Notes under the pieces: model-generated
The model's input: only the letters and a program-made list of their open reading frames with translations
What the model was told of the DNA's origin: nothing
Database searches by the model: none
In this document: piece by piece, positions 1-64,000 of the stretch
Layout of the letters: each line of letters begins with the position of its first letter
Position numbering within the stretch: the first letter of the stretch is position 1
Position numbers and translations under genes: made by a program
NCBI RefSeq assembly: GCF_902652685.1
Contig: NZ_CACRUY010000014.1
Coordinates: forward strand, 1 to 64,000
Length of the DNA stretch: 64,000 nucleotides
Source of the DNA: Mycobacterium sp. Marseille-P9652
Lineage (GTDB): Bacteria; Actinomycetota; Actinomycetes; Mycobacteriales; Mycobacteriaceae
Direction of reading: 5' to 3'

Positions 1-28
1 CCCACACCCCCACCTTGAGCACAATGTC

Positions 29-42
29 TCCTATTATTAGGA
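29..42. promoter_or_regulatory. Palindrome upstream of the IclR-like gene
   Basis: The arms TCCTA and TAGGA are perfect inverted repeats around TTAT, in an AT-rich pocket about 40 bases before the GTG start at 83. IclR regulators commonly bind palindromes in their own promoters, so this is a candidate operator. Only the symmetry is seen; the function is inferred. Confidence 0.35.
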
Positions 43-82
43 AGTATTGCCTTGATATTTGGACGAGCGTAAGGAGCGGGCC

Positions 83-946
83 GTGGCCCCGTCAACCGCC
101 AAGTCACCGCCGACCGCCCGCGTGATGGACGTCCTTGCCGCGCTGGCCGCTTCACCGCGGGGACGGACCTCGGCCGAATTGGCCAAGGCCTGCGGGATCA
201 GCACCTCGACGTGCGCGCTCATCCTGGCCGAACTGGACGGCAGGGCGTGGGTGGCGCGGCGCGACGATCGCCGCTACGTGCTCGGCAGCGGCCTGTTCGG
301 CCTGGTACACGGGCTGCGGGAGCAGTTCCCGCTGCTCGACCGCGGACGCGCCGCGCTGCGCCACCTGCACGACGCGCTGGGCGCCGGGTGCTCGATGTCG
401 CGGATCGGCGTTCGGCACCTCACCACCGTCGACGCGGTCGGCCACGGCACCGACGGCGAACACGCCGTCGGGCAGCGCTTCCCCATCGACCCGCCCTTCG
501 GCCTGGTGGCCATGGCCTGGCGCGACGACGATTCCGTGCAGGCGTGGCTGCACGGGGTGATGCCGCGGCTGACGCGCGTCGAGGTCGCCGAGCATCGGCG
601 GGTGCTGGCCGACATCCGCGCCCGCGGGTACGGCGCGTGGCGCTTCGATGACACCCACCGTTCGCTGCACCACCGGCTCTCCGAGGTGCTGGCATCGCTG
701 GAACCGACGGCGCAGGTGACCCGCCGGCTCACCGCCCTGATGACGATGGTGACCCTGCGCTCGGTCACCGACGTGCTCGAAACCGAGCTCGAGTCAACGG
801 AATTCGTCGTCCTGCCGATCTTCGGTCACGACGGGCAACCGGAATACCAGATCGAGATCCACCTGGGCCGACCCACTGGATTGACCCTGGCCACCCTGGA
901 CGCCACCCTCAGCCACGCCCGGGCACTGCTCGCTGACCTACGCTGA
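83..946 (+). CDS. IclR-like winged-helix transcriptional regulator
   Basis: A 287-residue cytoplasmic regulator. Residues about 12-70 form a winged helix-turn-helix typical of IclR (TSAELAKACGIST followed by a recognition helix and the YVLGSGLFGL wing). The C-terminal part would be the effector-binding domain but is divergent, so the ligand cannot be guessed. I chose the GTG at 83 because AAGGAG lies at 71-76 with a 6-base gap; an in-frame TTG at 59 has no such site. The pirin gene follows 5 bases after the stop, so the two are probably co-transcribed. In the syntenic M. tuberculosis region I recall no IclR gene beside the pirin, which would make this an addition. Confidence 0.8.
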   Translation: MAPSTAKSPPTARVMDVLAALAASPRGRTSAELAKACGISTSTCALILAELDGRAWVARRDDRRYVLGSGLFGLVHGLREQFPLLDRGRAALRHLHDALGAGCSMSRIGVRHLTTVDAVGHGTDGEHAVGQRFPIDPPFGLVAMAWRDDDSVQAWLHGVMPRLTRVEVAEHRRVLADIRARGYGAWRFDDTHRSLHHRLSEVLASLEPTAQVTRRLTALMTMVTLRSVTDVLETELESTEFVVLPIFGHDGQPEYQIEIHLGRPTGLTLATLDATLSHARALLADLR

Positions 947-951
947 TCCCC

Positions 952-1671
952 ATGGCTGTCGAGATCAGGCGCGCGGCCGACCGGGCCGTGACCACGACGC
1001 CCTGGCTGCAATCCCGGCACTCCTTCTCGTTCGGCGACCACTACGAACCGGACAACACCCACTTCGGGGTGCTGATGGTCAACAACGACGACATTGTCCA
1101 GCCCGCCGCGGGATTCGGGACGCACCCCCACCGCGACATGGAGATCGTGACCTGGGTGCTGAGCGGCGCGCTCACCCATCGGGACTCGGCCGGCAACTCC
1201 GGCGTGGTCTATCCCGGCCTGGCGCAGCGTATGTCGGCGGGCAGCGGGATCCTGCACTCGGAGCAGAACGACTCGGCGACCGAGGCGGTGCATTTCGTGC
1301 AGATGTGGGTCCTACCCGACGCCGCCGGCATCGCGCCGAGCTATCAACAGCACGACATCGACGAGCGCGAGTTGGACGGCAAGCTCGCGACCGTCGCCTC
1401 CGGCATTCCCCGGCACGACGCGGCCATCACGCTGCACAACGGCGGGGCGGCGCTGCACGCGGCGCGGCTGCGGCCCGGCGACGCGGTGACCCTGCCCGAC
1501 GCGCCGTACCTGCACCTGTTCGCGGCCCGGGGCGGGGCCACCCTGGAGGGGGGCGGTGAGCTGCGCGACGGCGACGCCGTTCGGTTCACCGACGCCGGCG
1601 GTGCGCGCGTCACGGCGACCGGGCCCGCCGAACTGCTGGTCTGGGAGATGCACGCCAGGCTCGGCGACTAG
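952..1671 (+). CDS. Pirin family protein (Rv0181c-like)
   Basis: A 239-residue bicupin of the pirin/YhhW type. The N-terminal cupin carries the family metal site: His58 and His60 in THPHRD, with His102 and Glu104 in ILHSEQ. Family members bind iron, and some act as quercetin 2,3-dioxygenase; the natural substrate here is unknown. Length matches the usual 230-300 residues. It lies 5 bases behind the IclR-like gene and probably shares its transcript. Position and sequence fit M. tuberculosis Rv0181c (from memory). Confidence 0.88.
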   Translation: MAVEIRRAADRAVTTTPWLQSRHSFSFGDHYEPDNTHFGVLMVNNDDIVQPAAGFGTHPHRDMEIVTWVLSGALTHRDSAGNSGVVYPGLAQRMSAGSGILHSEQNDSATEAVHFVQMWVLPDAAGIAPSYQQHDIDERELDGKLATVASGIPRHDAAITLHNGGAALHAARLRPGDAVTLPDAPYLHLFAARGGATLEGGGELRDGDAVRFTDAGGARVTATGPAELLVWEMHARLGD

Positions 1672-1815
1672 CGCGCCCAGACACCGTCCAGCGTGACATC
1701 CTGGCGGCCCTCCTCGGCGTGTCGCCGCCAAGGTTTCACTTTCGACGACGCGCGACGCGGCGGGGCGCCACGCGGAAGCCATTGCATAGAGTGGGCACGA
1801 CAGACAGGAGCCCGC

Positions 1816-3180
1816 ATGTCTCGATCGCAGCCGCGGCACGCGGCGCCGAACCCGGACCGGAATGTCAAGGCAATACGCACCGTACGGTTCTGGGCGGCCC
1901 CGCTGGCCATCACGCTGGCCCTCATGTCGGCGCTGTGTGCGCTGTACCTCGGCGGCATCCTCAACCCGATGACCAACCTGCGGCACTTCCCCATCGCCGT
2001 GGTCAACGAGGACGCCGGGCCGACCGGCGGCCAGATCGTCGACGGCCTCGTTGCGGGGTTGGACAAGAACAAGTTTGACGTCCGCGTCGTCTCGCATGAC
2101 GAGGCGCAGCTGCTGATGGACCGTGCCCAGGTCTACGGCGAGGCGGTGATCCCGCCGACCTTCTCGTCGCGGCTGCGGGAGTTCGGCGAGAGCGCCGTCG
2201 CGCCCACGCACGCCGACCGTCCCCCCATCACGATCGCCACCAACCCGCGCGCCGGCACGCTCGGCGCCAGCATCGCCGGCCAGACCCTCACCCAGGCCAT
2301 GACGGTCGCCAACAGCCGAGTGGGGCAACGACTTACGGCGGAGGTGTCCGCGCAGACCGGCGGTGCGCCGCTGACCGGCGCCTCCCAGCTGGGGATCGCC
2401 AACCCCATCGACGTGAAGTCCACCGTCTACAAGCCGCTGCCGAACGGCACGGGCAACGGGCTCTCGGCCTTCTATTACGCGCTGCTGCTGTTGCTCGCGG
2501 GCTTCACGGGCAGCGTGGTCGTCAGCACGCTGGTGGACGCCTTGCTCGGCTACGTGCCCGCCGAATTCGGCCCGGTCTACCGCCTCGCCGAGCAGGTCAG
2601 GATTTCGCGTTTCCAGACGTTGCTGGTCAAGTGGGCGATGATGGTGCTGCTGGCGCTGCTGACGTCGGCGACCTATCTCGCAATCGCGCACGGGCTGGGG
2701 ATGCCGATCCCGCTGGGCTGGCAGCTATGGGCCTACGGTGTCTTCGCGATCGCGGCCGTCGGCGTCACGTCCAGCTCCATCCTGTCGGTGCTGGGGTCGT
2801 TGGGCCTGCTGGTCAGCATGCTCATCTTCGTGATCCTCGGGCTGCCGTCGGCCGGGGCGACCGTCCCCATCGAGGCGACGCCGTCGCTATTCCGCTGGTT
2901 GGCCGAATTCGAGCCGATGCATCAGGTGTTCCTCGGCGTCCGGTCGCTGGTCTATCTCGACGGCGGTGCGGGCACCGGCTTGGCGCAGGCGCTGACGCTG
3001 ACGGCTATCGGCCTGGTGATCGGCCTGCTGTTCGGCGGCATCGTCACGCACCTCTACGACCGCAAGGGCTTCCACCGGATACCCGGGGCCGTCGCCATGG
3101 CGATCGCGAAAGAACACCAGGCGCAGTACCAGGCCAGCCGGAGCGATCGCGAGCTCGAAAGCTCAAGCGAACAAACGTAA
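1816..3180 (+). CDS. YhgE/Pip-like (DUF3533-type) integral membrane protein, Rv0180c-like
   Basis: A 454-residue membrane protein. One N-terminal hydrophobic helix (about residues 24-48) is followed by a roughly 165-residue extracytoplasmic domain starting with the HFPIAVVNEDAG motif of YhgE/Pip and ABC-2-type exporters. About five more membrane helices follow (near 225-250, 285-305, 315-335, 345-375 and 410-435) before a short cytoplasmic tail. The ATG at 1816 is preceded by ACAGGAG at 1804-1810; an earlier in-frame start at 1693 would add a non-hydrophobic stretch without a binding site. Topology suggests an export-related role, but no substrate is known. A hairpin follows the stop codon. 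Confidence 0.75.
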   Translation: MSRSQPRHAAPNPDRNVKAIRTVRFWAAPLAITLALMSALCALYLGGILNPMTNLRHFPIAVVNEDAGPTGGQIVDGLVAGLDKNKFDVRVVSHDEAQLLMDRAQVYGEAVIPPTFSSRLREFGESAVAPTHADRPPITIATNPRAGTLGASIAGQTLTQAMTVANSRVGQRLTAEVSAQTGGAPLTGASQLGIANPIDVKSTVYKPLPNGTGNGLSAFYYALLLLLAGFTGSVVVSTLVDALLGYVPAEFGPVYRLAEQVRISRFQTLLVKWAMMVLLALLTSATYLAIAHGLGMPIPLGWQLWAYGVFAIAAVGVTSSSILSVLGSLGLLVSMLIFVILGLPSAGATVPIEATPSLFRWLAEFEPMHQVFLGVRSLVYLDGGAGTGLAQALTLTAIGLVIGLLFGGIVTHLYDRKGFHRIPGAVAMAIAKEHQAQYQASRSDRELESSSEQT

Positions 3181-3196
3181 TTCGGCCGCAGCCGAA
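3181..3196 (+). terminator. Hairpin directly after the membrane protein gene
   Basis: TTCGGC-CGCA-GCCGAA is a perfect 6-base-pair stem immediately after the TAA stop. It lacks a U-tract, as is usual for mycobacterial terminators, so termination is only likely. Confidence 0.45.
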
Positions 3197-3219
3197 ACGT
3201 CACCCCGTCGTTACGCTAC

Positions 3220-3249
3220 TTGACAGCTGTGACGAATGTGACTGATGCT
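3220..3249 (+). promoter_or_regulatory. SigA-like promoter for the LprO-like gene
   Basis: A consensus -35 box TTGACA (3220-3225) is followed after 18 bases by GATGCT (3244-3249), which fits the mycobacterial xANNNT -10 pattern. A second hexamer, TATGTT, lies at 3253-3258 but is too far from this -35. The GTG start is at 3288. Confidence 0.45.
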
Positions 3250-3287
3250 TCTTATGTTGCATCCATATCAGGGCCGAAAGGGCTACC

Positions 3288-4379
3288 GTGCTGACCCCAC
3301 GCGCGAGCTGGCGCCGGCTGGCCGCCCGCTGCGCGACGGTGGCCGCCGCCGTCGCCTGCGCGGCGCTGCCGATCACCACCGGGCAGCCCGTCGCACACGC
3401 CGCCGACGGGCGTGACCTGCTCGCCAGCGCCATCAACGGCACCAAGGGTTCCTACCTCGTCTACAACTTCGGGCCCGGGCACCCCGCGCCGATGCTCAAC
3501 GCCGCCGGCAGTTGGTACGAGATGGACAACGGCGGTCACCTCATGATCATCAAGAACGCGGCCGGACGGCTCGCACCGCACCTACTCGTCGACACCCACC
3601 AGGGCGATCAGGCCCGCTGCGAGAACAATCCCGGCGCCCGCACCGGCGAGGGACTGTGGCAGGCGTCCGAGGTCTACGCACCGCTGCAGGCGTGGCAGCG
3701 CATGGGCGAACCGACGATCGCGATCAACGCGAATTTCTTCGACGTGCGCGGGCAGAAGGGCGGCTCCTGGCGCCAAACCGGCTGCAGCTCACCGCTCGGG
3801 GCGTTCGTCGACAACACCCACGGGCAGGGCCGGGCCAACCAGGCGGTCACCGGCACCGTCGCCTACCCCGGCAAGCAGGGACTCTCCGGCGGCGGCGAGA
3901 GCTGGAGTGTCCTGTCGACGATGATCCTGCCGGCGGGCGGTGCCCCATACATGGTGTGGCCCAGGACAAAACAGGACTATGACGCCGCCACTCCCGTCGT
4001 CCAGGACCTGCTCAACAAGAACGAGAGGTTCGTCGCGGTGTCGGGGATCGGCCTGCTCGCGCCTGGCAACACCGGGCAACTGCGCGACAGCGGCCCCAGC
4101 GCGGCGCGCACCGCGCTGGCCTACGCGCGGCAGAAGGACGAGATGTACATCTTCGAGGGCGGGAGCTACACACCCGACAACATGCAGGACCTCTTCCGCG
4201 GCCTGGGCAGCGACACCGCCGTGCTCCTCGACGGCGGCGGCTCGTCGGCCATCGTGCTGCGCCGCGACACCGGCGGCATGTGGGCCGGCGCCGGCTCCCC
4301 GCGGGGATCGTGCGACACCCGGCAGGTCCTCTGCGACTCCCACGAGCGGGCGCTGCCAAGCTGGTTGGCGTTCAACTAG
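3288..4379 (+). CDS. lprO: Exported phosphodiester glycosidase family protein (DUF2233/NAGPA), LprO-like
   Basis: A 363-residue exported protein. Residues 1-38 are an Arg-rich then Ala-rich signal sequence ending in AHA. Cys24 in AVAC could be a weak lipobox, which matters because the M. tuberculosis syntenic gene is called lipoprotein LprO. The mature part has hallmarks of the NAGPA/DUF2233 fold: AINANFFDVRG near residue 145, and the C-terminal LLDGGGSSAIV motif. Relatives cleave GlcNAc-phosphodiesters or related glycosides, so a cell-wall or glycolipid substrate is plausible but unproven. The start is GTG. Its stop overlaps that of the convergent DUF1275 gene. Confidence 0.75.
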   Translation: MLTPRASWRRLAARCATVAAAVACAALPITTGQPVAHAADGRDLLASAINGTKGSYLVYNFGPGHPAPMLNAAGSWYEMDNGGHLMIIKNAAGRLAPHLLVDTHQGDQARCENNPGARTGEGLWQASEVYAPLQAWQRMGEPTIAINANFFDVRGQKGGSWRQTGCSSPLGAFVDNTHGQGRANQAVTGTVAYPGKQGLSGGGESWSVLSTMILPAGGAPYMVWPRTKQDYDAATPVVQDLLNKNERFVAVSGIGLLAPGNTGQLRDSGPSAARTALAYARQKDEMYIFEGGSYTPDNMQDLFRGLGSDTAVLLDGGGSSAIVLRRDTGGMWAGAGSPRGSCDTRQVLCDSHERALPSWLAFN

Positions 4380-5050
4380 TTCGGCGGTCCGAAGCGAAAG
4401 ATCAGCAGGCTGACCGCGATCACCGCGGCCGTCACCGCGAACACCGGCGCGACGAAGAATCGCGACATCGTCGCACCCAGGAACGCGCCGGCGCACATCG
4501 TCACCACCACCGTGACGCGCAGCCTCTGGCGGTTGCCGGTGCCACCGGCCAGGCGGCTGTCCAGACCGAGGCTGACGATCGTCGACGTGAGGACCGTCGT
4601 GGACAATTCCTGGATGCCGAACTGGCGGGCGCTCGAATGCTGCAGGCCGAACGTCACGGCCAGAACGCCGATGGTGATCAACTTGGTGTTGTCGTGATAG
4701 TGCAGGACGCCCGCGCCGGCTAACCCCGAAAGCGCAAGCAGTAGAACGACTTCCGTCGTCAGGACGGTACAGATCCACGATCGCGTGCGTTGGTCGAAAT
4801 GGCGCGCCAACCGGCCGCTGACGATGGTCGTGCAGACAAAGGTCGGCAGGGCCACCACCACCGCGGTCAGGTCGATGCTGGTTCTCGGCGCGAGCCAGAA
4901 GCCGAGGAAGATCACGTTGCCGGTCATGTTGGCGACGAACACGTGGCCCAGCACCAGGATGCTGATCGAGTCGGCGAGCCCGGTGGCGAACGTCAGCAGC
5001 AACAACGCCGCGACGGTCGATCGCTCGGAGACCGGCGACGATACGGCCAT
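4376..5050 (-). CDS. YoaK/DUF1275 family membrane protein
   Basis: A 224-residue integral membrane protein with about six hydrophobic helices. The start region LLLLTFATGLADSIS and the motif VANMTGNVIFLG are typical of the YoaK (DUF1275) family, small-molecule transporter-like proteins of unknown substrate. The ATG at 5050 is preceded at a good distance by AAAGG (5061-5065); a TTG at 5059 is too close to that site. It lies 19 bases behind mam1D on the same strand and may be read through from the mce1 operon. I recall no such gene here in M. tuberculosis. Confidence 0.8.
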   Translation of the reverse strand: MAVSSPVSERSTVAALLLLTFATGLADSISILVLGHVFVANMTGNVIFLGFWLAPRTSIDLTAVVVALPTFVCTTIVSGRLARHFDQRTRSWICTVLTTEVVLLLALSGLAGAGVLHYHDNTKLITIGVLAVTFGLQHSSARQFGIQELSTTVLTSTIVSLGLDSRLAGGTGNRQRLRVTVVVTMCAGAFLGATMSRFFVAPVFAVTAAVIAVSLLIFRFGPPN

Positions 5051-5069
5051 GCGCGGCAACGCCTTTCGG

Positions 5070-5807
5070 CTAGACGTGCGGCGTCAGGTCCAGCGAGGTG
5101 ATGGTCGTCATCCTGGTCACCAGCCAGCGGCCGTGATTGCGCTTCATGAACAACCGGTAGGACAAGTACTTGAGCGACGGGATGTTCTTGGTCAGCGGGC
5201 TGGTCGACGAGGTGTTGGTGTAGACGATGACCACCGCGTTCGGGTCGTCGAGCGATTCGACCGCCGCGCCGGTGACTTCGGTGCTGTTGCTCACCTTGGC
5301 CTGCTTGTTGGGGGCGACGATCTGGTCGACGAATTTGCGGTACTGGGCCTCGAAGTCGCCGCTGAGATAGGCCGACGCCCGGTCGGCCAGTCCGTCCATG
5401 TTTTCCGGCGTGTAGGTCCACAGCGTCGTGATCGCGTTCGCCGCGGTCCGGGCCACGAGCATCTTCGTTGCGGCGGTGGCGCGGTCGGCCAGGTACGGCT
5501 GCATGGTCGCGCCGGCGAACGCGGCCGACCCGACGAAGAGCACGGCGGCCAGCACCACGGCGACGCCGAGCCACTTACCGGCCAGGGGCCGCCGGCGGCG
5601 CGTGACGGCCTTGTCGCTCACGTCGGCTTGCTGACCGGAGTCCGCCTCGTCCGGCTCACCGGCCTCGCCTTCGGCCGCTTCGGCCGCTTCGTCGCGGGCC
5701 GCTTCGGGCGTTTCGTCGGTGGCCGCTTCGTCGGTGGCCGTCTCGGCCGCTTCGTCGGTGGCCGCGTCGGCGGTCAGATCACCTGCTGCAGGTTGCTGAT
5801 CTTCCAC
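5070..5807 (-). CDS. mam1D: Mce-associated membrane protein Mam1D (Rv0178-like)
   Basis: A 245-residue protein: an Ala/Glu/Asp-rich acidic cytoplasmic segment (about residues 5-65), a basic patch, one membrane helix (about 80-102), and an extracytoplasmic Mce-associated domain ending in GRWLVTRMTTITSLDL. Such proteins help assemble or stabilise the Mce lipid-import complex at the inner membrane. I chose GTG at 5807 because a GGAAGGGA-type site lies just upstream; an in-frame TTG at 5840 lies further up. The start lies inside mam1C (34-base overlap), so translation is probably coupled. The acidic segment is encoded by short direct DNA repeats. Confidence 0.85.
   Translation of the reverse strand: MEDQQPAAGDLTADAATDEAAETATDEAATDETPEAARDEAAEAAEGEAGEPDEADSGQQADVSDKAVTRRRRPLAGKWLGVAVVLAAVLFVGSAAFAGATMQPYLADRATAATKMLVARTAANAITTLWTYTPENMDGLADRASAYLSGDFEAQYRKFVDQIVAPNKQAKVSNSTEVTGAAVESLDDPNAVVIVYTNTSSTSPLTKNIPSLKYLSYRLFMKRNHGRWLVTRMTTITSLDLTPHV
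5712..5764. repeat. Short direct repeat inside mam1D
   Basis: TTCGTCGGTGGCCG occurs three times (5712-5725, 5727-5740, 5751-5764) and encodes the acidic (A)TDEAA-type repeats near the Mam1D N-terminus. Copy number may vary between strains. Confidence 0.7.
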
Positions 5808-6328
5808 TGCTTCCCTTCCTGCGTGGCGGTTGCCGTCCAACGATTGGTGTTCTCCACAACCTGCTTCTCATCCGGCGACTTGGAGGTGACGGCCGTCGCC
5901 ACGATGACGTTGACGCTGCCGTCGTCGTTCCATCGTTCCACCCCCGCGCCCAGCACGGCTCCGGTCGCCGGTTCGGCACGGGCGATCTGAAGCAGGATCT
6001 CGTTCTCCTTCTCGCGGTACTGCTTGGCGAAGTCGCCGGTCGCCTGCGCCAACACCCGCTCCACGTATTCGTTGGCGTGGAACGGGTCGATGGACGTGAA
6101 CTGGACCATGAACCCGCTGACATAAGTGACCGCGGCGAGTTCCTTGGACTCCGCGCGCTCGCGCGACTTATGGGAGACGAGGACGAGGGCGCACACCGTG
6201 ATGGCCGCCGCCATCAGCACCGCGGCGACCGTGGCGGCGGCCGGCAGCACCGGCGATAGCCGCGGCGGGACTTCCCGCTCGACGAGCAGCGGCTCCTCGC
6301 CGGGCTGAATCTTGCGGCGGGGGCTCAT
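5774..6328 (-). CDS. mam1C: Mce-associated membrane protein Mam1C (Rv0177-like)
   Basis: A 184-residue protein with a short cytoplasmic N-terminus, one membrane helix (about residues 27-52) and an extracytoplasmic domain ending in GKQWKISNLQQV. It belongs to the Mce-associated family found after mceF in mycobacterial mce operons. The length equals what I remember for Rv0177. The ATG at 6328 overlaps the stop of mam1B in an ATGA junction, and the 3' end overlaps mam1D by 34 bases. Confidence 0.88.
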   Translation of the reverse strand: MSPRRKIQPGEEPLLVEREVPPRLSPVLPAAATVAAVLMAAAITVCALVLVSHKSRERAESKELAAVTYVSGFMVQFTSIDPFHANEYVERVLAQATGDFAKQYREKENEILLQIARAEPATGAVLGAGVERWNDDGSVNVIVATAVTSKSPDEKQVVENTNRWTATATQEGKQWKISNLQQVI

Positions 6329-7296
6329 TTCCCGTTCCCGGGGGGCTTCGGCTTGGTCAATACGGCCAGGTCGTCGACGCGCCAGTGGTGGTCCCCGCCC
6401 TGGAGGAAGGCGACGCGGACGGTGGCGGTGATGTAGCGCTCGTCGGGAGCGGACCCTCGCCGGCCCTGCAGGAACACCAGCATCGTCGCCCGGTCCGGCC
6501 CGGCCGTTAGGATCGAGCTGTTGATCGGCCAGTACTCGTTGATGACCGGGTTGCCCTTCTGCACCACGTCCTGCTGGGTCGCCAGTTGGCTGCGGTACTT
6601 GTCGGTGGCCAGCGAGCGTGCGCGCGCGAAGTCGTCGGCCAGCGACTTCGGGTCGTAGGTCAGCATCTGGGCGACGATCTTGGGTCCCTGGACCGCGATC
6701 TCGGCCTTGGTGTGCTGGGTGTCCCGGTCGTAGGAGTACACCACCAGGAAACTGACGGCGGCCCCACCGAGGCACAACGCCGTGGCGCTCGCGACCGCCA
6801 CCAGGGTCCACCGCCGGGCGTCGGGGCGCTCGGCGTCCGGCCCGACGCGCCGCGCCTCGGTGCCCAACAGCATGTCGGCGAACGTGCGGCGCTGCGAATC
6901 CCACAGCGGCCAAAGCCATCCCACGACCGACAAGGTGTCGAGCAGGTGGGCCAGGTCCCGGAGCAACAGCCACCACGGGGCCGGGACCGAGCCGTCGTGC
7001 CGCACCACCGAGACGCCGAAAAGCGCTCGGCCCAGGCTCCAGCCCGTGACCGTCGGCAGCAGCAGCCGATTCACCAGCATCAGCAGGATGGTCAGTCCGC
7101 CGATCGACACGCTCACCCACCACCACACCGGGTGCTGGGGCAGGCTCAACGCCACCAACGCCGACGTGGCGACCACCGCGACACCGGGCAGCACGTCCAC
7201 CGCCAAGGCGCCCGCACGAACGTGCCACGGCGCCAATGCATTCGGTGCTGACTCGGGGACGGCGGTGGTCTGAGTCTCCTCGACCACCACGGTCAC
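6325..7296 (-). CDS. mam1B: RDD-domain Mce-associated membrane protein Mam1B (Rv0176-like)
   Basis: A 323-residue fusion of an N-terminal RDD membrane domain (about residues 20-150, three helices, with motifs WHVRAGALAVDVLPG and SWGLGR-like GWSLGRALFGV) and, after a further helix at about 163-185, a Mce-associated extracytoplasmic domain. The RDD family is linked to small-ion or solute transport; here it presumably serves the Mce1 complex. The start is a GTG overlapping the mam1A stop (GTGA), and the stop overlaps mam1C (ATGA), which indicates tight translational coupling. Confidence 0.88.
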   Translation of the reverse strand: MTVVVEETQTTAVPESAPNALAPWHVRAGALAVDVLPGVAVVATSALVALSLPQHPVWWWVSVSIGGLTILLMLVNRLLLPTVTGWSLGRALFGVSVVRHDGSVPAPWWLLLRDLAHLLDTLSVVGWLWPLWDSQRRTFADMLLGTEARRVGPDAERPDARRWTLVAVASATALCLGGAAVSFLVVYSYDRDTQHTKAEIAVQGPKIVAQMLTYDPKSLADDFARARSLATDKYRSQLATQQDVVQKGNPVINEYWPINSSILTAGPDRATMLVFLQGRRGSAPDERYITATVRVAFLQGGDHHWRVDDLAVLTKPKPPGNGK

Positions 7297-8183
7297 TTCG
7301 TCACCTGGTCGAGCTTCGATATCCGATACTGCCCTTCTGCGAGAGCCATCTTCACCCGCAGTCGATAGCCGGTTTCGTTCTGCTGCTGCGCGCTGTCCAC
7401 CTTGACCCGAAGCGCGACAAGCACATCGACGGATCCGTCACTATTGTTGCGCTCCACCGCCGCCCGCACGTCGGCAACCTGGACGTGGACGTTCGCGGCC
7501 TGATAGGCCTGCACGATCATGCCGGTGTAGAGCAGGGCCTGCGAGCGGAAAGCGTCCGTGCCGCAATCGATGATCTTTCGCTCGCTGGCCGCCATGGCGT
7601 TGGTGTCCGGGGCCTGGGTCGCCGAGACGCAGTCCACCGCCGCCTTGAGCGCCTCCGCGTCATTGCGCGCGATCGCTTGCGCGTCCTTATGGGAGACCAG
7701 GGCGCGGTAGCCGCCGAAGCCGATCCCGCCGGCGCACAACACGAGCGCCACGGCGATGGCCACCTTCCAGCCGCGACCCAATCGCGACGGCCGGCGCTCG
7801 ATGCCCGCGGCGGCCGACGACTCCTCCGGCTCCTCGGCGACGGCACCGTCCTCGGCCTCGCCGGCAGGCTCGGCAGGCTCCTCGGATTCTTGTGAATCCT
7901 CGGACGCCACCTCGGGCGTCGTCGGCTCGGCTGGCTTCTCGGCCTCCGGCGATTCTGCCGAATCCTCGGTCGTCACCGCTGGGGCAGTCGGCTCGGTTCC
8001 TCCCTCGGATTCTGGCGAATCCTCGGTCGTCACCTCGGAACCGGCGGGGGTAGCGGTCTCGTCCGCGACCGCCTCCGACTCGTTATTGCCCGCCTTGAAT
8101 GTTCGGTTGCGCCTGCGCAGACGACGATTCGTCGGCATTGGTGGGGGGTTCAGCCGGCTGTTGGTGCCAGCATCTCCTTCCAT
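7293..8183 (-). CDS. mam1A: Mce-associated membrane protein Mam1A with an expanded acidic N-terminus (Rv0175-like)
   Basis: A 296-residue protein. Residues 1-30 are basic; residues about 32-125 are an acidic Ser/Glu/Pro-rich cytoplasmic segment with three imperfect 19-22-residue repeats; a membrane helix lies at about 139-159; the rest is the extracytoplasmic Mce-associated domain ending in GQYRISKLDQVT. The M. tuberculosis protein is, from memory, about 213 residues, so some 80 residues of low-complexity sequence appear to be extra here. The ATG at 8183 lies inside the mce1F 3' end (34-base overlap). Confidence 0.85.
   Translation of the reverse strand: MEGDAGTNSRLNPPPMPTNRRLRRRNRTFKAGNNESEAVADETATPAGSEVTTEDSPESEGGTEPTAPAVTTEDSAESPEAEKPAEPTTPEVASEDSQESEEPAEPAGEAEDGAVAEEPEESSAAAGIERRPSRLGRGWKVAIAVALVLCAGGIGFGGYRALVSHKDAQAIARNDAEALKAAVDCVSATQAPDTNAMAASERKIIDCGTDAFRSQALLYTGMIVQAYQAANVHVQVADVRAAVERNNSDGSVDVLVALRVKVDSAQQQNETGYRLRVKMALAEGQYRISKLDQVTK
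7854..8033. repeat. Degenerate tandem repeat encoding acidic Mam1A units
   Basis: Three units begin at residues 51, 70 and 92 of Mam1A (VTTEDSPESE, VTTEDSAESP, VASEDSQESE). The DNA repeats CGAATCCTCGG-type blocks at the same phase, so the segment grew by duplication. Confidence 0.7.
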
Positions 8184-9703
8184 CCGTCGTCTCCTGTTTT
8201 GGTCGAGTTTTCGACGGAGTACTTGACCCCATCGGGCCCTACCAGTTCACCGCTCTGAGGACTGTACATCGCCGCTGGAGGCCCGCTCGGAGTGTAGACA
8301 CACGGATTGGGCTGCTGACCGTTGCACTGGACCGTACCCGATCCCGGCCGCGACAACGGGTCGCTGACCGGCGGGGGCGTCCCCGACACGCGGTCCGACG
8401 GCGCGGGGTTCAGCCCGTTGTCGACCGACGGCGCCGGGATCACGAGGCCGGGCTTCACCGGCTGGTCGCAGCGCGCCGCGGGCGCGGGGCAGGTCAGGAT
8501 CTGGTTCGGGTCGCCGTACCAGGGGTTGGTCCCGGCCGGAACGTACGGGTTGGGATCGCGGCATTCCCTGGGCGTGGCCGCTCGCTTGCCCGGGATATCG
8601 GTGCACGGAATGTTGCGCGACCCGCGCACGCTGTTCGCCGGCGTGTCCATCGGGATCTTGCAGTACGTCCCGGACGGCAGCGGTTGCATGCTGGTGTCCG
8701 CGGGCGACCGCCATTCCGACGCCGGGATGAAGCCGGTCAGGCACGGCGGCGGGTGGTTGATCGACAACGCCAGGTCCAGCGCGGCCATGTTCGGGAAGGG
8801 CGCGGCGACGGTCTGCGCGATCGACGCACCCTGCGGCAGGAACACCAGGACCTGCTCGAAACCGGTGTGGTAGCGCTTGAGCAGGTCGAACACCACCTCG
8901 AGGTTGGCCAGCGTCTGCGGCAGGGAGTCGCGGACGTCGTTGAACACCTCGTTGACCTGGTCGGCCGTCGGGGCGGCCTGCGACAGGATGCTCCGCACGT
9001 GCTGGTCGTTCTGGGCCGTCTGGGCCGCCAACACGTTCAGGTTCCGCGCCCAGCGCTCGATCGCGCTGCCCGAATTCACCTGGCTGTCCAGGATCGGCCC
9101 GGAGTGCTGGATGAGGTCGTTGACGTCGTTGATGTTGGTCTTGAAGTTGCCGACGATCTGCTGCGTCCCGTCGACCAGCCGTTGCAGCGCCGGGCCCAGA
9201 CCCCCGACGGCCTGAGCCGTCTCGTCGAGCAGTTGCCCGATCTTTTCCTTCGGGAGCGCGGAGAGGCCCCGGTTCGCCGTGTCCAGGGCCGGCCCGATCT
9301 CACTCGGGACGGTGCCCTTGGTGATGGTCTGCCCCGGCGAGAGGACCTTGCCGGGGTTCCCGGTCGACTCCAGGTCGAGGTACTGCTCACCGACCGCCGA
9401 CACTGAGTGGACGTTCGCCGTCGCGTCGACGGGAATCTTGTAGCGGCTGTCGATGCTCATCGTCGCCTCGGCGCCACCCTCGGTGGGCTCGACGTCGGTG
9501 ACCTTGCCGATGGTGATGCCCCGATAGGTCACGTTGGCCGTCGGGTACAGCCCGCCCGACGCCGGCAGCTTCGCCTTCAGCTCGTAGCGGCCGATCCCGA
9601 TCAGGCTCGGGATCTGCAGGTAGTAGACGCCGAGCACCAGGATCGAGACCACCGTCATGATCCCGAAGATGATCAACTGGCGTCGGACAAAGGGAGTCAG
9701 CAA
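8150..9703 (-). CDS. mce1F: Mce1F, mammalian cell entry family protein
   Basis: A 517-residue protein with an N-terminal membrane anchor (about residues 10-30), an MCE domain (about 37-115, with GLYPTANVTYRG), a long helical region (about 130-300), and a Pro/Gly-rich C-terminal tail ending in DDGWKEMLAP. Mce proteins form hetero-oligomers that carry lipids from the cell envelope to the YrbE permease; Mce1 is linked to fatty-acid and mycolic-acid import in M. tuberculosis. The sequence closely follows M. tuberculosis Mce1F rather than Mce2-4. The start is TTG at 9703, preceded by AAAGGGGGGA, and it overlaps the lprK stop. Confidence 0.93.
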   Translation of the reverse strand: MLTPFVRRQLIIFGIMTVVSILVLGVYYLQIPSLIGIGRYELKAKLPASGGLYPTANVTYRGITIGKVTDVEPTEGGAEATMSIDSRYKIPVDATANVHSVSAVGEQYLDLESTGNPGKVLSPGQTITKGTVPSEIGPALDTANRGLSALPKEKIGQLLDETAQAVGGLGPALQRLVDGTQQIVGNFKTNINDVNDLIQHSGPILDSQVNSGSAIERWARNLNVLAAQTAQNDQHVRSILSQAAPTADQVNEVFNDVRDSLPQTLANLEVVFDLLKRYHTGFEQVLVFLPQGASIAQTVAAPFPNMAALDLALSINHPPPCLTGFIPASEWRSPADTSMQPLPSGTYCKIPMDTPANSVRGSRNIPCTDIPGKRAATPRECRDPNPYVPAGTNPWYGDPNQILTCPAPAARCDQPVKPGLVIPAPSVDNGLNPAPSDRVSGTPPPVSDPLSRPGSGTVQCNGQQPNPCVYTPSGPPAAMYSPQSGELVGPDGVKYSVENSTKTGDDGWKEMLAPTAG

Positions 9704-10914
9704 TTCCTGTCCCCCCTTTCCACGAGCGGTCCGCCGGGCGCGTCATTCGGGTTCGGCGTGTAGCGGACGTCGGGGATCATCGTCTCCGGGTCACGCCCGT
9801 AGGACTGCTCGAGGGCGCGCAGGGCCCCCGACATTCCCGTGCCGGTGAGGAACGCGTTGTCGATGGCGCTCCACGTCACGTCGAGCGTGAGCGAGATGTT
9901 GATGTAGTCACCCCTGAAGATCTTCGGCACGGTGTCGATGTCGAACGGCTGCGTCAGGATCAGCTTCAGCGCGCCGATCAGGTCCGGCGAGGCGCGGCCG
10001 AGTTCCTTCAGCGGGCACTGCAGCGCCTGCAGGTCGGTGTGCAGGGGCCCGCGGGCCTCCGACAGGTACTGGTCGGCGGCCTGGCTGAGCCGGCCCACCG
10101 AGTCCACGGCGTTGATCAACAGAGGCTTGGTGTCGGCGAAATGCTTGATCAGCGGCGGGAGGTCGGTGAGCGCCCGGTCCAGCACGTCGGCGCGGTTGCC
10201 CACGTAGGCCAGCAGCCGGTTGGTCGAGTCGATCGCGTGGGTGATGTCGTCGCGCTGCTGGTTGAGCTGGTCGGTGAAGGTGTCCAGCTTGTTCAGGAAG
10301 GCGCGGATCTTCTCGCCCCGCCCGTTGAAGATGTTGAAGACCTCGTTCTGCAGCACCTCGAGGTTCGGGATGCCGCCGCCCCGCAAGACCAACGACAGGC
10401 TGGCCAGCGTCTGCTCGGTGGTGGGGAACGCCTTCGAGTTCTTCAGCGGGATCGTGTCGCCGTTCTTCAGCAACTCCTGAGAGGGGTTCGGCGGCGACGC
10501 GAGCTCGACGTGCTGCGAACCCAGCAGCGAGGTCTGACCAATGCTGGCCAACGCATTCTTGGGCAGCTTGAGGTCCTTCTGCACGCCCAGCGTCAGGGTG
10601 GCGATCCAGTTCTTCAGCTCGATCTTCTTGATCGACCCGACGAAGACGTCGGCGACCATCACCTTGCTGTTGCCGTTGATCGCGAGCGTGTCCGGCATTT
10701 GCACGTAGATGGTCATGGCGCCCGAACCGCTCCCAGGACCGCCCGGGATGGGCACGTTCGAGATGCCCTTCCACCCACAGGAACTCAGCACCAGGGCGGC
10801 CATCGCCAGCACCGACCCCTGCCACACGCGGCGGCGAACGATAGGCATCAACCGGATCACTGGCCCTCGGTTCGGGTTGCTCCTCGCGCGTCCCGCGCTC
10901 GTCGCGCCCCTCAC
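9697..10914 (-). CDS. lprK: Mce1E (LprK), Mce-family lipoprotein
   Basis: A 405-residue Mce-family lipoprotein. The lipobox LSSC puts the modified cysteine at residue 46; the MCE domain spans about 65-145, and a long helical domain reaches about residue 350. Its lipid anchor places it at the outer face of the inner membrane within the Mce1 complex. The GTG at 10914 overlaps the mce1D stop (GTGA), like other junctions here, but it gives a long signal sequence. In-frame GTG at 10860 or ATG at 10848 would give more usual lengths, and the true start is uncertain. Confidence 0.9.
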   Translation of the reverse strand: MRGATSAGRARSNPNRGPVIRLMPIVRRRVWQGSVLAMAALVLSSCGWKGISNVPIPGGPGSGSGAMTIYVQMPDTLAINGNSKVMVADVFVGSIKKIELKNWIATLTLGVQKDLKLPKNALASIGQTSLLGSQHVELASPPNPSQELLKNGDTIPLKNSKAFPTTEQTLASLSLVLRGGGIPNLEVLQNEVFNIFNGRGEKIRAFLNKLDTFTDQLNQQRDDITHAIDSTNRLLAYVGNRADVLDRALTDLPPLIKHFADTKPLLINAVDSVGRLSQAADQYLSEARGPLHTDLQALQCPLKELGRASPDLIGALKLILTQPFDIDTVPKIFRGDYINISLTLDVTWSAIDNAFLTGTGMSGALRALEQSYGRDPETMIPDVRYTPNPNDAPGGPLVERGDRNC

Positions 10915-12548
10915 TGGCCCGCCCCCGCGTTGTTAGCCGGCCCGCCGGCATTCGGCGCCGGCGCCGCCACCGGCGCGGGCGTCGGTGCGACCGGTCCCGG
11001 CGCCACCTCGGGGCCGGGCGGCGGCGGCTGGATCGGCACCGGAGCGTTCAGGCCGATCGGCGGAACGATCGGGTTCTCGTCATAGGCGTTCGGCGGCCCC
11101 GGCGGGGTCTGCAACGTCGACTGGACGGGTGCGATGTTGGGGCCTCCCATGAGTTCTGCCAGCGAGTCCGGCGTCATGAGCCCCTGCGTGATCGGCCCGA
11201 CCTGCTGGCCCTGCATGCCGGGGGCGACGATCCACCCCTTCTGCGTGTTGCGGTGCGACGTCGGCGTGTCCGGCGACCAGATGCCCGGGACGGTCGTGTC
11301 CTTGTATCCGTTCGGCGGCTGCAGCCGCGGCTCGGAGTAGGCGACTTCCTTGGGCAGGGTCTCGGAGGTGCTCGCGATGTTCAACCCGAACGGCAGGTAG
11401 TTGAACTTGATCGCGTCGAGGATCGGCCCGAGGTACTGCGCGCACAGCTCGGCGGACTCCTGGTATCCGGCGCGGCTGCCCGCCTGGATCGCGCTGCAGA
11501 TGAACTGCATCGGGTTCGCGAAGTTCGTGATCGCCGGAATGGCGACCACCGAGCCGTGCGACGGGTGATAGATCTGGTTGATGTTCGACGCGGCCGTTGG
11601 CAGCACGTGCAAAGCCGTCTCGAGCCCGTTCAGCGGATCCGGCTGCAACAGCGCGTTCGTCGCCGTCGCCAGGTTGTTGATGTCGTGCGTCAGCACCTCG
11701 CGGTTCTTGTCCAGGAACGGGCGAACCGTGGACAGCAGGCTGTCGAACTGCTGAACCGCGTTTGCCAGGTCCGTGTCGTTGTGCGCCAGCCGCGTGGTGA
11801 CCGAAGCCAGGTTCTCGTTCAGCGACACGAACTGCTGATCGTCCTGGTGCAGCGCGTTCACGAACAGCGCCAGGCTCTTGAGCACCGCGAAGAAGTCGCC
11901 GCGGCCCTCGTTGAGCGCGGTCACCGCCTGCGACAGGTTGCTCAGCGTGGTGTTGATTTGCTTGCCCTTGCCCGCCAGTCCGTTGGCGAACGAGTCGAGG
12001 ACCTCACCGAAGGGCCCCTCGCGCTGCAATGTCGTGCAGCCCGCCCCCGACTCCTGCGGGCAGGTGGGGCCGAGCTTGGAGATGATGTTGGTGATGCTGT
12101 TGCGCAGCTGGTCCCACTCGACCGGCACCTGAGTGCGTTCCTCGGGAATCACCGCGTTGTCGGCGAGCACCGGACCGCCTTTGTAGGTGGGCTCCAGCTG
12201 GATGGCGCGCGATGCCACCAGGGTCGGGTTGAGGATCACCGCCGACGCGTTGGCCGGCACCTTGTACTTGTTCTCGTAGTGGAAGGTGACCTTCATCTTG
12301 TCGCCGGACGGCTCGATCTTGTCGATCGCGCCCACCCGCAGCCCCATGATCTGGACCTTGTCGCCCGGATACAGGGCGTTGGCCGCCGGGAAGTACGCCA
12401 CCACCGTGTTGTTGGTCAGCTTCTGATACAGCCGCCAGCCGACGAATCCCAGCACTAGCGCCAGGACCACCACCAGCGTCCCGATGATGATGGTCGCCCG
12501 GGATAGCCTGGGCAGCCGCAGGTTGCGGATGTCAAAGATGGTGCTCAA
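10911..12548 (-). CDS. mce1D: Mce1D, mammalian cell entry family protein
   Basis: A 545-residue protein with a membrane anchor at about residues 18-42, an MCE domain (about 50-130, with ALYPGDKVQIMGLRVG), an extended helical region, and a Pro/Ala-rich C-terminal tail (about residues 470-545) expected to be disordered and possibly wall-spanning. It is one of six Mce subunits of the lipid-import tunnel. The TTG start at 12548 overlaps the mce1C stop in a TTGA junction. Confidence 0.92.
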   Translation of the reverse strand: MSTIFDIRNLRLPRLSRATIIIGTLVVVLALVLGFVGWRLYQKLTNNTVVAYFPAANALYPGDKVQIMGLRVGAIDKIEPSGDKMKVTFHYENKYKVPANASAVILNPTLVASRAIQLEPTYKGGPVLADNAVIPEERTQVPVEWDQLRNSITNIISKLGPTCPQESGAGCTTLQREGPFGEVLDSFANGLAGKGKQINTTLSNLSQAVTALNEGRGDFFAVLKSLALFVNALHQDDQQFVSLNENLASVTTRLAHNDTDLANAVQQFDSLLSTVRPFLDKNREVLTHDINNLATATNALLQPDPLNGLETALHVLPTAASNINQIYHPSHGSVVAIPAITNFANPMQFICSAIQAGSRAGYQESAELCAQYLGPILDAIKFNYLPFGLNIASTSETLPKEVAYSEPRLQPPNGYKDTTVPGIWSPDTPTSHRNTQKGWIVAPGMQGQQVGPITQGLMTPDSLAELMGGPNIAPVQSTLQTPPGPPNAYDENPIVPPIGLNAPVPIQPPPPGPEVAPGPVAPTPAPVAAPAPNAGGPANNAGAGQ

Positions 12549-14137
12549 TTCTGGCTACCCCCTCCCGCTGCACCGCTGCCCCCGGTTCCGCCCGGGTTGA
12601 TGAACGGCGCCGGCAACTGGTTGCCGGGTCCGGGCGGGGCCGGCGGCCCCGGCGGCAGAGCGGGCGCGAACGTCGACGGCGGCGGCGTCGGGCCGGCCGG
12701 TTCGAGGTTCTCGGTGCGCGCACCCGGCGGCGCCTGGGTGGGCAGCGGCACCGGGGTGCCCGGCACGTCCGGCGGCGGGTCACCCGGGCGACCCGCGATC
12801 GGGATGCCCGGCGTGGGCGGCAGGCCGCCCGGCTGCGGCGGCGACGACAAGATGTCGGTCGGCGCGGGGAAGCCGGGGCCACCGAACGGGCCGATGTTCG
12901 TCCCGAGGCACGGCAGCGGGTTCCACGGCCGAGGCAGACCCTCGTCGCCCACGGTGACGTTCCCGCCCGGGTTGGCCGGGGTGTAGGAGCACGGCGACCC
13001 TGGCGGAACGGCCGGTCCTGGGTGGTCCGGCGTGCCCTCGAGCACCGGCGGTGCCGGGGGCGGGGCCCCGTTGGGGAACCGGGTGCCGTTGGGGTCGGGC
13101 CACCGGAACTCGGGAAGCCCGGCGCTGCGCCAGAAGTTCTCGGGGTCGATGCCGCGCTTCTTGAAGGCGGCGTCCACGAACGGCTGGATGATCTGATACG
13201 GCGCGATGTTGTGCAGCACGACCTTGAAGTACGGTCCCGACGCGATGGCCTCGTTCAGCGACGGCAGGAACTTGCCGACCTCGGTGAGCCCCGTGGCCAC
13301 GTCTTCCTTGCGCTGCACCAGGATGTCGCTGACGGTGCGCAGCTGCTCGAGCACGTGGTTGAGGTTCGGGTTGTCGTTGATGAAGCCCTTCACCTGCTCG
13401 GAGAACGCGGCGACGTTGGCCAGCAGCGCGTCGATGGCACGCCCGCGTTCGTCGAACGCGGCCAGCAGCGTGTTCGCGTGGACGAGCAACCGGTCGACCT
13501 GGTTGCTCCGGTCACCGAGGACGCTCGCCACCTGGTTGGCCTGCGCCAGCAGGTGCTTGATCTGCTCGTCACGCTTGCCGATCGTGTCGGAGAACTTGGC
13601 CACCCCGTCCAGCGCGGAGCTCAGGTGCGGATAGGTCTGGTCGATCGTCTCCGACAGCACGTGCAGCGACTGCTTGACGGTGTCGATGTCCCACCCGGAC
13701 GCGGCCTTGGTGGCGTCGAAGAACGCGTCGTAGATCTGGTACGGGGTGGTGCTCTGGCCGATCGGCAGGGTGCTGCCGGGCCGCAGGATCTGGTTGCCCC
13801 GCGCCTCCACATCGAGGATCTTCTTGCCCAGGATGGTGTCGGTCTTGATCGCCAGCCGGCTCTCGGTGCCGATCTTCTGGGTGCCGATGTTGAACTTGAC
13901 CAGGATGTGGTCGCCGTCGATCTTCAGGCTTTCCACCTTGCCGACGTCGACGCCGGCGATGCGCACCTTGTCGCCGGTGCTGATGCCGCCGGTGTCGGTG
14001 AACTGGCCGTAGTACTCGGGCTTGGCGGTGAGCATCGGGACACTCGTGATGCTCTGCCCGACACCGATGACCAGCAGCGTGACCAGGATGCCCATCAGGC
14101 CGATGCGCATCCGGTTGGGGGGTTCCAGCGTCCTCAT
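12545..14137 (-). CDS. mce1C: Mce1C, mammalian cell entry family protein
   Basis: A 530-residue Mce subunit: N-terminal anchor (about residues 8-28), MCE domain (about 35-115, with GDKVRIAGVDVG), a helical region to about 330, then a Pro/Gly-rich tail of nearly 190 residues. I chose the ATG at 14137 because it makes an ATGA overlap with the mce1B stop; an in-frame GTG at 14149 is possible. The tail is about 15 residues longer than I remember for M. tuberculosis Mce1C. Role: Mce1 lipid import. Confidence 0.92.
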   Translation of the reverse strand: MRTLEPPNRMRIGLMGILVTLLVIGVGQSITSVPMLTAKPEYYGQFTDTGGISTGDKVRIAGVDVGKVESLKIDGDHILVKFNIGTQKIGTESRLAIKTDTILGKKILDVEARGNQILRPGSTLPIGQSTTPYQIYDAFFDATKAASGWDIDTVKQSLHVLSETIDQTYPHLSSALDGVAKFSDTIGKRDEQIKHLLAQANQVASVLGDRSNQVDRLLVHANTLLAAFDERGRAIDALLANVAAFSEQVKGFINDNPNLNHVLEQLRTVSDILVQRKEDVATGLTEVGKFLPSLNEAIASGPYFKVVLHNIAPYQIIQPFVDAAFKKRGIDPENFWRSAGLPEFRWPDPNGTRFPNGAPPPAPPVLEGTPDHPGPAVPPGSPCSYTPANPGGNVTVGDEGLPRPWNPLPCLGTNIGPFGGPGFPAPTDILSSPPQPGGLPPTPGIPIAGRPGDPPPDVPGTPVPLPTQAPPGARTENLEPAGPTPPPSTFAPALPPGPPAPPGPGNQLPAPFINPGGTGGSGAAGGGSQN

Positions 14138-15174
14138 TGCGGCGTGCACCTACCCGTCGGCTGCGAGAAGAGCCGGACCGTGCGGACGGGGCCGCCGGGT
14201 TGCAGCCCGTTGATCTTGAGCGTGATGTCGCACGAGTAGAAGTTCACGAAGTCGCCGTAGGAGCCGATGGCCCGCCCGATCATGTTCAGCGCGCTCGGCA
14301 CCTTCTTGAGGTAGTCCTGCAGCTGGTCCTGCTGGTCGATCAGCGGCTGCTGGATGGCGTCCAGGTAGTTGATGGTCTTGTGCAGCAGGCCGCGGTCCTC
14401 GGCCAGCAGGTCGGCGACCGTGCCGGCGGCGTTGCTGATGTGGGCGGTCCCACCGGCCAGCTGGTCGCGGTGGTCGTTGAGCCCGGTGATCAGCACCTCG
14501 AGGTTGTTGACGGTCTGATCGAACTGCTGCCGGTGCCGGACCGTGGTGTCCAGCACGGTGTTGAGGTTCTTGACCACCTCGCCGATCGCCTGGTCACGCT
14601 CGCCGAGTTGGTTGGTCAGCTGCGCGGTCTGGTCGAGGATGTCGTTGATGGTTCCGCCCTGACCCTGGAACACCGTGATCAGCGCCGTGGCGATGGTGTT
14701 CACCTTCTGCGGGTCCAGCGCCCGGAACAGCGGCTTGAAGCCGCCGATCAGCGCGTCGAGGTCGAGCGCCGGCGAGGTGCGCGAGACGGGGATGAAACCG
14801 CCGGGCGGCAGGACCTTGTCGGCCCCCTCGCCCTCACCGCGCTTCAGCTCCAGGTACCGGTTGCCGATCAGGTCCAGGTAGCGGATCTGCGCCGTCGTCG
14901 ATTGGTACAGCGGCACCCCGCGGTCGACGGTGAACTCCACGCGGGCCCGTCGGCCGTTGTCGACGACGTCGACCGAACTGACCTTCCCGATCTCCACACC
15001 CGACGCGCGAACGAACTGGCCCGAGCGCAGGCCGCTGATGCTGGTGAACTCGGCGGCGTACTTATAGGTGCGCTGGAAACGCATCTGGCCGAACACCACG
15101 ATGATCATCACAGTGAAGACCAGCAGCACCAGCGAGAAGATGCTGAGACGGATGATGGTACCGGTGATTTTCAT
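14134..15174 (-). CDS. mce1B: Mce1B, mammalian cell entry family protein
   Basis: A 346-residue Mce subunit, the shortest of the six. It has a membrane anchor (about residues 8-30), an MCE domain (about 36-115, with GLRSGQFVRASGVEIG) and a helical region, without a Pro-rich tail. The length matches M. tuberculosis Mce1B as I remember it. The ATG at 15174 overlaps the mce1A stop (ATGA), so expression is coupled. Confidence 0.93.
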   Translation of the reverse strand: MKITGTIIRLSIFSLVLLVFTVMIIVVFGQMRFQRTYKYAAEFTSISGLRSGQFVRASGVEIGKVSSVDVVDNGRRARVEFTVDRGVPLYQSTTAQIRYLDLIGNRYLELKRGEGEGADKVLPPGGFIPVSRTSPALDLDALIGGFKPLFRALDPQKVNTIATALITVFQGQGGTINDILDQTAQLTNQLGERDQAIGEVVKNLNTVLDTTVRHRQQFDQTVNNLEVLITGLNDHRDQLAGGTAHISNAAGTVADLLAEDRGLLHKTINYLDAIQQPLIDQQDQLQDYLKKVPSALNMIGRAIGSYGDFVNFYSCDITLKINGLQPGGPVRTVRLFSQPTGRCTPQ

Positions 15175-16523
15175 GGGTTGATCGTGTTATCCCCTACCTG
15201 GCGACCCCAGACGTACTCGATCGCATACGGCGAACCGGTGTCCAGGTGGTTGTACGGCGCGATGCTGTTGGCGGTGTCCATCACCAACTCGGGCGCGGGC
15301 CACAGATCGTGGGTGATCGGCTGCCAGCATCCGGGCGCACCGCCCGGGCCGCCGCGCGCGTTCACCCGCGGCAGGTTCTCCGGATAGGTGTACGGGTTGG
15401 GTGCCCCACCGATCAGGGTGGCGATGTTGCCCAGGGACGAGAGCCCCTGGGTGGGCAGCGCGAAGATCCCGATGAGGCCGATGAGCGTGATCGCCGACAC
15501 CGGGTTCAGCAGCAGCCCCAGCCCCGACAGCGCCTGGGTGTGGCTGTTCAGCGAGTAGCCATTGCCGCCGAGGAACGAGGCGGCCTTGGGCTCGATGTCG
15601 TGATAGTTGCGGATGGTGCAGTAGATGGCCGGGCTGTAGGTGTCGAGGAGTTGGGCCGACGGCACCAGGTCCTCCGAGCCGCGCGCCAGGTACGGGCCGC
15701 CGCGCTCGAAGATGTCGGCGCCCGTGTTGCCGAAGCCGGCCGCCGACAGCAGCGCCTGGTCGAGGTCCTTCTGCTGACGGTTGATGGTCCTGGCGGTGAC
15801 GACCGCGTCGTTGAGGAATTCGATCAGGTCCGGGGCGGCGTTCGCGTAGGTGTCGCCCAGCGCGGCCAGGGCCTGAATGTCGTGGCGCGCCTGGGGCATC
15901 TGCGGGTTGACGTCGTCGAGGATGGCGTTGGCGTTTTCGATCGACTGCCCGGTCTTCTCACCGAGCCCGTTGAGCGCCTGCGCGGCACCGCTGAGCGTCA
16001 GGTTGAGCTTGACCGGGTCGACCTTCTCCGCGATCGAGGTGATGGTCTGGAACAGCGTATTGATCTCCGTCGTCACCGAGTTCGCGACGATGGTGGTCTG
16101 CGGGTTGAGCCGCCCCTTGGCGATGATGTTGCCCTGCGCGTCCCTCGGCGTCGTCAACGAGACGTACTTGCCGCCGAACACGGTGGTCGCCTTGATGTCG
16201 GCGTTGACGTTGGCCGGGATGAGGGAGAGGTAGCGCGGGTACACGTCGAGGCTGAACTTGGCGGCCGGCTTGCCGTCACGCACCGTCTCGGAGATGTCGG
16301 CCACCCGGCCGATCTCCACCCCGTTGTAGGTGACCTTCGAGCCCGGGTCCATGACGAGCCCGGCCCGCGACGCGACCATCGTGAGCTTGGTCTTGGGCGT
16401 GAAGTTTCCGCGGAACTGCTCGAAGACGAGGACCGCGGCGATGACCAGGACCACCAGCAGGGCGACGCCGGCCAGCTTGTACGGCGGATTGCGGGGGGCG
16501 TTGACCTTGATCGGGGATGACAT
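15171..16523 (-). CDS. mce1A: Mce1A, mammalian cell entry family protein
   Basis: A 450-residue Mce subunit: anchor helix (about residues 18-36), MCE domain (about 42-120, with DPGSKVTYNGVEIG), helical region, and a hydrophobic segment near 340-375 before a Pro-rich end. Mce1A is the subunit first tied to host-cell entry in M. tuberculosis and is now seen as part of a fatty-acid importer. It starts 4 bases after yrbE1B, and its stop overlaps mce1B. Confidence 0.93.
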   Translation of the reverse strand: MSSPIKVNAPRNPPYKLAGVALLVVLVIAAVLVFEQFRGNFTPKTKLTMVASRAGLVMDPGSKVTYNGVEIGRVADISETVRDGKPAAKFSLDVYPRYLSLIPANVNADIKATTVFGGKYVSLTTPRDAQGNIIAKGRLNPQTTIVANSVTTEINTLFQTITSIAEKVDPVKLNLTLSGAAQALNGLGEKTGQSIENANAILDDVNPQMPQARHDIQALAALGDTYANAAPDLIEFLNDAVVTARTINRQQKDLDQALLSAAGFGNTGADIFERGGPYLARGSEDLVPSAQLLDTYSPAIYCTIRNYHDIEPKAASFLGGNGYSLNSHTQALSGLGLLLNPVSAITLIGLIGIFALPTQGLSSLGNIATLIGGAPNPYTYPENLPRVNARGGPGGAPGCWQPITHDLWPAPELVMDTANSIAPYNHLDTGSPYAIEYVWGRQVGDNTINP

Positions 16524-16527
16524 GGCG

Positions 16528-17397
16528 TTACACCGTCAGCGCGAAGTTCGGGTTGACGCCGTAGAGCGCCAACGCGGCGGCCAGCACCACAACCTGGACG
16601 GAAACGAGGGAGAAACGCATGGACCGGCCGACGCCCTCGCCGACGCCGACGGGACCGCCTCCGGCGTTGTAGCCGTAGAAGCAGTGACTGATCATCACCA
16701 CCGCCGTGATGATGATGGCCTCCAGGAAGGACCAGAACACGTCGTCGGGACGCAGGAACGTCCGGAAGTAGTGCTCGTACGTGCCGTTGGACTGGCCGTA
16801 CAGCACGGTCGTGGTGATCTGCGGCGACAGGAACGACATGATCATGGCCAGCGCGTAGAGCGGGATGATCACCACCAGCCCGGCCATGATGCGCGTGCTC
16901 GCGAGGAACGAGATCGACTTGACGCCCATCACTTCCAGGGCGTCGATCTCCTCGCTGATTCGCATGGCTCCCAATTCGGCGGTGGCGCCCGCTCCGACGG
17001 TGGCGGCCATCGCGATGCCGGTGACCACCGGGGCGGCGATGCGCACGTTGATCAGTGCGGCGAAGAACCCGGTGAACGCTTCGACGCCGATGTTGCCCAG
17101 CGACGCGAACCCCTGGATCGCCACCAGCGAGCTGCCCGACAGGGTCACGAAGCCGACGATCGCGACCGTGCCGCCGATCACCGCCATCGCGCCGGTGCCC
17201 ATGCCGATCTGGGCGATCAGCCGCAGCGTCTCCTTGCGGTAGTTGCGCAGGGCGTGCGGCATGTTGCCGACGGAGACGACGCCGAACCAGGCCATCTGCC
17301 CGATGTCGTCGACCGCGCGGACCACCGCACCGCCATAGTGGTTGACCCTTTCTACTGCCCGGGGGAATCGGGAGCGCAGGACGGCAGCGGTCGACAT
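16528..17397 (-). CDS. yrbE1B: YrbE1B, Mce1 permease subunit (MlaE-like)
   Basis: A 289-residue MlaE/YrbE-family permease with about five membrane helices. The conserved cytoplasmic coupling region is visible as ELGAMRISEEIDALEVMG around residues 140-160. With YrbE1A it forms the inner-membrane channel onto which the Mce hexamer docks; the ATPase (MceG) is encoded elsewhere. It begins 1 base after the yrbE1A stop. Confidence 0.94.
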   Translation of the reverse strand: MSTAAVLRSRFPRAVERVNHYGGAVVRAVDDIGQMAWFGVVSVGNMPHALRNYRKETLRLIAQIGMGTGAMAVIGGTVAIVGFVTLSGSSLVAIQGFASLGNIGVEAFTGFFAALINVRIAAPVVTGIAMAATVGAGATAELGAMRISEEIDALEVMGVKSISFLASTRIMAGLVVIIPLYALAMIMSFLSPQITTTVLYGQSNGTYEHYFRTFLRPDDVFWSFLEAIIITAVVMISHCFYGYNAGGGPVGVGEGVGRSMRFSLVSVQVVVLAAALALYGVNPNFALTV

Positions 17398-17398
17398 G

Positions 17399-18217
17399 TC
17401 AGCGTCCCGTCCCGAACCGCACGCCGATCGTGGTCAGCACCACGTTCACGGCGTACAGCGCGACCACACAGAGCACGACGGTCTCGTTCACCGCGGTTCC
17501 CAGCCCCTTCGAACCGCCGCGCACCGTGAGCCCGCGGAAGCAGCCGACCAGCCCGGCGATCAGCCCGAATATCGCCGCCTTGACGGTGGCGATGACGACC
17601 TCGGGGAGACCGGTGATGGTGGTCAGGGTGGCCAGATACGCGCCGCCGGAGACGTTTTGCAGGTACACCCCGAACAGGTAGCCGCCCACCAGGCCGACGG
17701 TGATGACCAGGCCGTTGAGCAGCGTGGCGACCAGGGTCGCGGCGATGACCCGGGGGACCACCAGGCGGTGGATCGGGTCGATGCCGAGCACCTCCATCGC
17801 GTCGATCTCCTCGCGGATGGTGCGGGCGCCCAGGTCCGCGCAGATCGCCGTGGATCCGGCGCCGGCGACCACCAGCACCGTGGTCAGCGGGCCGAGCTGG
17901 GTCACCGCGCCGATGGCCGCGCCCGCGCCCGACAGGTCGGCGGCGCCGAACTGGGCCAGCAGCACGTTGAGCGTGAAGATGAGCAGCACGGTCAGCGGGA
18001 TCGAGACCATGATGGTCGGCAGGAACGCCACCCGCATGATGAACCAGCACTGCTGGATGAACTCCCGCCACTGGAACGGCCAGCGGAACAGGGCCCGCCC
18101 CGTCAGGACGCACATCCGGAAGAAACCGCCGATGAGGGTGAGCGGCGTCTCGAGTTGATCGCGCAGATAACCCACCAAATGGGGGCCCTGCCGACTCGTC
18201 GACGTTGAACTCACCAT
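17399..18217 (-). CDS. yrbE1A: YrbE1A, Mce1 permease subunit (MlaE-like)
   Basis: A 272-residue MlaE-family permease, nearly collinear with M. tuberculosis YrbE1A. The coupling motif reads DLGARTIREEIDAMEVLG in the middle of the protein, between membrane helices. The ATG at 18217 follows AAGGGGGGA. It opens the permease-Mce part of the operon after a 209-base gap from fadD5, which may hold an internal promoter. Confidence 0.95.
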   Translation of the reverse strand: MVSSTSTSRQGPHLVGYLRDQLETPLTLIGGFFRMCVLTGRALFRWPFQWREFIQQCWFIMRVAFLPTIMVSIPLTVLLIFTLNVLLAQFGAADLSGAGAAIGAVTQLGPLTTVLVVAGAGSTAICADLGARTIREEIDAMEVLGIDPIHRLVVPRVIAATLVATLLNGLVITVGLVGGYLFGVYLQNVSGGAYLATLTTITGLPEVVIATVKAAIFGLIAGLVGCFRGLTVRGGSKGLGTAVNETVVLCVVALYAVNVVLTTIGVRFGTGR

Positions 18218-18426
18218 TCCCCCCTTGCACCGGCGCCGGCCGCCTTCAGGCGCCGGGACGGATCGTGTCGCACGCCACCTCTCCCCGGCCCTACGTGTGT
18301 GACCATCGGCTCCCTACTCGCAGGTAGTAACGGCGACCACAGGAATGTACCCGATGGCTTCTCACGTGTGAACTGCATCCGCACAATTAACCCTTCGTCA
18401 ACAACCGGCAAACGTTACAGGTCCCG
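18218..18426 (-). promoter_or_regulatory. fadD5-yrbE1A intergenic region, possible internal promoter
   Basis: This is the only long gap inside the mce1 operon. In M. tuberculosis I recall a described internal promoter at the same place. I see a TTGACG -35-like box on the minus strand but no convincing -10 box. GGCGCC-containing inverted repeats just upstream of yrbE1A could form a hairpin. Confidence 0.4.
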
Positions 18427-20100
18427 TCAACCCCCCTCGCTGGTCGTGGAACCCTCTGCACCGGAACGTGTTTCGAGCATTTGCGCGGCCCCGTAACGGA
18501 TCCGCAGCTCAGTTTTGAGCACCTTCCCGGAGGGGTTTCGGGGCAGGGCGTCGACGATCTCGAGCGCTTTGGGGTGCTTGTAGCGGGCCAGTCGCTCGGC
18601 CAGGAAATCGGCCAGGTGCTCCAGCCGCAACTCGGCGTCGGTGACGGCCGCGACCGCGATCGGCACCTCCCCCCACTTCTCGTGGGCGCGGCCGATGACG
18701 GCCACCTCGACGATGCCGGGATGGCCGGCGAGCACGTTCTCGACCTCCGCGCAGTAGATGTTCTCGCCGCCGGAGATGATCATGTCCTTCTTGCGGTCGA
18801 CCACCCAGACGTAGCCCTCGTCGTCCATGCGGACGAGGTCTCCCGAGTGGAACCAGCCACCGGCGAAGGCCTCCGCCGTCGCCTCCGGGTTGTTCCAGTA
18901 GCCGCTCATCAATGTGGGCGCGCGATAGACGATTTCGCCGACCTCGCCGACGGGAACGTCGTTCATGTTCTCGTCGACGACGCGCGCGGCGACGGTGGGG
19001 ATCACCTTGCCCACCGACCCGCGCTTACGGATGGCGTCCTCCCCGAGGAGCATGCAGGTCACCGGCGACATCTCGGTCTGCCCGAACGCCGCCAGGATCT
19101 GCGTCCCCGGGAACGTCGCCGACATCTCGCGCAGCAGCGCGTCGGGCGCCGGCGCCGCCCCCCAGGACATCACCCGCAACCGCAGGTCGCGGGGGCGGGC
19201 GCGCTGTTCGGCGCAGACCGCCTGCCACTGGGCGGGGACCAGGAAGATGCCGGTGACCTTCTCGGCCGCGAGGACGTCGAGCAGCTGGCCGGGGTCGAAC
19301 GCGCCCAGCGGGTAGATCACCGTGGGGGTGCCGAGCGTCAGGCCGGTCAGCATGTTGCCGATCCCGGCGATGTGGAAGAACGGGACGCCGATGAAGCCGA
19401 CGTCGCTGTTGACGTCGGCGCCGTTGGTGTAGAGCCCGGTCATGGTCTGCCCGGTCAGGTTGGCGTGGGTCAGCACCGCGCCTTTCGGGCGGCCGGTGGT
19501 GCCGGACGTGTACATGATGAGCGCCGGCGAGTCGTTGGGGATGTCGACCGGCTCGTGCGAGTCACCGGGCTCGTCGACCAGGTCCTCGTAGCCCAGCACG
19601 CGGTCGTCGGTCGAGCCCCCGGCGACGGCGATCGTGCCCAGGATGGGCTGGATCTCGCGGACCCCGAGCGCCACCGGCGCCAGCACCGATTCGGTGATCA
19701 TCGTGCGGGCCTCGCAGTCCTCGGCCAGGAACGCGATCTCGGACGCGGTGAGCCGGAAGTTCAGCGGGACCGCGATCGCCCCGAGCATGTTGACGGCCAG
19801 GACGGACTCGATGAACTCGGGCCGGTTGAGCATCAGGATCATGACCCGGTCGCCGAAGCCGACCCCGCGGCGGCTCAGCGCGTCGGCCAGCGCGGCGACC
19901 CGGCGCTGCATACCGGCCCACGTCAGGGTGTTGCCCAGGAACCGCAGCGCGGTCGCGTCCGGTTGCATGACCGCGTGGCGCTCGAGCTGGTTGACCCAGT
20001 TCTGCCGGCGGGCGCGGTACAGCTGCTGGCTCGCACGCGAGCCCTGCGCCAGGTGGCCGGCCAGTTGCGCGGTCAACGCCAACCCCTCCCCTTCACTCAC
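18427..20100 (-). CDS. fadD5: FadD5, long-chain fatty acid-CoA ligase of the mce1 locus
   Basis: A 557-residue AMP-forming acyl-CoA synthetase. The P-loop-like A3 motif TSGTTGRPKG is at 198-207; FHSGDLVRMDDEGY and the hinge WVVDRKKDMIISGGENIY follow; the catalytic Lys of PSGK is near 526. It activates fatty acids to acyl-CoA and is thought to work on lipids delivered by Mce1. It is divergent from mce1R and starts the operon. The GTG at 20100 is the first plausible start; M. tuberculosis FadD5 begins about at the MTAQL position, 8 residues in. Confidence 0.94.
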   Translation of the reverse strand: MSEGEGLALTAQLAGHLAQGSRASQQLYRARRQNWVNQLERHAVMQPDATALRFLGNTLTWAGMQRRVAALADALSRRGVGFGDRVMILMLNRPEFIESVLAVNMLGAIAVPLNFRLTASEIAFLAEDCEARTMITESVLAPVALGVREIQPILGTIAVAGGSTDDRVLGYEDLVDEPGDSHEPVDIPNDSPALIMYTSGTTGRPKGAVLTHANLTGQTMTGLYTNGADVNSDVGFIGVPFFHIAGIGNMLTGLTLGTPTVIYPLGAFDPGQLLDVLAAEKVTGIFLVPAQWQAVCAEQRARPRDLRLRVMSWGAAPAPDALLREMSATFPGTQILAAFGQTEMSPVTCMLLGEDAIRKRGSVGKVIPTVAARVVDENMNDVPVGEVGEIVYRAPTLMSGYWNNPEATAEAFAGGWFHSGDLVRMDDEGYVWVVDRKKDMIISGGENIYCAEVENVLAGHPGIVEVAVIGRAHEKWGEVPIAVAAVTDAELRLEHLADFLAERLARYKHPKALEIVDALPRNPSGKVLKTELRIRYGAAQMLETRSGAEGSTTSEGG

Positions 20101-20112
20101 GCACCGCTTGCG

Positions 20113-20138
20113 CCAGGTTGATATTTGATAAAACTTGG
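20113..20138. promoter_or_regulatory. Candidate Mce1R operator between fadD5 and mce1R
   Basis: CCAGGTT (20113-20119) and AACTTGG (20132-20138) form a 6-of-7 inverted repeat around an AT-rich core in the 128-base divergent region. A GntR regulator that represses the mce1 operon is expected to bind here. The assignment is inferred from symmetry and position only. Confidence 0.4.
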
Positions 20139-20228
20139 TGTTGTCTGGGTCACACTATGGCTTAAAAGGCCACCTGACAAGACCCGGCCCAAGCCACCGC
20201 CTCGCCCCGGAAAGCCCAGGCAGCCGAC

Positions 20229-20915
20229 GTGAACGCACCGATATCGACGCAGCCGAGGAGGCGTCGACCACTGCGCCGGGCGCAGTTGTCCGACGAGGTG
20301 GCGGGACGTCTTCGGGCGGCGATCATGTCCGGGACGCTGCGCCCGGGGACGTTCGTCCGGCTCGATGAGACCGCGGCCGAGCTCGGGGTCAGCATCACGC
20401 CGGTGCGCGAGGCGCTGCTGAAGCTGCGCGGCGAGGGCATGGTCCAGCTGGAGCCGCACCGCGGTCACGTCGTGTTGCCTCTGACGGCGCAGGACATCCA
20501 GGACATCTTCTGGCTGCAGGCCACCATCGCGCGGGAACTGGCCGCCGCGGCCACGGAGAACATCACCGACGCCCAGGTCAACGAGCTCGAGCGCATCAAC
20601 GACGCGCTGGCGGCGGCGGTCGGTTCCGGCGACGCCGAGACGATCGCCGGCATCGAGTTCGCGTTTCACCGGGTCTTCAATCAGGCCAGCGGCCGGATAA
20701 AGCTGGCCTGGTTCCTGCTCAACGCGGCGCGCTACATGCCGGTGCTGGTGTACGCCGCCGACCAGCAGTGGGGTGACGCCGCGGTGAACAACCACCGGCA
20801 GGTGATCGCCGCGTTGCGCCGGCGCGACGCCGCCGCGGTGATCGACCACACCGTCTGGCAGTTCACCGACGCGGCCAACCGGCTGACCGAGATGCGCGGG
20901 CGGATGGGGATCTAG
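20229..20915 (+). CDS. mce1R: Mce1R, GntR/FadR-type repressor of the mce1 operon
   Basis: A 228-residue GntR regulator of the FadR/FCD subfamily. The winged helix is at about residues 18-80, with the signature DETAAELGVSITPVREALLKL, and the FCD ligand-binding domain is at about 90-220 with metal-site His residues (FHRVF, NNHRQVI). In M. tuberculosis Mce1R represses the mce1 operon and responds to lipid-related signals. The GTG at 20229 gives the usual start; it is divergent from fadD5 and convergent with the SRPBCC gene. Confidence 0.93.
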   Translation: MNAPISTQPRRRRPLRRAQLSDEVAGRLRAAIMSGTLRPGTFVRLDETAAELGVSITPVREALLKLRGEGMVQLEPHRGHVVLPLTAQDIQDIFWLQATIARELAAAATENITDAQVNELERINDALAAAVGSGDAETIAGIEFAFHRVFNQASGRIKLAWFLLNAARYMPVLVYAADQQWGDAAVNNHRQVIAALRRRDAAAVIDHTVWQFTDAANRLTEMRGRMGI

Positions 20916-20987
20916 CGGCGAACGTCGACTTGTTGCGCACGAACGCGCCTCAAGCCGACAACGCCTCCACGTTCGAGGCCAAGCCGG

Positions 20988-21428
20988 CTAGTTGCCGGAG
21001 AGCTGCTCGGCGCGCTGCTTGAGGTTCTCCGCGAGGTGGTCGAGGACGTTGCCGGCGAGCTGCTTCACCATCGGGGCCGGGATCGGCATGGAGGTCTCGA
21101 CGTCCATGTCCACCGTCAGCAGGCTCGACGCGCCGGTCTCCACGACGCTGAACAGCTGCTCCTGCTTGGTGAAGAGATCACCTTGCTGCAGCACGGTCTG
21201 TATCTGGTTCTCCCCCGGGTAGTACACGGCCTGGATGAAGGTGGCCTTCATCCCCTGGTAGTCCGCATCCAGGCGCAGCTGGCTGGGCCGCCCGTCGTCG
21301 TAGCGGGCCAGCACCCACAGTCCCTGGACCTCCTGGTTCCACTGCGGGTAGGCCTCGAAGTCGGCGACGATTGCCATGATCGATGCGGCGTCGGCACCGA
21401 CCTCGACGGTCTTGCTCAGAACTGGCAT
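20988..21428 (-). CDS. SRPBCC/polyketide-cyclase-like protein (TB18.5/Rv0164-like)
   Basis: A 146-residue START/SRPBCC-fold protein (VEVGADAASIMAIVADFEAYPQW at the start of the fold). These hydrophobic-pocket proteins bind lipids, polyketides or similar ligands; the ligand here is unknown. It is the orthologue by position of M. tuberculosis TB18.5. The ATG at 21428 follows AAGGT. It is the last gene of a long minus-strand run and lies 32 bases after the thioesterase gene. Confidence 0.88.
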   Translation of the reverse strand: MPVLSKTVEVGADAASIMAIVADFEAYPQWNQEVQGLWVLARYDDGRPSQLRLDADYQGMKATFIQAVYYPGENQIQTVLQQGDLFTKQEQLFSVVETGASSLLTVDMDVETSMPIPAPMVKQLAGNVLDHLAENLKQRAEQLSGN

Positions 21429-21460
21429 TCGCCAACCTTAAGTTATTGCCCCGCAGGAAC

Positions 21461-21922
21461 TTATTGCCCCACAACGGCCGTCGACAGCAGCGCGCGGATG
21501 GGGTCCGGGATGGGGACGGACTTGCGGCTGGTCCGGTCGACGTAGACGTGCACCCAATGGCCCAGCGCGGTGACCGGTTGCGGCTTCGAACCCGCCCGCA
21601 GGACGCCCAGGCGATAGGTGACGCTGCTGCGGCCCAGCCGGGTGACCGCCAGCCCAATCACGAGTGCCTCCGGGAAGTGCAGTTCGGAGAAGTAGCGACA
21701 GCCGGACTCGGCGTCGATGCCCAGCGCCGGCGCGGTGATCGGGTCGAGCCCGGTGCTGGTGTTGATCCAGGCGTTGATCGCGGTGTCGAACAGCTGGTAG
21801 TAGACGGCGTTGTTGAGGTGGCCGAACATGTCGTTGTCGGCCCACCGGGTTCCCACCGGCCACAGCACCGGGAAGTCGTCGCTCGTCAGCCCGTCGGGCG
21901 CGGGCGGAACCACAGAGGTCAT
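21461..21922 (-). CDS. Acyl-CoA thioesterase, 4HBT hotdog fold (Rv0163-like)
   Basis: A 153-residue single hotdog protein. The motif WADNDMFGHLNNAVYYQLFDTA carries the catalytic Asp and helix of the 4-hydroxybenzoyl-CoA/YbgC thioesterase family. It would hydrolyse acyl-CoA thioesters in the cytoplasm; the substrate is unknown. It starts 4 bases after the transhydrogenase gene, so the accessory operon runs into these two conserved mce1-adjacent genes. Confidence 0.88.
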   Translation of the reverse strand: MTSVVPPAPDGLTSDDFPVLWPVGTRWADNDMFGHLNNAVYYQLFDTAINAWINTSTGLDPITAPALGIDAESGCRYFSELHFPEALVIGLAVTRLGRSSVTYRLGVLRAGSKPQPVTALGHWVHVYVDRTSRKSVPIPDPIRALLSTAVVGQ

Positions 21923-21926
21923 GCGT

Positions 21927-23234
<1,308 letters not shown>

Positions 23235-23241
23235 GCGCCCA

Positions 23242-24435
23242 TTATCTCGGGTGCAGCGGCGCCACCGGCTCGACGGCGGTCTCGGGCAGCCGGTGCTCGT
23301 CGATGTAGTCCCAGCGGATCTGGTAGCCGAGGCCGGGCGCCGACGGTATGTCCACGAACCCGTCTGCGCCGAGCGGGTCGCAGGGCGCGTCGAGGTAGGC
23401 CGGCGCGCCGTCGTAGCGGACTCCCGGCCCGAGCAGCCCCCGCTCGTAGTATTCGCAGACGTCCTCGCTGGTCGCGCCCAGGACTTGCAGGTTGCCGAAG
23501 CCGCTCATGTGCAGCTCGCAGCGCATGCCGACCGCCTCGCACATCCCGGCCAGCTTCATCACGCCGGTGATGCCTCCCCGCAGCACGTCGATGCGGCTGA
23601 TGTCGGACGCGTCGCGCAGGATCCAGTCCGCGCGGGTGTAGATGCCGCCCTCGGCGATCTCGGGCGAGCAGATCGGGATGTCGAGCTCCCGGGCGAGGCG
23701 CACATAGGACTGCGTTTGGTGTTCCGGCATGGGGTGCTCGTACCAATAGAAGCCCAGCCGTTCGAGTTCGCGGCCGACCCGCAGCGCGTCGGCGTAGGTG
23801 TGGTAGGTGCCCCACGGGTCGAACATCAGCACCATGTCGTCGCCCACCGCGGCGCGAACCTCGCGGCAGACTCCGATGTCCCAGTCGACGTACGACGGCC
23901 GCGGCAGCGCGGGCTCGCCTGTCGCCGGATTCCAGTAGTGGTACGGGTGGATCTTGTAGGCGCCGTAGCCCTGGCGCTTGCACTCGACGGCGTGGGCGGC
24001 ATACTCGCCGGGGGATCCGAGGTTGTTGAAGCTGCTGGCGTAGGCCTTGACCCGGTCGCGGGCGCCGCCGAGGAGTTTGCGCACCGGCAGTCCGGCGACC
24101 CGGCCCGCCAGGTCCCACAAGGCGAGATCGATGACGCTGCAGACGTTTTCGGGAAGCTTTGCCGCCCACAGCTGCCGCCAGATCTCGGCCCGGTCCAACG
24201 GGTCCTGGCCGGCGAGCAGCGGGCTCAGGAACTGCGTGATGAGCGCCCGGTCGCCGGGCAGCAGCCCGTCCTGGTCGCCGTGGAAGTGGCCGCCGAAGTA
24301 ATAGCCCTCGATGCCCTCGTCGGTGAGCACCTTGGTGACGGTCTGCACCACGCGGTAGTCGGTGTTCAATTGGCCGAACGAGATTCGGTCGACGAACGTC
24401 TCGAACGGCACCACCTCGAGCCCCGTGATCTTCAT
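23242..24435 (-). CDS. Enolase-superfamily (mandelate racemase/muconate lactonizing type) acid dehydratase
   Basis: A 397-residue enolase-superfamily enzyme. Visible active-site set: Lys161 and His163 (KIHPYH), metal ligands Asp206 (MFDPWG), Glu233 (YWYEHP) and Glu259 (CSPEIAEG), and a His309-Asp283 dyad ([14 protein letters not shown]). The His-Asp dyad places it in the mandelate racemase subgroup, which includes many sugar-acid dehydratases making 2-keto-3-deoxy acids. With an HpaI-type aldolase in the same operon, dehydration followed by retro-aldol cleavage is an attractive reading. Racemase or lactonising activity is not excluded. Confidence 0.85.
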
Positions 24436-24465
24436 GCCTGCCGATTGTTCCGGCGGGCCGAACGC

Positions 24466-25410
24466 TCAAGTAGAGGCGAAGGTCCTTGCCAAGGCGTCCC
24501 CTTGCAGCGCGAACAGTCGCTCGGACGGCGGCCAGTCGGGCAGCAGGGTGTCGAACCCGTGACACGTGCGGGGAAAGACGTGCAACTCGGCGGACACTCC
24601 GGCGCGCAAAAGCCGCATCGCGTACTCGATCGCCTCGTCACGGAAGGGATCGACCTCGGCGCACGTGATGAATGCCGTTGGGAGATAGCCGTTATGGACT
24701 CGCCGGGCGGGGACCGCGGCGGGAGAAACGTCCGTGGCGCCCAGGTAGTACCGCCACATCGACTCCGCGGCCTCGCCGTCGAAGGCCGGGCTGGCGCGGA
24801 ATTCCTCCTTGGACGCGGTCGGCCGATCGTCGAGCACTGGTTGGTGCAGTAGCTGGAACACCACCCGCGGGAGCGACCCGTCCGCGGTCTCGTGGGCGAG
24901 GCAGGCCGCCAGCGTGGCGCCGGCGCTGCTCCCCGCAACGGCGAGCCGCGCGGCATCAACACCCAGGTCGGCCGCCGATTCGGCCACCCACGTCAGGACG
25001 GCCCTCGCGTCCTCGAGGGCGGCCGGATAGGGATGCTCCGGGGCCAACCGGTAGTCGACGGACACCACGGCGCATCGGCCGCGACGCGCGAGTTCGACGC
25101 ATTGCCGGTGATCGGTGTCCAGGTTTCCCAGTGCGAAACCGCCCGCGTGACAGTAGATTACGGTCGGGGATGGCGACGGTCCACCGCGATATATGCGGAC
25201 CGCCACATCGCCCGATTCGGTCGCCACGTTATCTTCGACGATCCGCACGCCCCGCGCGTCGGTGCGCTCGGCGGTCTCCCGGCGACGCTGGTTGAAGGGT
25301 TCCCGCATGAGCCGAATCGACTCCGCGGCAAAGTCGGTCCGCGTCGTCGCGACGGCGCGCAAGGCGGGATCAAGCCGTTCGAAGCCATCCAGGCCACCCA
25401 GCTCCGTCAT
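24466..25410 (-). CDS. Alpha/beta hydrolase, hormone-sensitive lipase-like esterase
   Basis: A 314-residue HSL-family (alpha/beta hydrolase fold-3) esterase. The oxyanion motif appears as HAGG at 88-91 (usual HGGG), nucleophile Ser162 in GSSAG, and probable Asp254 (AEVDPFRDE) and His284 (TCHGFD) complete the triad. The ATG at 25410 makes an ATGA overlap with the monooxygenase stop. A natural role is hydrolysis of the ester or lactone made by the neighbouring Baeyer-Villiger enzyme; this is inferred from context. Confidence 0.87.
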   Translation of the reverse strand: MTELGGLDGFERLDPALRAVATTRTDFAAESIRLMREPFNQRRRETAERTDARGVRIVEDNVATESGDVAVRIYRGGPSPSPTVIYCHAGGFALGNLDTDHRQCVELARRGRCAVVSVDYRLAPEHPYPAALEDARAVLTWVAESAADLGVDAARLAVAGSSAGATLAACLAHETADGSLPRVVFQLLHQPVLDDRPTASKEEFRASPAFDGEAAESMWRYYLGATDVSPAAVPARRVHNGYLPTAFITCAEVDPFRDEAIEYAMRLLRAGVSAELHVFPRTCHGFDTLLPDWPPSERLFALQGDALARTFAST

Positions 25411-26918
25411 CGGTTGCTCTGCTCCGCTGCCGGCACCGCCGCACCAACTTCGGACCCGCCCGGTGCGCGGAAAGTGAAGTCGACGGGCTTGAAGCGGCGC
25501 GTCATGGCCCAGAAGGAACGGGCGCTGCGCGGCCACTGGGTCACCACCCGCCCATTGGGGGCGCGGAAATAGTTGCTGCAGCGCGTGGTCCACACGGTGC
25601 CGACGATCCAGCGGTCGACCTTGGCGACAAAGTCCGCCAGCGCGGCGGGCCGCACTGCGACATAGGTCTTGCCTCTGCGCCGCATGTATTTCAGCGCGCG
25701 CACGATGTAGCGGGCTTGGGCTTCGAGCATGAAGATCACGCTGTTGGAACCGACATTGGTGTTCGGCCCGTACAGCATGAAGAAGTTAGGGAACCCCGGA
25801 ACGGCCATCCCGAAATACGCGTGCGCCCCGTCGCGCCATACCTCTCGCAGCGTGGCCCCGCCCTCGCCGGTCACGTCCAACTCGCCCAGGTAGTCGGCCG
25901 CGGCGTAACCCGTCGCACACACCACGACGTCGACCTCGCGCTCTCTGCCGTCATCGGTCACCAGAGTGCGCTCGCGCAGGCATCGCGCCGGGCTGTCCAG
26001 TACCTCGACGTTGGGCCGGGTCAATGCGGCCAGGTAGTCCGAGGAGAACACCAGCCGCTTGCAGCCCATGGGGTGGTCAGGGGTCAGCTTGCGACGCAAT
26101 TCGTCATCGGCAACGGTCTTTTCGAGCATGCCCAGCGCGATCGCCGTGAATTCCTCGGTCTTCGGGCTGCCGTGCTCGATCACCGAGATGTTGGATTCGC
26201 TGCGCAGCCACAATCGGGTCCGGTACAGCTTCTTGGCGAACGGTAGGTGGGCGAATAGCCAGCGTTCCCGACGGGTGTACGGGCGGTCGGGCTTGGGCAG
26301 GATCCAGGTCGGCGATCGCTGCACCGAGTACACCGTGTCGGCGACCTCAGCCAACTCGGGCACCAGCTGTGATGCGGTGGAACCGGTGCCCAGCACGGCG
26401 ACCCGCGCACCCTCGAGCCGCACCGAGTGGTCCCACCGCGAGGAGTGCATCAGCGTGCCGGTGAACGGCTCCTCTTCGACGAGCGCCGGAAAGAGCGGGC
26501 GGGTGAACAGCCCGACGGCGGACACGACGATGTTGAACCGGTGCTGGTCACCATCCGCACTCGTCAGGCACCACCGTTGGGTATCTTCCTCCCAATTGGC
26601 GGAGACGATCTCGGTGCGCAGCCGCAGGTGCGGGCGCAGACCGTACCTGTCGGCGCAGCGCTGGAAGTATTTCAGGATCTCGGGCTGCGCGGGCCAGAGC
26701 CTCGACCAGTCCGAGTTCAGGTCGAACGAGTAGGAATACAGGTGCGACTTGACGTCGCACGCCAGCCCCGGATAGGTGTTGATCAGCCAGGTGCCCCCGA
26801 CGTCGTCTTCTCGGTCGAATATCGTAAAGTCACGGAATCCCGCTTCGGCCAACAGGATGCCCATCGCCATGCCGCCCGGCCCGGCCCCGATGATGCCGAC
26901 GGACAACCCGGCGCTCAC
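25407..26918 (-). CDS. Baeyer-Villiger-type flavin monooxygenase
   Basis: A 503-residue class B flavoprotein monooxygenase. The FAD Rossmann motif GAGPGG is at 11-16, the NADPH motif GTGSTA at 177-182, and between them FTGTLMHSSRWD (152-163) matches the type I Baeyer-Villiger fingerprint FxGxxxHxxxW(P/D) exactly. It should insert oxygen next to a ketone to give an ester or lactone. GTG at 26918 was chosen because it has GGAG 6 bases upstream and a GTGA overlap with the SDR stop; an ATG at 26933 is less well placed. Confidence 0.9.
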   Translation of the reverse strand: MSAGLSVGIIGAGPGGMAMGILLAEAGFRDFTIFDREDDVGGTWLINTYPGLACDVKSHLYSYSFDLNSDWSRLWPAQPEILKYFQRCADRYGLRPHLRLRTEIVSANWEEDTQRWCLTSADGDQHRFNIVVSAVGLFTRPLFPALVEEEPFTGTLMHSSRWDHSVRLEGARVAVLGTGSTASQLVPELAEVADTVYSVQRSPTWILPKPDRPYTRRERWLFAHLPFAKKLYRTRLWLRSESNISVIEHGSPKTEEFTAIALGMLEKTVADDELRRKLTPDHPMGCKRLVFSSDYLAALTRPNVEVLDSPARCLRERTLVTDDGREREVDVVVCATGYAAADYLGELDVTGEGGATLREVWRDGAHAYFGMAVPGFPNFFMLYGPNTNVGSNSVIFMLEAQARYIVRALKYMRRRGKTYVAVRPAALADFVAKVDRWIVGTVWTTRCSNYFRAPNGRVVTQWPRSARSFWAMTRRFKPVDFTFRAPGGSEVGAAVPAAEQSNR

Positions 26919-27643
26919 CGAATCTCCAGGCATTGCCCACCGTCGACGACCAGTTCGCAACCCGTGATGAACGACGCCTCCCTGGAGAGCAAGAAAGCAA
27001 CGGCCGCGCCGATTTCGGTCGGCTGGCCAATCCGCCCGAAGGCCGACGACGCGGCCAGCCTCAGTTGCGTCGCATCGTCGAGCATGGGAGTTGCGATGGG
27101 TCCGGGAAACACCGCGTTGACTCGGATCCCCAACGGGGCCAGTTCGGCGGCGGCCTGTTGGGTCAGGCCCCGCAGCGCCCACTTGGAGGAACCGTAGGCG
27201 CTGTGCCGCGGGAATGGACGGATGGCCCCGGTGCTGCAGATGTTGACGATGGCCGCGTCCGTGGCGGCTCTCAGCTGCGGAAGCGCCGAGTGGATTCCCA
27301 GGAATGCGCCGAAACAGTTAACGCGCCAAGATCTTTCAAAATCATCGGCCGTTTCGTCGGCTAGCGACGCGCGGTGCAGCACCCCAGCGTTGTTCACCAG
27401 TGCGGTCAACGAGCCGAAACGGCCGACAACCGCGGCGACGGCATTCTCCCACTGCGACTGCGAGGTGACGTCGAGCTCGACCCCGATCACCGCGTCATCG
27501 CCCAGTGCGTCGACTGCCGCGGTCAGCTCGTCGGCGCGGCGGTCGCAGGCGGCCACCGCGTAGCCCGCCGCGCGCACCCGCTGGGCGATGGCCCAGCCCT
27601 GTCCACCGGCGGCGCCGGTCACCAGTGCGACCCGTTCGTTCAT
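26915..27643 (-). CDS. Short-chain dehydrogenase/reductase
   Basis: A 242-residue classical SDR: cofactor motif TGAAGGQG at 9-16, NNAG at 84-87, catalytic Ser137, Tyr150 and Lys154. The acidic residue after beta2 (ACDRR) points to NAD(H). It probably interconverts an alcohol and a ketone, which could supply the ketone for the Baeyer-Villiger enzyme encoded next. Both ends use 4-base overlaps with its neighbours. Confidence 0.88.
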   Translation of the reverse strand: MNERVALVTGAAGGQGWAIAQRVRAAGYAVAACDRRADELTAAVDALGDDAVIGVELDVTSQSQWENAVAAVVGRFGSLTALVNNAGVLHRASLADETADDFERSWRVNCFGAFLGIHSALPQLRAATDAAIVNICSTGAIRPFPRHSAYGSSKWALRGLTQQAAAELAPLGIRVNAVFPGPIATPMLDDATQLRLAASSAFGRIGQPTEIGAAVAFLLSREASFITGCELVVDGGQCLEIR

Positions 27644-28038
27644 GACGACGTCACCTCGGGACTGCCGGAAAGGCCGGCGCTGGTGATGAATTGGCAACGG
27701 CGCCTGGCGAAGCGCCACCGCCCGTCGGCGCGGACCAGCTCGTCGTCGTACAGGGCGGGTCGTAGGCACAGGTCACCTGCCCGGACGAACAACACCTGCG
27801 AACGGGCGGTCGCGGTGTCACCGCGGACGTCGATCTGCGAGGCTCCGGTCAGGTGCAGCCCGTGCGGCGCATTCCGAAACATCGCACCGATGCCGGCGAA
27901 ACCCACGAAAGACCGCCCGTACACCACGAATTCGGCGTCGGGGAGAAACAGAGCCAGGCAGCCGTCGAGGTCACCGGCATCGAGGGCGAGCGCGTAGCCG
28001 GCGATCAGCGCGTGGATGGCGGCTCGATCGTCCGTCAC
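27640..28038 (-). CDS. SnoaL-like/nuclear transport factor 2 family protein
   Basis: A 132-residue NTF2-like fold protein (ALIAGYALALDAGDLDGCLALF at the start; DDELVRADGRWRFARRRC at the end). Relatives include SnoaL cyclases, steroid isomerases and dehydratases; a buried Asp often serves as catalyst. The substrate cannot be told. The start is GTG, overlapping the aldolase stop (GTGA). Confidence 0.8.
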   Translation of the reverse strand: MTDDRAAIHALIAGYALALDAGDLDGCLALFLPDAEFVVYGRSFVGFAGIGAMFRNAPHGLHLTGASQIDVRGDTATARSQVLFVRAGDLCLRPALYDDELVRADGRWRFARRRCQFITSAGLSGSPEVTSS

Positions 28039-28775
28039 GGCCCGGCCGCCTCGCGGAGATGCTCCGCGGCCCCGCGCCGCAGGGCCTGCGATTCGGCCGC
28101 CAGGGTGATCAACCGAAATCCCCGCTCCGCCATGGCGCGACCGGTCATGCCGTCCCCCGCGTGGATGCCGGTGATCAGGCCCGCGTCGCCGGCGGCTTGG
28201 GTTATTCGGTGTACCGCGTCCAGCACCACCGGGTGTTTCGTTGCGCCGACGACACCCACTCCCATCGAGAGGGCCAGATCGGCGGGCCCGACATATAAGC
28301 CGGCCAGTCCATCGACGGCGCAGATCTCCCCGAGGTCCGACAGCGCGGCCGCCGTCTCGATCATCGCGAACACGCTCACGCGCGACTGCAGCGCGGCGGT
28401 GTCGTGGCCGAGGCTGGCACGCAGCGGGCCGAAGCTGCGAACACCGGCCGGCGGGTAGCGAGTGGCGGCCACCGCCGCGGCGGCCTGGTCCGCCGACTCG
28501 ATCATCGCGATGACGACAGCGTCGGCACCGGCGTCGGCCACCCGACCGATCGGCGCCGCGTCGGCGCTGGGCAGGCGCACCACCGTGGCGATCGGCACGT
28601 GTTCGATGCGGCGGAGCATACGGGCGATGTCGGCGTCGTCGAGGTAGCCATGCTGGGCATCGAAACCCACGTAGTCGTAACCGGCCCGGGCGAATTCCTC
28701 CGGCCCGAGCAGCGTGGGCCCGGTGATCCAGCCGCCCCAAAGGGGACCGCTGCGCTCACCGTCGAAGAGGCTCAT
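28035..28775 (-). CDS. HpcH/HpaI-type class II aldolase
   Basis: A 246-residue (beta/alpha)8 aldolase of the HpcH/HpaI family. Catalytic His42 (FDAQHG), Arg67 (VRLPS), and metal ligands Glu140 (MIET) and Asp166 ([10 protein letters not shown]) are all present. Such enzymes cleave 4-hydroxy-2-oxo acids or 2-keto-3-deoxy sugar acids to pyruvate and an aldehyde. In this operon it could release pyruvate from the product of the enolase-superfamily dehydratase. The residue before His42 is Gln rather than the Glu of E. coli HpaI, as in many homologues. Confidence 0.86.
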
Positions 28776-29740
28776 TGGGCGATCGCGATCTTGATACGCT
28801 CGGGCACCGGGCGGCAGGCCAGGTCGAACGCGCCCTGCACGTCGCGGACGTCGAAGGTGTGCGTGAGATAGGTGCCGAGCAACCGGGGATGCTCGTCGGC
28901 GAACTTCGCTGCAGCATCCAGGACCCGCCTCCGATCCAGCGTCACACCGGATTTAAGCGTGAGGTTGTTACGCAGCATCAGGCGCATGCTGATCGGATAG
29001 GCGTCGTCGTCGGCCACGCCGAAATAGAAGACCGTGCCACCGGGGGCGGCGGCCTCGATCGCGTGGCCCAGGGTGGCAACCTGGTGTCCCACGGCCTCGA
29101 TGACGATGTCGGCCCGGTCGCCGGGCGCCAGGTGGCTCACCCATCGGTCGCTGGTGGCGCGCATCGGGTCGTCGACACCGAATGCCGTTGCGTGAGTTGA
29201 GCGGTCGACCGGGTCGACGCCGGTGACGCGCCGGGCGCCGGCCGCCATTGCCACGTAGGAGAACAGCAGGCCGATCGAGCCCTGGCCGATGATGGCGACG
29301 TGCCGGCCGGCCAGATCGGGGAGTTGCTCGCAGGCATACAAGACACAGGCCAAGGGTTGCAGGCCGATCGCCTCCGCCGGGCGCAGCGCCGGATCATACG
29401 GCGCCAACATGCCGCCATCGCTGATCACCCGTTCCATCAGCCCGTCGAACCCCGATGCCCAACCCACGACGCGATCGCCGGTTCGGTGGTCGGGGTGGCG
29501 GCTGGCGATGACCTCACCGGCCACCTCGTGAATCGGAAACCCGTCCTTTTCCGCGGCGCTGGTCCCGTCATCGCCCGGCAACCGGCCCTTGGCGCCCCGG
29601 AAGGCCGGCAGGTCGCTGCCGCAGATGCCGGCGGCCGAGAACCGCAGCAGCACTTCGCCCTCGGCCAGGTGATCGGGGGTCTTCTCGGGTATCGACGTCC
29701 GCTCGAACTGATACGGGGCGACGATGCGGTAGGACCACAC
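28772..29740 (-). CDS. Zinc-dependent alcohol/polyol dehydrogenase (MDR family)
   Basis: A 322-residue medium-chain dehydrogenase. Catalytic-zinc residues appear as Cys40 (GICGSD) and His71-Glu72, and the NAD motif GQGSIG is at 151-156. The usual four-cysteine structural-zinc lobe is absent, as in some sugar and polyol dehydrogenases. The GTG at 29740 has GGAGG upstream at a 6-base gap. It begins 1 base after the P450 stop and could oxidise the hydroxyl group that the P450 introduces. Confidence 0.85.
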   Translation of the reverse strand: MWSYRIVAPYQFERTSIPEKTPDHLAEGEVLLRFSAAGICGSDLPAFRGAKGRLPGDDGTSAAEKDGFPIHEVAGEVIASRHPDHRTGDRVVGWASGFDGLMERVISDGGMLAPYDPALRPAEAIGLQPLACVLYACEQLPDLAGRHVAIIGQGSIGLLFSYVAMAAGARRVTGVDPVDRSTHATAFGVDDPMRATSDRWVSHLAPGDRADIVIEAVGHQVATLGHAIEAAAPGGTVFYFGVADDDAYPISMRLMLRNNLTLKSGVTLDRRRVLDAAAKFADEHPRLLGTYLTHTFDVRDVQGAFDLACRPVPERIKIAIAQ

Positions 29741-29741
29741 C

Positions 29742-30953
29742 TCAGACCTCCACCGGGATCTTGTTCCATCCCCACTGGAAGCTGGACGGCAGTCGGGTCG
29801 CGGCCTGTTCCTGGATCGAATAATCGGGCACCCTGCGCAGCCATTCCTGCAGCAGGACGGCGACTTCCAACCGTGCCAGGTGGTAACCGATGCAGAAGTG
29901 CTGGCCGCGGCCGAAGGCCAGCGAGCGACGGATCGGGCGGTTCCACACGAATTCGTCGGGCTCGTCGTACTCTCGTTCGTCGCGGTTGGCCGAGGCCAGC
30001 AGCGTGATGACACGCTGGCCGGGCCGGATGGTCCGGTCGTGAAGTGTGAAGGGTTTCCGCGCCGTTCGGGCGAACCACTGCGCCGGCGCGCAGAACCGGA
30101 TCATCTCCTCGCGTGCAATCGCCACGTTGTCGGGGAGGTCGGCGCGCACCGCCGCCAGCTGGTCGGGCCGCCGGCCGAGTTCCCACAGCCCGTGGGCGAC
30201 GATCTTGGGCACCGTTTCGGTCCCGCCGATGAAGATGCAGAGCATCTGCGTGGCGGCTTCGACGTCGTCGAGCGCGGTGCCGTCGGGCAGGCGGTAGCCG
30301 AGCAGGCCGTCGACCACGGGCAGCGTGGCCCCGGACGGGTCGGCGCGGCGCCGCTGGACCGACGGGATCAGGAACTCGAGGTAGTTCGGCCTGGCCTGCG
30401 CGACCTCGACGCCGACGCCCGGTTCGGCAAGGCTGCCGGCATTGACCGACGCGAGCACCTCAGACGCGAGATCGGTTGGTATGCCAAGCAAGTCGCACAC
30501 GATGGACGCCGCCACGATACCGCCGTAGTCCTGAGTGAGGTCGAACCTGCCTTGTGGCAGCAGCACATCGAGGCGCTCGTTGGCCAGGGCGCGAATCCTG
30601 TCCTCCAGGCCGGCCACCGCCCTCGGTCGCAGCGGCAGGCTGTGCGCGCGCCGGATCTCGCCGTACAGGTCGGCGTCGAATACCGCGTGGAACGGCAGCG
30701 GGTGCAATGGCGGGTCGTCGACGGGACCGGCGTTGTGCCGGGCCAACACCGAGGCCGCGGGCAGCGTTCCCTCGGATGCGACGAAGGTGCCGTCGTTGAC
30801 TTCCAAAACGCGCCAGATGTCGTCGAAGCGGGAGAGCACGTAGGTGTCCCACTGCGGCATGTAGTACACCGGGTGCTCGTCGCGCAGAATCCGGTAGTAC
30901 GGCAACGGGTTTGCCATCACATCCGCGCCGAACGGATCGTACGAAAAGGTCAC
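29742..30953 (-). CDS. Cytochrome P450
   Basis: A 403-residue soluble bacterial P450. I-helix GGTET at 243-247, ExxR at 283-286, and heme loop FGRGQHFCIG with Cys354 as thiolate ligand are all intact. The C-helix region reads DADLYGEIRR (94-103), where most family members have a DPPxHxxxRR pattern, so the usual His is Tyr. It should hydroxylate a hydrophobic substrate; no ferredoxin gene is nearby. GTG start overlapping the upstream stop (GTGA). Confidence 0.9.
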   Translation of the reverse strand: MTFSYDPFGADVMANPLPYYRILRDEHPVYYMPQWDTYVLSRFDDIWRVLEVNDGTFVASEGTLPAASVLARHNAGPVDDPPLHPLPFHAVFDADLYGEIRRAHSLPLRPRAVAGLEDRIRALANERLDVLLPQGRFDLTQDYGGIVAASIVCDLLGIPTDLASEVLASVNAGSLAEPGVGVEVAQARPNYLEFLIPSVQRRRADPSGATLPVVDGLLGYRLPDGTALDDVEAATQMLCIFIGGTETVPKIVAHGLWELGRRPDQLAAVRADLPDNVAIAREEMIRFCAPAQWFARTARKPFTLHDRTIRPGQRVITLLASANRDEREYDEPDEFVWNRPIRRSLAFGRGQHFCIGYHLARLEVAVLLQEWLRRVPDYSIQEQAATRLPSSFQWGWNKIPVEV

Positions 30954-31654
30954 TGCAGGGGCGAGGGGGGTAGGGCTTGGAGAATCGAGTCCTCCCAGCC
31001 GTCGCGCAGGGCGGGCGCCACGCTCATCCACGTCACGAGCTCGGCGGGGGGACTCTCTTTGAATGACGGGTAGTGATTGGCGAAGCACTCCCAGCCGCCG
31101 TCCAGCGCCCAGTAGTGGATGACCTCGTTGTAGCGGAATGTGGTGGTGAAGGAACCCAGCCAACGCTTGCCGGTGCGCTCCGACCACGGGACATACAGCC
31201 GCTCCAGTTCGCGGATGTAGTCGTCTTGGCGCCCCGGTTTGGTCTGCATGATCTCCTGAATGACCAGCGGCGCGAGGAAATTGGTTCCGCGCAGCTGAAC
31301 CAGGGTTTTGTTGGAGGGGCCGGGGTACATGATGCGCCCCTCCCCCGCGGCGCCGATACCTGCCAAGAACTCCGACCATCGGCCGGCCGCGACACGGTGG
31401 CTGCCGCCGCGCGACTGGGCGGCCCCGATTCTGGCGTAGTCGGCGAAGCCATCGATCTCCCAGATGATCGTCACCTGCGGCCAGTGGCCGTTATAGGGGG
31501 TGGTCTCCCAGATGGCGAACAGCCGGGCACCGAGCTCGGCCATCATCGGCTGGTAAATGCGGGTGAACGTTTCGGTGAAGGCGTCACTTCTCCCCGTTCC
31601 CAGCGAGATCGTCTCGTGCAGGTAGAGCAGTGTGTGGCTGTAGTACTTCTTCAT
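30950..31654 (-). CDS. NIPSNAP-like dimeric alpha-beta-barrel protein
   Basis: A 234-residue protein that looks like two ferredoxin-like (dimeric alpha-beta-barrel) halves: residues about 1-105 and 115-220, each with aromatic-rich strands such as QVTIIWEIDGFADY and RYNEVIHYWALDGGW. I assign it to NIPSNAP-like proteins with moderate certainty. Members often accompany catabolic operons without a known activity. It starts 3 bases after the unknown gene upstream. Confidence 0.6.
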   Translation of the reverse strand: MKKYYSHTLLYLHETISLGTGRSDAFTETFTRIYQPMMAELGARLFAIWETTPYNGHWPQVTIIWEIDGFADYARIGAAQSRGGSHRVAAGRWSEFLAGIGAAGEGRIMYPGPSNKTLVQLRGTNFLAPLVIQEIMQTKPGRQDDYIRELERLYVPWSERTGKRWLGSFTTTFRYNEVIHYWALDGGWECFANHYPSFKESPPAELVTWMSVAPALRDGWEDSILQALPPSPLQ

Positions 31655-31657
31655 TGG

Positions 31658-32236
31658 CTAACGGCGCCAGGCCGACTCCGCGTCGACCGGCGAACAGCTG
31701 GCCATGTCGCACAGCAGCGTCTCGGTGAGATACACCGAATCGCAGGGCAATCCGGCCGCTGCCAGGGCGAAGCCCTTGAATCGGCGGGCCGCGCTGCTGA
31801 GCACATGTTGCGTCCGGGTCGTCGCGCGGTTGACGCCCAGGGGCAGCCCGTCACCCCACAGCGCCACCTCGGTCAACCGGTCGCCCAGCGCCTGGATCAC
31901 CCTGTCGCGCACGCTCGCGTGGGCGCTGAACGCCTCGGCGCTGACCGCCAGGGTCTGGCACCTCAACGCCGACAGGGATGGCCGCAGCTCGCCGTCAATC
32001 GACTGAACGCCGAGAATTCGCAGCGGGCGGCTGTCGCTGCCCGGCGGCAGGAGCGCCGTCACCTCCCACCCGGCCATCACCCGGTCGTACAGCCACCCCC
32101 CGGCCGATTGCACGACGTCGGCGACGCTGGCCGCGACGACGTCCAGTCGATATCGCAGATCCTCACCCTCCGTGCGGGGGGCCCGCGCGGCGCCGGTCCC
32201 GCGATCGTGGCTGATGTCGAACGTTGATGTGACCAT
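31658..32236 (-). CDS. Hypothetical protein, first gene of the 13-gene run
   Basis: A 192-residue soluble protein that I do not recognise. It has no signal sequence, membrane helix or nucleotide motif. A central stretch (GGWLYDRVMAGWEVTALLPPG) and a Ser/Ala-rich C-terminal helix are the only landmarks. The ATG at 32236 follows GAGGAA; an extra TTG codon precedes it. It opens a run of 13 same-strand genes and has the shared dyad 45-70 bases upstream, so it may be a regulator or accessory factor of that pathway. Confidence 0.65.
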   Translation of the reverse strand: MVTSTFDISHDRGTGAARAPRTEGEDLRYRLDVVAASVADVVQSAGGWLYDRVMAGWEVTALLPPGSDSRPLRILGVQSIDGELRPSLSALRCQTLAVSAEAFSAHASVRDRVIQALGDRLTEVALWGDGLPLGVNRATTRTQHVLSSAARRFKGFALAAAGLPCDSVYLTETLLCDMASCSPVDAESAWRR

Positions 32237-32280
32237 CAAATCGGTTCCTCGAAGGATGTGTGTGTCGTCACCCGACAGCG

Positions 32281-32306
32281 TGACACTTCAAGGGAAAATT
32301 GTAAAG
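32281..32306. promoter_or_regulatory. Shared dyad, copy 1 (upstream of the 13-gene run)
   Basis: TGACACT (32281-32287), 11 bases, TTGTAAAG (32299-32306). The core is an imperfect inverted repeat, TGACA-N14-TGTAA. It lies 45 bases upstream of the ATG at 32236 and is identical in its fixed positions to copies 2 and 3. Candidate TetR operator. Confidence 0.6.
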
Positions 32307-32330
32307 GCGACCGGCCTCGGTCAGGGGCGG

Positions 32331-33500
32331 TTACAGCCCTCGCCGGGCCTCGAGTTCGGCCAGGACCTCGTCGGTGTGCTGCCCGAGTTTTGGTGCCGCC
32401 GAACGGGGCGCCCAGGGCGTGCCGTGGAAATCGGCGGGGCTGGCCACCATCGGCACGCCGGCTTCCCCGTCCGGGACATCGACCACGCCACCGGCGGCGT
32501 GGAACTGCGCGTCGGCCACGACGTCCTCGAGGGTGTTGACCGGTGACCAGAAGAAGTCGGGTTCGCCGGCGAAGACCACCGCCCACTCGTCGAGCGGCCG
32601 GGTGGCGAAGATGCGGTCGAGTTCGGCGATCAGCTCGGTGGCGTTGGCGGCCCGCGCCCGGGCGTTGTCGAAGCGCGGGTCGCTCAGCCAATCGGTGCGG
32701 CCCACCGCGCGACACAACGCGGGCCAGTGCCGATCGGCCTCCAGCCCGACGATCCAGAACCGACGCCCGTCGCCGGCGGCGTAGTTGTTCATGCACGGGT
32801 TGCCCATGGTCTCGCGCTGCCCGACCGCGATCGGCTGCCCGGTCATCAGATACGTGTTGAGGTCGAAGCTCACGGTGTAGGCGCCCTGCCGGTACAGCGA
32901 GGTGGTCACCAGCTGGCCTGCGCCTGTGCGGTGCCGGGCGATCAGCGCGGCGCAGATGGCGGCGGCGAGCGTCATGCCGGCCGAATGGTCGCCCATGCCG
33001 CCGCGCTGGAACGGCGGGGTGTCACCCGGCCGGGTGAGCAGGTGGGCCAGACCGGCGCGCGACCAGAACGCCGCGACGTCGTAGGCCGCCCGGTCTGCGT
33101 CGGGTCCGCTCTCGCCGTACCCGGTGATCAGCCCGTAGACCAGGCGCGGGTGGCGGGCCGCCAGGGCGTCGTAGTCCAACCCGAGCCGCCGCAGCGCGCC
33201 CGGGCGGACGTTGGTCACGAAAGCGTCTGCGCCGGCGAGCAATTCGTAAGCGGCATCCCGGCCGGCGCCGGAGGACAGATCGAGCACGACGCTGCGCTTG
33301 GAGCGGTTGTCCATTTCGAAGGGCGGGTTCACGCCCAGGTCGCAGCCGAGCATGCGGCCGAACAGGCGCCCCGGGTCGCCGGACGGCGGCTCGATCTTCA
33401 CCACGTCGGCGCCCCAGTCGGCCAGGATCGCGGCGGCGGCCGGCCCGGCCACCCACACCCCGAGCTCCACGACCCTCATGCCTTCCAGCGGTCCAGCCAT
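32331..33500 (-). CDS. CaiB/BaiF family (class III) CoA-transferase
   Basis: A 389-residue class III CoA-transferase. The N-terminal GMRVVELGVWVAGPAAA and the catalytic Asp171 in GGMGDHSAG are typical. It would transfer CoA between carboxylic acids (or act as a racemase, as alpha-methylacyl-CoA racemase shares the fold), which could prime the island's acid intermediate for beta-oxidation. The ATG at 33500 has AAGGTG upstream at 6 bases; a GTG at 33509 lies inside that site. It is separated from the 13-gene run by 94 bases. Confidence 0.87.
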   Translation of the reverse strand: MAGPLEGMRVVELGVWVAGPAAAAILADWGADVVKIEPPSGDPGRLFGRMLGCDLGVNPPFEMDNRSKRSVVLDLSSGAGRDAAYELLAGADAFVTNVRPGALRRLGLDYDALAARHPRLVYGLITGYGESGPDADRAAYDVAAFWSRAGLAHLLTRPGDTPPFQRGGMGDHSAGMTLAAAICAALIARHRTGAGQLVTTSLYRQGAYTVSFDLNTYLMTGQPIAVGQRETMGNPCMNNYAAGDGRRFWIVGLEADRHWPALCRAVGRTDWLSDPRFDNARARAANATELIAELDRIFATRPLDEWAVVFAGEPDFFWSPVNTLEDVVADAQFHAAGGVVDVPDGEAGVPMVASPADFHGTPWAPRSAAPKLGQHTDEVLAELEARRGL

Positions 33501-33520
33501 GGCTGGCACCTTAACCAGCC
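33501..33520. promoter_or_regulatory. Inverted repeat at the CoA-transferase start
   Basis: GGCTGG-N8-CCAGCC is a perfect 6-base-pair repeat abutting the start codon; the loop contains the ribosome-binding site on the minus strand. It could be an operator or an mRNA hairpin. Function is not shown. Confidence 0.3.
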
Positions 33521-33634
33521 GCGCATCGACCGGGTGTACGGCCTGGCCTCCATCGGCCGCCCGAAGCGTTGACTGTGCGATGGCCCATCACCGCACGGTC
33601 GACGCGGCCCCGCGCAACTGGAAGGGTTAGCCCC

Positions 33635-34321
33635 ATGACACTGGTGGCCGGGCGCGGCCCGCTCAGCGACGACCCGGCGGGCCGGTTCTCTTCCCCGATA
33701 CCCGACGGCGTGAGCTACATCGAGCCGCACCCGCGCCGCGTCGAGGCCATCAAGGACGGCCGCATCGTGATCGACACCGAGCGGGCGCTGATGGTGCACC
33801 GGCGCGGCCACCCGCTGAGCTATGTCTTCCCCGTCGACGAGGTGGGCGACCTAACGACGGAACCCGGACCCGACGCGCCCGGCTTCGTGCGCGTGCCCTG
33901 GGATGCGGTCGACACCTGGCTGGAAGAGGGACGCGAGCTCGTCCACTACCCGCCCAACCCCTACCACCGCGTCGACTGCCGCCCAACACGACGCCGCCTG
34001 CGCGTCACCGTCGACGGCACGGTCCTCGTCGACACGGGCGACACCGTGATCCTGTTCGAAACCGCTCTCGAACCAAGGCTCTACGTCGATCCCGCGCACG
34101 TGCGCACCGACCTCCTTCGGCGCTCGGATACGACGACCTACTGCAACTACAAGGGCTATGCCACCTACTGGTCCGTCGCCGCGAACGGCCACTTGATCGA
34201 GGATGTCGCCTGGAGCTACGAGGACCCGCCGCCGGAAAGCCTTCCCGTCAGAGGCTTCCTGAGCTTCGATCAAGACCGGGTCGACGTCGACGCCGACCTG
34301 CCGCTCAGCCGCCGTAGCTAG
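33635..34321 (+). CDS. DUF427 domain protein
   Basis: A 228-residue cytoplasmic protein with two DUF427-like units (about residues 30-115 and 118-215); the second contains TTYCNYKGYATYWSV, the most conserved DUF427 stretch. The fold is known but no activity is established. The ATG at 33635 follows GAAGGG. It is divergent from the CoA-transferase, and its 3' end overlaps the convergent acyl-CoA dehydrogenase gene by 17 bases. Confidence 0.82.
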   Translation: MTLVAGRGPLSDDPAGRFSSPIPDGVSYIEPHPRRVEAIKDGRIVIDTERALMVHRRGHPLSYVFPVDEVGDLTTEPGPDAPGFVRVPWDAVDTWLEEGRELVHYPPNPYHRVDCRPTRRRLRVTVDGTVLVDTGDTVILFETALEPRLYVDPAHVRTDLLRRSDTTTYCNYKGYATYWSVAANGHLIEDVAWSYEDPPPESLPVRGFLSFDQDRVDVDADLPLSRRS

Positions 34322-35456
34322 GCCGCCCGAGCCCGAGCACATGCTGGGCGATCATGTTGCGGAACACCTCCAGGGTGCCGCCGTAGATCCCGAGCGGCAA
34401 CGCGAGCCGGTAGAGGTGTTCGGCCGCGCCGTCGCTCGCCGAGCCCGGCGCGTCGGCGGGCAGGGCGGACGCCGGTCCCATGATGTCCATCAGGTCCGGC
34501 GAGATGTCGCGCATCGTCTGCGCGATCGCGACGCGCCCGAACATGCCCGGCGTGCTCAGCGCCGCCTCCATCCGGGCGACCGCCCGCCCGAGCCGGTACC
34601 GGACCGATTCGTCGTCGACGGCCGCGACCATCGCCGCGACGGTGTCGACCACTTCGGCCATGATGTCGCCGTGCGCCGCCATCGCCGCAAGGTATTGCAG
34701 GCCATGGTCTTCCGGGTCGACCATGCCGTGCTCGGCGTCCAGGGCCGCCCGCATCACCGTCCAGCCGCCATTCGCCTCGCCGATGCGGTACAGGTCGTCG
34801 ACGCGGACGTCGCTGTAGTAGACGATGTTGGTGCGGTCGCCGTCGAGGGTCCGGATGGGCTGGATCTCGATGCCCGGTGAATCCAGCGGCACCAGAAACA
34901 TGGTGAGGTTCCGGTGTTTCCGGCCCTGCGGGTCGGTGTTGGTGAGCAGGAAGACGTATTGGGCGTTCTGCGCGTTCGACGTGAACATCTTGGAGCCGTT
35001 GATCACCCAGCCGGACCCGTCCCGCACCGCGCGCGTCTTGCAGGTCGCGACGTCCGAGCCGCCCTCGGGCTCGGTGTACCCGAGGCAGAGCCGGATGTCT
35101 CCGGACAACACCCCGGGCAGGACCCGTTCGGTGAGTTCGGGCGCGGCGAACTGCTGCACCAGCCGCGCGACGACGGAGGTGGTGCCCCAGTGATACCAGG
35201 GTGTGTGCGCTCGCGCGATCTCGAGCTGGAAGATGCGGCGGCGGACCGCGCTGTAACCGCCCTCGGTTTCCAGCTTCCAGTCCGAGGCCAGATAGCCGGC
35301 CTCGCCCAGCGCCAGATGAACCTGCTCGTCGAAGTTCTCACCGAACTCCCGCTGCCGCCGCAGCACGTCCTCGGTGACGTGCTTGGCGATGAACGCCCGT
35401 GTCTCGTCGAGGAAGGCCTGGTCCTCGGCGCTGAGCTCGACGTGGGAGAGGTCCAT
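34305..35456 (-). CDS. Acyl-CoA dehydrogenase
   Basis: A 383-residue FAD-dependent acyl-CoA dehydrogenase: N-terminal helices, LGYTEPEGGSDVATCKT (flavin and substrate motif) near 140, GWVINGSKMFTSNA, and a C-terminal helical domain ending with YGGTLEVFRNMIAQHVLG. The position of the MCAD-type catalytic Glu (YEGT) is Gly here, so a different Glu, as in isovaleryl-CoA dehydrogenase, or a partner subunit must act as base. It overlaps the LLM gene by 1 base (TGATG) and is the last gene of the thioesterase-LLM-dehydrogenase unit. Confidence 0.88.
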   Translation of the reverse strand: MDLSHVELSAEDQAFLDETRAFIAKHVTEDVLRRQREFGENFDEQVHLALGEAGYLASDWKLETEGGYSAVRRRIFQLEIARAHTPWYHWGTTSVVARLVQQFAAPELTERVLPGVLSGDIRLCLGYTEPEGGSDVATCKTRAVRDGSGWVINGSKMFTSNAQNAQYVFLLTNTDPQGRKHRNLTMFLVPLDSPGIEIQPIRTLDGDRTNIVYYSDVRVDDLYRIGEANGGWTVMRAALDAEHGMVDPEDHGLQYLAAMAAHGDIMAEVVDTVAAMVAAVDDESVRYRLGRAVARMEAALSTPGMFGRVAIAQTMRDISPDLMDIMGPASALPADAPGSASDGAAEHLYRLALPLGIYGGTLEVFRNMIAQHVLGLGRPSYGG

Positions 35457-36376
35457 CAGGCCGCTTCCACGACGAGGCTGCCGAAACGGTCAAGGGTCTC
35501 CAGCGCATGCGCCACACTGTCGCCGGGCAGCCCGACGCTCACCCAGGTGACGCCAAGCGCGGCAAGCTTTTCCAGTCCGCCCAGATAGGCGTCCGCGTTG
35601 AACTGGTCGTCGGTGGGACTGCCGCCCTCGAAGTTGGTGAAGGCGATGTCGATCGCGGACCAGTCCCGGCCCGCCGCATCGCAGCGGCGCCTCAGGTCGT
35701 CGATGCCCTCGGTGAGCCGCTGCACCGAGTCGATGACGGCGGTGCCGGCGGTCTGCGCCAGCTGCGGCGGTGCGGGGAACGGGCACCAGCCGTCCCCGTA
35801 CTGCGCCACCCGCTGGCGGGACGCCGCCGTGTTGCCGCCGATCCAGATCGGCGGGTGCGGCGACGTGACCGGGCGGGGGTGGGCGGTGATCCCGCGGGCG
35901 GTGAAGTGCCTTCCCTCGAAGGAGATGTCGTCGCCGGTCCACACCGCCCGGATCACCTGCAGCGCCTCCTCGAAGAGCTCGAGGCGCTCGTCGTAGTCGA
36001 TCCCGAGTGCCGCGAACTCCCGCTTGAGATATCCGACGCCGACGGCGAGGGTGAACCGGCCGCCGGACAGGAGGTCGAGCGTCGCCCCGGACTTGGCCAC
36101 GACGAACGGGTTTCGGTAGGGCAGCACGACGATGTTGGGGATGAGCCGCAGCCTGCTCGTGCGGGCAGCCGCAAAACCCAGTGCCACAAAGGGATCCAGG
36201 GCGTCGTGCCCGCCGGCGTCGAGCCAGCGTTGCGACGGCGCCGGATGGTCCGTGAACCCGAAGCCGTGCACCCCGGCCGCCTCGGCCGCCGCCGCCACCG
36301 TCGCGATGCCCTCCCCGGACACCAGTTCGGGGTTATAGGGATGCGTGTGCATCGGGTGGGTGATGGAGAAGCGCAT
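35456..36376 (-). CDS. LLM-class (luciferase-like) F420-dependent oxidoreductase
   Basis: A 306-residue luciferase-like TIM-barrel protein. GFGFTDHPAPSQRW, LLSGGRFTLAVGVGYLKREF and HPPIWIGGN are typical of mycobacterial F420-dependent LLM enzymes of the TIGR03619 type. It probably performs hydride transfer with F420 on an unknown substrate. Gene order and overlaps tie it to the acyl-CoA dehydrogenase downstream and the thioesterase 5 bases upstream. Confidence 0.86.
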   Translation of the reverse strand: MRFSITHPMHTHPYNPELVSGEGIATVAAAAEAAGVHGFGFTDHPAPSQRWLDAGGHDALDPFVALGFAAARTSRLRLIPNIVVLPYRNPFVVAKSGATLDLLSGGRFTLAVGVGYLKREFAALGIDYDERLELFEEALQVIRAVWTGDDISFEGRHFTARGITAHPRPVTSPHPPIWIGGNTAASRQRVAQYGDGWCPFPAPPQLAQTAGTAVIDSVQRLTEGIDDLRRRCDAAGRDWSAIDIAFTNFEGGSPTDDQFNADAYLGGLEKLAALGVTWVSVGLPGDSVAHALETLDRFGSLVVEAA

Positions 36377-36381
36377 CGCGA

Positions 36382-37269
36382 TCAGAAGCGGGAGCGGGCG
36401 TCGATGGTCGTGTCGCTGGTGCGCAGCGGACGGATCAGGGCCTCCTGGGCGAAGGACGCCAGCAGCTCACCCTGCTCGGTGTGGACGGTGCCGCGCACGT
36501 AGGACATTCCCGCACCCACCTGGGTGCTGTCGTGGGTGTAGAGCAGCCAGCCGTCCCAGCGGACCGGTTCGTGGAACGCGATCGAGATGCTCATCGGGGC
36601 GGTCGACACGGTCAGGTGCGCCTGGCTCGTGCCGATGCCGGGATGCGCGCGCATGGTGGTCGAGATGCCCAAGTGCCCGGTGAAGTATGCGACGAGCGCC
36701 TTGGCCAGGTCGTCCCTGGAGGGAATCGGCTCGTAGCGGACCCACGCGTGCAGCTCCGGCGGCCCCACTTCGTCGGGACTGTTGACGTCGACGACGTCGA
36801 CCACCCGCACCTCCCGTCCGATCATCGGCATCTCACACGGGTTGGCCTCGGCGGGCGAGGCCACCTCCGGCCGCGGTTGGTGGTGACGGATGACGTCGCC
36901 ACTCGGCACGTCGGCCAGCACCGTCACGCTCATGCAGCGACGGCCGTTCTGCATCACGGCGACGATCGCGGTCGCCGTCGAGCGGCCCTCGTGCACCACG
37001 TCGAGGGCGAGCTCGGCGGGTGGCCCGACCGCGACAGCCCGCGAGAACACCGCGTGCGCCGAGCGCACGGATTTGCCCGGGAATCGTTTGGCCACAGCGA
37101 CTATCGCCTGCGCGACCACCTGGGTGCCCTCGACCACCTGGCGGCCGTCGTCGCCCGCGATCCCGGTGTCGGCGGCGAACCGGTCGGTCCCGTCTGCCCG
37201 CACATCAAAAAGGTCGAGCAGGCTGTCCACCGACCACTGCGTCTGATCAGAATCTGTGGTCAATTCCAC
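36382..37269 (-). CDS. TesB-like acyl-CoA thioesterase (double hotdog)
   Basis: A 295-residue double-hotdog thioesterase of the TesB/acyl-CoA thioesterase II type, with AHAVFSRAVAVGPP in the first half and FHEPVRWDGWLLYTHDST, the usual conserved FHRP-like site, in the second. It would hydrolyse acyl-CoA. GTG at 37269 was chosen for the GGAGAGG upstream; a TTG two codons later is also possible. The shared dyad (copy 2) lies 35 bases upstream. Confidence 0.85.
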   Translation of the reverse strand: MELTTDSDQTQWSVDSLLDLFDVRADGTDRFAADTGIAGDDGRQVVEGTQVVAQAIVAVAKRFPGKSVRSAHAVFSRAVAVGPPAELALDVVHEGRSTATAIVAVMQNGRRCMSVTVLADVPSGDVIRHHQPRPEVASPAEANPCEMPMIGREVRVVDVVDVNSPDEVGPPELHAWVRYEPIPSRDDLAKALVAYFTGHLGISTTMRAHPGIGTSQAHLTVSTAPMSISIAFHEPVRWDGWLLYTHDSTQVGAGMSYVRGTVHTEQGELLASFAQEALIRPLRTSDTTIDARSRF

Positions 37270-37303
37270 CTCGCCTCTCCCACGTCGCGGTCCTCGCTCA
37301 GCG

Positions 37304-37329
37304 TGACACTCGGCGCACAATTTGTAAAG
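37304..37329. promoter_or_regulatory. Shared dyad, copy 2 (upstream of the thioesterase-LLM-dehydrogenase unit)
   Basis: TGACACT (37304-37310), 11 bases, TTGTAAAG (37322-37329), same orientation relative to the gene as copy 1. Located in the 159-base divergent region between the thioesterase and the SMP-30 gene. Confidence 0.6.
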
Positions 37330-37415
37330 CCGACGAGGCGTGGTCCACGGCGCGAGCGGAAGGCGCTGCGCGCCAAGGCAATCGCGGTCACATTGACACC
37401 GACACCTTCGGTACG

Positions 37416-37441
37416 TGACACTTTTTCGATGTTTTGTAAAG
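37416..37441. promoter_or_regulatory. Shared dyad, copy 3 (at the SMP-30 gene start)
   Basis: TGACACT (37416-37422), 11 bases, TTGTAAAG (37434-37441). It spans the proposed ATG at 37429, so a bound regulator would block transcription or the gene start lies a little further downstream. Confidence 0.6.
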
Positions 37442-38262
37442 CGGAAAGCCTGATCCCGGAGCCGTTGGCCCGCGGATTCTGCTTCGGGGAGGGCCCCCGC
37501 TGGTTCGAGGGCCTGCTCTGGTTCTCCGACATGCTGGGCGAGGCCGTGCACACCTCCGACCTGCGCGGCTCCGTCACCACGCTGCCGCTGCCGGGCCACC
37601 GGCCGTCGGGCCTCGGATTCCGGCCCGACGGGTCGCTGCTGATCGCCTCGACCGAGCACCGCCAGGTCCTGCGCTACGACGGGGAAACCGTCGTCACCAT
37701 CGCCGATCTCTCCGCGCTGGCGCCGGCCAACCTGGGCGACATGGTCGTCGACGACGCCGGCCGTGCCTACATCGGCAGCCAGGCCTTCTCCGGCGGTGTC
37801 ATCGTCCGCCTCGACGCCGACGGCGCCGACGTGGTGGCCGAAGACCTCGACTTTCCCAACGGAATGGTCATCACACCGGACGGCACGCTGATCGTCGCCG
37901 AGTCGACCGGCCGTCGGCTCACCGCCTTCGACATCGACGACGCGGGCGCGCTGCGCAACCGCCGGGTGTTCGCCGAGGGCCTCGACGGCCCACCCGACGG
38001 CATCGCCCTGGACGCCGAGGGCGGGGTGTGGACGTCGATGACGCTGGCCCACCAGTTCGAGCGCATCGTCGAGGGCGGCGCCGTGACCGACCGCATCGAC
38101 ATGGGCGACCGGGTCGCCATCGCGTGCGCGCTGGGCGGCCCCCAGCGACGCACGCTGTTCCTGCTGTCGAGCACGGACGCGTACCCTCAACGGCTCGTCG
38201 GCACGCGGCTGTCCCGGGTGGACGCGGTCACGGTAACCGTCCCCGGCGCCGGCCGGCCCTGA
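37429..38262 (+). CDS. SMP-30/gluconolactonase-like lactonase
   Basis: A 277-residue six-bladed beta-propeller of the SMP-30/gluconolactonase family. Metal ligands are Glu21 (FGEGPRW), Asn144 (DFPNGM) and Asp190 (GPPDGI); Asn101 may bind substrate. It should hydrolyse a lactone, either a sugar lactone or a lactone from the Baeyer-Villiger enzyme. The start is uncertain: the ATG at 37429 lacks a clear ribosome-binding site and falls inside the shared dyad, while no better ATG or GTG precedes the GFCFGEG motif. Confidence 0.83.
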   Translation: MFCKAESLIPEPLARGFCFGEGPRWFEGLLWFSDMLGEAVHTSDLRGSVTTLPLPGHRPSGLGFRPDGSLLIASTEHRQVLRYDGETVVTIADLSALAPANLGDMVVDDAGRAYIGSQAFSGGVIVRLDADGADVVAEDLDFPNGMVITPDGTLIVAESTGRRLTAFDIDDAGALRNRRVFAEGLDGPPDGIALDAEGGVWTSMTLAHQFERIVEGGAVTDRIDMGDRVAIACALGGPQRRTLFLLSSTDAYPQRLVGTRLSRVDAVTVTVPGAGRP

Positions 38263-38280
38263 ACTCCGAGAGGCGGACGA

Positions 38281-39111
38281 GTGACCGACTCCTACTACGA
38301 GCTGATCGACGCCGACGACCGGCTGGGCGAAAGGTTCAGGGCCACCGACCTGGCGCGCGGCACCTGGTCGGCGGCGATCCAGCACGGCGGCCCGGTGTCC
38401 GCGCTACTGGTCCGGGCGCTGGAACAATGCTCACCGCGAGAGGACACCCGTCTGTCCCGGGTCGTCATCGACCTGCTCGGCGGGGTGCCGGCCGAGGGCG
38501 ACCTCTGGATCGGCTCTGCGGTGCAGCGCGCCGGCAAACAGATCGAACTGGTCGGCGCCGAGATGCTCGCCCCCGGTCCCGACGGCGAACCGCGGCCCGT
38601 GGCGCGTGCCACCGGATGGCGGTTACAGCGGCAGGACACGCGAGGGATTGCCCACGCCGCTCCCGAGCCGCCGCGGCCGCGGATCCAGGCCCGCGACCGC
38701 AACCTCAAGGCGAGGGACTGGGACCGCAACTACGTGCACAGCCTGGACTGGCTCTGGCTGACCGAGCCGCTGAGTGAAGGTCCCGGCGAATCCTGGATCA
38801 AGCCGAGCGTCGACCTCGTCAGCGGCGAGAACATGACGCAGCTGGAACGCCTGTTCGCGGTGGCCGACTGCGCCAACGGCATCGGCAGCAAGCTCGACAT
38901 CACCAAGTGGACGTTTCTCAACACCGACCTGGCGGTGCACGTGTTCCGGATACCCGACGGCGAGTGGATCGGCATCCGCGCGGAGACCAGCTACGGCCCG
39001 GACGGCATCGGGACGACGGTCGGCACGCTGTTCGACGAAGGGGGCGCCGTGGGAGCCATCCAGCAGTCCGTGCTGGTGCGGGCCCGCCCGGGGCGGGGGC
39101 ACGGTACGTGA
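38281..39111 (+). CDS. Thioesterase family protein (acyl-CoA thioesterase-like)
   Basis: A 276-residue two-hotdog thioesterase-like protein: WSAAIQHGGPVSALLVRALE opens the first half, and DLAVHVFRIPDGEWIGIRAETSYGPDGIGTTV is the characteristic end of the second. It differs from the TesB-like protein nearby. The GTG start lies 19 bases after the SMP-30 gene, so both are probably one unit; the TetR gene follows after 31 bases. Confidence 0.8.
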   Translation: MTDSYYELIDADDRLGERFRATDLARGTWSAAIQHGGPVSALLVRALEQCSPREDTRLSRVVIDLLGGVPAEGDLWIGSAVQRAGKQIELVGAEMLAPGPDGEPRPVARATGWRLQRQDTRGIAHAAPEPPRPRIQARDRNLKARDWDRNYVHSLDWLWLTEPLSEGPGESWIKPSVDLVSGENMTQLERLFAVADCANGIGSKLDITKWTFLNTDLAVHVFRIPDGEWIGIRAETSYGPDGIGTTVGTLFDEGGAVGAIQQSVLVRARPGRGHGT

Positions 39112-39134
39112 CAACGCGGCTCAACTTCGTAAGG
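39109..39134. promoter_or_regulatory. Degenerate shared dyad in front of the TetR gene
   Basis: TGACA (39109-39113), 14 bases, CGTAA (39128-39132): 9 of 10 core positions match copies 1-3 with the same spacing. It overlaps the ribosome-binding site of the TetR gene, as expected for autoregulation. Confidence 0.45.
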
Positions 39135-39142
39135 TTTGAGAC

Positions 39143-39682
39143 ATGAGCCAGCCGGCCCAGACGTCCGACACCGACACCTCGACGCGTCAGCGGATCCTCG
39201 AGGCCACCGCCGAGGTGCTCGGCCGCAACGGCAAGACCAAGCTCAGCCTGTCCGAGGTCGCCGCGCAGGCGGGCGTCTCGCGTCCCACGCTCTACCGGTG
39301 GTTCGCCTCGAAAGAGGAGTTGCTGGCGGCGTTTTCGCAGTACGAGCGCCAGGTGTTCGAGAGCGGTCTGATCAAGGCGACGCAGGGGCTCAAGGGTGTG
39401 GACAAGCTCGACGCCGTGCTGCGCTTCATCGTCGACTACCAGCACTCCTATTCCGGGGTGCGCATGGTCGACGTGGAGCCCGAGTACACCATCGCCCAGT
39501 TCGGCGGGGTCATTCCCCAGATGCGCGACGGGCTGCAACGGCACCTGTCGGGACCCAACGCCGCGGTGAAGGCGGCGACGGTGATCCGAATCGCCATCTC
39601 GCACTACATCGTTCGCAGCGACGACGCCGACCAGTTCCTCGCGCAGCTGCGGCACGCGGTCGGCATGAAGACGGCTGACTAA
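39143..39682 (+). CDS. TetR family regulator, candidate regulator of the catabolic island
   Basis: A 179-residue TetR regulator. The helix-turn-helix spans about residues 12-58 (SLSEVAAQAGVSRPTLYRWFASKEELL); the rest is the ligand-binding helical domain. The ATG at 39143 has AAGG 8 bases upstream. It is the only transcription factor inside the island and has a degenerate copy of the island's shared dyad in front of it, so I infer that it controls these units. The ligand may be an acyl-CoA or the pathway substrate. Confidence 0.87.
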   Translation: MSQPAQTSDTDTSTRQRILEATAEVLGRNGKTKLSLSEVAAQAGVSRPTLYRWFASKEELLAAFSQYERQVFESGLIKATQGLKGVDKLDAVLRFIVDYQHSYSGVRMVDVEPEYTIAQFGGVIPQMRDGLQRHLSGPNAAVKAATVIRIAISHYIVRSDDADQFLAQLRHAVGMKTAD

Positions 39683-39685
39683 CTC

Positions 39686-39749
39686 CCGCGAGCGTGCGCG
39701 TTTGCACGCGACACGCCGCTCCGCCGCGCGCAACTACGCACGCTCGCGG
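39686..39749. terminator. Long inverted repeat between convergent genes
   Basis: CCGCGAGCGTGCG (39686-39698) and its exact complement (39737-39749) flank a 38-base loop; similarity extends into the loop (TTGCrCGCG). It lies between the stops of the TetR gene and the FAD oxidase, so it is well placed as a bidirectional terminator. The sequence also looks like a dispersed mycobacterial intergenic palindrome. Confidence 0.55.
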
Positions 39750-39759
39750 CCGCGGAAGA

Positions 39760-41109
39760 TCAGTCGAAGAGAACCGCGGCGTTGAGGTAGCCGGTCGGGT
39801 CCAAGGCCGACTTCACACTGCGCATCGCGGCGACGTCGGCGGGCTCGCGCGACATGCCGAGGTAGAGACGCTTGCGGCTGCCGACGCCGTGCTCGGAGCT
39901 CACGTTGCCCCCGCACCCCGCGATGAGCTCCAGCATCGGCCCGTACACCGCCCGCTCCCCCTCGGCCGGGCAGCGCAGCACGTTGAGGTGCAGGTTGCCC
40001 TCGCCGACATGCCCGAACAGCACCGGAAGTGCGTCCGGCACGCGCTCCTCGAGCAAACGCGTTGCCGCATCGACGAATTCGTGGATGGACGACAGCGGCA
40101 GCGAGACGTCGAACTTGAGCGGGGGACCGTACACGCCGAGGACCTCGGCGATCGACTCGCGCAGCTGCCACAGCCGTTGCTGCGCGACGGCGTCGACGCC
40201 CACGGCGGGCTCCCCACACAACTGCACCCCGTCGAGCAGGTCGGCGAGCCGGCTCGTCTGGTCGTGGTCGGCGGCCAGCTCCACCAGCAGCAGCCAGTCG
40301 CCCTCGACCGGGGCGCTCACCCCCAAGTGCTCGCGGGTCAGCGCGGCGGCCCGGCCGTCGATGAGCTCCAGCGCGGCGATCCCGTCGGCGTCCCGGAAGC
40401 TCCGGCCCGCCTCCACCAGCGCGTCCAGCGTGGCGAACCCGCAGACCGCCGTCACCCGGTGTGACGGGGTCGGGTGCAGGCGCAATTCCAGCGACGTGAT
40501 GACCCCGAGGGTTCCTTCGGCGCCGACGAACAGGGCCGGCAGGTCGTAGCCGGTGTTGTCCTGGCGAACACGGCTGTGGCGCCGGAACAGTGACCCGTCC
40601 GGCAGCGCCACCTCCAACCCAAGGACCTGCTCGCCCATGTTGCCGTAACGTACCGTGCGCAGGCCGCCGGCGTTCGTCGACGCCATGCCGCCGACGGTGG
40701 CCGTGTCGCGGGCGGCGAGGTCCACACCGAAGACCAGCCCCGCCCCCTGCGCCGCCCGTTGCACCGCGGCGAGCGTGGCGCCGGCACCGGCCTCGACGCG
40801 GCGCTCGACGCTGTCGACATCACCCAGATCACGCAGCCGCTCGGTGGACAACAGCACGTCGTCATGCTCGGGGACAGTGCCCGCCACCAGCGACGTGCGA
40901 CCCCCCTGCACCGTCACGTGCGTCCCGGCGTCGCGGCACACCCGCAGCACCTGCGCCACCTGCTCGGCCGAGCCGGGGCGCACCAGGGCGCTGGCCCGTC
41001 CGCGATACCGCCCCGTCCAGTCCGCCCCGCGGCCGGCCAGCACGTCGGGGTCGGTGACCACATGGTTCGGCCCCACGATGTTCTTCAGTTCGGAGAGGCT
41101 GCCCGGCAT
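39760..41109 (-). CDS. FAD-linked oxidase (GlcD/D-lactate dehydrogenase type), Rv0161-like
   Basis: A 449-residue flavoprotein of the FAD_binding_4 type. The N-terminal FAD domain shows HVTVQGGRTSLVAGTVPE and GMASTNAGGLRTVRYGN; the C-terminal substrate domain includes LFGHVGEGNLHLNVL and SSEHGVGSRKR. It should oxidise a 2-hydroxy acid or similar compound. Its length equals the 449 residues I remember for Rv0161. Position marks the left end of conserved synteny after the island. Confidence 0.9.
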   Translation of the reverse strand: MPGSLSELKNIVGPNHVVTDPDVLAGRGADWTGRYRGRASALVRPGSAEQVAQVLRVCRDAGTHVTVQGGRTSLVAGTVPEHDDVLLSTERLRDLGDVDSVERRVEAGAGATLAAVQRAAQGAGLVFGVDLAARDTATVGGMASTNAGGLRTVRYGNMGEQVLGLEVALPDGSLFRRHSRVRQDNTGYDLPALFVGAEGTLGVITSLELRLHPTPSHRVTAVCGFATLDALVEAGRSFRDADGIAALELIDGRAAALTREHLGVSAPVEGDWLLLVELAADHDQTSRLADLLDGVQLCGEPAVGVDAVAQQRLWQLRESIAEVLGVYGPPLKFDVSLPLSSIHEFVDAATRLLEERVPDALPVLFGHVGEGNLHLNVLRCPAEGERAVYGPMLELIAGCGGNVSSEHGVGSRKRLYLGMSREPADVAAMRSVKSALDPTGYLNAAVLFD

Positions 41110-41158
41110 GCTCGCGGTTATAGCACGTGACGGGAAAACGCCCGTCCGACGGCGAAAT

Positions 41159-41506
41159 TCAGCCCGCGTCGCGGCTTCTATGCTTGCCGAGGAAGTTCGA
41201 CCATGACACCACCTCGGGGTGTTGCCGGAGCAGGGCGCGCCGCTGGCGCTCGGTCATGCCACCCCAGACCCCGTACTCCACCCTGTTGTCCAACGCCTCG
41301 GCCGCGCACTCCTGCGTGACCGGGCAGCGACGGCACATGGCCGCGGCCTTGCGCTGGGAGGCACCGGTGACGAACAGCTCGTCGGGATCGTTTTCGCGGC
41401 ACAGGGCTTTCGACACCCAACCGGCCGAGTCCTCGTCGTCCGCGCTGCGGACCACGCCCCACACGCCCGCGCCGTATCGTCGGCCGGGAAGATCTGACAC
41501 TGACAC
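41159..41506 (-). CDS. WhiB4-like iron-sulfur regulator
   Basis: A 115-residue Wbl protein. Four cysteines for a [4Fe-4S] cluster are Cys36, Cys58, Cys61 and Cys67, followed by the GVWGG turn and a basic DNA-binding tail. SKALCRENDPDELFVTG and RRALLRQHPEVVSWSNFL are very close to M. tuberculosis WhiB4, whose own gene is elsewhere (Rv3681c), so this is probably a paralogue. WhiB4 is a redox-responsive regulator. GTG start with GAAGGGAA upstream; another GTG lies two codons later. Confidence 0.88.
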   Translation of the reverse strand: MSVSDLPGRRYGAGVWGVVRSADDEDSAGWVSKALCRENDPDELFVTGASQRKAAAMCRRCPVTQECAAEALDNRVEYGVWGGMTERQRRALLRQHPEVVSWSNFLGKHRSRDAG

Positions 41507-41627
41507 GAGGCGTTCCCTTCTTCAGGCCGAAGCCCCCCACAGCAGAATCTGGTGATTCCCCCCACCAGGCCCGCCTAAACACAAGTCAAACAACGTGGAC
41601 GACTATGTCCCGATCACGATATCCCGG

Positions 41628-42368
41628 TCAGAACTCCTTGTGCGGCACATCGGTGACCAACCCGCCGTCCATGATGAACTCGCTGCCCGTGGAGTACGAC
41701 GACTCGTCGCTCGCCAGGAACAGGACGAACATCGACACCTCCCGCGCCTCCCCGGGTCGGCCCAAGGGGACCGTGACCATGTCTTCGGGGAGCTTAGCGG
41801 TCATCGGGGTGCGGATGAAGCCGGGATGGATGGAATTCACGCGAATGTTCAACGGCGCCAACTCCAGTGCCGCCGACTTGGCCAGGCCGCGCACCCCCCA
41901 CTTCGATGCGACGTACGGGTGCACCGCCGGCGCCCCGCGCAGCCCCTCGATCGACGACACGTTGATGATCGAGCCGCCCCCCGCCGCGGTCATCGGTTCG
42001 ACGACGGCCCGCATGCCCAGGAAGGTCCCGGTCAGGTTGACGTCGATCACCCTCTGCCACTTGGCCAGGTCGAAGTTCTTCAGCTGCCCCAGCGCGACGA
42101 TGCCGGCGTTGTTGACCAGGACGTCGAGCCTGCCGAAATCGCCGGTCGCCGCGGCGACCGCCGCGTCCCAGTGGTCGGGCTGGGTGACATCGAGGTGGAC
42201 GTAGCGGGCGGCGTCACCCAGTTCGGTGGCCAGCGCCTTGCCCTCGTCGTCGAGGATGTCGCCGATCACCACCTTGGCGCCTTCCTCCACGAGCACGCGC
42301 GCGTGCTCGGCACCCATGCCGCGGGCGCCACCGCTGATCAGCGCGACTTTGCCGTCTACTCGTCCCAT
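41628..42368 (-). CDS. SDR, 3-alpha/20-beta-hydroxysteroid dehydrogenase-like (FabG3/Rv2002-like)
   Basis: A 246-residue classical SDR: SGGARGMG at 12-19, Asp37 for NAD(H) preference (IGDILD), NNAG near 86, catalytic Ser139, Tyr152, Lys156. The sequence is notably close to M. tuberculosis Rv2002 (FabG3), a 20-beta-hydroxysteroid dehydrogenase, including DILDDEGKA and the ASDESSYSTGSEF tail. It probably acts on a steroid- or terpenoid-like alcohol or ketone. It lies 23 bases downstream of the next gene on the same strand. Confidence 0.87.
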   Translation of the reverse strand: MGRVDGKVALISGGARGMGAEHARVLVEEGAKVVIGDILDDEGKALATELGDAARYVHLDVTQPDHWDAAVAAATGDFGRLDVLVNNAGIVALGQLKNFDLAKWQRVIDVNLTGTFLGMRAVVEPMTAAGGGSIINVSSIEGLRGAPAVHPYVASKWGVRGLAKSAALELAPLNIRVNSIHPGFIRTPMTAKLPEDMVTVPLGRPGEAREVSMFVLFLASDESSYSTGSEFIMDGGLVTDVPHKEF

Positions 42369-42391
42369 AGGGGCGGGGTTCCTTTCTCCGG

Positions 42392-43477
42392 TTAGGTGGC
42401 CACGAGATCTGGTGCGTAGAGGCCTTTGCCGGTGACCAGCGGCAGGTCCAGGGTGGTGCGGATGCCGGGCGGCGCGGCGATCACCGCGGGGATCGCGTTG
42501 ACGATGCGGCCGGCCGCGCCCGCGATCGCGGCGTAGTTGTGGTCACCCTTGCGACTGCTCGGAACGATGTCCACGGCGTAGGACGGTTCACCGGTGATCT
42601 CGACGCGGTACGAGCCACCTCCGGCGGCGGGTTGCGGCCAGTCCGGTCGCAGGTCGGGGCGCAGCCGGGTGATGTGCTCGATGACGATCGCCGGCCGGCC
42701 GCCCGCCATTCCGCGGATCTCGAACTGCAGCGCGGCCAGCGTGCCCTTGGCGACCCGGCCGACCGCGATGTCGAAGTCCTCCGGCGCGGGTTCGCGCTGG
42801 TGCGACTCGGTGATCTGGTCGATCTCGATGCCCAGGCCGGCCGCCAGCTGCCGGATGGCCGTCCCCCACGCGATGCTGAGGACACCGGGCTGCAGCAACA
42901 TCGGAGTGTCTTCCAGGGGACGGCCGAAACCCATGTAGTGCATGACCTCCGCGCCGTCATAGGTGGCGTAGTCGGCGATCTCCATGCAGCGCACCTGCTC
43001 GATGCTCTGGCAGGTTCCCGCCAAGGCGAACGGGATCAGGTCGTTGATGAACCCCGGATCCACACCGCTGATGAATAGGGTCGAATTGCCTTGTTGCGCA
43101 GCGTCTTCGATGCGGGCGATGTACTTGTCGGGCATCACGCCCCACGGATACTGCAGCAGGCCCGGAGCGGACCCGACCACGTTGCTGCCCGCCGCCAGGA
43201 TGCGCCGGACGTCGTTCATCGCCTCGGGTAGGCGGGTGTCGCCCATCGCGCAGTAGACGACGCATTCGGGGCCGGTGGCCAGGACGGCGTCGAGGTCGCC
43301 GACCGCCGCGACGCCCGTGTCGACCCCGGCACCGCACAGCGCTCCCGCGTCCTTGCCCACCTTCTCCGGCGACGACACGCACACCCCGGTCAGGTCGAAC
43401 GCCGGGTTGGCGACGAGTTCGGAGAGGGCCAGGCGTCCGACGTTTCCGGTGCCGACGTGCGCCACGCGAATCGCCAT
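42392..43477 (-). CDS. Dihydrodipicolinate reductase-like NAD(P)-binding oxidoreductase
   Basis: A 361-residue protein with an N-terminal Rossmann fold (VAHVGTGNVGRLALSEL) of the dihydrodipicolinate reductase/amino-acid dehydrogenase type and a C-terminal domain typical of actinobacterial relatives annotated as NAD(P)H-dependent amine dehydrogenase. True lysine biosynthesis is unlikely, as many paralogues occur in mycobacteria near lipid genes. It is divergent from the hydrolase across a 90-base region that contains a strong palindrome. Confidence 0.78.
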   Translation of the reverse strand: MAIRVAHVGTGNVGRLALSELVANPAFDLTGVCVSSPEKVGKDAGALCGAGVDTGVAAVGDLDAVLATGPECVVYCAMGDTRLPEAMNDVRRILAAGSNVVGSAPGLLQYPWGVMPDKYIARIEDAAQQGNSTLFISGVDPGFINDLIPFALAGTCQSIEQVRCMEIADYATYDGAEVMHYMGFGRPLEDTPMLLQPGVLSIAWGTAIRQLAAGLGIEIDQITESHQREPAPEDFDIAVGRVAKGTLAALQFEIRGMAGGRPAIVIEHITRLRPDLRPDWPQPAAGGGSYRVEITGEPSYAVDIVPSSRKGDHNYAAIAGAAGRIVNAIPAVIAAPPGIRTTLDLPLVTGKGLYAPDLVAT

Positions 43478-43517
43478 GAGTTCCTCCGTCCCGGAAGCCG
43501 CTCGAAACTTTCTAGAC

Positions 43518-43531
43518 AGTAGTCCACTACT
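43518..43531. promoter_or_regulatory. Perfect palindrome in a divergent promoter region
   Basis: AGTAGT-CC-ACTACT has perfect 6-base arms, with further partial symmetry (GAC left, TGTC right) outside. It lies between the divergent genes starting at 43477 and 43568 and is probably an operator, possibly for a TetR or GntR protein encoded elsewhere. Confidence 0.55.
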
Positions 43532-43567
43532 TGTCCGCCGCCTATCCGGGCAGAATGGAATTCACCC

Positions 43568-44470
43568 ATGACCCAGCGAGACGACGTCGAATTCACCTCC
43601 GGTGCCGACCGCATCAGCGCGTGGCTCTATCGCCCGGCGGGCGACGGTCGCGCGCCGCTGCTGGTGATGGCGCACGGCCTCGGGGCGGTCCGGACCATGA
43701 GGCTCGATGCCTACGCCGAACGCTTCAGCGCGGCCGGTTACGCGTGCCTGGTCTTCGACTATCGCAACTTCGGGGACAGCGGCGGCCAACCCCGCCAGCT
43801 GCTCGACGTCGGGATGCAGCTGGCGGACTGGGCCGCGGCGGTCTCGTACGCGCGCACCCTCGACGCCGTCGACCCCGACCGGATCGGCTTGTGGGGCACA
43901 TCCTTCGGCGGTGGGCACGTGATCGCCACGGCGGCCCGGGTGCCGGGTATCGCGGCGGCCGTGGCCCAATGTCCGTTCACCGACGGCGTCGCGTCGCTGC
44001 GGGCGATCCCGCCGCTGACCGCCGCCCGCATCACCGAGCGGGCCGTCCGCGACATCGTCGGCGCCGCCACCGGGCGAACCCCGGTGATGATCCCGACCGC
44101 CGGAAGGCCCGGCGAGGTTGCGCTGATGACCGCTCCCGACGCCTACGACGGCTACCTCAGGCTCGTGCCGCCGGGTGTGCAGGTCCCCAACGAGGTCGCC
44201 GCCCGCATCGGCCTGAAAGTCCTCACCTACCGTCCGGGCCGGCTGACCGCGAAGGTCCCCTGCCCGATCCTGTTCTGCGTGTGCGAGACGGACTCGGTGG
44301 CGCCGGCGACGCCGACGCTGCGGTATGCGGCGAAGGCGCCGCACGGCGAGGTCAGGATGTATCCCGAGGGCCATTTCGCGATCTACGTCGGCGACGCTTT
44401 CGAGCGTGTGGTGGCCGACCAGCTCACATTCCTCGACAGGCACCTGAAGGGTGCGCGCGCCGAGCGTTAG
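43568..44470 (+). CDS. Alpha/beta hydrolase
   Basis: A 300-residue alpha/beta hydrolase of the dienelactone-hydrolase/BAAT-like type. The oxyanion HGLG is at 36-39, nucleophile Ser112 is in GTSFGG, and probable acid and His are in ETDSVAP and EGHFAIY. A small cap lies between about 150 and 230. The substrate is unknown. It is divergent from the reductase-like gene and probably controlled by the shared palindrome. Confidence 0.85.
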   Translation: MTQRDDVEFTSGADRISAWLYRPAGDGRAPLLVMAHGLGAVRTMRLDAYAERFSAAGYACLVFDYRNFGDSGGQPRQLLDVGMQLADWAAAVSYARTLDAVDPDRIGLWGTSFGGGHVIATAARVPGIAAAVAQCPFTDGVASLRAIPPLTAARITERAVRDIVGAATGRTPVMIPTAGRPGEVALMTAPDAYDGYLRLVPPGVQVPNEVAARIGLKVLTYRPGRLTAKVPCPILFCVCETDSVAPATPTLRYAAKAPHGEVRMYPEGHFAIYVGDAFERVVADQLTFLDRHLKGARAER

Positions 44471-44489
44471 CAAACTTCGGAGAGTTTGC
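44470..44489 (+). terminator. Hairpin after the hydrolase gene
   Basis: GCAAACT-TCGGAG-AGTTTGC is a perfect 7-base-pair stem starting at the last base of the stop codon. A U-tract is absent. It could alternatively be an operator for the following PE gene. Confidence 0.4.
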
Positions 44490-44600
44490 GTCAAATCGCC
44501 GCCTGCACGACGGGACGGTTCTACTCTCGGATTACCCAGGACCCCGGGTTGCGGGTAGCTGATCGGGGCAGGGTCGCCGATGAGGGGAAGGACCGGCGGG

Positions 44601-46070
44601 ATGTCGTACTTGGTCAGCGCGCCCGACATATTGACGTCAGCTGCCGCCGATGTCGAGCACATCGGTTCGGCGATCACGACGGCCGGCGCGAATGCGGCGG
44701 CCCCGACGACCGGATTGTTGGCCGCCGCCCAGGACGAGGTCTCCACGGCCATTGCACGGCTCTTCGCCGGCTACGGCCAGGAATATCAGGCGCTCGTGTC
44801 GCAGGCCGCGCTGTTCCACAGCCAGTTCACCCAGGCCCTCAACGCGGCGGGCGGCGCCTACGCCCAGGCGGAGGCCACCGGCGCGGCGTTGTTGTCGGGC
44901 GGCCCGAGCGGCAACGGCCCCAGCCTGCTCGCGGCGGCGGTGCAGTCGCCCGCCGGCGACCCGCTGTACGCCGTGATCATGGGCGGCACGAGCAACCCGC
45001 TACCCGACGCGAAATACCTGAACAACGTCTTCAACAACTACATCAAGCCCCTCTACCCGGCGGTGCAGCCGCCGCCGATCGGCCTGTTCACGCCCGAGCA
45101 GTTCTGGCCGGTGACGCCACAGCTGGGCAACCTCACCTTCGGACAGTCGGTGGCCAAGGGCGTGAGCCTGCTCAACACCGAAATCACCGGCCTCCTCAGC
45201 AATCCCAACAACAGCGCGGTCGTATTCGGCTACTCACAGAGCGCCACCATCGCGACCAACGAGATCAATGCCCTCATCGCGGCGGGCGCACCCTATTCAA
45301 CTATTGATCCCCTGCACACCAACATGTTGCAGTTCGTGCTCGTCGGCAATCCCAACAATCCCGTCGGCGGGATCCTCTCGCGCTTCCCCGGGTTCTACCT
45401 CCCGTTCCTCGACGTGGCGTTCAACGGTGCGACGCCGTCGGGCCCGTACCACACGACGACGTACACGATCCAATACGACGGCATCGCCGACACCCCGCAG
45501 TACCCGCTCAATCTCGTGTCGGATCTCAATGCCTTCATGGGCTACTTCTACGTGCACAACATGTACCCGAACCTGACGCCGACCCAGATCGCCAACGCGG
45601 TTCTCTTGCCCTCGAGTGACCCCACCAGCCAGTACTACATGGTCATGACGCAGAACCTGCCGCTGCTACAGCCGATCCGCGACATCCCCTACGCGGGGCC
45701 GCCGATCGCCGACATCTTCCAGCCCGACCTGCGGGTGCTCGTCGACCTGGGCTATGCGGACTACGGGCCCGGCGCCAACTACGCCAATGTGCCCACGCCT
45801 GCCGGCCTTTTCGACCTCCCCAACCCCTTCACCGTGATCCCGGATCTCGCGCTGGGTGCGGTGCAGGGGCCGTACGGCGCCGCCGTCGAGATCGGCGTCG
45901 AAGCGGGATTGGTGTCGCCGTCGTACTTCCCGAACACCTACCCGTGGGTTCCGTCCATCAATCCCGGCCTGAACTTCTCCTTCGGCCAGCAGAGCACGAC
46001 GCTGCTGTCCCTGTTGAGCGGGGCAACGGGCAACCTGCTGCACATCATCCCGCCGCCGAACTTCGGCTGA
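44601..46070 (+). CDS. PE-PPE domain serine hydrolase (PE4-like)
   Basis: A 489-residue PE protein. The PE domain (about residues 1-95) is a helical hairpin; the Pro-Glu motif reads Pro-Asp here (APDIL). The ESX secretion tag YxxxE is Y87-AQA-E91. After a linker, the PE-PPE alpha/beta-hydrolase domain (about 120-430) has the nucleophile Ser212 in GYSQS. Relatives in M. tuberculosis (PE3, PE4) are ESX substrates with esterase activity or surface roles. ATG at 44601 starts the PE motif directly. By order it matches PE4. Confidence 0.88.
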   Translation: MSYLVSAPDILTSAAADVEHIGSAITTAGANAAAPTTGLLAAAQDEVSTAIARLFAGYGQEYQALVSQAALFHSQFTQALNAAGGAYAQAEATGAALLSGGPSGNGPSLLAAAVQSPAGDPLYAVIMGGTSNPLPDAKYLNNVFNNYIKPLYPAVQPPPIGLFTPEQFWPVTPQLGNLTFGQSVAKGVSLLNTEITGLLSNPNNSAVVFGYSQSATIATNEINALIAAGAPYSTIDPLHTNMLQFVLVGNPNNPVGGILSRFPGFYLPFLDVAFNGATPSGPYHTTTYTIQYDGIADTPQYPLNLVSDLNAFMGYFYVHNMYPNLTPTQIANAVLLPSSDPTSQYYMVMTQNLPLLQPIRDIPYAGPPIADIFQPDLRVLVDLGYADYGPGANYANVPTPAGLFDLPNPFTVIPDLALGAVQGPYGAAVEIGVEAGLVSPSYFPNTYPWVPSINPGLNFSFGQQSTTLLSLLSGATGNLLHIIPPPNFG

Positions 46071-46118
46071 TCGGCCCCACCGGGTAGGACTTCTTCCTCT
46101 TTTTCCGCGACCTCCGAG

Positions 46119-46135
46119 CCGGCCACCATGGCCGG
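46119..46135 (+). promoter_or_regulatory. Hairpin just before the ribosome-binding site of the second PE gene
   Basis: CCGGCCA-CCA-TGGCCGG is a perfect 7-base-pair stem with a 3-base loop, ending 5 bases before the strong GGAAGGAGG site (46141-46149). It could affect translation or act as a weak terminator after the first PE gene. Confidence 0.4.
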
Positions 46136-46153
46136 AAGCCGGAAGGAGGCGCC

Positions 46154-47599
46154 ATGCCGCACGTGGCCGTCGCCCAGGGCACGCTGGCCGCCGCGGCCAC
46201 GGATCTGGAAGCGATCGGATCCGCGATCGCCGACGCCCGCACCGCGGCGGCCGGACCAACCACCGCGCTGGCCGCGGCCGCGGGCGACGAGGTGTCGGCG
46301 GCCATCGCGGATGCGTTCGAGGGCTACGGCCGGGCCTACCAGTCCGTCATCATCCGGGCCGAGGCATTCCAAACGGGGTTCGCCGGCACGCTGGCCACCG
46401 CGGGAAACCTCTACGGGCAGGCCGAGTCGGCCGGCGCGAGCTGGCTTGCGACCTTCGTCAGCGGCCCGACCGCATCGACACCCGCCCCCGTCGGCGCGCT
46501 CACATCGTTGCTGCAATCGACCTCCGCGGACCCGCTCACGGCCCTCATCATGGGCGGCACCGACAACCCGCAACCCGACCCCTCCTACGTCACGGCCATC
46601 AACGACGCCTACATCCAGCCCCTCTTTCCGGGAGCCCTCAAGCAGGGCGTGTACACGCCCGAGGCGTTCTGGCCGGTCACCGGGAACCTGACGTTCGGGC
46701 AGTCGGTCGCGCAGGGCGTCACGTTGCTCGACAACGCGATCAAAGCGACCATCAATCCGACCAACAGCGCCGTGGTCTTCGGCTACTCGCAGAGCGCGAC
46801 GATCGCCACCAACGAGATCAGGGCTTTGATGGCGATCGGCTCACCGCACACCGACCAGCTGTCCTTCGTTCTGGCCAGCAACCCCAACAATCCCGACGGC
46901 GGCTTGCTCGAACGCTTCCCCGGGTTCTACATCCCGTTCCTCGACGTGCCTTTCAACGGCGCCACGCCGCCGGGCAGCCCCTATCCGACGACCATCTATT
47001 CGATCCAGTACGAGGGCGTCGCCTCCACACCGCAGTACCCGCTGCACGTCCTGTCGGACGTGAATGCCGTCATGGGATACATCTACCTGCACTCGGCCTA
47101 CGAGAACGCCACGGCCACCCAGGTCGCCGGCGCCGTCCCCCTGCCGACCTCCCCTGGATACACGGGCAACACCCACTACTACATGCTGCTGACGCAGAAT
47201 CTCCCTCTCGTGCAGCCGATTCGCGACATCCCGTATGTGGGCCCGCCGATGGCCGACCTGATCCAGCCGGACCTGCGGGTGCTCGTCGACCTCGGGTACG
47301 GCAACATCGGCACCGGCGCCGACTACGCGGACATCCCCACCCCGGCGCGGCTGTTCCAAATCATCGACCCCGTCACCGTCGGCTACGACTTGCTCACGGG
47401 CGCCGTGCAGGGACCGCAGGGCGCGCTGGTCGACGTCGGGTTGCTCCCGCCGTCGTGCCTGCCCGACACCTATCCCTACGTCCCGTCGCTGAATCCGGGT
47501 CTCTCGTTGAACGTCGGGCAGCCGAGCGTGACGGGGCTATCCGTGCTGAGCGGCGCCCTCGGGTCGATATTGCATCTCATTCCGCCGGTGAATTGCTGA
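46154..47599 (+). CDS. PE-PPE domain serine hydrolase (PE3-like)
   Basis: A 481-residue paralogue of the preceding gene. The PE domain lacks the Pro-Glu pair (AQGTL), but the secretion tag YGQAE is present near residue 86. The hydrolase domain has GYSQS and shares long identical stretches with the neighbour (for example PLVQPIRDIPYVGPP). The ATG at 46154 follows a very strong ribosome-binding site. Its 3' end overlaps the convergent TetR gene by 23 bases. By order it matches M. tuberculosis PE3. Confidence 0.88.
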   Translation: MPHVAVAQGTLAAAATDLEAIGSAIADARTAAAGPTTALAAAAGDEVSAAIADAFEGYGRAYQSVIIRAEAFQTGFAGTLATAGNLYGQAESAGASWLATFVSGPTASTPAPVGALTSLLQSTSADPLTALIMGGTDNPQPDPSYVTAINDAYIQPLFPGALKQGVYTPEAFWPVTGNLTFGQSVAQGVTLLDNAIKATINPTNSAVVFGYSQSATIATNEIRALMAIGSPHTDQLSFVLASNPNNPDGGLLERFPGFYIPFLDVPFNGATPPGSPYPTTIYSIQYEGVASTPQYPLHVLSDVNAVMGYIYLHSAYENATATQVAGAVPLPTSPGYTGNTHYYMLLTQNLPLVQPIRDIPYVGPPMADLIQPDLRVLVDLGYGNIGTGADYADIPTPARLFQIIDPVTVGYDLLTGAVQGPQGALVDVGLLPPSCLPDTYPYVPSLNPGLSLNVGQPSVTGLSVLSGALGSILHLIPPVNC

Positions 47600-48233
47600 C
47601 CACCGGATCCTCGGAGCCGAGCGGTGAATGCTGGCGAATCGCCTCGTCGCGGATCAGTCCCCGCAGCAGGGCGGTGCTGAACTCCGCGGCGATCTCCTTG
47701 GCCGAGCGCCGTCCGCTCGGCCGTAGCCAGCGGTAGCTGCCCAGCGTCATCCCGATGTAGCCGAGGGCCACCACGTGCGAATCGCATTCGAAGAACTCTC
47801 CGCTCGCGATCCCGCGGTCGATCAGCCCGTGCACGTGCTCGTAGACCTGAGCCTCTTTCTCGCGGACCTCGGCCACCTGTTCGGCGGTGAACCACTCGGT
47901 GATGTAGGGCTGCTCCTGGAAGTAGACGGCCGCCCGCTCCGGGTTGGCCGCGATCCCGGTCAGCAACCGGACGGTGTACTGGTAGAGGGCCTCGCGGGCC
48001 GTCCAGGACGGGTCGTCGTGGACGGCGGCCAGCGTGCCCTCGGCGGCCTGGCGGTAGATGTCGAACAGGATCAGCGACTTGCTGGCGTAATAGTGGTACA
48101 CGGTCGCCTTGTTCAGGCCGATCACGTCGGCGACATCGTCCATCCGGGTGCCGTGATAACCGCGGGCGGCGAACAGCTTGGTGGCGACCGCCAGCAACTC
48201 CTCGCGGCGCGTCAGCCCGTTCTCGGGTGGCAT
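47577..48233 (-). CDS. TetR family regulator (Rv0158-like)
   Basis: A 218-residue TetR regulator. The helix-turn-helix (about residues 8-55) reads TRMDDVADVIGLNKATVYHYYASKSLI; the C-terminal domain resembles TetR_C (KstR2-like) with PERAAVYFQEQ. It corresponds by position to Rv0158. Two adjacent inverted repeats 52-79 bases upstream are likely autoregulatory sites. Its target could include the pnt operon or the neighbouring PE genes. Confidence 0.88.
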   Translation of the reverse strand: MPPENGLTRREELLAVATKLFAARGYHGTRMDDVADVIGLNKATVYHYYASKSLILFDIYRQAAEGTLAAVHDDPSWTAREALYQYTVRLLTGIAANPERAAVYFQEQPYITEWFTAEQVAEVREKEAQVYEHVHGLIDRGIASGEFFECDSHVVALGYIGMTLGSYRWLRPSGRRSAKEIAAEFSTALLRGLIRDEAIRQHSPLGSEDPVVSNSPAE

Positions 48234-48284
48234 CTCAACTCTCTATCGTCGCTGCCGGCGGGATGGCCGGATCCCGGGTAAGGC

Positions 48285-48312
48285 TAGTTATCAACTAACT
48301 GGTTGGCCAGTT
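48285..48312. promoter_or_regulatory. Twin inverted repeats upstream of the TetR gene
   Basis: TAGTT-ATC-AACTA (48285-48297) and AACTGG-TTGG-CCAGTT (48297-48312) are both perfect and share one base. They lie between the TetR gene and the small gene at 48396. Paired palindromes fit binding of TetR dimers. Confidence 0.5.
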
Positions 48313-48395
48313 TAGGCAGGGTCATGGGTGTCGGACCGACGCGGATCGGACTAGACTCGCCCGAGAACCAGGTCGCGAATCGAAGGGGTGGACGC

Positions 48396-48521
48396 ATGGA
48401 CCCGAGTCCTGACTACGACATGAGCGACGAGATCGAGTTCTTCCTCAAGTACGTGCCGTGGGGCCTGCGCGGTGTGGTCGACGGCAACGGTTACCCGCCG
48501 CCGGCCTACCCGCCCGTCTAG
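48396..48521 (+). CDS. Small conserved protein (about 41 residues), Rv0157A-like
   Basis: A 41-residue acidic peptide with an aromatic centre (EIEFFLKYVPWGL) and a Pro-rich end (YPPPAYPPV). The ATG at 48396 follows AGGGGTGG. I recall a similarly small annotated gene (Rv0157A, about 42 residues) between pntB and the TetR gene in M. tuberculosis, so it is probably real. No function is known. It is divergent from the TetR gene. Confidence 0.6.
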   Translation: MDPSPDYDMSDEIEFFLKYVPWGLRGVVDGNGYPPPAYPPV

Positions 48522-48573
48522 ATCTATTGGTGGCGACCCGCCTCGCCCCCCGGTTCCGCCGCGCTCGCAATCG

Positions 48574-49994
<1,421 letters not shown>

Positions 49995-49998
<4 letters not shown>

Positions 49999-50324
49999 TT
50001 CACGGCCAGATCGTCGGTCTTCACGGGGACGGCCTTCTTCTTGCCCTTGAACATGCCGAGCATGCGGTCGGTGACGATGAACCCGCCGATGACGTTCAGC
50101 GTGCCGAACACCACCGCGACGAACAGGATGATCTGGATCGCCAGCGACGGGTGTTCCACCGACCCGAACACCACCAGTGCGCCGAGCACGACGATGCCGT
50201 GAATGGCATTGGTGCCCGACATCAGCGGGGTGTGCAGCGTGTTCGGCACTTTTGAGATCACGGCGAACCCGACGAACCCGGACAGCACCAGGATCGCCAG
50301 GTTGGCCAACAGGTCGTTGTACAT
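49995..50324 (-). CDS. pntAb: NAD(P) transhydrogenase subunit alpha, membrane part PntAb
   Basis: A 109-residue membrane protein with three hydrophobic helices and a basic C-terminus. PNTLHTPLMSGTNAIHGIVVLGA is the conserved stretch of the family. In this organism the alpha subunit is split into PntAa (soluble) and PntAb. It starts directly after the pntAa stop codon with no gap. Confidence 0.95.
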
Positions 50325-51416
50325 CTAGATGTCCTTCCCGCGAGTGACGCACGATCCCGCGATCACTTCGTCGTCGAAGTCGGGCGCCAGCTTGCCGTCC
50401 TGGATCAACAGTTCCAGTAGCGCCGTGATGTTCTTGCTGTAGAGCTCGCTCGCGTGCTCGGGCATGGTGGCCGGCAGGTTCAGCGGCGAGGCGATGGTCA
50501 CGCCGTGCTTGACGACGACCTTCCCGGGCTCGGTGAGCTCGCAGTTGCCCCCGGTTTCGCCGGCCAGGTCCACGACCACGCTGCCGGGCTTCATCGCTTC
50601 CACCGCCGCGGCCGTCACCAGGCGCCGCGCCGGGCGGCCCGGAACCAGCGCCGTGGTGATCACGACGTCGAATCCGCCGATCGCCTTCTCGAGGGCCTTC
50701 TGCTGCTGCGCGCGCTCCTCCTCGGTGAGCTCGCGGGCGTAGCCGCCCTCGCCGGCAGCGTCGATCCCGACGTCGAGCCACTGCGCCCCCACCGATCGCA
50801 CCTGGTCGGCCACTTCGGGGCGCACGTCGTACCCGGTGGTGCGCGCGCCCAGCCGCTTGGCCGTCGCGAGCGCCTGCAGCCCCGCCACGCCGACACCGAG
50901 CACCAGCACGGTCGCCGGCTTCACCGTGCCGGCCGCGGTTGTCAACATGGGGAAGAACCGGGTCAACTCGGTGGCCGCCAGCAGCACCGCCTTATATCCG
51001 GCGACGTTGCCCTGCGACGACAGGGCGTCCATCGCCTGGGCACGCGAGATGCGGGGGATCGCCTCGAGCGCGAACGCCTGGACGCCGGCGTCGGTGAGGG
51101 CACCGATCGAGTTCTCGGCGTTGCGCGGGGCCAGGAAGCCGATCAGCGTCTGACCGCGCTTGAGCCTGCCGACCTCATCGGGTGTCGGCGGCGCGACCTT
51201 GACGACGATGTCGGCGGCCCAGGCGTCGCCGATGGTCGCTCCGGCCTGGGTGTAGAGCTCGTCTGGCAGCAGCGCCTTATCGCCGGCGCCGGCCTCCACC
51301 ACCACCGCAACGCCGGTGCCGACCAGCGACGCGACCGCCTTCGGCACCAGGGCGACGCGCCGCTCATCGGCCCCGGACTCGGCGACCACTCCCACCGTCG
51401 TGTGCGGATCTGTCAT
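50325..51416 (-). CDS. pntAa: NAD(P) transhydrogenase subunit alpha, NAD-binding part PntAa
   Basis: A 363-residue soluble protein of the alanine dehydrogenase/PntAa family: N-terminal domain (ESGADERRVALVPKAVASL) and NAD-binding domain with VLVLGVGVAGLQALATAKRLGA near residue 170. It binds NAD(H) in the transhydrogenase. First gene of the pntAa-pntAb-pntB operon; 76 bases separate it from the DUF1348 gene upstream. Confidence 0.95.
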   Translation of the reverse strand: MTDPHTTVGVVAESGADERRVALVPKAVASLVGTGVAVVVEAGAGDKALLPDELYTQAGATIGDAWAADIVVKVAPPTPDEVGRLKRGQTLIGFLAPRNAENSIGALTDAGVQAFALEAIPRISRAQAMDALSSQGNVAGYKAVLLAATELTRFFPMLTTAAGTVKPATVLVLGVGVAGLQALATAKRLGARTTGYDVRPEVADQVRSVGAQWLDVGIDAAGEGGYARELTEEERAQQQKALEKAIGGFDVVITTALVPGRPARRLVTAAAVEAMKPGSVVVDLAGETGGNCELTEPGKVVVKHGVTIASPLNLPATMPEHASELYSKNITALLELLIQDGKLAPDFDDEVIAGSCVTRGKDI

Positions 51417-51492
51417 GGCGCGTACATCTACTTTCCTTACTTCACTGACTTGCCGGCCGGTGATCTCCGGCGCCCAGCTACCCTAACCGGCG

Positions 51493-51963
51493 CTACCAGA
51501 GCGGAATGTCCTGCCCGTGTTCCGCTGCCGGGCGCGGACCGAAGTAGCGGCGCTCGGATTCGTCGATCGGCACGTCGTTGATGCTGGCCTCACGGCGCGC
51601 CATCAGCCCCGATGCGCTGAACTCCCAGAGCTCGTTGCCGTAGCTACGAAACCACTGGCCGCTGTGGTCGCGGCATTCGTACTGGAACCGCACCGCGATG
51701 CGATTGTCGTGAAAGTCCCACAGGTTCTTGCGCAGCGCGTAGTCGAGCTCGCGTTGCCACTTGCGGGTCAGGAAGGCGACGATCTCGTCGCGGCCGACGA
51801 GATGTTCGTCGCGGTTGCGCCAGCGCGAGTCGGGCGTGTAGGCGAGGCTGACGCGCTGGGGGTCGCGGGTGTTCCAGGCGTCCTCGGCGGCCTGGACCTT
51901 CTGCAGCGCGGTTTCATACGTGAACGGCGGGAACGGCGGGCGCGACTCGGTCATGGCGTCCAT
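51493..51963 (-). CDS. DUF1348 (NTF2-like) family protein
   Basis: A 156-residue protein with the DUF1348 signature: [25 protein letters not shown] near the start and [22 protein letters not shown] at the end. It has an NTF2-like fold and no assigned activity. Two ATG codons (51963 and 51954) are equally placed; neither has a clear ribosome-binding site. It is divergent from fadE2. I recall no gene here in M. tuberculosis. Confidence 0.78.
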
Positions 51964-52103
51964 CGTGCTCGACTTGCGCCCGGATCGTTCCCCAGGCCGT
52001 GCACGACGCACATGTGTCGTGCACGCGATGCAATGTCGCGGACGGAGCCACAAGACGAGTGGCCCTGACACGCCGTCAACCTGGGTGTCCTATCGTGGCG
52101 GAC

Positions 52104-53327
52104 ATGGATTTCTCGATGTCGGCGAAGGCCATCGACTATCACCAACGGCTGTCCGACTTCATGACCGAGTACGTCTTCCCGGCCGAGGCCGAATACGACA
52201 AATACCGCGAGGAAGCCGGCCCGCACGACTTCACCGTTCCGCCGATCATCGAGGACCTGAAGGTCAAGGCCAGGGAACGCGGGCTGTGGAACCTGTTCCT
52301 GCCGGCGGAGTCCGGTCTGACCAATCTCGAGTACGCGCCGCTCGCCGAACTGACCGGCTGGAGCCTGGAGATCGGCCCCGAGGTGACCAACTGCGCCGCA
52401 CCCGATACCGGCAACATGGAGACCCTGCACCTGTTCGCCACCGAGGAGCAACGCAAGCAGTGGCTGGAGCCGTTGCTCAACGGGGAGATCCGCAGCGCCT
52501 TCTCGATGACGGAGCCGGCCGTCGCCAGCAGCGACGCCCGCAACATCGAGACGTCGATCGTGCGCGACGGCGGCGACTACGTCATCAACGGGCGCAAGTG
52601 GTGGACCTCCGGCGCCGCGGATCCGCGCTGCAAGATCCTGATCGTCATGGGCCGCACCAATCCCGAAGCGGCGGCACACCAGCAGCAGTCGATGGTGCTG
52701 GTGCCCATGGACACCCCCGGCGTGACGGTCGTCCGGTCGACGCCCGTCTTCGGCTGGCAGGACCAGCACGGCCACTGTGAGGTCATCTACGACAATGTCC
52801 GGGTGCCGGTCACCAACCTGCTCGGCGAGGAGGGCAGCGGCTTCGCGATCGCCCAGGCCCGGCTGGGGCCGGGGCGCATCCACCACTGCATGCGCGCACT
52901 CGGCGGAGCCGAGCGGGCGCTGGCGCTGATGGTCGACCGGGCCCGCAACCGGGTCGCGTTCGGCCGACCCCTGGCCGAGCAGGGTGTGGTCCGGGAGTCA
53001 ATCGCCAAGTCCCGCAACGAGATCGACCAGGCCCGGCTGCTGTGCGAGAAGGCCGCCTGGACCATAGACCAACACGGCAATAAGGCCGCCCACCTGCTGG
53101 TGTCGCAGATCAAGGCGGTGGCGCCACGGGTGGCCTGCGACGTGATCGACCGCGCGATCCAGGTGCACGGCGCGGCCGGGGTCAGTGACGACACCGTGCT
53201 GGCGCGGCTCTACGGCTGGCATCGGGCGATGCGGATCTTCGACGGCCCCGACGAGGTGCACATGCGGACCATCGCCCGCTACGAGGTGGGCCGGGAGAAG
53301 TCGGCCTTCGCGGCGGCGGTCACCTAA
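52104..53327 (+). CDS. fadE2: FadE2, acyl-CoA dehydrogenase
   Basis: A 407-residue acyl-CoA dehydrogenase of the ACAD10/11-like group. SAFSMTEPAVASSDARN is the flavin and substrate motif, RKWWTSGAADPRCKI follows, and the C-terminal segment reads RIFDGPDEVHMR, with Asp in the position of the MCAD catalytic Glu, as in that group. The sequence closely follows M. tuberculosis FadE2 (Rv0154c). The ATG at 52104 fits; an in-frame GTG at 52095 is possible. ptbB begins 3 bases after the stop. Confidence 0.92.
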   Translation: MDFSMSAKAIDYHQRLSDFMTEYVFPAEAEYDKYREEAGPHDFTVPPIIEDLKVKARERGLWNLFLPAESGLTNLEYAPLAELTGWSLEIGPEVTNCAAPDTGNMETLHLFATEEQRKQWLEPLLNGEIRSAFSMTEPAVASSDARNIETSIVRDGGDYVINGRKWWTSGAADPRCKILIVMGRTNPEAAAHQQQSMVLVPMDTPGVTVVRSTPVFGWQDQHGHCEVIYDNVRVPVTNLLGEEGSGFAIAQARLGPGRIHHCMRALGGAERALALMVDRARNRVAFGRPLAEQGVVRESIAKSRNEIDQARLLCEKAAWTIDQHGNKAAHLLVSQIKAVAPRVACDVIDRAIQVHGAAGVSDDTVLARLYGWHRAMRIFDGPDEVHMRTIARYEVGREKSAFAAAVT

Positions 53328-53329
53328 CA

Positions 53330-54157
53330 ATGGCCGCGGCTCTCCGAGAATTGCCGGGGGCGTGGAACTTTCGCGACGTGGCGGACGGCGCCGGCGCGCT
53401 GCGCCCGGGGCGACTGTTCCGGTCGAGCGAGCTGAGCCGACTCGACGACGACGGCCGGGCGACGCTACTCAACCTCGGCATCACCGACGTCGCGGATTTG
53501 CGCGCCTCCCGCGAGGTGGCGCGCCGGGGGCCGGGCCGGGTGCCCGACGGCGTCGACGTCCACCTGCTGCCGTTCCCTGACCTGTCCGACCAACAGGGTG
53601 ACGACGCCGACGACGGAGCGGCGCCGCACGAGCACGCGTTCCAGCAGTTGATGAACAACAGCGCGCCGGACGCGTCCATCAACGAGACCACGGCCCGCTA
53701 CATGGTCGACGAATACCGGCAGTTTCCCACCCGCAACGGGGCGCAGCGCGCGGTGCGCCACGTCATCACGCTCCTGGCCGCGGGACGCCCGGTGTTGACG
53801 CACTGCTTCGCGGGCAAGGACCGCACCGGCTTCGTGGTGGCGACGGTGCTGGAGGCGGTCGGCATCGACCGGGACACGATCGTCGCCGACTACCTGCGCA
53901 GCAACGACGCCGTACCCGACCTGCGGGCCCGGATCTCGGAGATGATCGCGCAGCGCTCCGACACCGAACTGACGCCGGAGGTCATCACCTTCACCGAGGC
54001 GCGATTGTCGGATGGGGTGCTCGGCGTCCGCGAGGAGTACCTGGCCGCGGCCCGCCAGACCATCGACGACGAGTTCGGGTCACTGGACCGCTACCTGCTC
54101 GACGCCGGTGTCACCGCCGCCGAACTCGACGGGTTGCGCGGCGCGCTCCTCAGCTGA
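53330..54157 (+). CDS. ptbB: Protein-tyrosine phosphatase PtbB (MptpB)
   Basis: A 275-residue dual-specificity/triple-specificity phosphatase. The P-loop HCFAGKDRTG places Cys159 as nucleophile, with Lys163, Asp164 and Arg165, the HCxxGKDR pattern of MptpB, which also cleaves phosphoinositides. NFRDVADGAGALRPGRLFRSSEL is typical of the N-terminus. In M. tuberculosis it is secreted and dampens host signalling. No signal sequence is visible. It is translated close behind fadE2. Confidence 0.94.
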   Translation: MAAALRELPGAWNFRDVADGAGALRPGRLFRSSELSRLDDDGRATLLNLGITDVADLRASREVARRGPGRVPDGVDVHLLPFPDLSDQQGDDADDGAAPHEHAFQQLMNNSAPDASINETTARYMVDEYRQFPTRNGAQRAVRHVITLLAAGRPVLTHCFAGKDRTGFVVATVLEAVGIDRDTIVADYLRSNDAVPDLRARISEMIAQRSDTELTPEVITFTEARLSDGVLGVREEYLAAARQTIDDEFGSLDRYLLDAGVTAAELDGLRGALLS

Positions 54158-54272
54158 GGACACCCATCCGTCCGGTGGCTCTGCGCATTTGGGCCAATTC
54201 CCGTACGCGCGTGCGAAAAGTCTTTACTGTGTCTGCCAGGGGGTTCTTGGATGACGACGCCGGAAGGGCCCG

Positions 54273-56030
54273 ATGACTTACCTAGCAACCGAACCGCAGC
54301 TCTTGGCCGCTGCGGCCGCCGATGTCGACGGAATCGGCTCGGCCCTCAGCGCGGCGAATGCGGCTGCGGCAGGACCGACTTCCGGGTTGCTGGCCCCCGC
54401 GGCCGACGAGATATCGGCGACCGTCGCCGAACTGTTCGGGACGTACGGCCAGGAGTACCGCGCGCTCGTAGAGCAGGCGACGGTGTTCAACAACGAATTC
54501 AGCCGGCTCCTGGCTACCGCCGGTGGCGCCTACGCGGCAGTGGAGACGGCGGCGTCCAACGCGCTCGGCACGCTCGGGGCGGACGCGCAGTCGCTGGTCG
54601 GCGGAGCGCCCGCGGCCCCGGGTGGCACACCGTTCGTGGATCCACCGAATCCCCTGACGCCGCCCACCGTTGCGCTGGTCATGGGCGGCAGCGGCAACCC
54701 GATACCCAACACGACGTTCGTCAACGGCGTCCTCAAGTGGGCAACGCTGACCGGTTATTCGTGGAACACCGCCCAGGCCATCTTCACGCCCGAGAACCTG
54801 TATCCCCTCACCGGCTCCAAGAGCCTGCCGCTCAACATATCGGTGAACGAGGGCGTCCAGATCCTGGACGCCTCCATCAAACAGAGTCTCGCAGGCGGGA
54901 ACAGCGTTCTCGTGCAAGGGTATTCGCAGAGTTCCATCATCTCCTCGCTCGAGATGCGGAACCTGATGAACCCGGCCCTCAACCCCAACCCGCCGAGTTC
55001 TACCCAGCTCGCGTTCAACCTGCTGGGCGACCCGATGAACCCCAACGGCGGCCTGCTGGCGCGGTTCCCCGGCCTCTCCCTGCCAAGCATCGGCCTCGAG
55101 TTCTACGGCGCCACACCGCCGGATGCGCCCTGGCACACTGCCATCTATTCGCTCGAGTATGACGGGTTCGCCGACTTCCCGCGCTATCCGATCGACGTGC
55201 TGTCGGACCTCAACGCCGTCGCGGGAATCCTGTATGTGCATCCCAACTACCCGCACCTGGATCCGGCCACGCTGCCGCCCGGCGACATCGTGACGCTGCC
55301 CGTCGAATCGACGTACACCGGCAACACCACCTATTACATGGTGCACACCCAGAACCTCCCGTTGTTGGAGCCCTTCCGCTCCATCCCGGTCATCGGCAAC
55401 CCGCTCGCAGACCTGCTCCAACCGGACATGCGGGCGCTGGTCAACGTCGGCTACGGCGACCCCAACTACGGCTACTCGACCTCACCCGCCAACGTGCCGA
55501 CGCCGTTCGGGCTGATCCCACCGGTAAGTCCCGGAGTTCTCGGGGCCGACCTGGTGACGGGCGCCCAACAGGGAATCACCGCTGCCACAGGGGACCTCGT
55601 GGCCGAGGGGCTCTCGTTCCCGCCGTCCGTTTCGTTGTCCGGCATGACCAATCCGCTGACGTCGCTCACCCTGTCCTCGCCGGGCGCGCTGCTGTCGCCG
55701 CCGTCGATCGGGGGCTACGCCCAGACGCTGCAGCACGCGATCACCAACATTCCCAACGCGGTGAGCAGCGCCGTGTCCGATGCGTTCTCGATCGTCCAGC
55801 CCACGGTCGACATCGCGAACGCCGCCATCATCTCCATCCCGGCCTACGACGCCAGCCTCTTCGCGCAGGGGATCGGGCAGGCGTTGGGCGGCGATCCGGT
55901 CGGGCTCATTCGTGCGGTCGGCGACCCGCTCGCGGCGAGTGCCGGACTGTTCAGTGTCGCGGGCGGTGTCGAAGGGCTGGTGGTCATTCTGACCACCGTG
56001 AACGTCCTCAAGGACATCGCCAGCATCTGA
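54273..56030 (+). CDS. PE-PPE domain serine hydrolase, first of a tandem of three (PE2/PE1-like)
   Basis: A 585-residue PE protein. The PE domain has Pro-Gln instead of Pro-Glu (TEPQLL) and the secretion tag YAAVE. The PE-PPE hydrolase domain has GYSQS. Compared with the two copies before pntB, it carries an extra C-terminal region of roughly 120 residues (TVDIANAAIISIPAYDASLFAQG motif). ATG at 54273 follows CGGAAGGG. It may release lipids at the cell surface through an ESX secretion system; substrate unknown. Confidence 0.88.
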   Translation: MTYLATEPQLLAAAAADVDGIGSALSAANAAAAGPTSGLLAPAADEISATVAELFGTYGQEYRALVEQATVFNNEFSRLLATAGGAYAAVETAASNALGTLGADAQSLVGGAPAAPGGTPFVDPPNPLTPPTVALVMGGSGNPIPNTTFVNGVLKWATLTGYSWNTAQAIFTPENLYPLTGSKSLPLNISVNEGVQILDASIKQSLAGGNSVLVQGYSQSSIISSLEMRNLMNPALNPNPPSSTQLAFNLLGDPMNPNGGLLARFPGLSLPSIGLEFYGATPPDAPWHTAIYSLEYDGFADFPRYPIDVLSDLNAVAGILYVHPNYPHLDPATLPPGDIVTLPVESTYTGNTTYYMVHTQNLPLLEPFRSIPVIGNPLADLLQPDMRALVNVGYGDPNYGYSTSPANVPTPFGLIPPVSPGVLGADLVTGAQQGITAATGDLVAEGLSFPPSVSLSGMTNPLTSLTLSSPGALLSPPSIGGYAQTLQHAITNIPNAVSSAVSDAFSIVQPTVDIANAAIISIPAYDASLFAQGIGQALGGDPVGLIRAVGDPLAASAGLFSVAGGVEGLVVILTTVNVLKDIASI

Positions 56031-56190
56031 CGCCCGACTCCGGCCCGGAACCCGGCGGGAAAACAACGTAAACGCCAGACGAACCGACGTGATCGCTTTA
56101 GGCTTGCTGCTGTCGGCTCCGCGATGACAGGGGGGCATCGGGGCCGTCGGCACCGCTGCAACAACCTTTTTCGCTGAGAAGGGAAAGCCG

Positions 56191-57909
56191 ATGACCAGCC
56201 TGATCACTCAGCCCCAACTCCTGGCGTCGGCGGCGGCCGAGGTGTCATCGATCAACTCGACGCTCAACGAAGCCACGGCGGCCGCCGCCGGCCCCACCAC
56301 CAGCGTGATGGCGGCGGCCCAGGACGAGATCTCGGCGATCACCGCGCAGCTTTTCGGTGCGTACGGTCAGGAATACCAGGCGCTGCTCGCCCAAGCCTCC
56401 GCGTTCCACGGCCAGTTCGTGGCTGCGCTGGCCTCGGCCGGAAACGCCTACGCGCAAACCGAAGCCGACATCGCGGCCGCGCTGGGTCTCGGCGGCGCTC
56501 CGGCCCCGGTGTTCGGCGCGGCACCCCCGGATCCCAACGTTCCGGTTCTGGCCAACCTGATCATGACCGGCAGTGGCACCGCCACACCGTCACCCACCTA
56601 CCTCAACAACGTCGCGAGCCGCTACCTTTCCGGTCTCTACGGAGGCAACAACTACATCGGCGCCCTGCAGGCCGTGTCGACGGCCGAGGGCTTGTACCCC
56701 TACACCGGCGTCAAAGATCTGACGCTCGACATATCCCTGGCCCGCGGCGTCACCGAGCTGAACAACGCGATCACCGCGGTCCTCGGCCCGGCGCCCACCG
56801 GCAATGTCGTTTCCGTTCTGGGCTACTCGCAGAGCTCGATCATCGCGTCACTGGAGATGCCCAAGCTCATCGCCGAGGGCTACAACTCATCGAATGTCTA
56901 CTTCACCCTGCTCGGTGACCCGGCGAACCCCAACGGCGGCCTGATCGCGCGATTCCCCGGCCTGACGCTGCCGAGCCTCGGCCTCACCTTCGGCACGTCG
57001 ACCCCGAGCAACCTCTTCCACACCGACATCTACACCCTGGAATACGACGGTTTCGCCGACTTCCCGCGCTACCCGATCAACTTCCTCTCCGACCTCAACG
57101 CGCTGGCGGGCATCGTCTTCATCCATGGCTCGTACCCCACGCTGACGAGCGCACAGCTCGGGGCGTCTTACCTGCTGCCGGGATCGGAATCGCTGGGGAC
57201 TCCCGGCAGCATGACCGACTACCACCTCATCCCCACCCAGAACCTGCCGCTGCTGACGCCGCTGCGGGCCCTCCCGATCATCGGCGACCCGCTGGCGGAC
57301 CTGATCCAGCCGGACCTCAGGGCGATCGTGAACTGGGGCTACGGCGACCCGAACTACGGCTACTCGACCAGTCCGTCCAATGTTCAGACCCCGTTCGGGT
57401 TCCTGCCGCCGCTGAGCGCGACCACGGCTCTGGGTCCGCTACTGGTCACCGGCACCCAGCAGGGCGTCAGCGCCTTCACAAAGGACCTGGCGAACATCCT
57501 CCCGTCCGCGCAGGCGACCGGCAACGCCGCGCTCAGCGCGCTGACCGCGCCGTCCGCGTCCATACCGGCGAACCTGCCCGACCTCATCGCCGCCATCCAG
57601 AACGCGAACAACAACATCGTCGGCACGTTCACGAGCGACGTCTCGACCGCCTATGCGACGCTGCTGCCCACCGCGGACATCGCTACGGCCGTGGCGATTT
57701 CGGTTCCGTCCTACGACGTGAACCTGTTCCTGGACGGTATCTCCGAGGCGATCACCGTCGACCCGGTGCAGGGGCTCCTCGATGCGTTCGGCCGTCCGAT
57801 CGCCGCCGACGTCGGACTGGTGACGCTGGCGGGAGGCTTCGAAGCCCTCAACTTCGTCAATGCCGGCAGGACGATCTTGACCGGAGTGCCGGCCCCCGGC
57901 CCCAACTGA
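56191..57909 (+). CDS. PE-PPE domain serine hydrolase, second of a tandem of three
   Basis: A 572-residue paralogue. PE domain with Pro-Gln (TQPQLL) and the tag YAQTE; hydrolase nucleophile in GYSQS; the shared C-terminal region contains DVSTAYATLLPTADIATAVAI, which is nearly identical in the next gene. The ATG at 56191 follows GAAGGGAAAG. The 160-base gap before it contains GC-rich inverted repeats but no gene. Confidence 0.88.
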   Translation: MTSLITQPQLLASAAAEVSSINSTLNEATAAAAGPTTSVMAAAQDEISAITAQLFGAYGQEYQALLAQASAFHGQFVAALASAGNAYAQTEADIAAALGLGGAPAPVFGAAPPDPNVPVLANLIMTGSGTATPSPTYLNNVASRYLSGLYGGNNYIGALQAVSTAEGLYPYTGVKDLTLDISLARGVTELNNAITAVLGPAPTGNVVSVLGYSQSSIIASLEMPKLIAEGYNSSNVYFTLLGDPANPNGGLIARFPGLTLPSLGLTFGTSTPSNLFHTDIYTLEYDGFADFPRYPINFLSDLNALAGIVFIHGSYPTLTSAQLGASYLLPGSESLGTPGSMTDYHLIPTQNLPLLTPLRALPIIGDPLADLIQPDLRAIVNWGYGDPNYGYSTSPSNVQTPFGFLPPLSATTALGPLLVTGTQQGVSAFTKDLANILPSAQATGNAALSALTAPSASIPANLPDLIAAIQNANNNIVGTFTSDVSTAYATLLPTADIATAVAISVPSYDVNLFLDGISEAITVDPVQGLLDAFGRPIAADVGLVTLAGGFEALNFVNAGRTILTGVPAPGPN

Positions 57910-57976
57910 TTCGCCAGGCGCCGCGAATGACGCTGTGCTAGTTGCCTGTCGGCGATCGAAGCACCCTCGAACGCCC

Positions 57977-58012
57977 GCGCGCTAAATGCGCGCAACTGCC
58001 GGACAAACCGGC
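57977..58012 (+). terminator. Twin hairpins between two PE-PPE genes
   Basis: GCGCGC-TAAAT-GCGCGC (57977-57993) and GCCGG-ACAAA-CCGGC (57998-58012) are perfect stems 4 bases apart. Neither has a U-tract. They may end the upstream transcript or structure the leader of the next gene. Confidence 0.4.
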
Positions 58013-58075
58013 GCGATCCCTCTACGCTGACGAAGTGCCGAGGTGGCCAATCGCCAGGCGAGAGGATCTGCGCCG

Positions 58076-59773
58076 ATGAGTTACGTTCTCGCTCAACCAT
58101 CCACGATGACGGCGGCCGCCGCGGACATGGCGGCGATCGGCTCGACGATCAGCGAGGCCAACGCCACCGCCGCGGGCGCTACCACGGGGGTCGTGGCCGC
58201 GGCCGCCGACGAGGTGTCGGCCGCCACGGCAGCGCTGTTCGATGCCTACGCTCGGGATTACCAGGCGCTCATCACGCAGGCCGGCGCCTTCCACGACCAG
58301 TTCGCCGCCGCCCTGGCGGCCGCGTCGGGAGCCTACGTGGAAGCCGAAGCGGCGGCGTCCAATTCGCTGCGGTCACTCGCCGCACCCGCCGCCGGCGTGC
58401 CCGCGCTCAACGCCGCCGCGACAAACGTCGACGCGGGGCTGATCCTGGGCGCCAGCGGCGTGCCGATACCCAACGCGCAGTACATCGCCGCGGCCTACGC
58501 CAAGTACATTTCGCCCTATTTCACCACCAACAACCTGCAATCGGTGTTCACCCCCGAGGGGCTGTATCCGATCACCGGCATCAAGGACCTGACCCTCAAC
58601 ATCTCGGTCGACCGCGGCCTCACGATCCTGCAGAACGAGATCCTCGGCCAAGCCGCCATCGGAAAGCCGTTCACCGTGTTCGGCTACTCGCAGGGCGCCA
58701 TCCTGGCCGCCCTGGAACTGCCGAAGCTCGCCGGCCTGGGGCTGCACCCGGGCGACGTGAGCTTCGTGCTCGTCGGCAACGAGATGACCCCGAACGGGGG
58801 CATGCTCGCCCGCTTCCCGGGACTGAACATTCCGAGCCTCGGCCTGCCGTTCTACGGCGGGATGGATGCGAACACGGGGTTCACGGTCATCAACAACACG
58901 CTGGAGTACGACGGCTTCGCCGACTTCCCGCAATACCCCATCGACTTTCTCTCCGACCTCAATGCGGTCATGGGCATCGTGTACGTGCACGGCACGTACC
59001 TGAGCATCCCGCAGTCGCAACTCGCTCTGGCCTTCGACCTGCCGACGTCCCCCGGTTACAACGGCGGCACCACCTACCGCATGATCCCCAGCCCGCACTT
59101 GCCCCTCGTCGAGCCGCTGCGCTCCATTCCCTACATTGGGAACCCGCTCGCCGAGCTGCTCCAACCCGATCTCCGATACCTCGTCAACTGGGGCTACGGA
59201 GACCCGGCTTACGGCTGGTCCACCGGCCCTGCGGACGTGACGACCCCGTTCGGCGTGTTCCCGCCGCTCAGCGCGACGACGTCGCTGCCCGGCTACCTGG
59301 TCAGCGGAACCCAGGAGGGTGTCGCCAACGCGCTCAACGCTTTACAGGCCGAGGGCCCGCCGCAGTTCTCGCTGCCCGACCTCGGCGGCGGTGGGCAGTC
59401 CCCGTTGCCGTCGCCGGGCACGCTGCTGTCCCCGGCGTCGCTCAACGGGTTCATCAAGGGCCTCGAGTCGGCCAACACGAACGTCGTCGGCGCCTTCACG
59501 GCGGACGTGTCGACGGCCTACGCGACGCTGCTGCCGACCGCCGACATCGCGACCGCGCTGGCCGTCACCCTGCCGTCCTACGACGTCAACCTCTTCCTGA
59601 GCGGAATCTCGCAGGCCCTCAACGGTGACCCCGTCGGGGGCATCGTCAACGCGATCGGAGGGCCGATCGTCGCCGACATCGGCTTAGGGACCGTCTCGGG
59701 CGGTGTCGAATTCCTCATCGGAGTGAGCGCGCTGCAGACCATCCTCCTCGGCACACCGCACCCGGCGCCCTAG
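58076..59773 (+). CDS. PE-PPE domain serine hydrolase, third of a tandem of three
   Basis: A 565-residue paralogue. The PE domain reads AQPST at the Pro-Glu site; the tag is YVEAE. The nucleophile motif is the canonical GYSQG, unlike GYSQS in the other four. The C-terminal region matches the previous gene closely (DVSTAYATLLPTADIATALAV), which points to a fairly recent duplication. The ATG at 58076 follows AGAGGA. Its stop overlaps that of the convergent quinone oxidoreductase. Confidence 0.88.
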   Translation: MSYVLAQPSTMTAAAADMAAIGSTISEANATAAGATTGVVAAAADEVSAATAALFDAYARDYQALITQAGAFHDQFAAALAAASGAYVEAEAAASNSLRSLAAPAAGVPALNAAATNVDAGLILGASGVPIPNAQYIAAAYAKYISPYFTTNNLQSVFTPEGLYPITGIKDLTLNISVDRGLTILQNEILGQAAIGKPFTVFGYSQGAILAALELPKLAGLGLHPGDVSFVLVGNEMTPNGGMLARFPGLNIPSLGLPFYGGMDANTGFTVINNTLEYDGFADFPQYPIDFLSDLNAVMGIVYVHGTYLSIPQSQLALAFDLPTSPGYNGGTTYRMIPSPHLPLVEPLRSIPYIGNPLAELLQPDLRYLVNWGYGDPAYGWSTGPADVTTPFGVFPPLSATTSLPGYLVSGTQEGVANALNALQAEGPPQFSLPDLGGGGQSPLPSPGTLLSPASLNGFIKGLESANTNVVGAFTADVSTAYATLLPTADIATALAVTLPSYDVNLFLSGISQALNGDPVGGIVNAIGGPIVADIGLGTVSGGVEFLIGVSALQTILLGTPHPAP

Positions 59774-60738
59774 GGTTCGAGCACGACCTTGCCCAGCACG
59801 CCGCCGTCGGCCAGGCTCTGCAGCGCGGCCTGCGCCTCGGACAGCGGATACCGTTGCGGCGGAGGGGGTTTGAGGCCCAGCGAAACTAACTGGCTGAGTC
59901 CCCACGAGAACAGGGCCGCCGAGCCGGGGACCTTGTTGAGGTATTCGCCCCACGCCACCCCGACCACGCTGACGTTGCGCAGCAACAGCCGATTGACCTT
60001 GACGGTCGGGATGCTGCCCGCCGCGAAGCCGATCACCAGGAGCTTGCCGTCGATGGCCAGCACCCGGATCGCGTCGTCGAACGCGGGGCCGCCGATGGGG
60101 TCGACGACGATGTCCACGCCCCGCCCGCGGGTGTATTCGCGCACCTGCGCGGCCCAGTCCTCGGAGAGCGGCACCACGAGGTCGGCCCCGACGGACGACA
60201 CGAAGTCGGCCGCCGCCTCGCGGTGCACCACGCCGATCACCTTGCGGGCGCCCATCGCCTTGGCGACCTGAATCGCCGCGGTCCCGACCCCGCCGGCGGA
60301 CCCGAGCACCAGCACGGTGTCGCCCGGACGCATGGCGGCGCGGCGGGCCAGGGCGAAGTACATGGTGTTGTAGTTGACCAACAGCGACACCGCTTCGGCG
60401 TCGTCGAGTTCGGCCGGACTGCGGATCACGTTCGGCACCGGGACCGCGACTCGCTCGGCATAAGCGCCGAGGATTCCGAACGCCGAAACGCGTTCTCCTT
60501 CACGGAATCCCGAGCCGGGCGGCGCGGAAACCACCACACCGGCGGCCTCCATTCCGGGGACGAACGGGGGCGGCAGCTTCAGCTGGTACTCGCCCTTGGC
60601 CAGGAGCAGGTCCGGAAAGCAGACGCCCGCCGCGTAAACCTCGATGACGACGCTGTCACCATCGCCGGTGACCTCGTCGATGTCGGTGTACACGACGCCG
60701 GAAGGGCCGGACAACTGTTGAACCACACAGGCTTTCAT
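59770..60738 (-). CDS. NADPH:quinone oxidoreductase (zinc-free MDR), Rv0149-like
   Basis: A 322-residue medium-chain reductase of the quinone oxidoreductase type. There are no zinc ligands; AGVCFPDLLLAKGEYQ and VLVLGSAGGVGTAAIQVAKAMGA (NADPH motif near residue 145) are diagnostic. It probably reduces quinones or enones. The ATG at 60738 lies 5 bases after the upstream SDR gene, so Rv0147-Rv0148-Rv0149-like genes form one operon. Confidence 0.9.
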   Translation of the reverse strand: MKACVVQQLSGPSGVVYTDIDEVTGDGDSVVIEVYAAGVCFPDLLLAKGEYQLKLPPPFVPGMEAAGVVVSAPPGSGFREGERVSAFGILGAYAERVAVPVPNVIRSPAELDDAEAVSLLVNYNTMYFALARRAAMRPGDTVLVLGSAGGVGTAAIQVAKAMGARKVIGVVHREAAADFVSSVGADLVVPLSEDWAAQVREYTRGRGVDIVVDPIGGPAFDDAIRVLAIDGKLLVIGFAAGSIPTVKVNRLLLRNVSVVGVAWGEYLNKVPGSAALFSWGLSQLVSLGLKPPPPQRYPLSEAQAALQSLADGGVLGKVVLEP

Positions 60739-60743
60739 CAGCT

Positions 60744-61604
60744 TTACAGCTTGAAGGCGGCCCTCTGGGCGTTGGACAGGTCGCTGATCACGCCCCAGTG
60801 CGAGGCGATTTCCTCGACCGTCGGCGGCTTGTCGAAGGTCTCGCCCTCATTCTGGAACAGCGCGGCGCGCTGCACCTTGCCGCCGCCGACGATGTAGATC
60901 GAGGCGCTGTCGGGGCATTCCTCGGTGCACAGGTAGGCCACCACGGGGGCGACGAACTCGGGCGTGAGCTTCTCGAGCACCTCCTTGGGCAGGATGTCCT
61001 CGGTCATCCGCGTCGCGGCGATTGGGGCCAGCGCGTTGGTGTGAATGTTGTACTTCGCCCCCTCCTGCGCCAGCGTGTTGATCAGGCCGACGAGGCCGAG
61101 CTTGGCCGCGCTGTAGTTGGCCTGGCCGAAGTTGCCGAACAGGCCACTGGTCGAGGTGGCGACGACCACGCGGCCGTAGCTCTGCTCCCGGAAGTGCGGC
61201 CACGCGGCGCGGATCACGTTGTAACCGCCGTACAGGTGCACCTTGAGCACCGCGTCCCAGTTCTCGAACGACATCTTGTGGAAGGTGCCGTCGCGCAGGA
61301 TGCCGGCGTTGCTCACCACACCGTGCACCGCGCCGAACTCGTCGAGCGCCGTCTTGATGATGTTCTCGGCGCCCTGCTGGTCGGCGACGCTGTCGTAGTT
61401 CGCGACCGCGCGGCCCCCGGCGTCCTTGATCTCGTTGACGACGTGGTCGGCCATGTTGTGGCCCGCTCCGGTGCCGTCGCGGGCGCCGCCGAGGTCGTTG
61501 ACGACGACGCTGGCGCCCTCGCGGGCAAGGGTCAGGGCGTATTCACGCCCGAGCCCTCCCCCGGCTCCGGTGACGACGATGACGCGATCCTGCACTCCGG
61601 GCAT
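60744..61604 (-). CDS. SDR, hydroxyacyl-CoA dehydrogenase-like (Rv0148-like)
   Basis: A 286-residue SDR related to the dehydrogenase part of peroxisomal multifunctional enzyme 2. Cofactor motif TGAGGGLG at 12-19, catalytic Ser151, Tyr164 and Lys168, and a C-terminal extension after residue 245. It may oxidise 3-hydroxyacyl-CoA. The ATG at 61604 follows AGAGGAAC; the length matches the 286 residues I remember for Rv0148. Confidence 0.9.
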   Translation of the reverse strand: MPGVQDRVIVVTGAGGGLGREYALTLAREGASVVVNDLGGARDGTGAGHNMADHVVNEIKDAGGRAVANYDSVADQQGAENIIKTALDEFGAVHGVVSNAGILRDGTFHKMSFENWDAVLKVHLYGGYNVIRAAWPHFREQSYGRVVVATSTSGLFGNFGQANYSAAKLGLVGLINTLAQEGAKYNIHTNALAPIAATRMTEDILPKEVLEKLTPEFVAPVVAYLCTEECPDSASIYIVGGGKVQRAALFQNEGETFDKPPTVEEIASHWGVISDLSNAQRAAFKL

Positions 61605-61675
61605 CAGGTTCCTCTCTGAAGTTGTGTGATTGCAGTCGAATGGGTTTCGGCGCTGACCGGCGGGTGCCGGGTCGA

Positions 61676-63109
61676 TCAGAACATCTTGCGCGCCATCTTG
61701 AACGCCATCTTGCTGTAGGGCGGGTAGATGAAGCTCGACATGTCCGGCCGGGTGGGCTTGGTGAGCACCGACTTGCGGTGGCTGAACTCCTCGAATCCGT
61801 ACTTGCCGTGGTAGGCGCCCATGCCGGACGGCCCGACCCCGCCGAACGGCAGCTTGGCCGTCGACACCTGGAATGCGATGTGGTTGATCAGCATGCCGCC
61901 GGCCGGCACCTCCCTGATCACCCGCTCGCGGGTCTCCCGCGCCTTCGTGAACAGGTACGCGGCCAACGGCTTTGCGCGCGAGTTGACGAATCGTATTGCC
62001 TCGTCGAGGGATTTGACCGTGATGACCGGGAGGATCGGCCCGAAGATCTCGTTCTGCATCAGCGGGCCGTCCGGGTCGGGATCGACGACCACCGCCGGCT
62101 GGATGCGCAGGCTCGACGGGTCGCAACGGCCGCCGACGGTGACCTTGCCGTCGCCGCCGGCGAGGTATCCGCTGATGCGGTCGAACTGGCGCCGGTTGAC
62201 GATGCGCACGCCGTCGGGCTTGTCCGACGTGAACTTGGTGACGGCCGCGTTGATCTTGTCCACCAGCTCGTCGCGGATCTTCGCGTCCGCGACCACGTAG
62301 TCGGGCGCCACGCAGGTCTGCCCGTTGTTGAGCAGCTTCATCCAGGCGATGCGCTTGGCGGCGACGTCGACGTCGGCGTCCGCGGCGACGATCACCGGGC
62401 TCTTGCCGCCGAGTTCGAGCGTGCAGGGCGTCAGGTGGGGCGCCGCCCCCTCGTAGACCTTGCGGCCGATCTCGGTGCCGCCGGTGAACATCACCCGGTC
62501 CAGGCCCTGGGCGATGAGCTCCTGGCTCACCGAGCCGTCACCCTCCACCACCGCGATCGCGTCGCTGTCGAGGTAGCGCGGCACCAGCTCGGCCATCAGG
62601 TGCGACGACGCCGCCGCGATCTCGGACGGCTTGAGGATGACCGCGTTGCCGGCGGCGATCGCCCCGACCGCCGGGCCCAGCGTCAGGTAGAACGGATAGT
62701 TCCAGGCGCCGATGATCAGCACGGTGCCGTACGGCTCGTACTCCACCCAGCCGCGGCCCGGGAGCTGCGGAACCTCCAGCAACTTGTACCGGCGGCGGGT
62801 CCACCGGCGCACGTGCTTGGCCGCGTACTTCGCCTCGCCCGCGGTGGTGGCGACGTCGGCGATGTAGGCCTCGAACGGGTTGCGGTCCAGGTCCTCGACG
62901 AGCGCGGCGGCGATCTTGTCCTCGTTCTCCTCCATCAGCTTCTGCAGCTGCAGCAGCTGCCGCTTTCGCCAGTCGAGGTCGCGGGTGCGCCCCGTCGCGA
63001 AGGTCTTGCGGAGGCGCGCCACCACACCGGGGATGTCGACCTGCTGGGCGGTCGGCACCCCATTGGTGGGGGATTCGGATGTCTTGGGCGCAACCGATTC
63101 GGTGGTCAT
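61676..63109 (-). CDS. Aldehyde dehydrogenase (fatty aldehyde type), Rv0147-like
   Basis: A 477-residue NAD(P)-dependent aldehyde dehydrogenase of the ALDH3 type. Catalytic Cys266 (GQTCVAP) and general base Glu232 (LELGGKSP) are present, along with IIGAWNYPFYLTLGP and FTGGTEIG. The C-terminus has a basic and aromatic end that suits membrane-near fatty aldehydes. Two adjacent ATGs exist; the second (63109) has AAGGA at 5 bases. First gene of a three-gene operon. Confidence 0.92.
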   Translation of the reverse strand: MTTESVAPKTSESPTNGVPTAQQVDIPGVVARLRKTFATGRTRDLDWRKRQLLQLQKLMEENEDKIAAALVEDLDRNPFEAYIADVATTAGEAKYAAKHVRRWTRRRYKLLEVPQLPGRGWVEYEPYGTVLIIGAWNYPFYLTLGPAVGAIAAGNAVILKPSEIAAASSHLMAELVPRYLDSDAIAVVEGDGSVSQELIAQGLDRVMFTGGTEIGRKVYEGAAPHLTPCTLELGGKSPVIVAADADVDVAAKRIAWMKLLNNGQTCVAPDYVVADAKIRDELVDKINAAVTKFTSDKPDGVRIVNRRQFDRISGYLAGGDGKVTVGGRCDPSSLRIQPAVVVDPDPDGPLMQNEIFGPILPVITVKSLDEAIRFVNSRAKPLAAYLFTKARETRERVIREVPAGGMLINHIAFQVSTAKLPFGGVGPSGMGAYHGKYGFEEFSHRKSVLTKPTRPDMSSFIYPPYSKMAFKMARKMF

Positions 63110-63276
63110 CATTGTCCTTCCCTGAACGGGCCGTCGCGAAGGCGCCCGCTGCTCGTCGCGCTGAACGCTCATTGGGTGATACCCGCGATCCTAACCATCC
63201 GGTTGGGAGAGCAGTAGGAAAGATCCGCCGGGAGGACGAGGCCGGCCGCGCGGGCGGGGAGAATCGGGCCTTTCTG

Positions 63277-64000
63277 TCAGCCCTTGGTCGCGGTCACGAA
63301 GCTGTTGGCGAACGGCCGGTCGTCCGAGCGGGGCGGACGACCGAGGCGCAGGGCCTCGTCGCGCGCGTTGACGGCGCGGGTGGTCCAGCCGTGCGCGGCG
63401 AACCACTCGGCGCTGTCGGGGCGGCCCTCGTCGTCGAACCAGAGGTCGAACGGGTTGAACGAGGTGTCCTCGCCGCGCGCCTCGCGCTTCGCGCGCAGTT
63501 CGGCCCACTTCTCCTCGGCCTCGCGGCGCCTTTCGGGGTCGATCCCGAAAATCTCGACGGCCACCCGGCTGCCGGGCGCGCTCAGCGCGTCGATCGAGGT
63601 GAACATCGCCTCCTGCGCCGTCGCGGGGAGGAACGGCAGCAGCCCCTCGGCCAGCCAGGCGGTGGGGCGGGCGTCGTCGAAGCCGGCGTCGCGCAGCGCC
63701 CGCGGCCAGTCGTGGCGCAGATCGACGGGCACCGGCCGCCGGTCGGCGACGGGCGACGCGCCCTGGGCGGCAAGGGTGGCCGACTTGTACTCGAGCACCT
63801 TGGGCAGGTCGATCTCGTAGACGACGGTGTCGTCGGGCCAGGCCAGCCGGTAGGCGCGTGAGTCCAGGCCCGCGGCGAGGAGCACAACCTGACGAATGCC
63901 GGCGTCCGTCGCGTCCGCGAAGTACCCGTCAAAGAAGTGGGTGCGGACGGCCTGGTAGTCGATCATGTTCTGCGCGTTCACCGCGAAGTCCGGATCGTCG
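63277..64000 (-). CDS. SAM-dependent methyltransferase (partial at the window edge), Rv0145/Rv0146-like
   Basis: The last 241 codons of a class I methyltransferase of the mycobacterial TIGR00027/Ppm2 (LCMT-like) family. NMIDYQAVRTHFFDGYF, VVLLAAGLDSRAYRLAW and VYEIDLPKVLEYK are the family signatures. The reading frame stays open to the window end with DDPDFAVNAQN before the internal Met, so the N-terminal 60-70 residues lie outside. M. tuberculosis has two adjacent members here; which one this is cannot be decided. Confidence 0.88.
   Translation of the reverse strand, partial: DDPDFAVNAQNMIDYQAVRTHFFDGYFADATDAGIRQVVLLAAGLDSRAYRLAWPDDTVVYEIDLPKVLEYKSATLAAQGASPVADRRPVPVDLRHDWPRALRDAGFDDARPTAWLAEGLLPFLPATAQEAMFTSIDALSAPGSRVAVEIFGIDPERRREAEEKWAELRAKREARGEDTSFNPFDLWFDDEGRPDSAEWFAAHGWTTRAVNARDEALRLGRPPRSDDRPFANSFVTATKG

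Follow-up and report, generated by a model that had tools for sequence, protein, structure and literature searches.

The genes described here probably form a dedicated catabolic regulon, controlled by a TetR-family regulator, for an alicyclic, possibly isoprenoid, compound. They lie in a 64,000-nucleotide stretch of Mycobacterium sp. Marseille-P9652 DNA (the window), in which a sequence-only reading had proposed a translationally coupled catabolic operon of thirteen genes. As judged from sequence, the conserved core consists of predicted NIPSNAP, cytochrome P450, MDR dehydrogenase, HpaI-type aldolase, SDR, Baeyer-Villiger monooxygenase (BVMO), and esterase proteins, and three predicted transcription units are each preceded by a 28-bp predicted operator, of which a weaker version stands ahead of the TetR gene. 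The interval originally delimited ends before the limit of the regulated set; the true unit continues upstream to approximately 39.7 kb and is marked by the common operator.

Thirteen minus-strand genes are indeed present at 20988..32236:

31658..32236, minus strand: g1, conserved protein with no Pfam or NCBIfam match (relatives aligned)
30950..31654, minus strand: g2, NIPSNAP-like protein, core (PF07978)
29742..30953, minus strand: g3, cytochrome P450, core (PF00067, scanned on the longer frame 29742-31379)
28772..29740, minus strand: g4, MDR/zinc-type alcohol dehydrogenase, core (PF00107/PF08240, on a longer frame)
28035..28775, minus strand: g5, HpcH/HpaI-type aldolase, core (PF03328, E 3.5e-28)
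27640..28038, minus strand: g6, SnoaL_4 protein, optional (PF13577, on a longer frame)
26915..27643, minus strand: g7, SDR dehydrogenase, core (PF13561/PF00106; YGSSK motif)
25407..26918, minus strand: g8, type I BVMO (FTGTLMHSSRWD fingerprint)
24466..25410, minus strand: g9, HSL/GDXG-type esterase (PF07859, E 2e-60; HAGG, GSSAG, and HGF motifs)
23242..24435, minus strand: g10, enolase-superfamily protein, lineage-specific addition (PF13378/PF02746)
21927..23234, minus strand: g11, iron-type alcohol dehydrogenase, lineage-specific addition (PF00465/PF25137)
21461..21922, minus strand: g12, 4HBT thioesterase-like protein, mce1-locus neighbour outside the regulon (PF13279)
20988..21428, minus strand: g13, SRPBCC protein, mce1-locus neighbour (PF03364)

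All 12 measured junctions are within the 32 bases claimed for the run (3, -4, 1, -4, -4, -4, -4, -4, 30, 7, 4, and 32 bases from g1 to g13, with the chosen starts), and the six 4-base overlaps fall at 30950, 28772, 28035, 27640, 26915, and 25407. With an ad hoc gene caller, two junctions of the run take other start codons and measure 13 and -79 bases; by that caller, this is the longest run in the window, followed by one of six mce genes. Close spacing is widespread in the window: of its 35 remaining same-strand junctions, 18 likewise measure no more than 32 bases and five are -4. Gene order is the stronger evidence. It could be argued from this spacing, and from the variable or locus-bound nature of g10-g13, that the run is a loose succession of unrelated short operons with incidental coupling, but the order of g2-g9 is kept with and without the mce1 neighbours, and also in Aldersonia, with a common operator, and this explanation is scarcely credible.

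The earlier domain calls agree with Pfam (P450, MDR/zinc ADH, HpcH_HpaI, SnoaL_4, SDR, FMO-like/BVMO, Abhydrolase_3, MR_MLE, and Fe-ADH), the remainder of the run being 4HBT, Polyketide_cyc (SRPBCC), NIPSNAP, and one family-less protein. The label "ADHFE1-like" for g11 did not hold, since this is a generic Fe-ADH with every NCBIfam match far under its cut-off. A co-directional, conserved catabolic set of P450, dehydrogenases, BVMO, esterase, and aldolase was supported, with catalytic motifs intact: heme, ExxR, and GGTET motifs were found in g3, and CGSD and HE in g4. The g2 protein is 76-91% identical to those of 24 relatives. The g5 protein aligned with solved HpaI-type aldolases; for the HpaI equivalog (4-hydroxy-2-oxoheptanedioate aldolase) it scored below the TIGR02311 cut-off, at 125.5 against 368.8 bits. 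Type I BVMOs are recognized by an FxGxxxHxxxW[P/D] fingerprint and two GxGxx[G/A] motifs, and g8 carries FTGTLMHSSRWD at 152, GAGPGG at 11, and GTGSTA at 177, by which motifs it is classed as a type I BVMO. The best PDB match of g10 is 1rvk (E 1e-66).

Of the 167 loci entered into a gene-neighbourhood comparison, 114 were complete and non-redundant; in this sample, which is skewed to close relatives, the order and strand of g2-g9 were constant in 114/114. The junctions g2-g3, g3-g4, g4-g5, g7-g8, and g8-g9 are at most 35 bp in 98-100% of measured cases, and that between g5 and g7 in 56%, with g6 intervening in part of the loci. NIPSNAP and the MDR dehydrogenase are present in all 114 by selection of loci; the P450 and SDR also occur in 114, the aldolase in 111, and the esterase in 100 (14 being without it). 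The BVMO occurs in 91 of the 114, including 53/53 by selection in the first locus set; its presence in 38/59 loci chosen by NIPSNAP suggests that many clusters lack the Baeyer-Villiger step or have it provided from outside. SnoaL_4 (g6) is found in 53 of the complete loci, g10 in 19, and g11 in 16, and candidate alpha-keto-acid-forming enzymes vary by lineage (an enolase-type dehydratase here, an FMN hydroxyacid oxidase elsewhere). A second P450 in 24/114 loci has CYP268A2 as its best solved match (E 1.6e-134; 452 bits over 412 residues against 6bld). It is a candidate member of CYP268, a CYP family being delimited at more than 40% identity to a member. In the own genome a CYP268-like P450 is absent, the best match being 41% and none listed above 43%.

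The run adjoins the mce1 locus, whose first features form its lower boundary:

20229..20915, plus strand: GntR/FCD regulator of the mce1 locus (PF00392/PF07729)
18427..20100, minus strand: FadD5, first of the mce1 genes (NF005857, 1043.8 bits, cut-off 733)

FadD5 lies beyond the scanned cluster region, in the mce1 block. This block, up to 20.9 kb, contains the FadD5, YrbE pair, Mce proteins, and GntR regulator of an mce1 operon, and in the own genome the cluster sits within the locus, between an FAD-linked oxidase gene and the 4HBT-SRPBCC-GntR-FadD5 genes. A role as part of the Mce1 system, in which the thirteen genes would process a lipid imported by the neighbouring Mce1, might be read from the 71 of 114 complete loci in which g12-g13 follow the cluster (together in 71/71 mce1-linked loci, g12 being the 4HBT label by which loci were so sorted) and from the visibility of GntR or FadD5 in 65 of these 71. 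It is nevertheless very unlikely, as the other 43 loci have no g12, g13, or FadD5 in view (SRPBCC and FadD5 each 0/43), no operator precedes g10-g13, GntR, or FadD5 in the window, and the mce1 block occurs elsewhere without the cluster: locus L230 retains g12-g13-GntR-FadD5, and L231 has the block with only a TetR gene. The gene g1 occurs in 71/71 mce1-linked and 11/43 other complete loci, and g11 and an AdhE1-like gene never co-occur in the 71. The mce1 locus is a neighbour, outside the regulon, and the thirteen genes do not stand as a single unit: g10 and g11 are occasional, g12-g13 belong to mce1, and the regulated set continues upstream.

The divergent and satellite genes encode, by sequence, a putative SMP-30 lactonase, two 4HBT_3 thioesterases, an acyl-CoA dehydrogenase (ACAD), an LLM enzyme, a CaiB CoA-transferase, and TetR, and are listed with the predicted operators:

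32281..32304, no strand: operator 1, before g1 (28-bp form at 32279-32306, 1 mismatch)
32331..33500, minus strand: class III CoA-transferase, CaiB-like (PF02515, E 1e-116, scanned from 33509)
33569..34321, plus strand: DUF427 protein, start 33569 or 33635 (PF04248, E 3.8e-34)
34305..35456, minus strand: acyl-CoA dehydrogenase (PF02770/PF02771/PF00441)
35456..36376, minus strand: luciferase-like (LLM) F420-type oxidoreductase (PF00296; TIGR03619 273.8 bits, cut-off 166.9)
36382..37269, minus strand: 4HBT_3 acyl-CoA thioesterase-like protein (PF20789/PF13622; GTG start)
37304..37327, no strand: operator 2, before the 4HBT_3-LLM-ACAD genes (1 mismatch in 28-bp form)
37416..37439, no strand: operator 3, before SGL-4HBT_3-TetR (exact 28-bp consensus at 37414-37441)
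37450..38262, plus strand: SMP-30/gluconolactonase-like protein, SGL (PF08450, E 2.8e-47; start CTG 37450 or TTG 37465), 84% to the L050 homologue
38281..39111, plus strand: 4HBT_3 acyl-CoA thioesterase-like protein (PF20789/PF13622), counterpart adjoining SGL in relatives
39109..39132, no strand: operator 4, before the TetR gene (short form, 1 mismatch)
39143..39682, plus strand: TetR-family protein, proposed regulator of the set (PF00440, E 3e-14)

The predicted operator is a 28-bp inverted repeat, CGTGACACTT-N9-TTTGTAAAG, common to the cluster and the divergent upstream genes, with TGACA-N14-CGTAA as its short form. Both a TetR gene beside its predicted targets and an inverted repeat before them were found; the near-operator lies 10 bp upstream of the TetR gene and is the window's only short-form match with 1 mismatch, being absent from the genome matches of the 28-bp form. 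Three exact short-form sites occur in the window (0.13 expected), all preceding cluster genes, and 386 across 142/145 loci (1 in a single Markov resample), 357 of them no farther than 220 bp ahead of a gene labelled as part of the cluster and 44, over the 145 loci, within this distance upstream of a TetR label, these counts being partly circular because the motif was derived from the same upstream regions. Cleaner tests are provided by the own genome, a 20-genome comparison, and relocated genes. In the 5.7-Mb genome, the 28-bp form at up to 3 mismatches has exactly 3 sites, all at the cluster (control 0). Among the 20 genomes, 12/12 with the cluster or remnants carry 3-9 sites and 7/8 in which neither was seen have none (control, 2 matches in total). 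In genome G049, the operator accompanies genes on two further contigs: an acyl-CoA dehydrogenase (70%) on one, and SnoaL (66%) with a FadE pair (47%, 70%) on the other. Nine of the 12 positive genomes have at least one site away from the cluster (five in G049, one or two elsewhere, with 2-3 mismatches), and the regulon may thus be wider, or some sites may be chance.

The G049 island, rich in P450, FadD, and ACAD genes with operator sites, is one of several features that would suit a steroidal substrate, the genes then forming an additional arm of the catabolism of sterols or bile acids. The Aldersonia loci L150 and L069 have an ACAD pair in the cluster, and the larger subunit in L150 is nearest Tcur3483, then 4x28 (FadE26-FadE27, cholesterol side chain); the best PDB match of g8 is a steroid monooxygenase (4ap3, E 8e-64), and a CYP125 ancestor is among the next-best solved matches of g3 (1.2e-35). 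The best solved match of g3, however, is CYP130 (1.3e-41), the operator is unlike KstR/KstR2 sites, and Kst, Hsa, and Ksh ring-degradation genes were not recognized among the families assigned to the cluster genes. A steroid is an improbable substrate.

In the favoured catabolic regulon, TetR (39143) would repress the promoters of the set and its own until the substrate or a pathway intermediate caused it to let go. The P450 would hydroxylate an isoprenoid chain or alicyclic skeleton, with the alcohol converted to a ketone by the MDR and SDR enzymes, and oxygen inserted by the BVMO to give a lactone or ester, which the HSL-type esterase or SMP-30 lactonase could open. CaiB, or else FadD enzymes, might activate the resulting acid, which the acyl-CoA dehydrogenase would help to shorten, and cleavage of an alpha-keto intermediate by the HpaI-type aldolase may yield an aldehyde together with pyruvate or a related 2-oxoacid. 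The CYP268A2-like second P450 and the Aldersonia ACAD pair hint at an environmental alicyclic or isoprenoid compound, a tentative assignment, and the target is perhaps ring-shaped and plant-derived. The cluster is found across many environmental mycobacteria, with apparent stepwise loss in others. There is nearly an even chance that Mycobacterium and Aldersonia have here a new, self-contained regulon, with an operator of its own, that serves the breakdown of an alicyclic or isoprenoid compound from soil and plant litter. The NIPSNAP protein would then be a novel enzyme or partner in a P450/BVMO route that ends in a pyruvate-type aldolase step, and the regulon would have persisted in environmental species and disappeared stepwise from other lineages, operators late. 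The rare predicted operator gives some twenty unassigned mycobacterial genes a testable boundary, searchable in any genome for further members; environmental mycobacterial nutrition, and its losses in other lineages, become directly testable, and a possible function is indicated for a prokaryotic NIPSNAP protein and a P450-BVMO-lactonase-aldolase route.

As far as the literature search reached, no described pathway matched the gene combination, as had been suspected. The mymA operon contains BVMO, esterase, SDR, ADH, and FadD13 genes, and an AraC-type VirS. It spans Rv3083-Rv3089 of M. tuberculosis and is linked to envelope remodelling (PMC2793005, PMC9044951). The cluster resembles it in having adjacent BVMO, esterase, SDR, and ADH genes and a BVMO of the same broad type, and might be a mymA-like lipid-remodelling or biosynthetic operon altering a cell-envelope lipid, not one for nutrient breakdown. 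This is unlikely: the cluster BVMO belongs to a separate orthologue group (at least 69% identity, in 88/148 genus genomes, own included; next among the matches listed at most 48%), the adjoining regulator is TetR, not AraC, and the P450, aldolase, lactonase, CoA-transferase, acyl-CoA dehydrogenase, and thioesterases indicate breakdown; the cluster is also eroded or missing at the mce1 site in several species. Identity with mymA was rejected on the separate BVMO group and the lack of an AMP-ligase or AraC gene among the proteins examined between 20.9 and 39.7 kb. The mymA operon is not known to include a P450, aldolase, or TetR operator. For the second P450 of relatives, the nearest solved enzyme is CYP268A2 of M. 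marinum (PDB 6bld), without counterpart in the own genome; its substrates are reportedly described by Child et al. 2018.

The camphor route of Pseudomonas putida (camDCAB and later steps) passes through P450, dehydrogenase, Baeyer-Villiger oxidation, and CoA thioester, the lactone opening spontaneously and a CoA synthase activating the acid (PMC4097962). The cluster would share this order, as predicted from its genes, and would differ in the last two respects. The first Baeyer-Villiger enzymes of the camphor pathway are two-component, and the pathway is not known to include an HpaI-type aldolase or NIPSNAP. Rhodococcus erythropolis DCL14 degrades monocyclic monoterpene ketones by alcohol dehydrogenase, BVMO, a specific epsilon-lactone hydrolase, CoA activation, and beta-oxidation (PMC4097962). 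A similar succession of dehydrogenase to ketone, BVMO to lactone, hydrolase, and CoA activation may be predicted here from the genes. The DCL14 epsilon-lactone hydrolase is of the GDXG family, like g9. Unlike the DCL14 pathway, the cluster adds a P450, NIPSNAP, HpaI-type aldolase, SMP-30 lactonase, CaiB transferase, and TetR-type predicted operator.

The conserved part of the thirteen-gene cluster and its satellites, the divergent or upstream genes outside it, are predicted to form a catabolic regulon that is conserved and marked by a shared operator; its core in mycobacteria would be a P450-dehydrogenase-Baeyer-Villiger monooxygenase (BVMO)-hydrolase-aldolase set. The thirteen minus-strand genes at 20988-32236, numbered here from upstream to downstream, are present as the sequence-only reading had described them, with successive gaps of 3, -4, 1, -4, -4, -4, -4, -4, 30, 7, 4, and 32 bases, including six 4-base overlaps.

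g1, without family assignment
g2, NIPSNAP-like
g3, P450
g4, MDR/zinc-type dehydrogenase
g5, HpcH/HpaI aldolase
g6, SnoaL_4
g7, SDR
g8, type I BVMO
g9, HSL-type esterase
g10, enolase-superfamily
g11, Fe-ADH
g12, 4HBT
g13, SRPBCC

By ad hoc gene calls, this run is the longest in the window, the second longest comprising six genes, and tight spacing is common, with 18 of 35 same-strand junctions elsewhere in the window being no longer than 32 bp. Among the NCBIfam families listed (for g7, the best 25 of 229), no equivalog cut-off was met by any of the thirteen products; g6 and g7 scored above broad subfamily cut-offs. Family motifs are present in the P450 (FGRGQHFCIG, ExxR, and GGTET), the BVMO (FTGTLMHSSRWD), the esterase (HAGG, GSSAG, and HGF), and the SDR (YGSSK), and in an alignment with solved HpaI-type aldolases the aldolase keeps the metal-binding and catalytic positions. 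The structure model of the NIPSNAP protein is of moderate confidence (pLDDT 63.8), and folding of the g1 leader gave nothing remarkable (z -1.29).

Downstream of g13 is the mce1 locus, represented by a convergent GntR/FCD gene, FadD5 (scoring 1043.8 bits, cut-off 733), two permeases of the YrbE/MlaE type, and Mce proteins. The order in Mycobacterium tuberculosis is presumably Rv0161 (FAD oxidase), adhE1, Rv0163, Rv0164, mce1R, and fadD5. On the upstream side, the stretch to 41.1 kb carries CaiB, acyl-CoA dehydrogenase (ACAD), luciferase-like F420-type (LLM), and 4HBT_3 genes on the minus strand, together with DUF427, and, on the plus strand, genes for an SMP-30 lactonase, another 4HBT_3 protein, and a TetR protein (39143-39682), followed by a FAD-linked oxidase. 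At 37441-37465 (plus strand), the SMP-30 gene has CTG at the position of its relatives' ATG, and it may possibly use a CTG or TTG start or be a weakened gene.

Gene content was compared across loci from relatives, comprising 60 of the 89 places with a BVMO of at least 69% identity, taken down the list (L037-L096; 59 genomes, G067 twice), and the best 80 of 205 NIPSNAP relatives (L097-L176), some genomes occurring in both sets. Loci were retained if NIPSNAP and MDR genes were found, the length was at least 12 kb, and at least 7 kb of room remained downstream, and duplicates were removed by identical dehydrogenase sequence. This left 114 of 167 loci (53 from the first set and 59 from the second, with L204 and L239 in addition), a sample weighted to close relatives. 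NIPSNAP and MDR are present in all 114 by selection, as are P450 and SDR without it; HpaI aldolase occurs in 111, esterase in 100, BVMO in 91, g1 in 82, SnoaL in 53, the enolase-type gene in 19, and Fe-ADH in 16. The BVMO count combines 53/53 in the first set, where it was selected for, versus 38/59 in the NIPSNAP-chosen set. Counts for the SMP-30/gluconolactonase-like (SGL), TetR, and ACAD genes are minimum values, as many of the 20-kb loci stop short of them. No deviation in the order or strand of g2-g9 was seen among the 114 loci, and the g2-g3, g3-g4, g4-g5, g7-g8, and g8-g9 junctions do not exceed 35 bp in 98-100% of the loci where they were measured; the same holds for the g5-g7 junction in 56%, g6 standing between in part.

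Further downstream, g12 was found in 71 loci, with g13 in all 71 and GntR or FadD5 in view in 65, and the 43 loci lacking g12 show neither g13 nor FadD5. An AdhE1-like alcohol dehydrogenase gene on the opposite strand occurs in 44 of the 71 g12 loci, with g10 in seven of these 44 and g11 in none. From these counts, the run therefore consists of a core (g2-g9), a frequent companion (g1), lineage-specific genes (g10 and g11), and mce1 residents (g12 and g13). The observation of the run stands and its interpretation stands in part: the neighborhood comparison upholds a conserved catabolic set in g2-g9, and the content of the 114 loci does not bear out thirteen genes as one unit, with g10-g13 as fixed members. 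Counting against the catabolic-regulon reading are the absence of BVMO and esterase from many loci, the occurrence of the NIPSNAP-P450 pair apart from the other core genes in L201-L203, and the weighting of the sample to close relatives. In these three loci, the pair travels together, and its neighbors are a P450 of CYP268 type, a ferredoxin gene, and a TetR gene.

An inverted repeat, TKACA-N14-TGTMA, recurs in the regions upstream of cluster genes; its longer, 28-bp form is CGTGACACTT-N9-TTTGTAAAG. No clear motif came out of a search for palindromes with exact 6-base half sites; the repeat was recognized when the upstream regions were compared directly with one another. The window holds three exact short-form sites against 0.13 expected, and a single further match at one mismatch, against 1.7 matches expected when up to one mismatch is allowed; both expectations come from 15 Markov resamples of the window.

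32281-32304, exact short form, before g1
37304-37327, exact short form, before 4HBT_3-LLM-ACAD
37416-37439, exact short form, before SGL-4HBT_3-TetR
39109-39132, one mismatch, directly before the TetR gene

No such site precedes g10-g13, GntR, or FadD5 in the window. That Mce1 and the cluster are one system was rejected as the main reading, because g12, g13, and FadD5 were not seen in 43 of the 114 loci and no operator lies upstream of the mce1 genes in the window.

Across 145 loci (2.79 Mb), 386 exact sites fell in 142 loci, compared with one site in a single Markov resample; 357 of the 386 lie within 220 bp upstream of a labeled cluster gene. Related genomes do not contribute independent sites (275 distinct 34-mers), and since the motif was read from the regions counted, more weight falls on the window's own genome, 20 other genomes, and relocated genes in the species G049. 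In the 5.70-Mb own genome, the 28-bp form at up to three mismatches marks three sites (at 32279, 37302, and 37414), all in the cluster, with none for the reversed control; the looser short form marks 12 places, three in the cluster, with five for its control. Of the 20 genomes, in which the reversed control gave two matches in total, 12 carry the cluster or its remnants; each of these has 3-9 sites, and nine of the 12 have at least one away from the cluster. Two species each have a similar two-mismatch site some 80-90 kb away from the cluster (G143:C1:425976-426003 and G100:C124:1026302-1026329), a possible further conserved target. Seven of the eight genomes with no BVMO orthologue and no cluster seen have no sites; the absence of the cluster is sequence-checked at the mce1 site for G105, and for G078 likewise but for a TetR gene, and rests on the missing BVMO orthologue for G002, G063, G075, G083, G088, and G115. 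The 3.3-Mb genome of G115 has one three-mismatch site (G115:C1:3147002-3147029), about 670 bp from a FAD-oxidase gene, possibly a relic.

Some of the pathway genes of G049 are found on other contigs. An ACAD gene (70% identity) that precedes a 4HBT_3 gene has an operator without mismatches just upstream, overlapping the end of the called upstream frame, and a run of P450, FadE pair (47% and 70%), SnoaL (66%), and AMP-ligase has a one-mismatch operator, with three more on the same contig near FadD, P450, and other genes. This retention of operators by relocated genes fits the prediction of a regulon. The P450-, FadD-, and SDR-rich island with four operator sites (L244-L246; contig C5, 1-58000) may contain more genes of the pathway in G049.

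Erosion at the mce1 site was surveyed in 14 loci. L230 (G105) reads FAD oxidase-AdhE1-g12-g13-GntR-FadD5 with no labeled gene between oxidase and AdhE1, L231 (G078) keeps TetR alone, and in L243 a CaiB gene next to AdhE1 is all that is seen. Core genes but no BVMO remain in L239-L242, and operators, g1, and some satellites persist in L232-L238, the NIPSNAP-to-esterase genes not being seen there; g1 may have a role that does not depend on the core. G029 gave no NIPSNAP match in the order-wide profile search.

Among the matches listed, 88 of the 148 genomes of the genus, the own genome included, carry a BVMO orthologue of at least 69% identity (89 places by rows counted), and later matches do not exceed 48%. 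The NIPSNAP profile (E <= 1e-10) matched 37/298 genomes of the order and 21/246 of the class, strong matches being confined to the genus except for G380 (1e-85) and the remainder weak. As a query, the G380 protein matched one of 112 genomes of its own family (itself) and four of 296 of the phylum, all in the window's genus. By named genome, the best 80 of 205 NIPSNAP relatives are mycobacteria in the wide sense plus two Aldersonia. Aldersonia sp. NBC_00410 carries the cluster together with a TetR gene (L162). In the distant G380, locus L193 has BVMO (35%), NIPSNAP (50%), and esterase (36%) genes adjacent, adjoining a putative cyclase/FMN hydroxyacid oxidase pair and genes resembling, by eye, a Dpp-type transporter. 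No description of the cluster was found among the open-licence PMC papers listed by literature searches.

Going by the satellites, SMP-30 would open a lactone, CaiB would transfer CoA, ACAD would carry out a dehydrogenation, and 4HBT_3 would hydrolyze a thioester. L057, L058, and L062-L064 carry a putative cyclase and FMN-dependent hydroxyacid dehydrogenase pair, with five operator sites upstream of the cyclase gene by locus scan, and such lineage variants, the enolase-type gene here and the cyclase/FMN pair elsewhere, would suit a need for alpha-keto acids. In L150 (5144-7287) and L069 (5416-7892), two ACAD genes in a large/small arrangement are inserted between the aldolase and SnoaL genes; the larger L150 subunit is nearest Tcur3483, then 4x28, and the best matches of the smaller are weak and general. 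A second P450, in 24 of the 114 loci, is nearest CYP268A2 (E 1.6e-134; one member scanned), and among the matches listed the own genome has none to it above 43%. The substrates of CYP268A2 are isoprenoid, and this P450 and the ACAD pair are hints only to substrate class; the predicted substrate is most likely alicyclic or isoprenoid.
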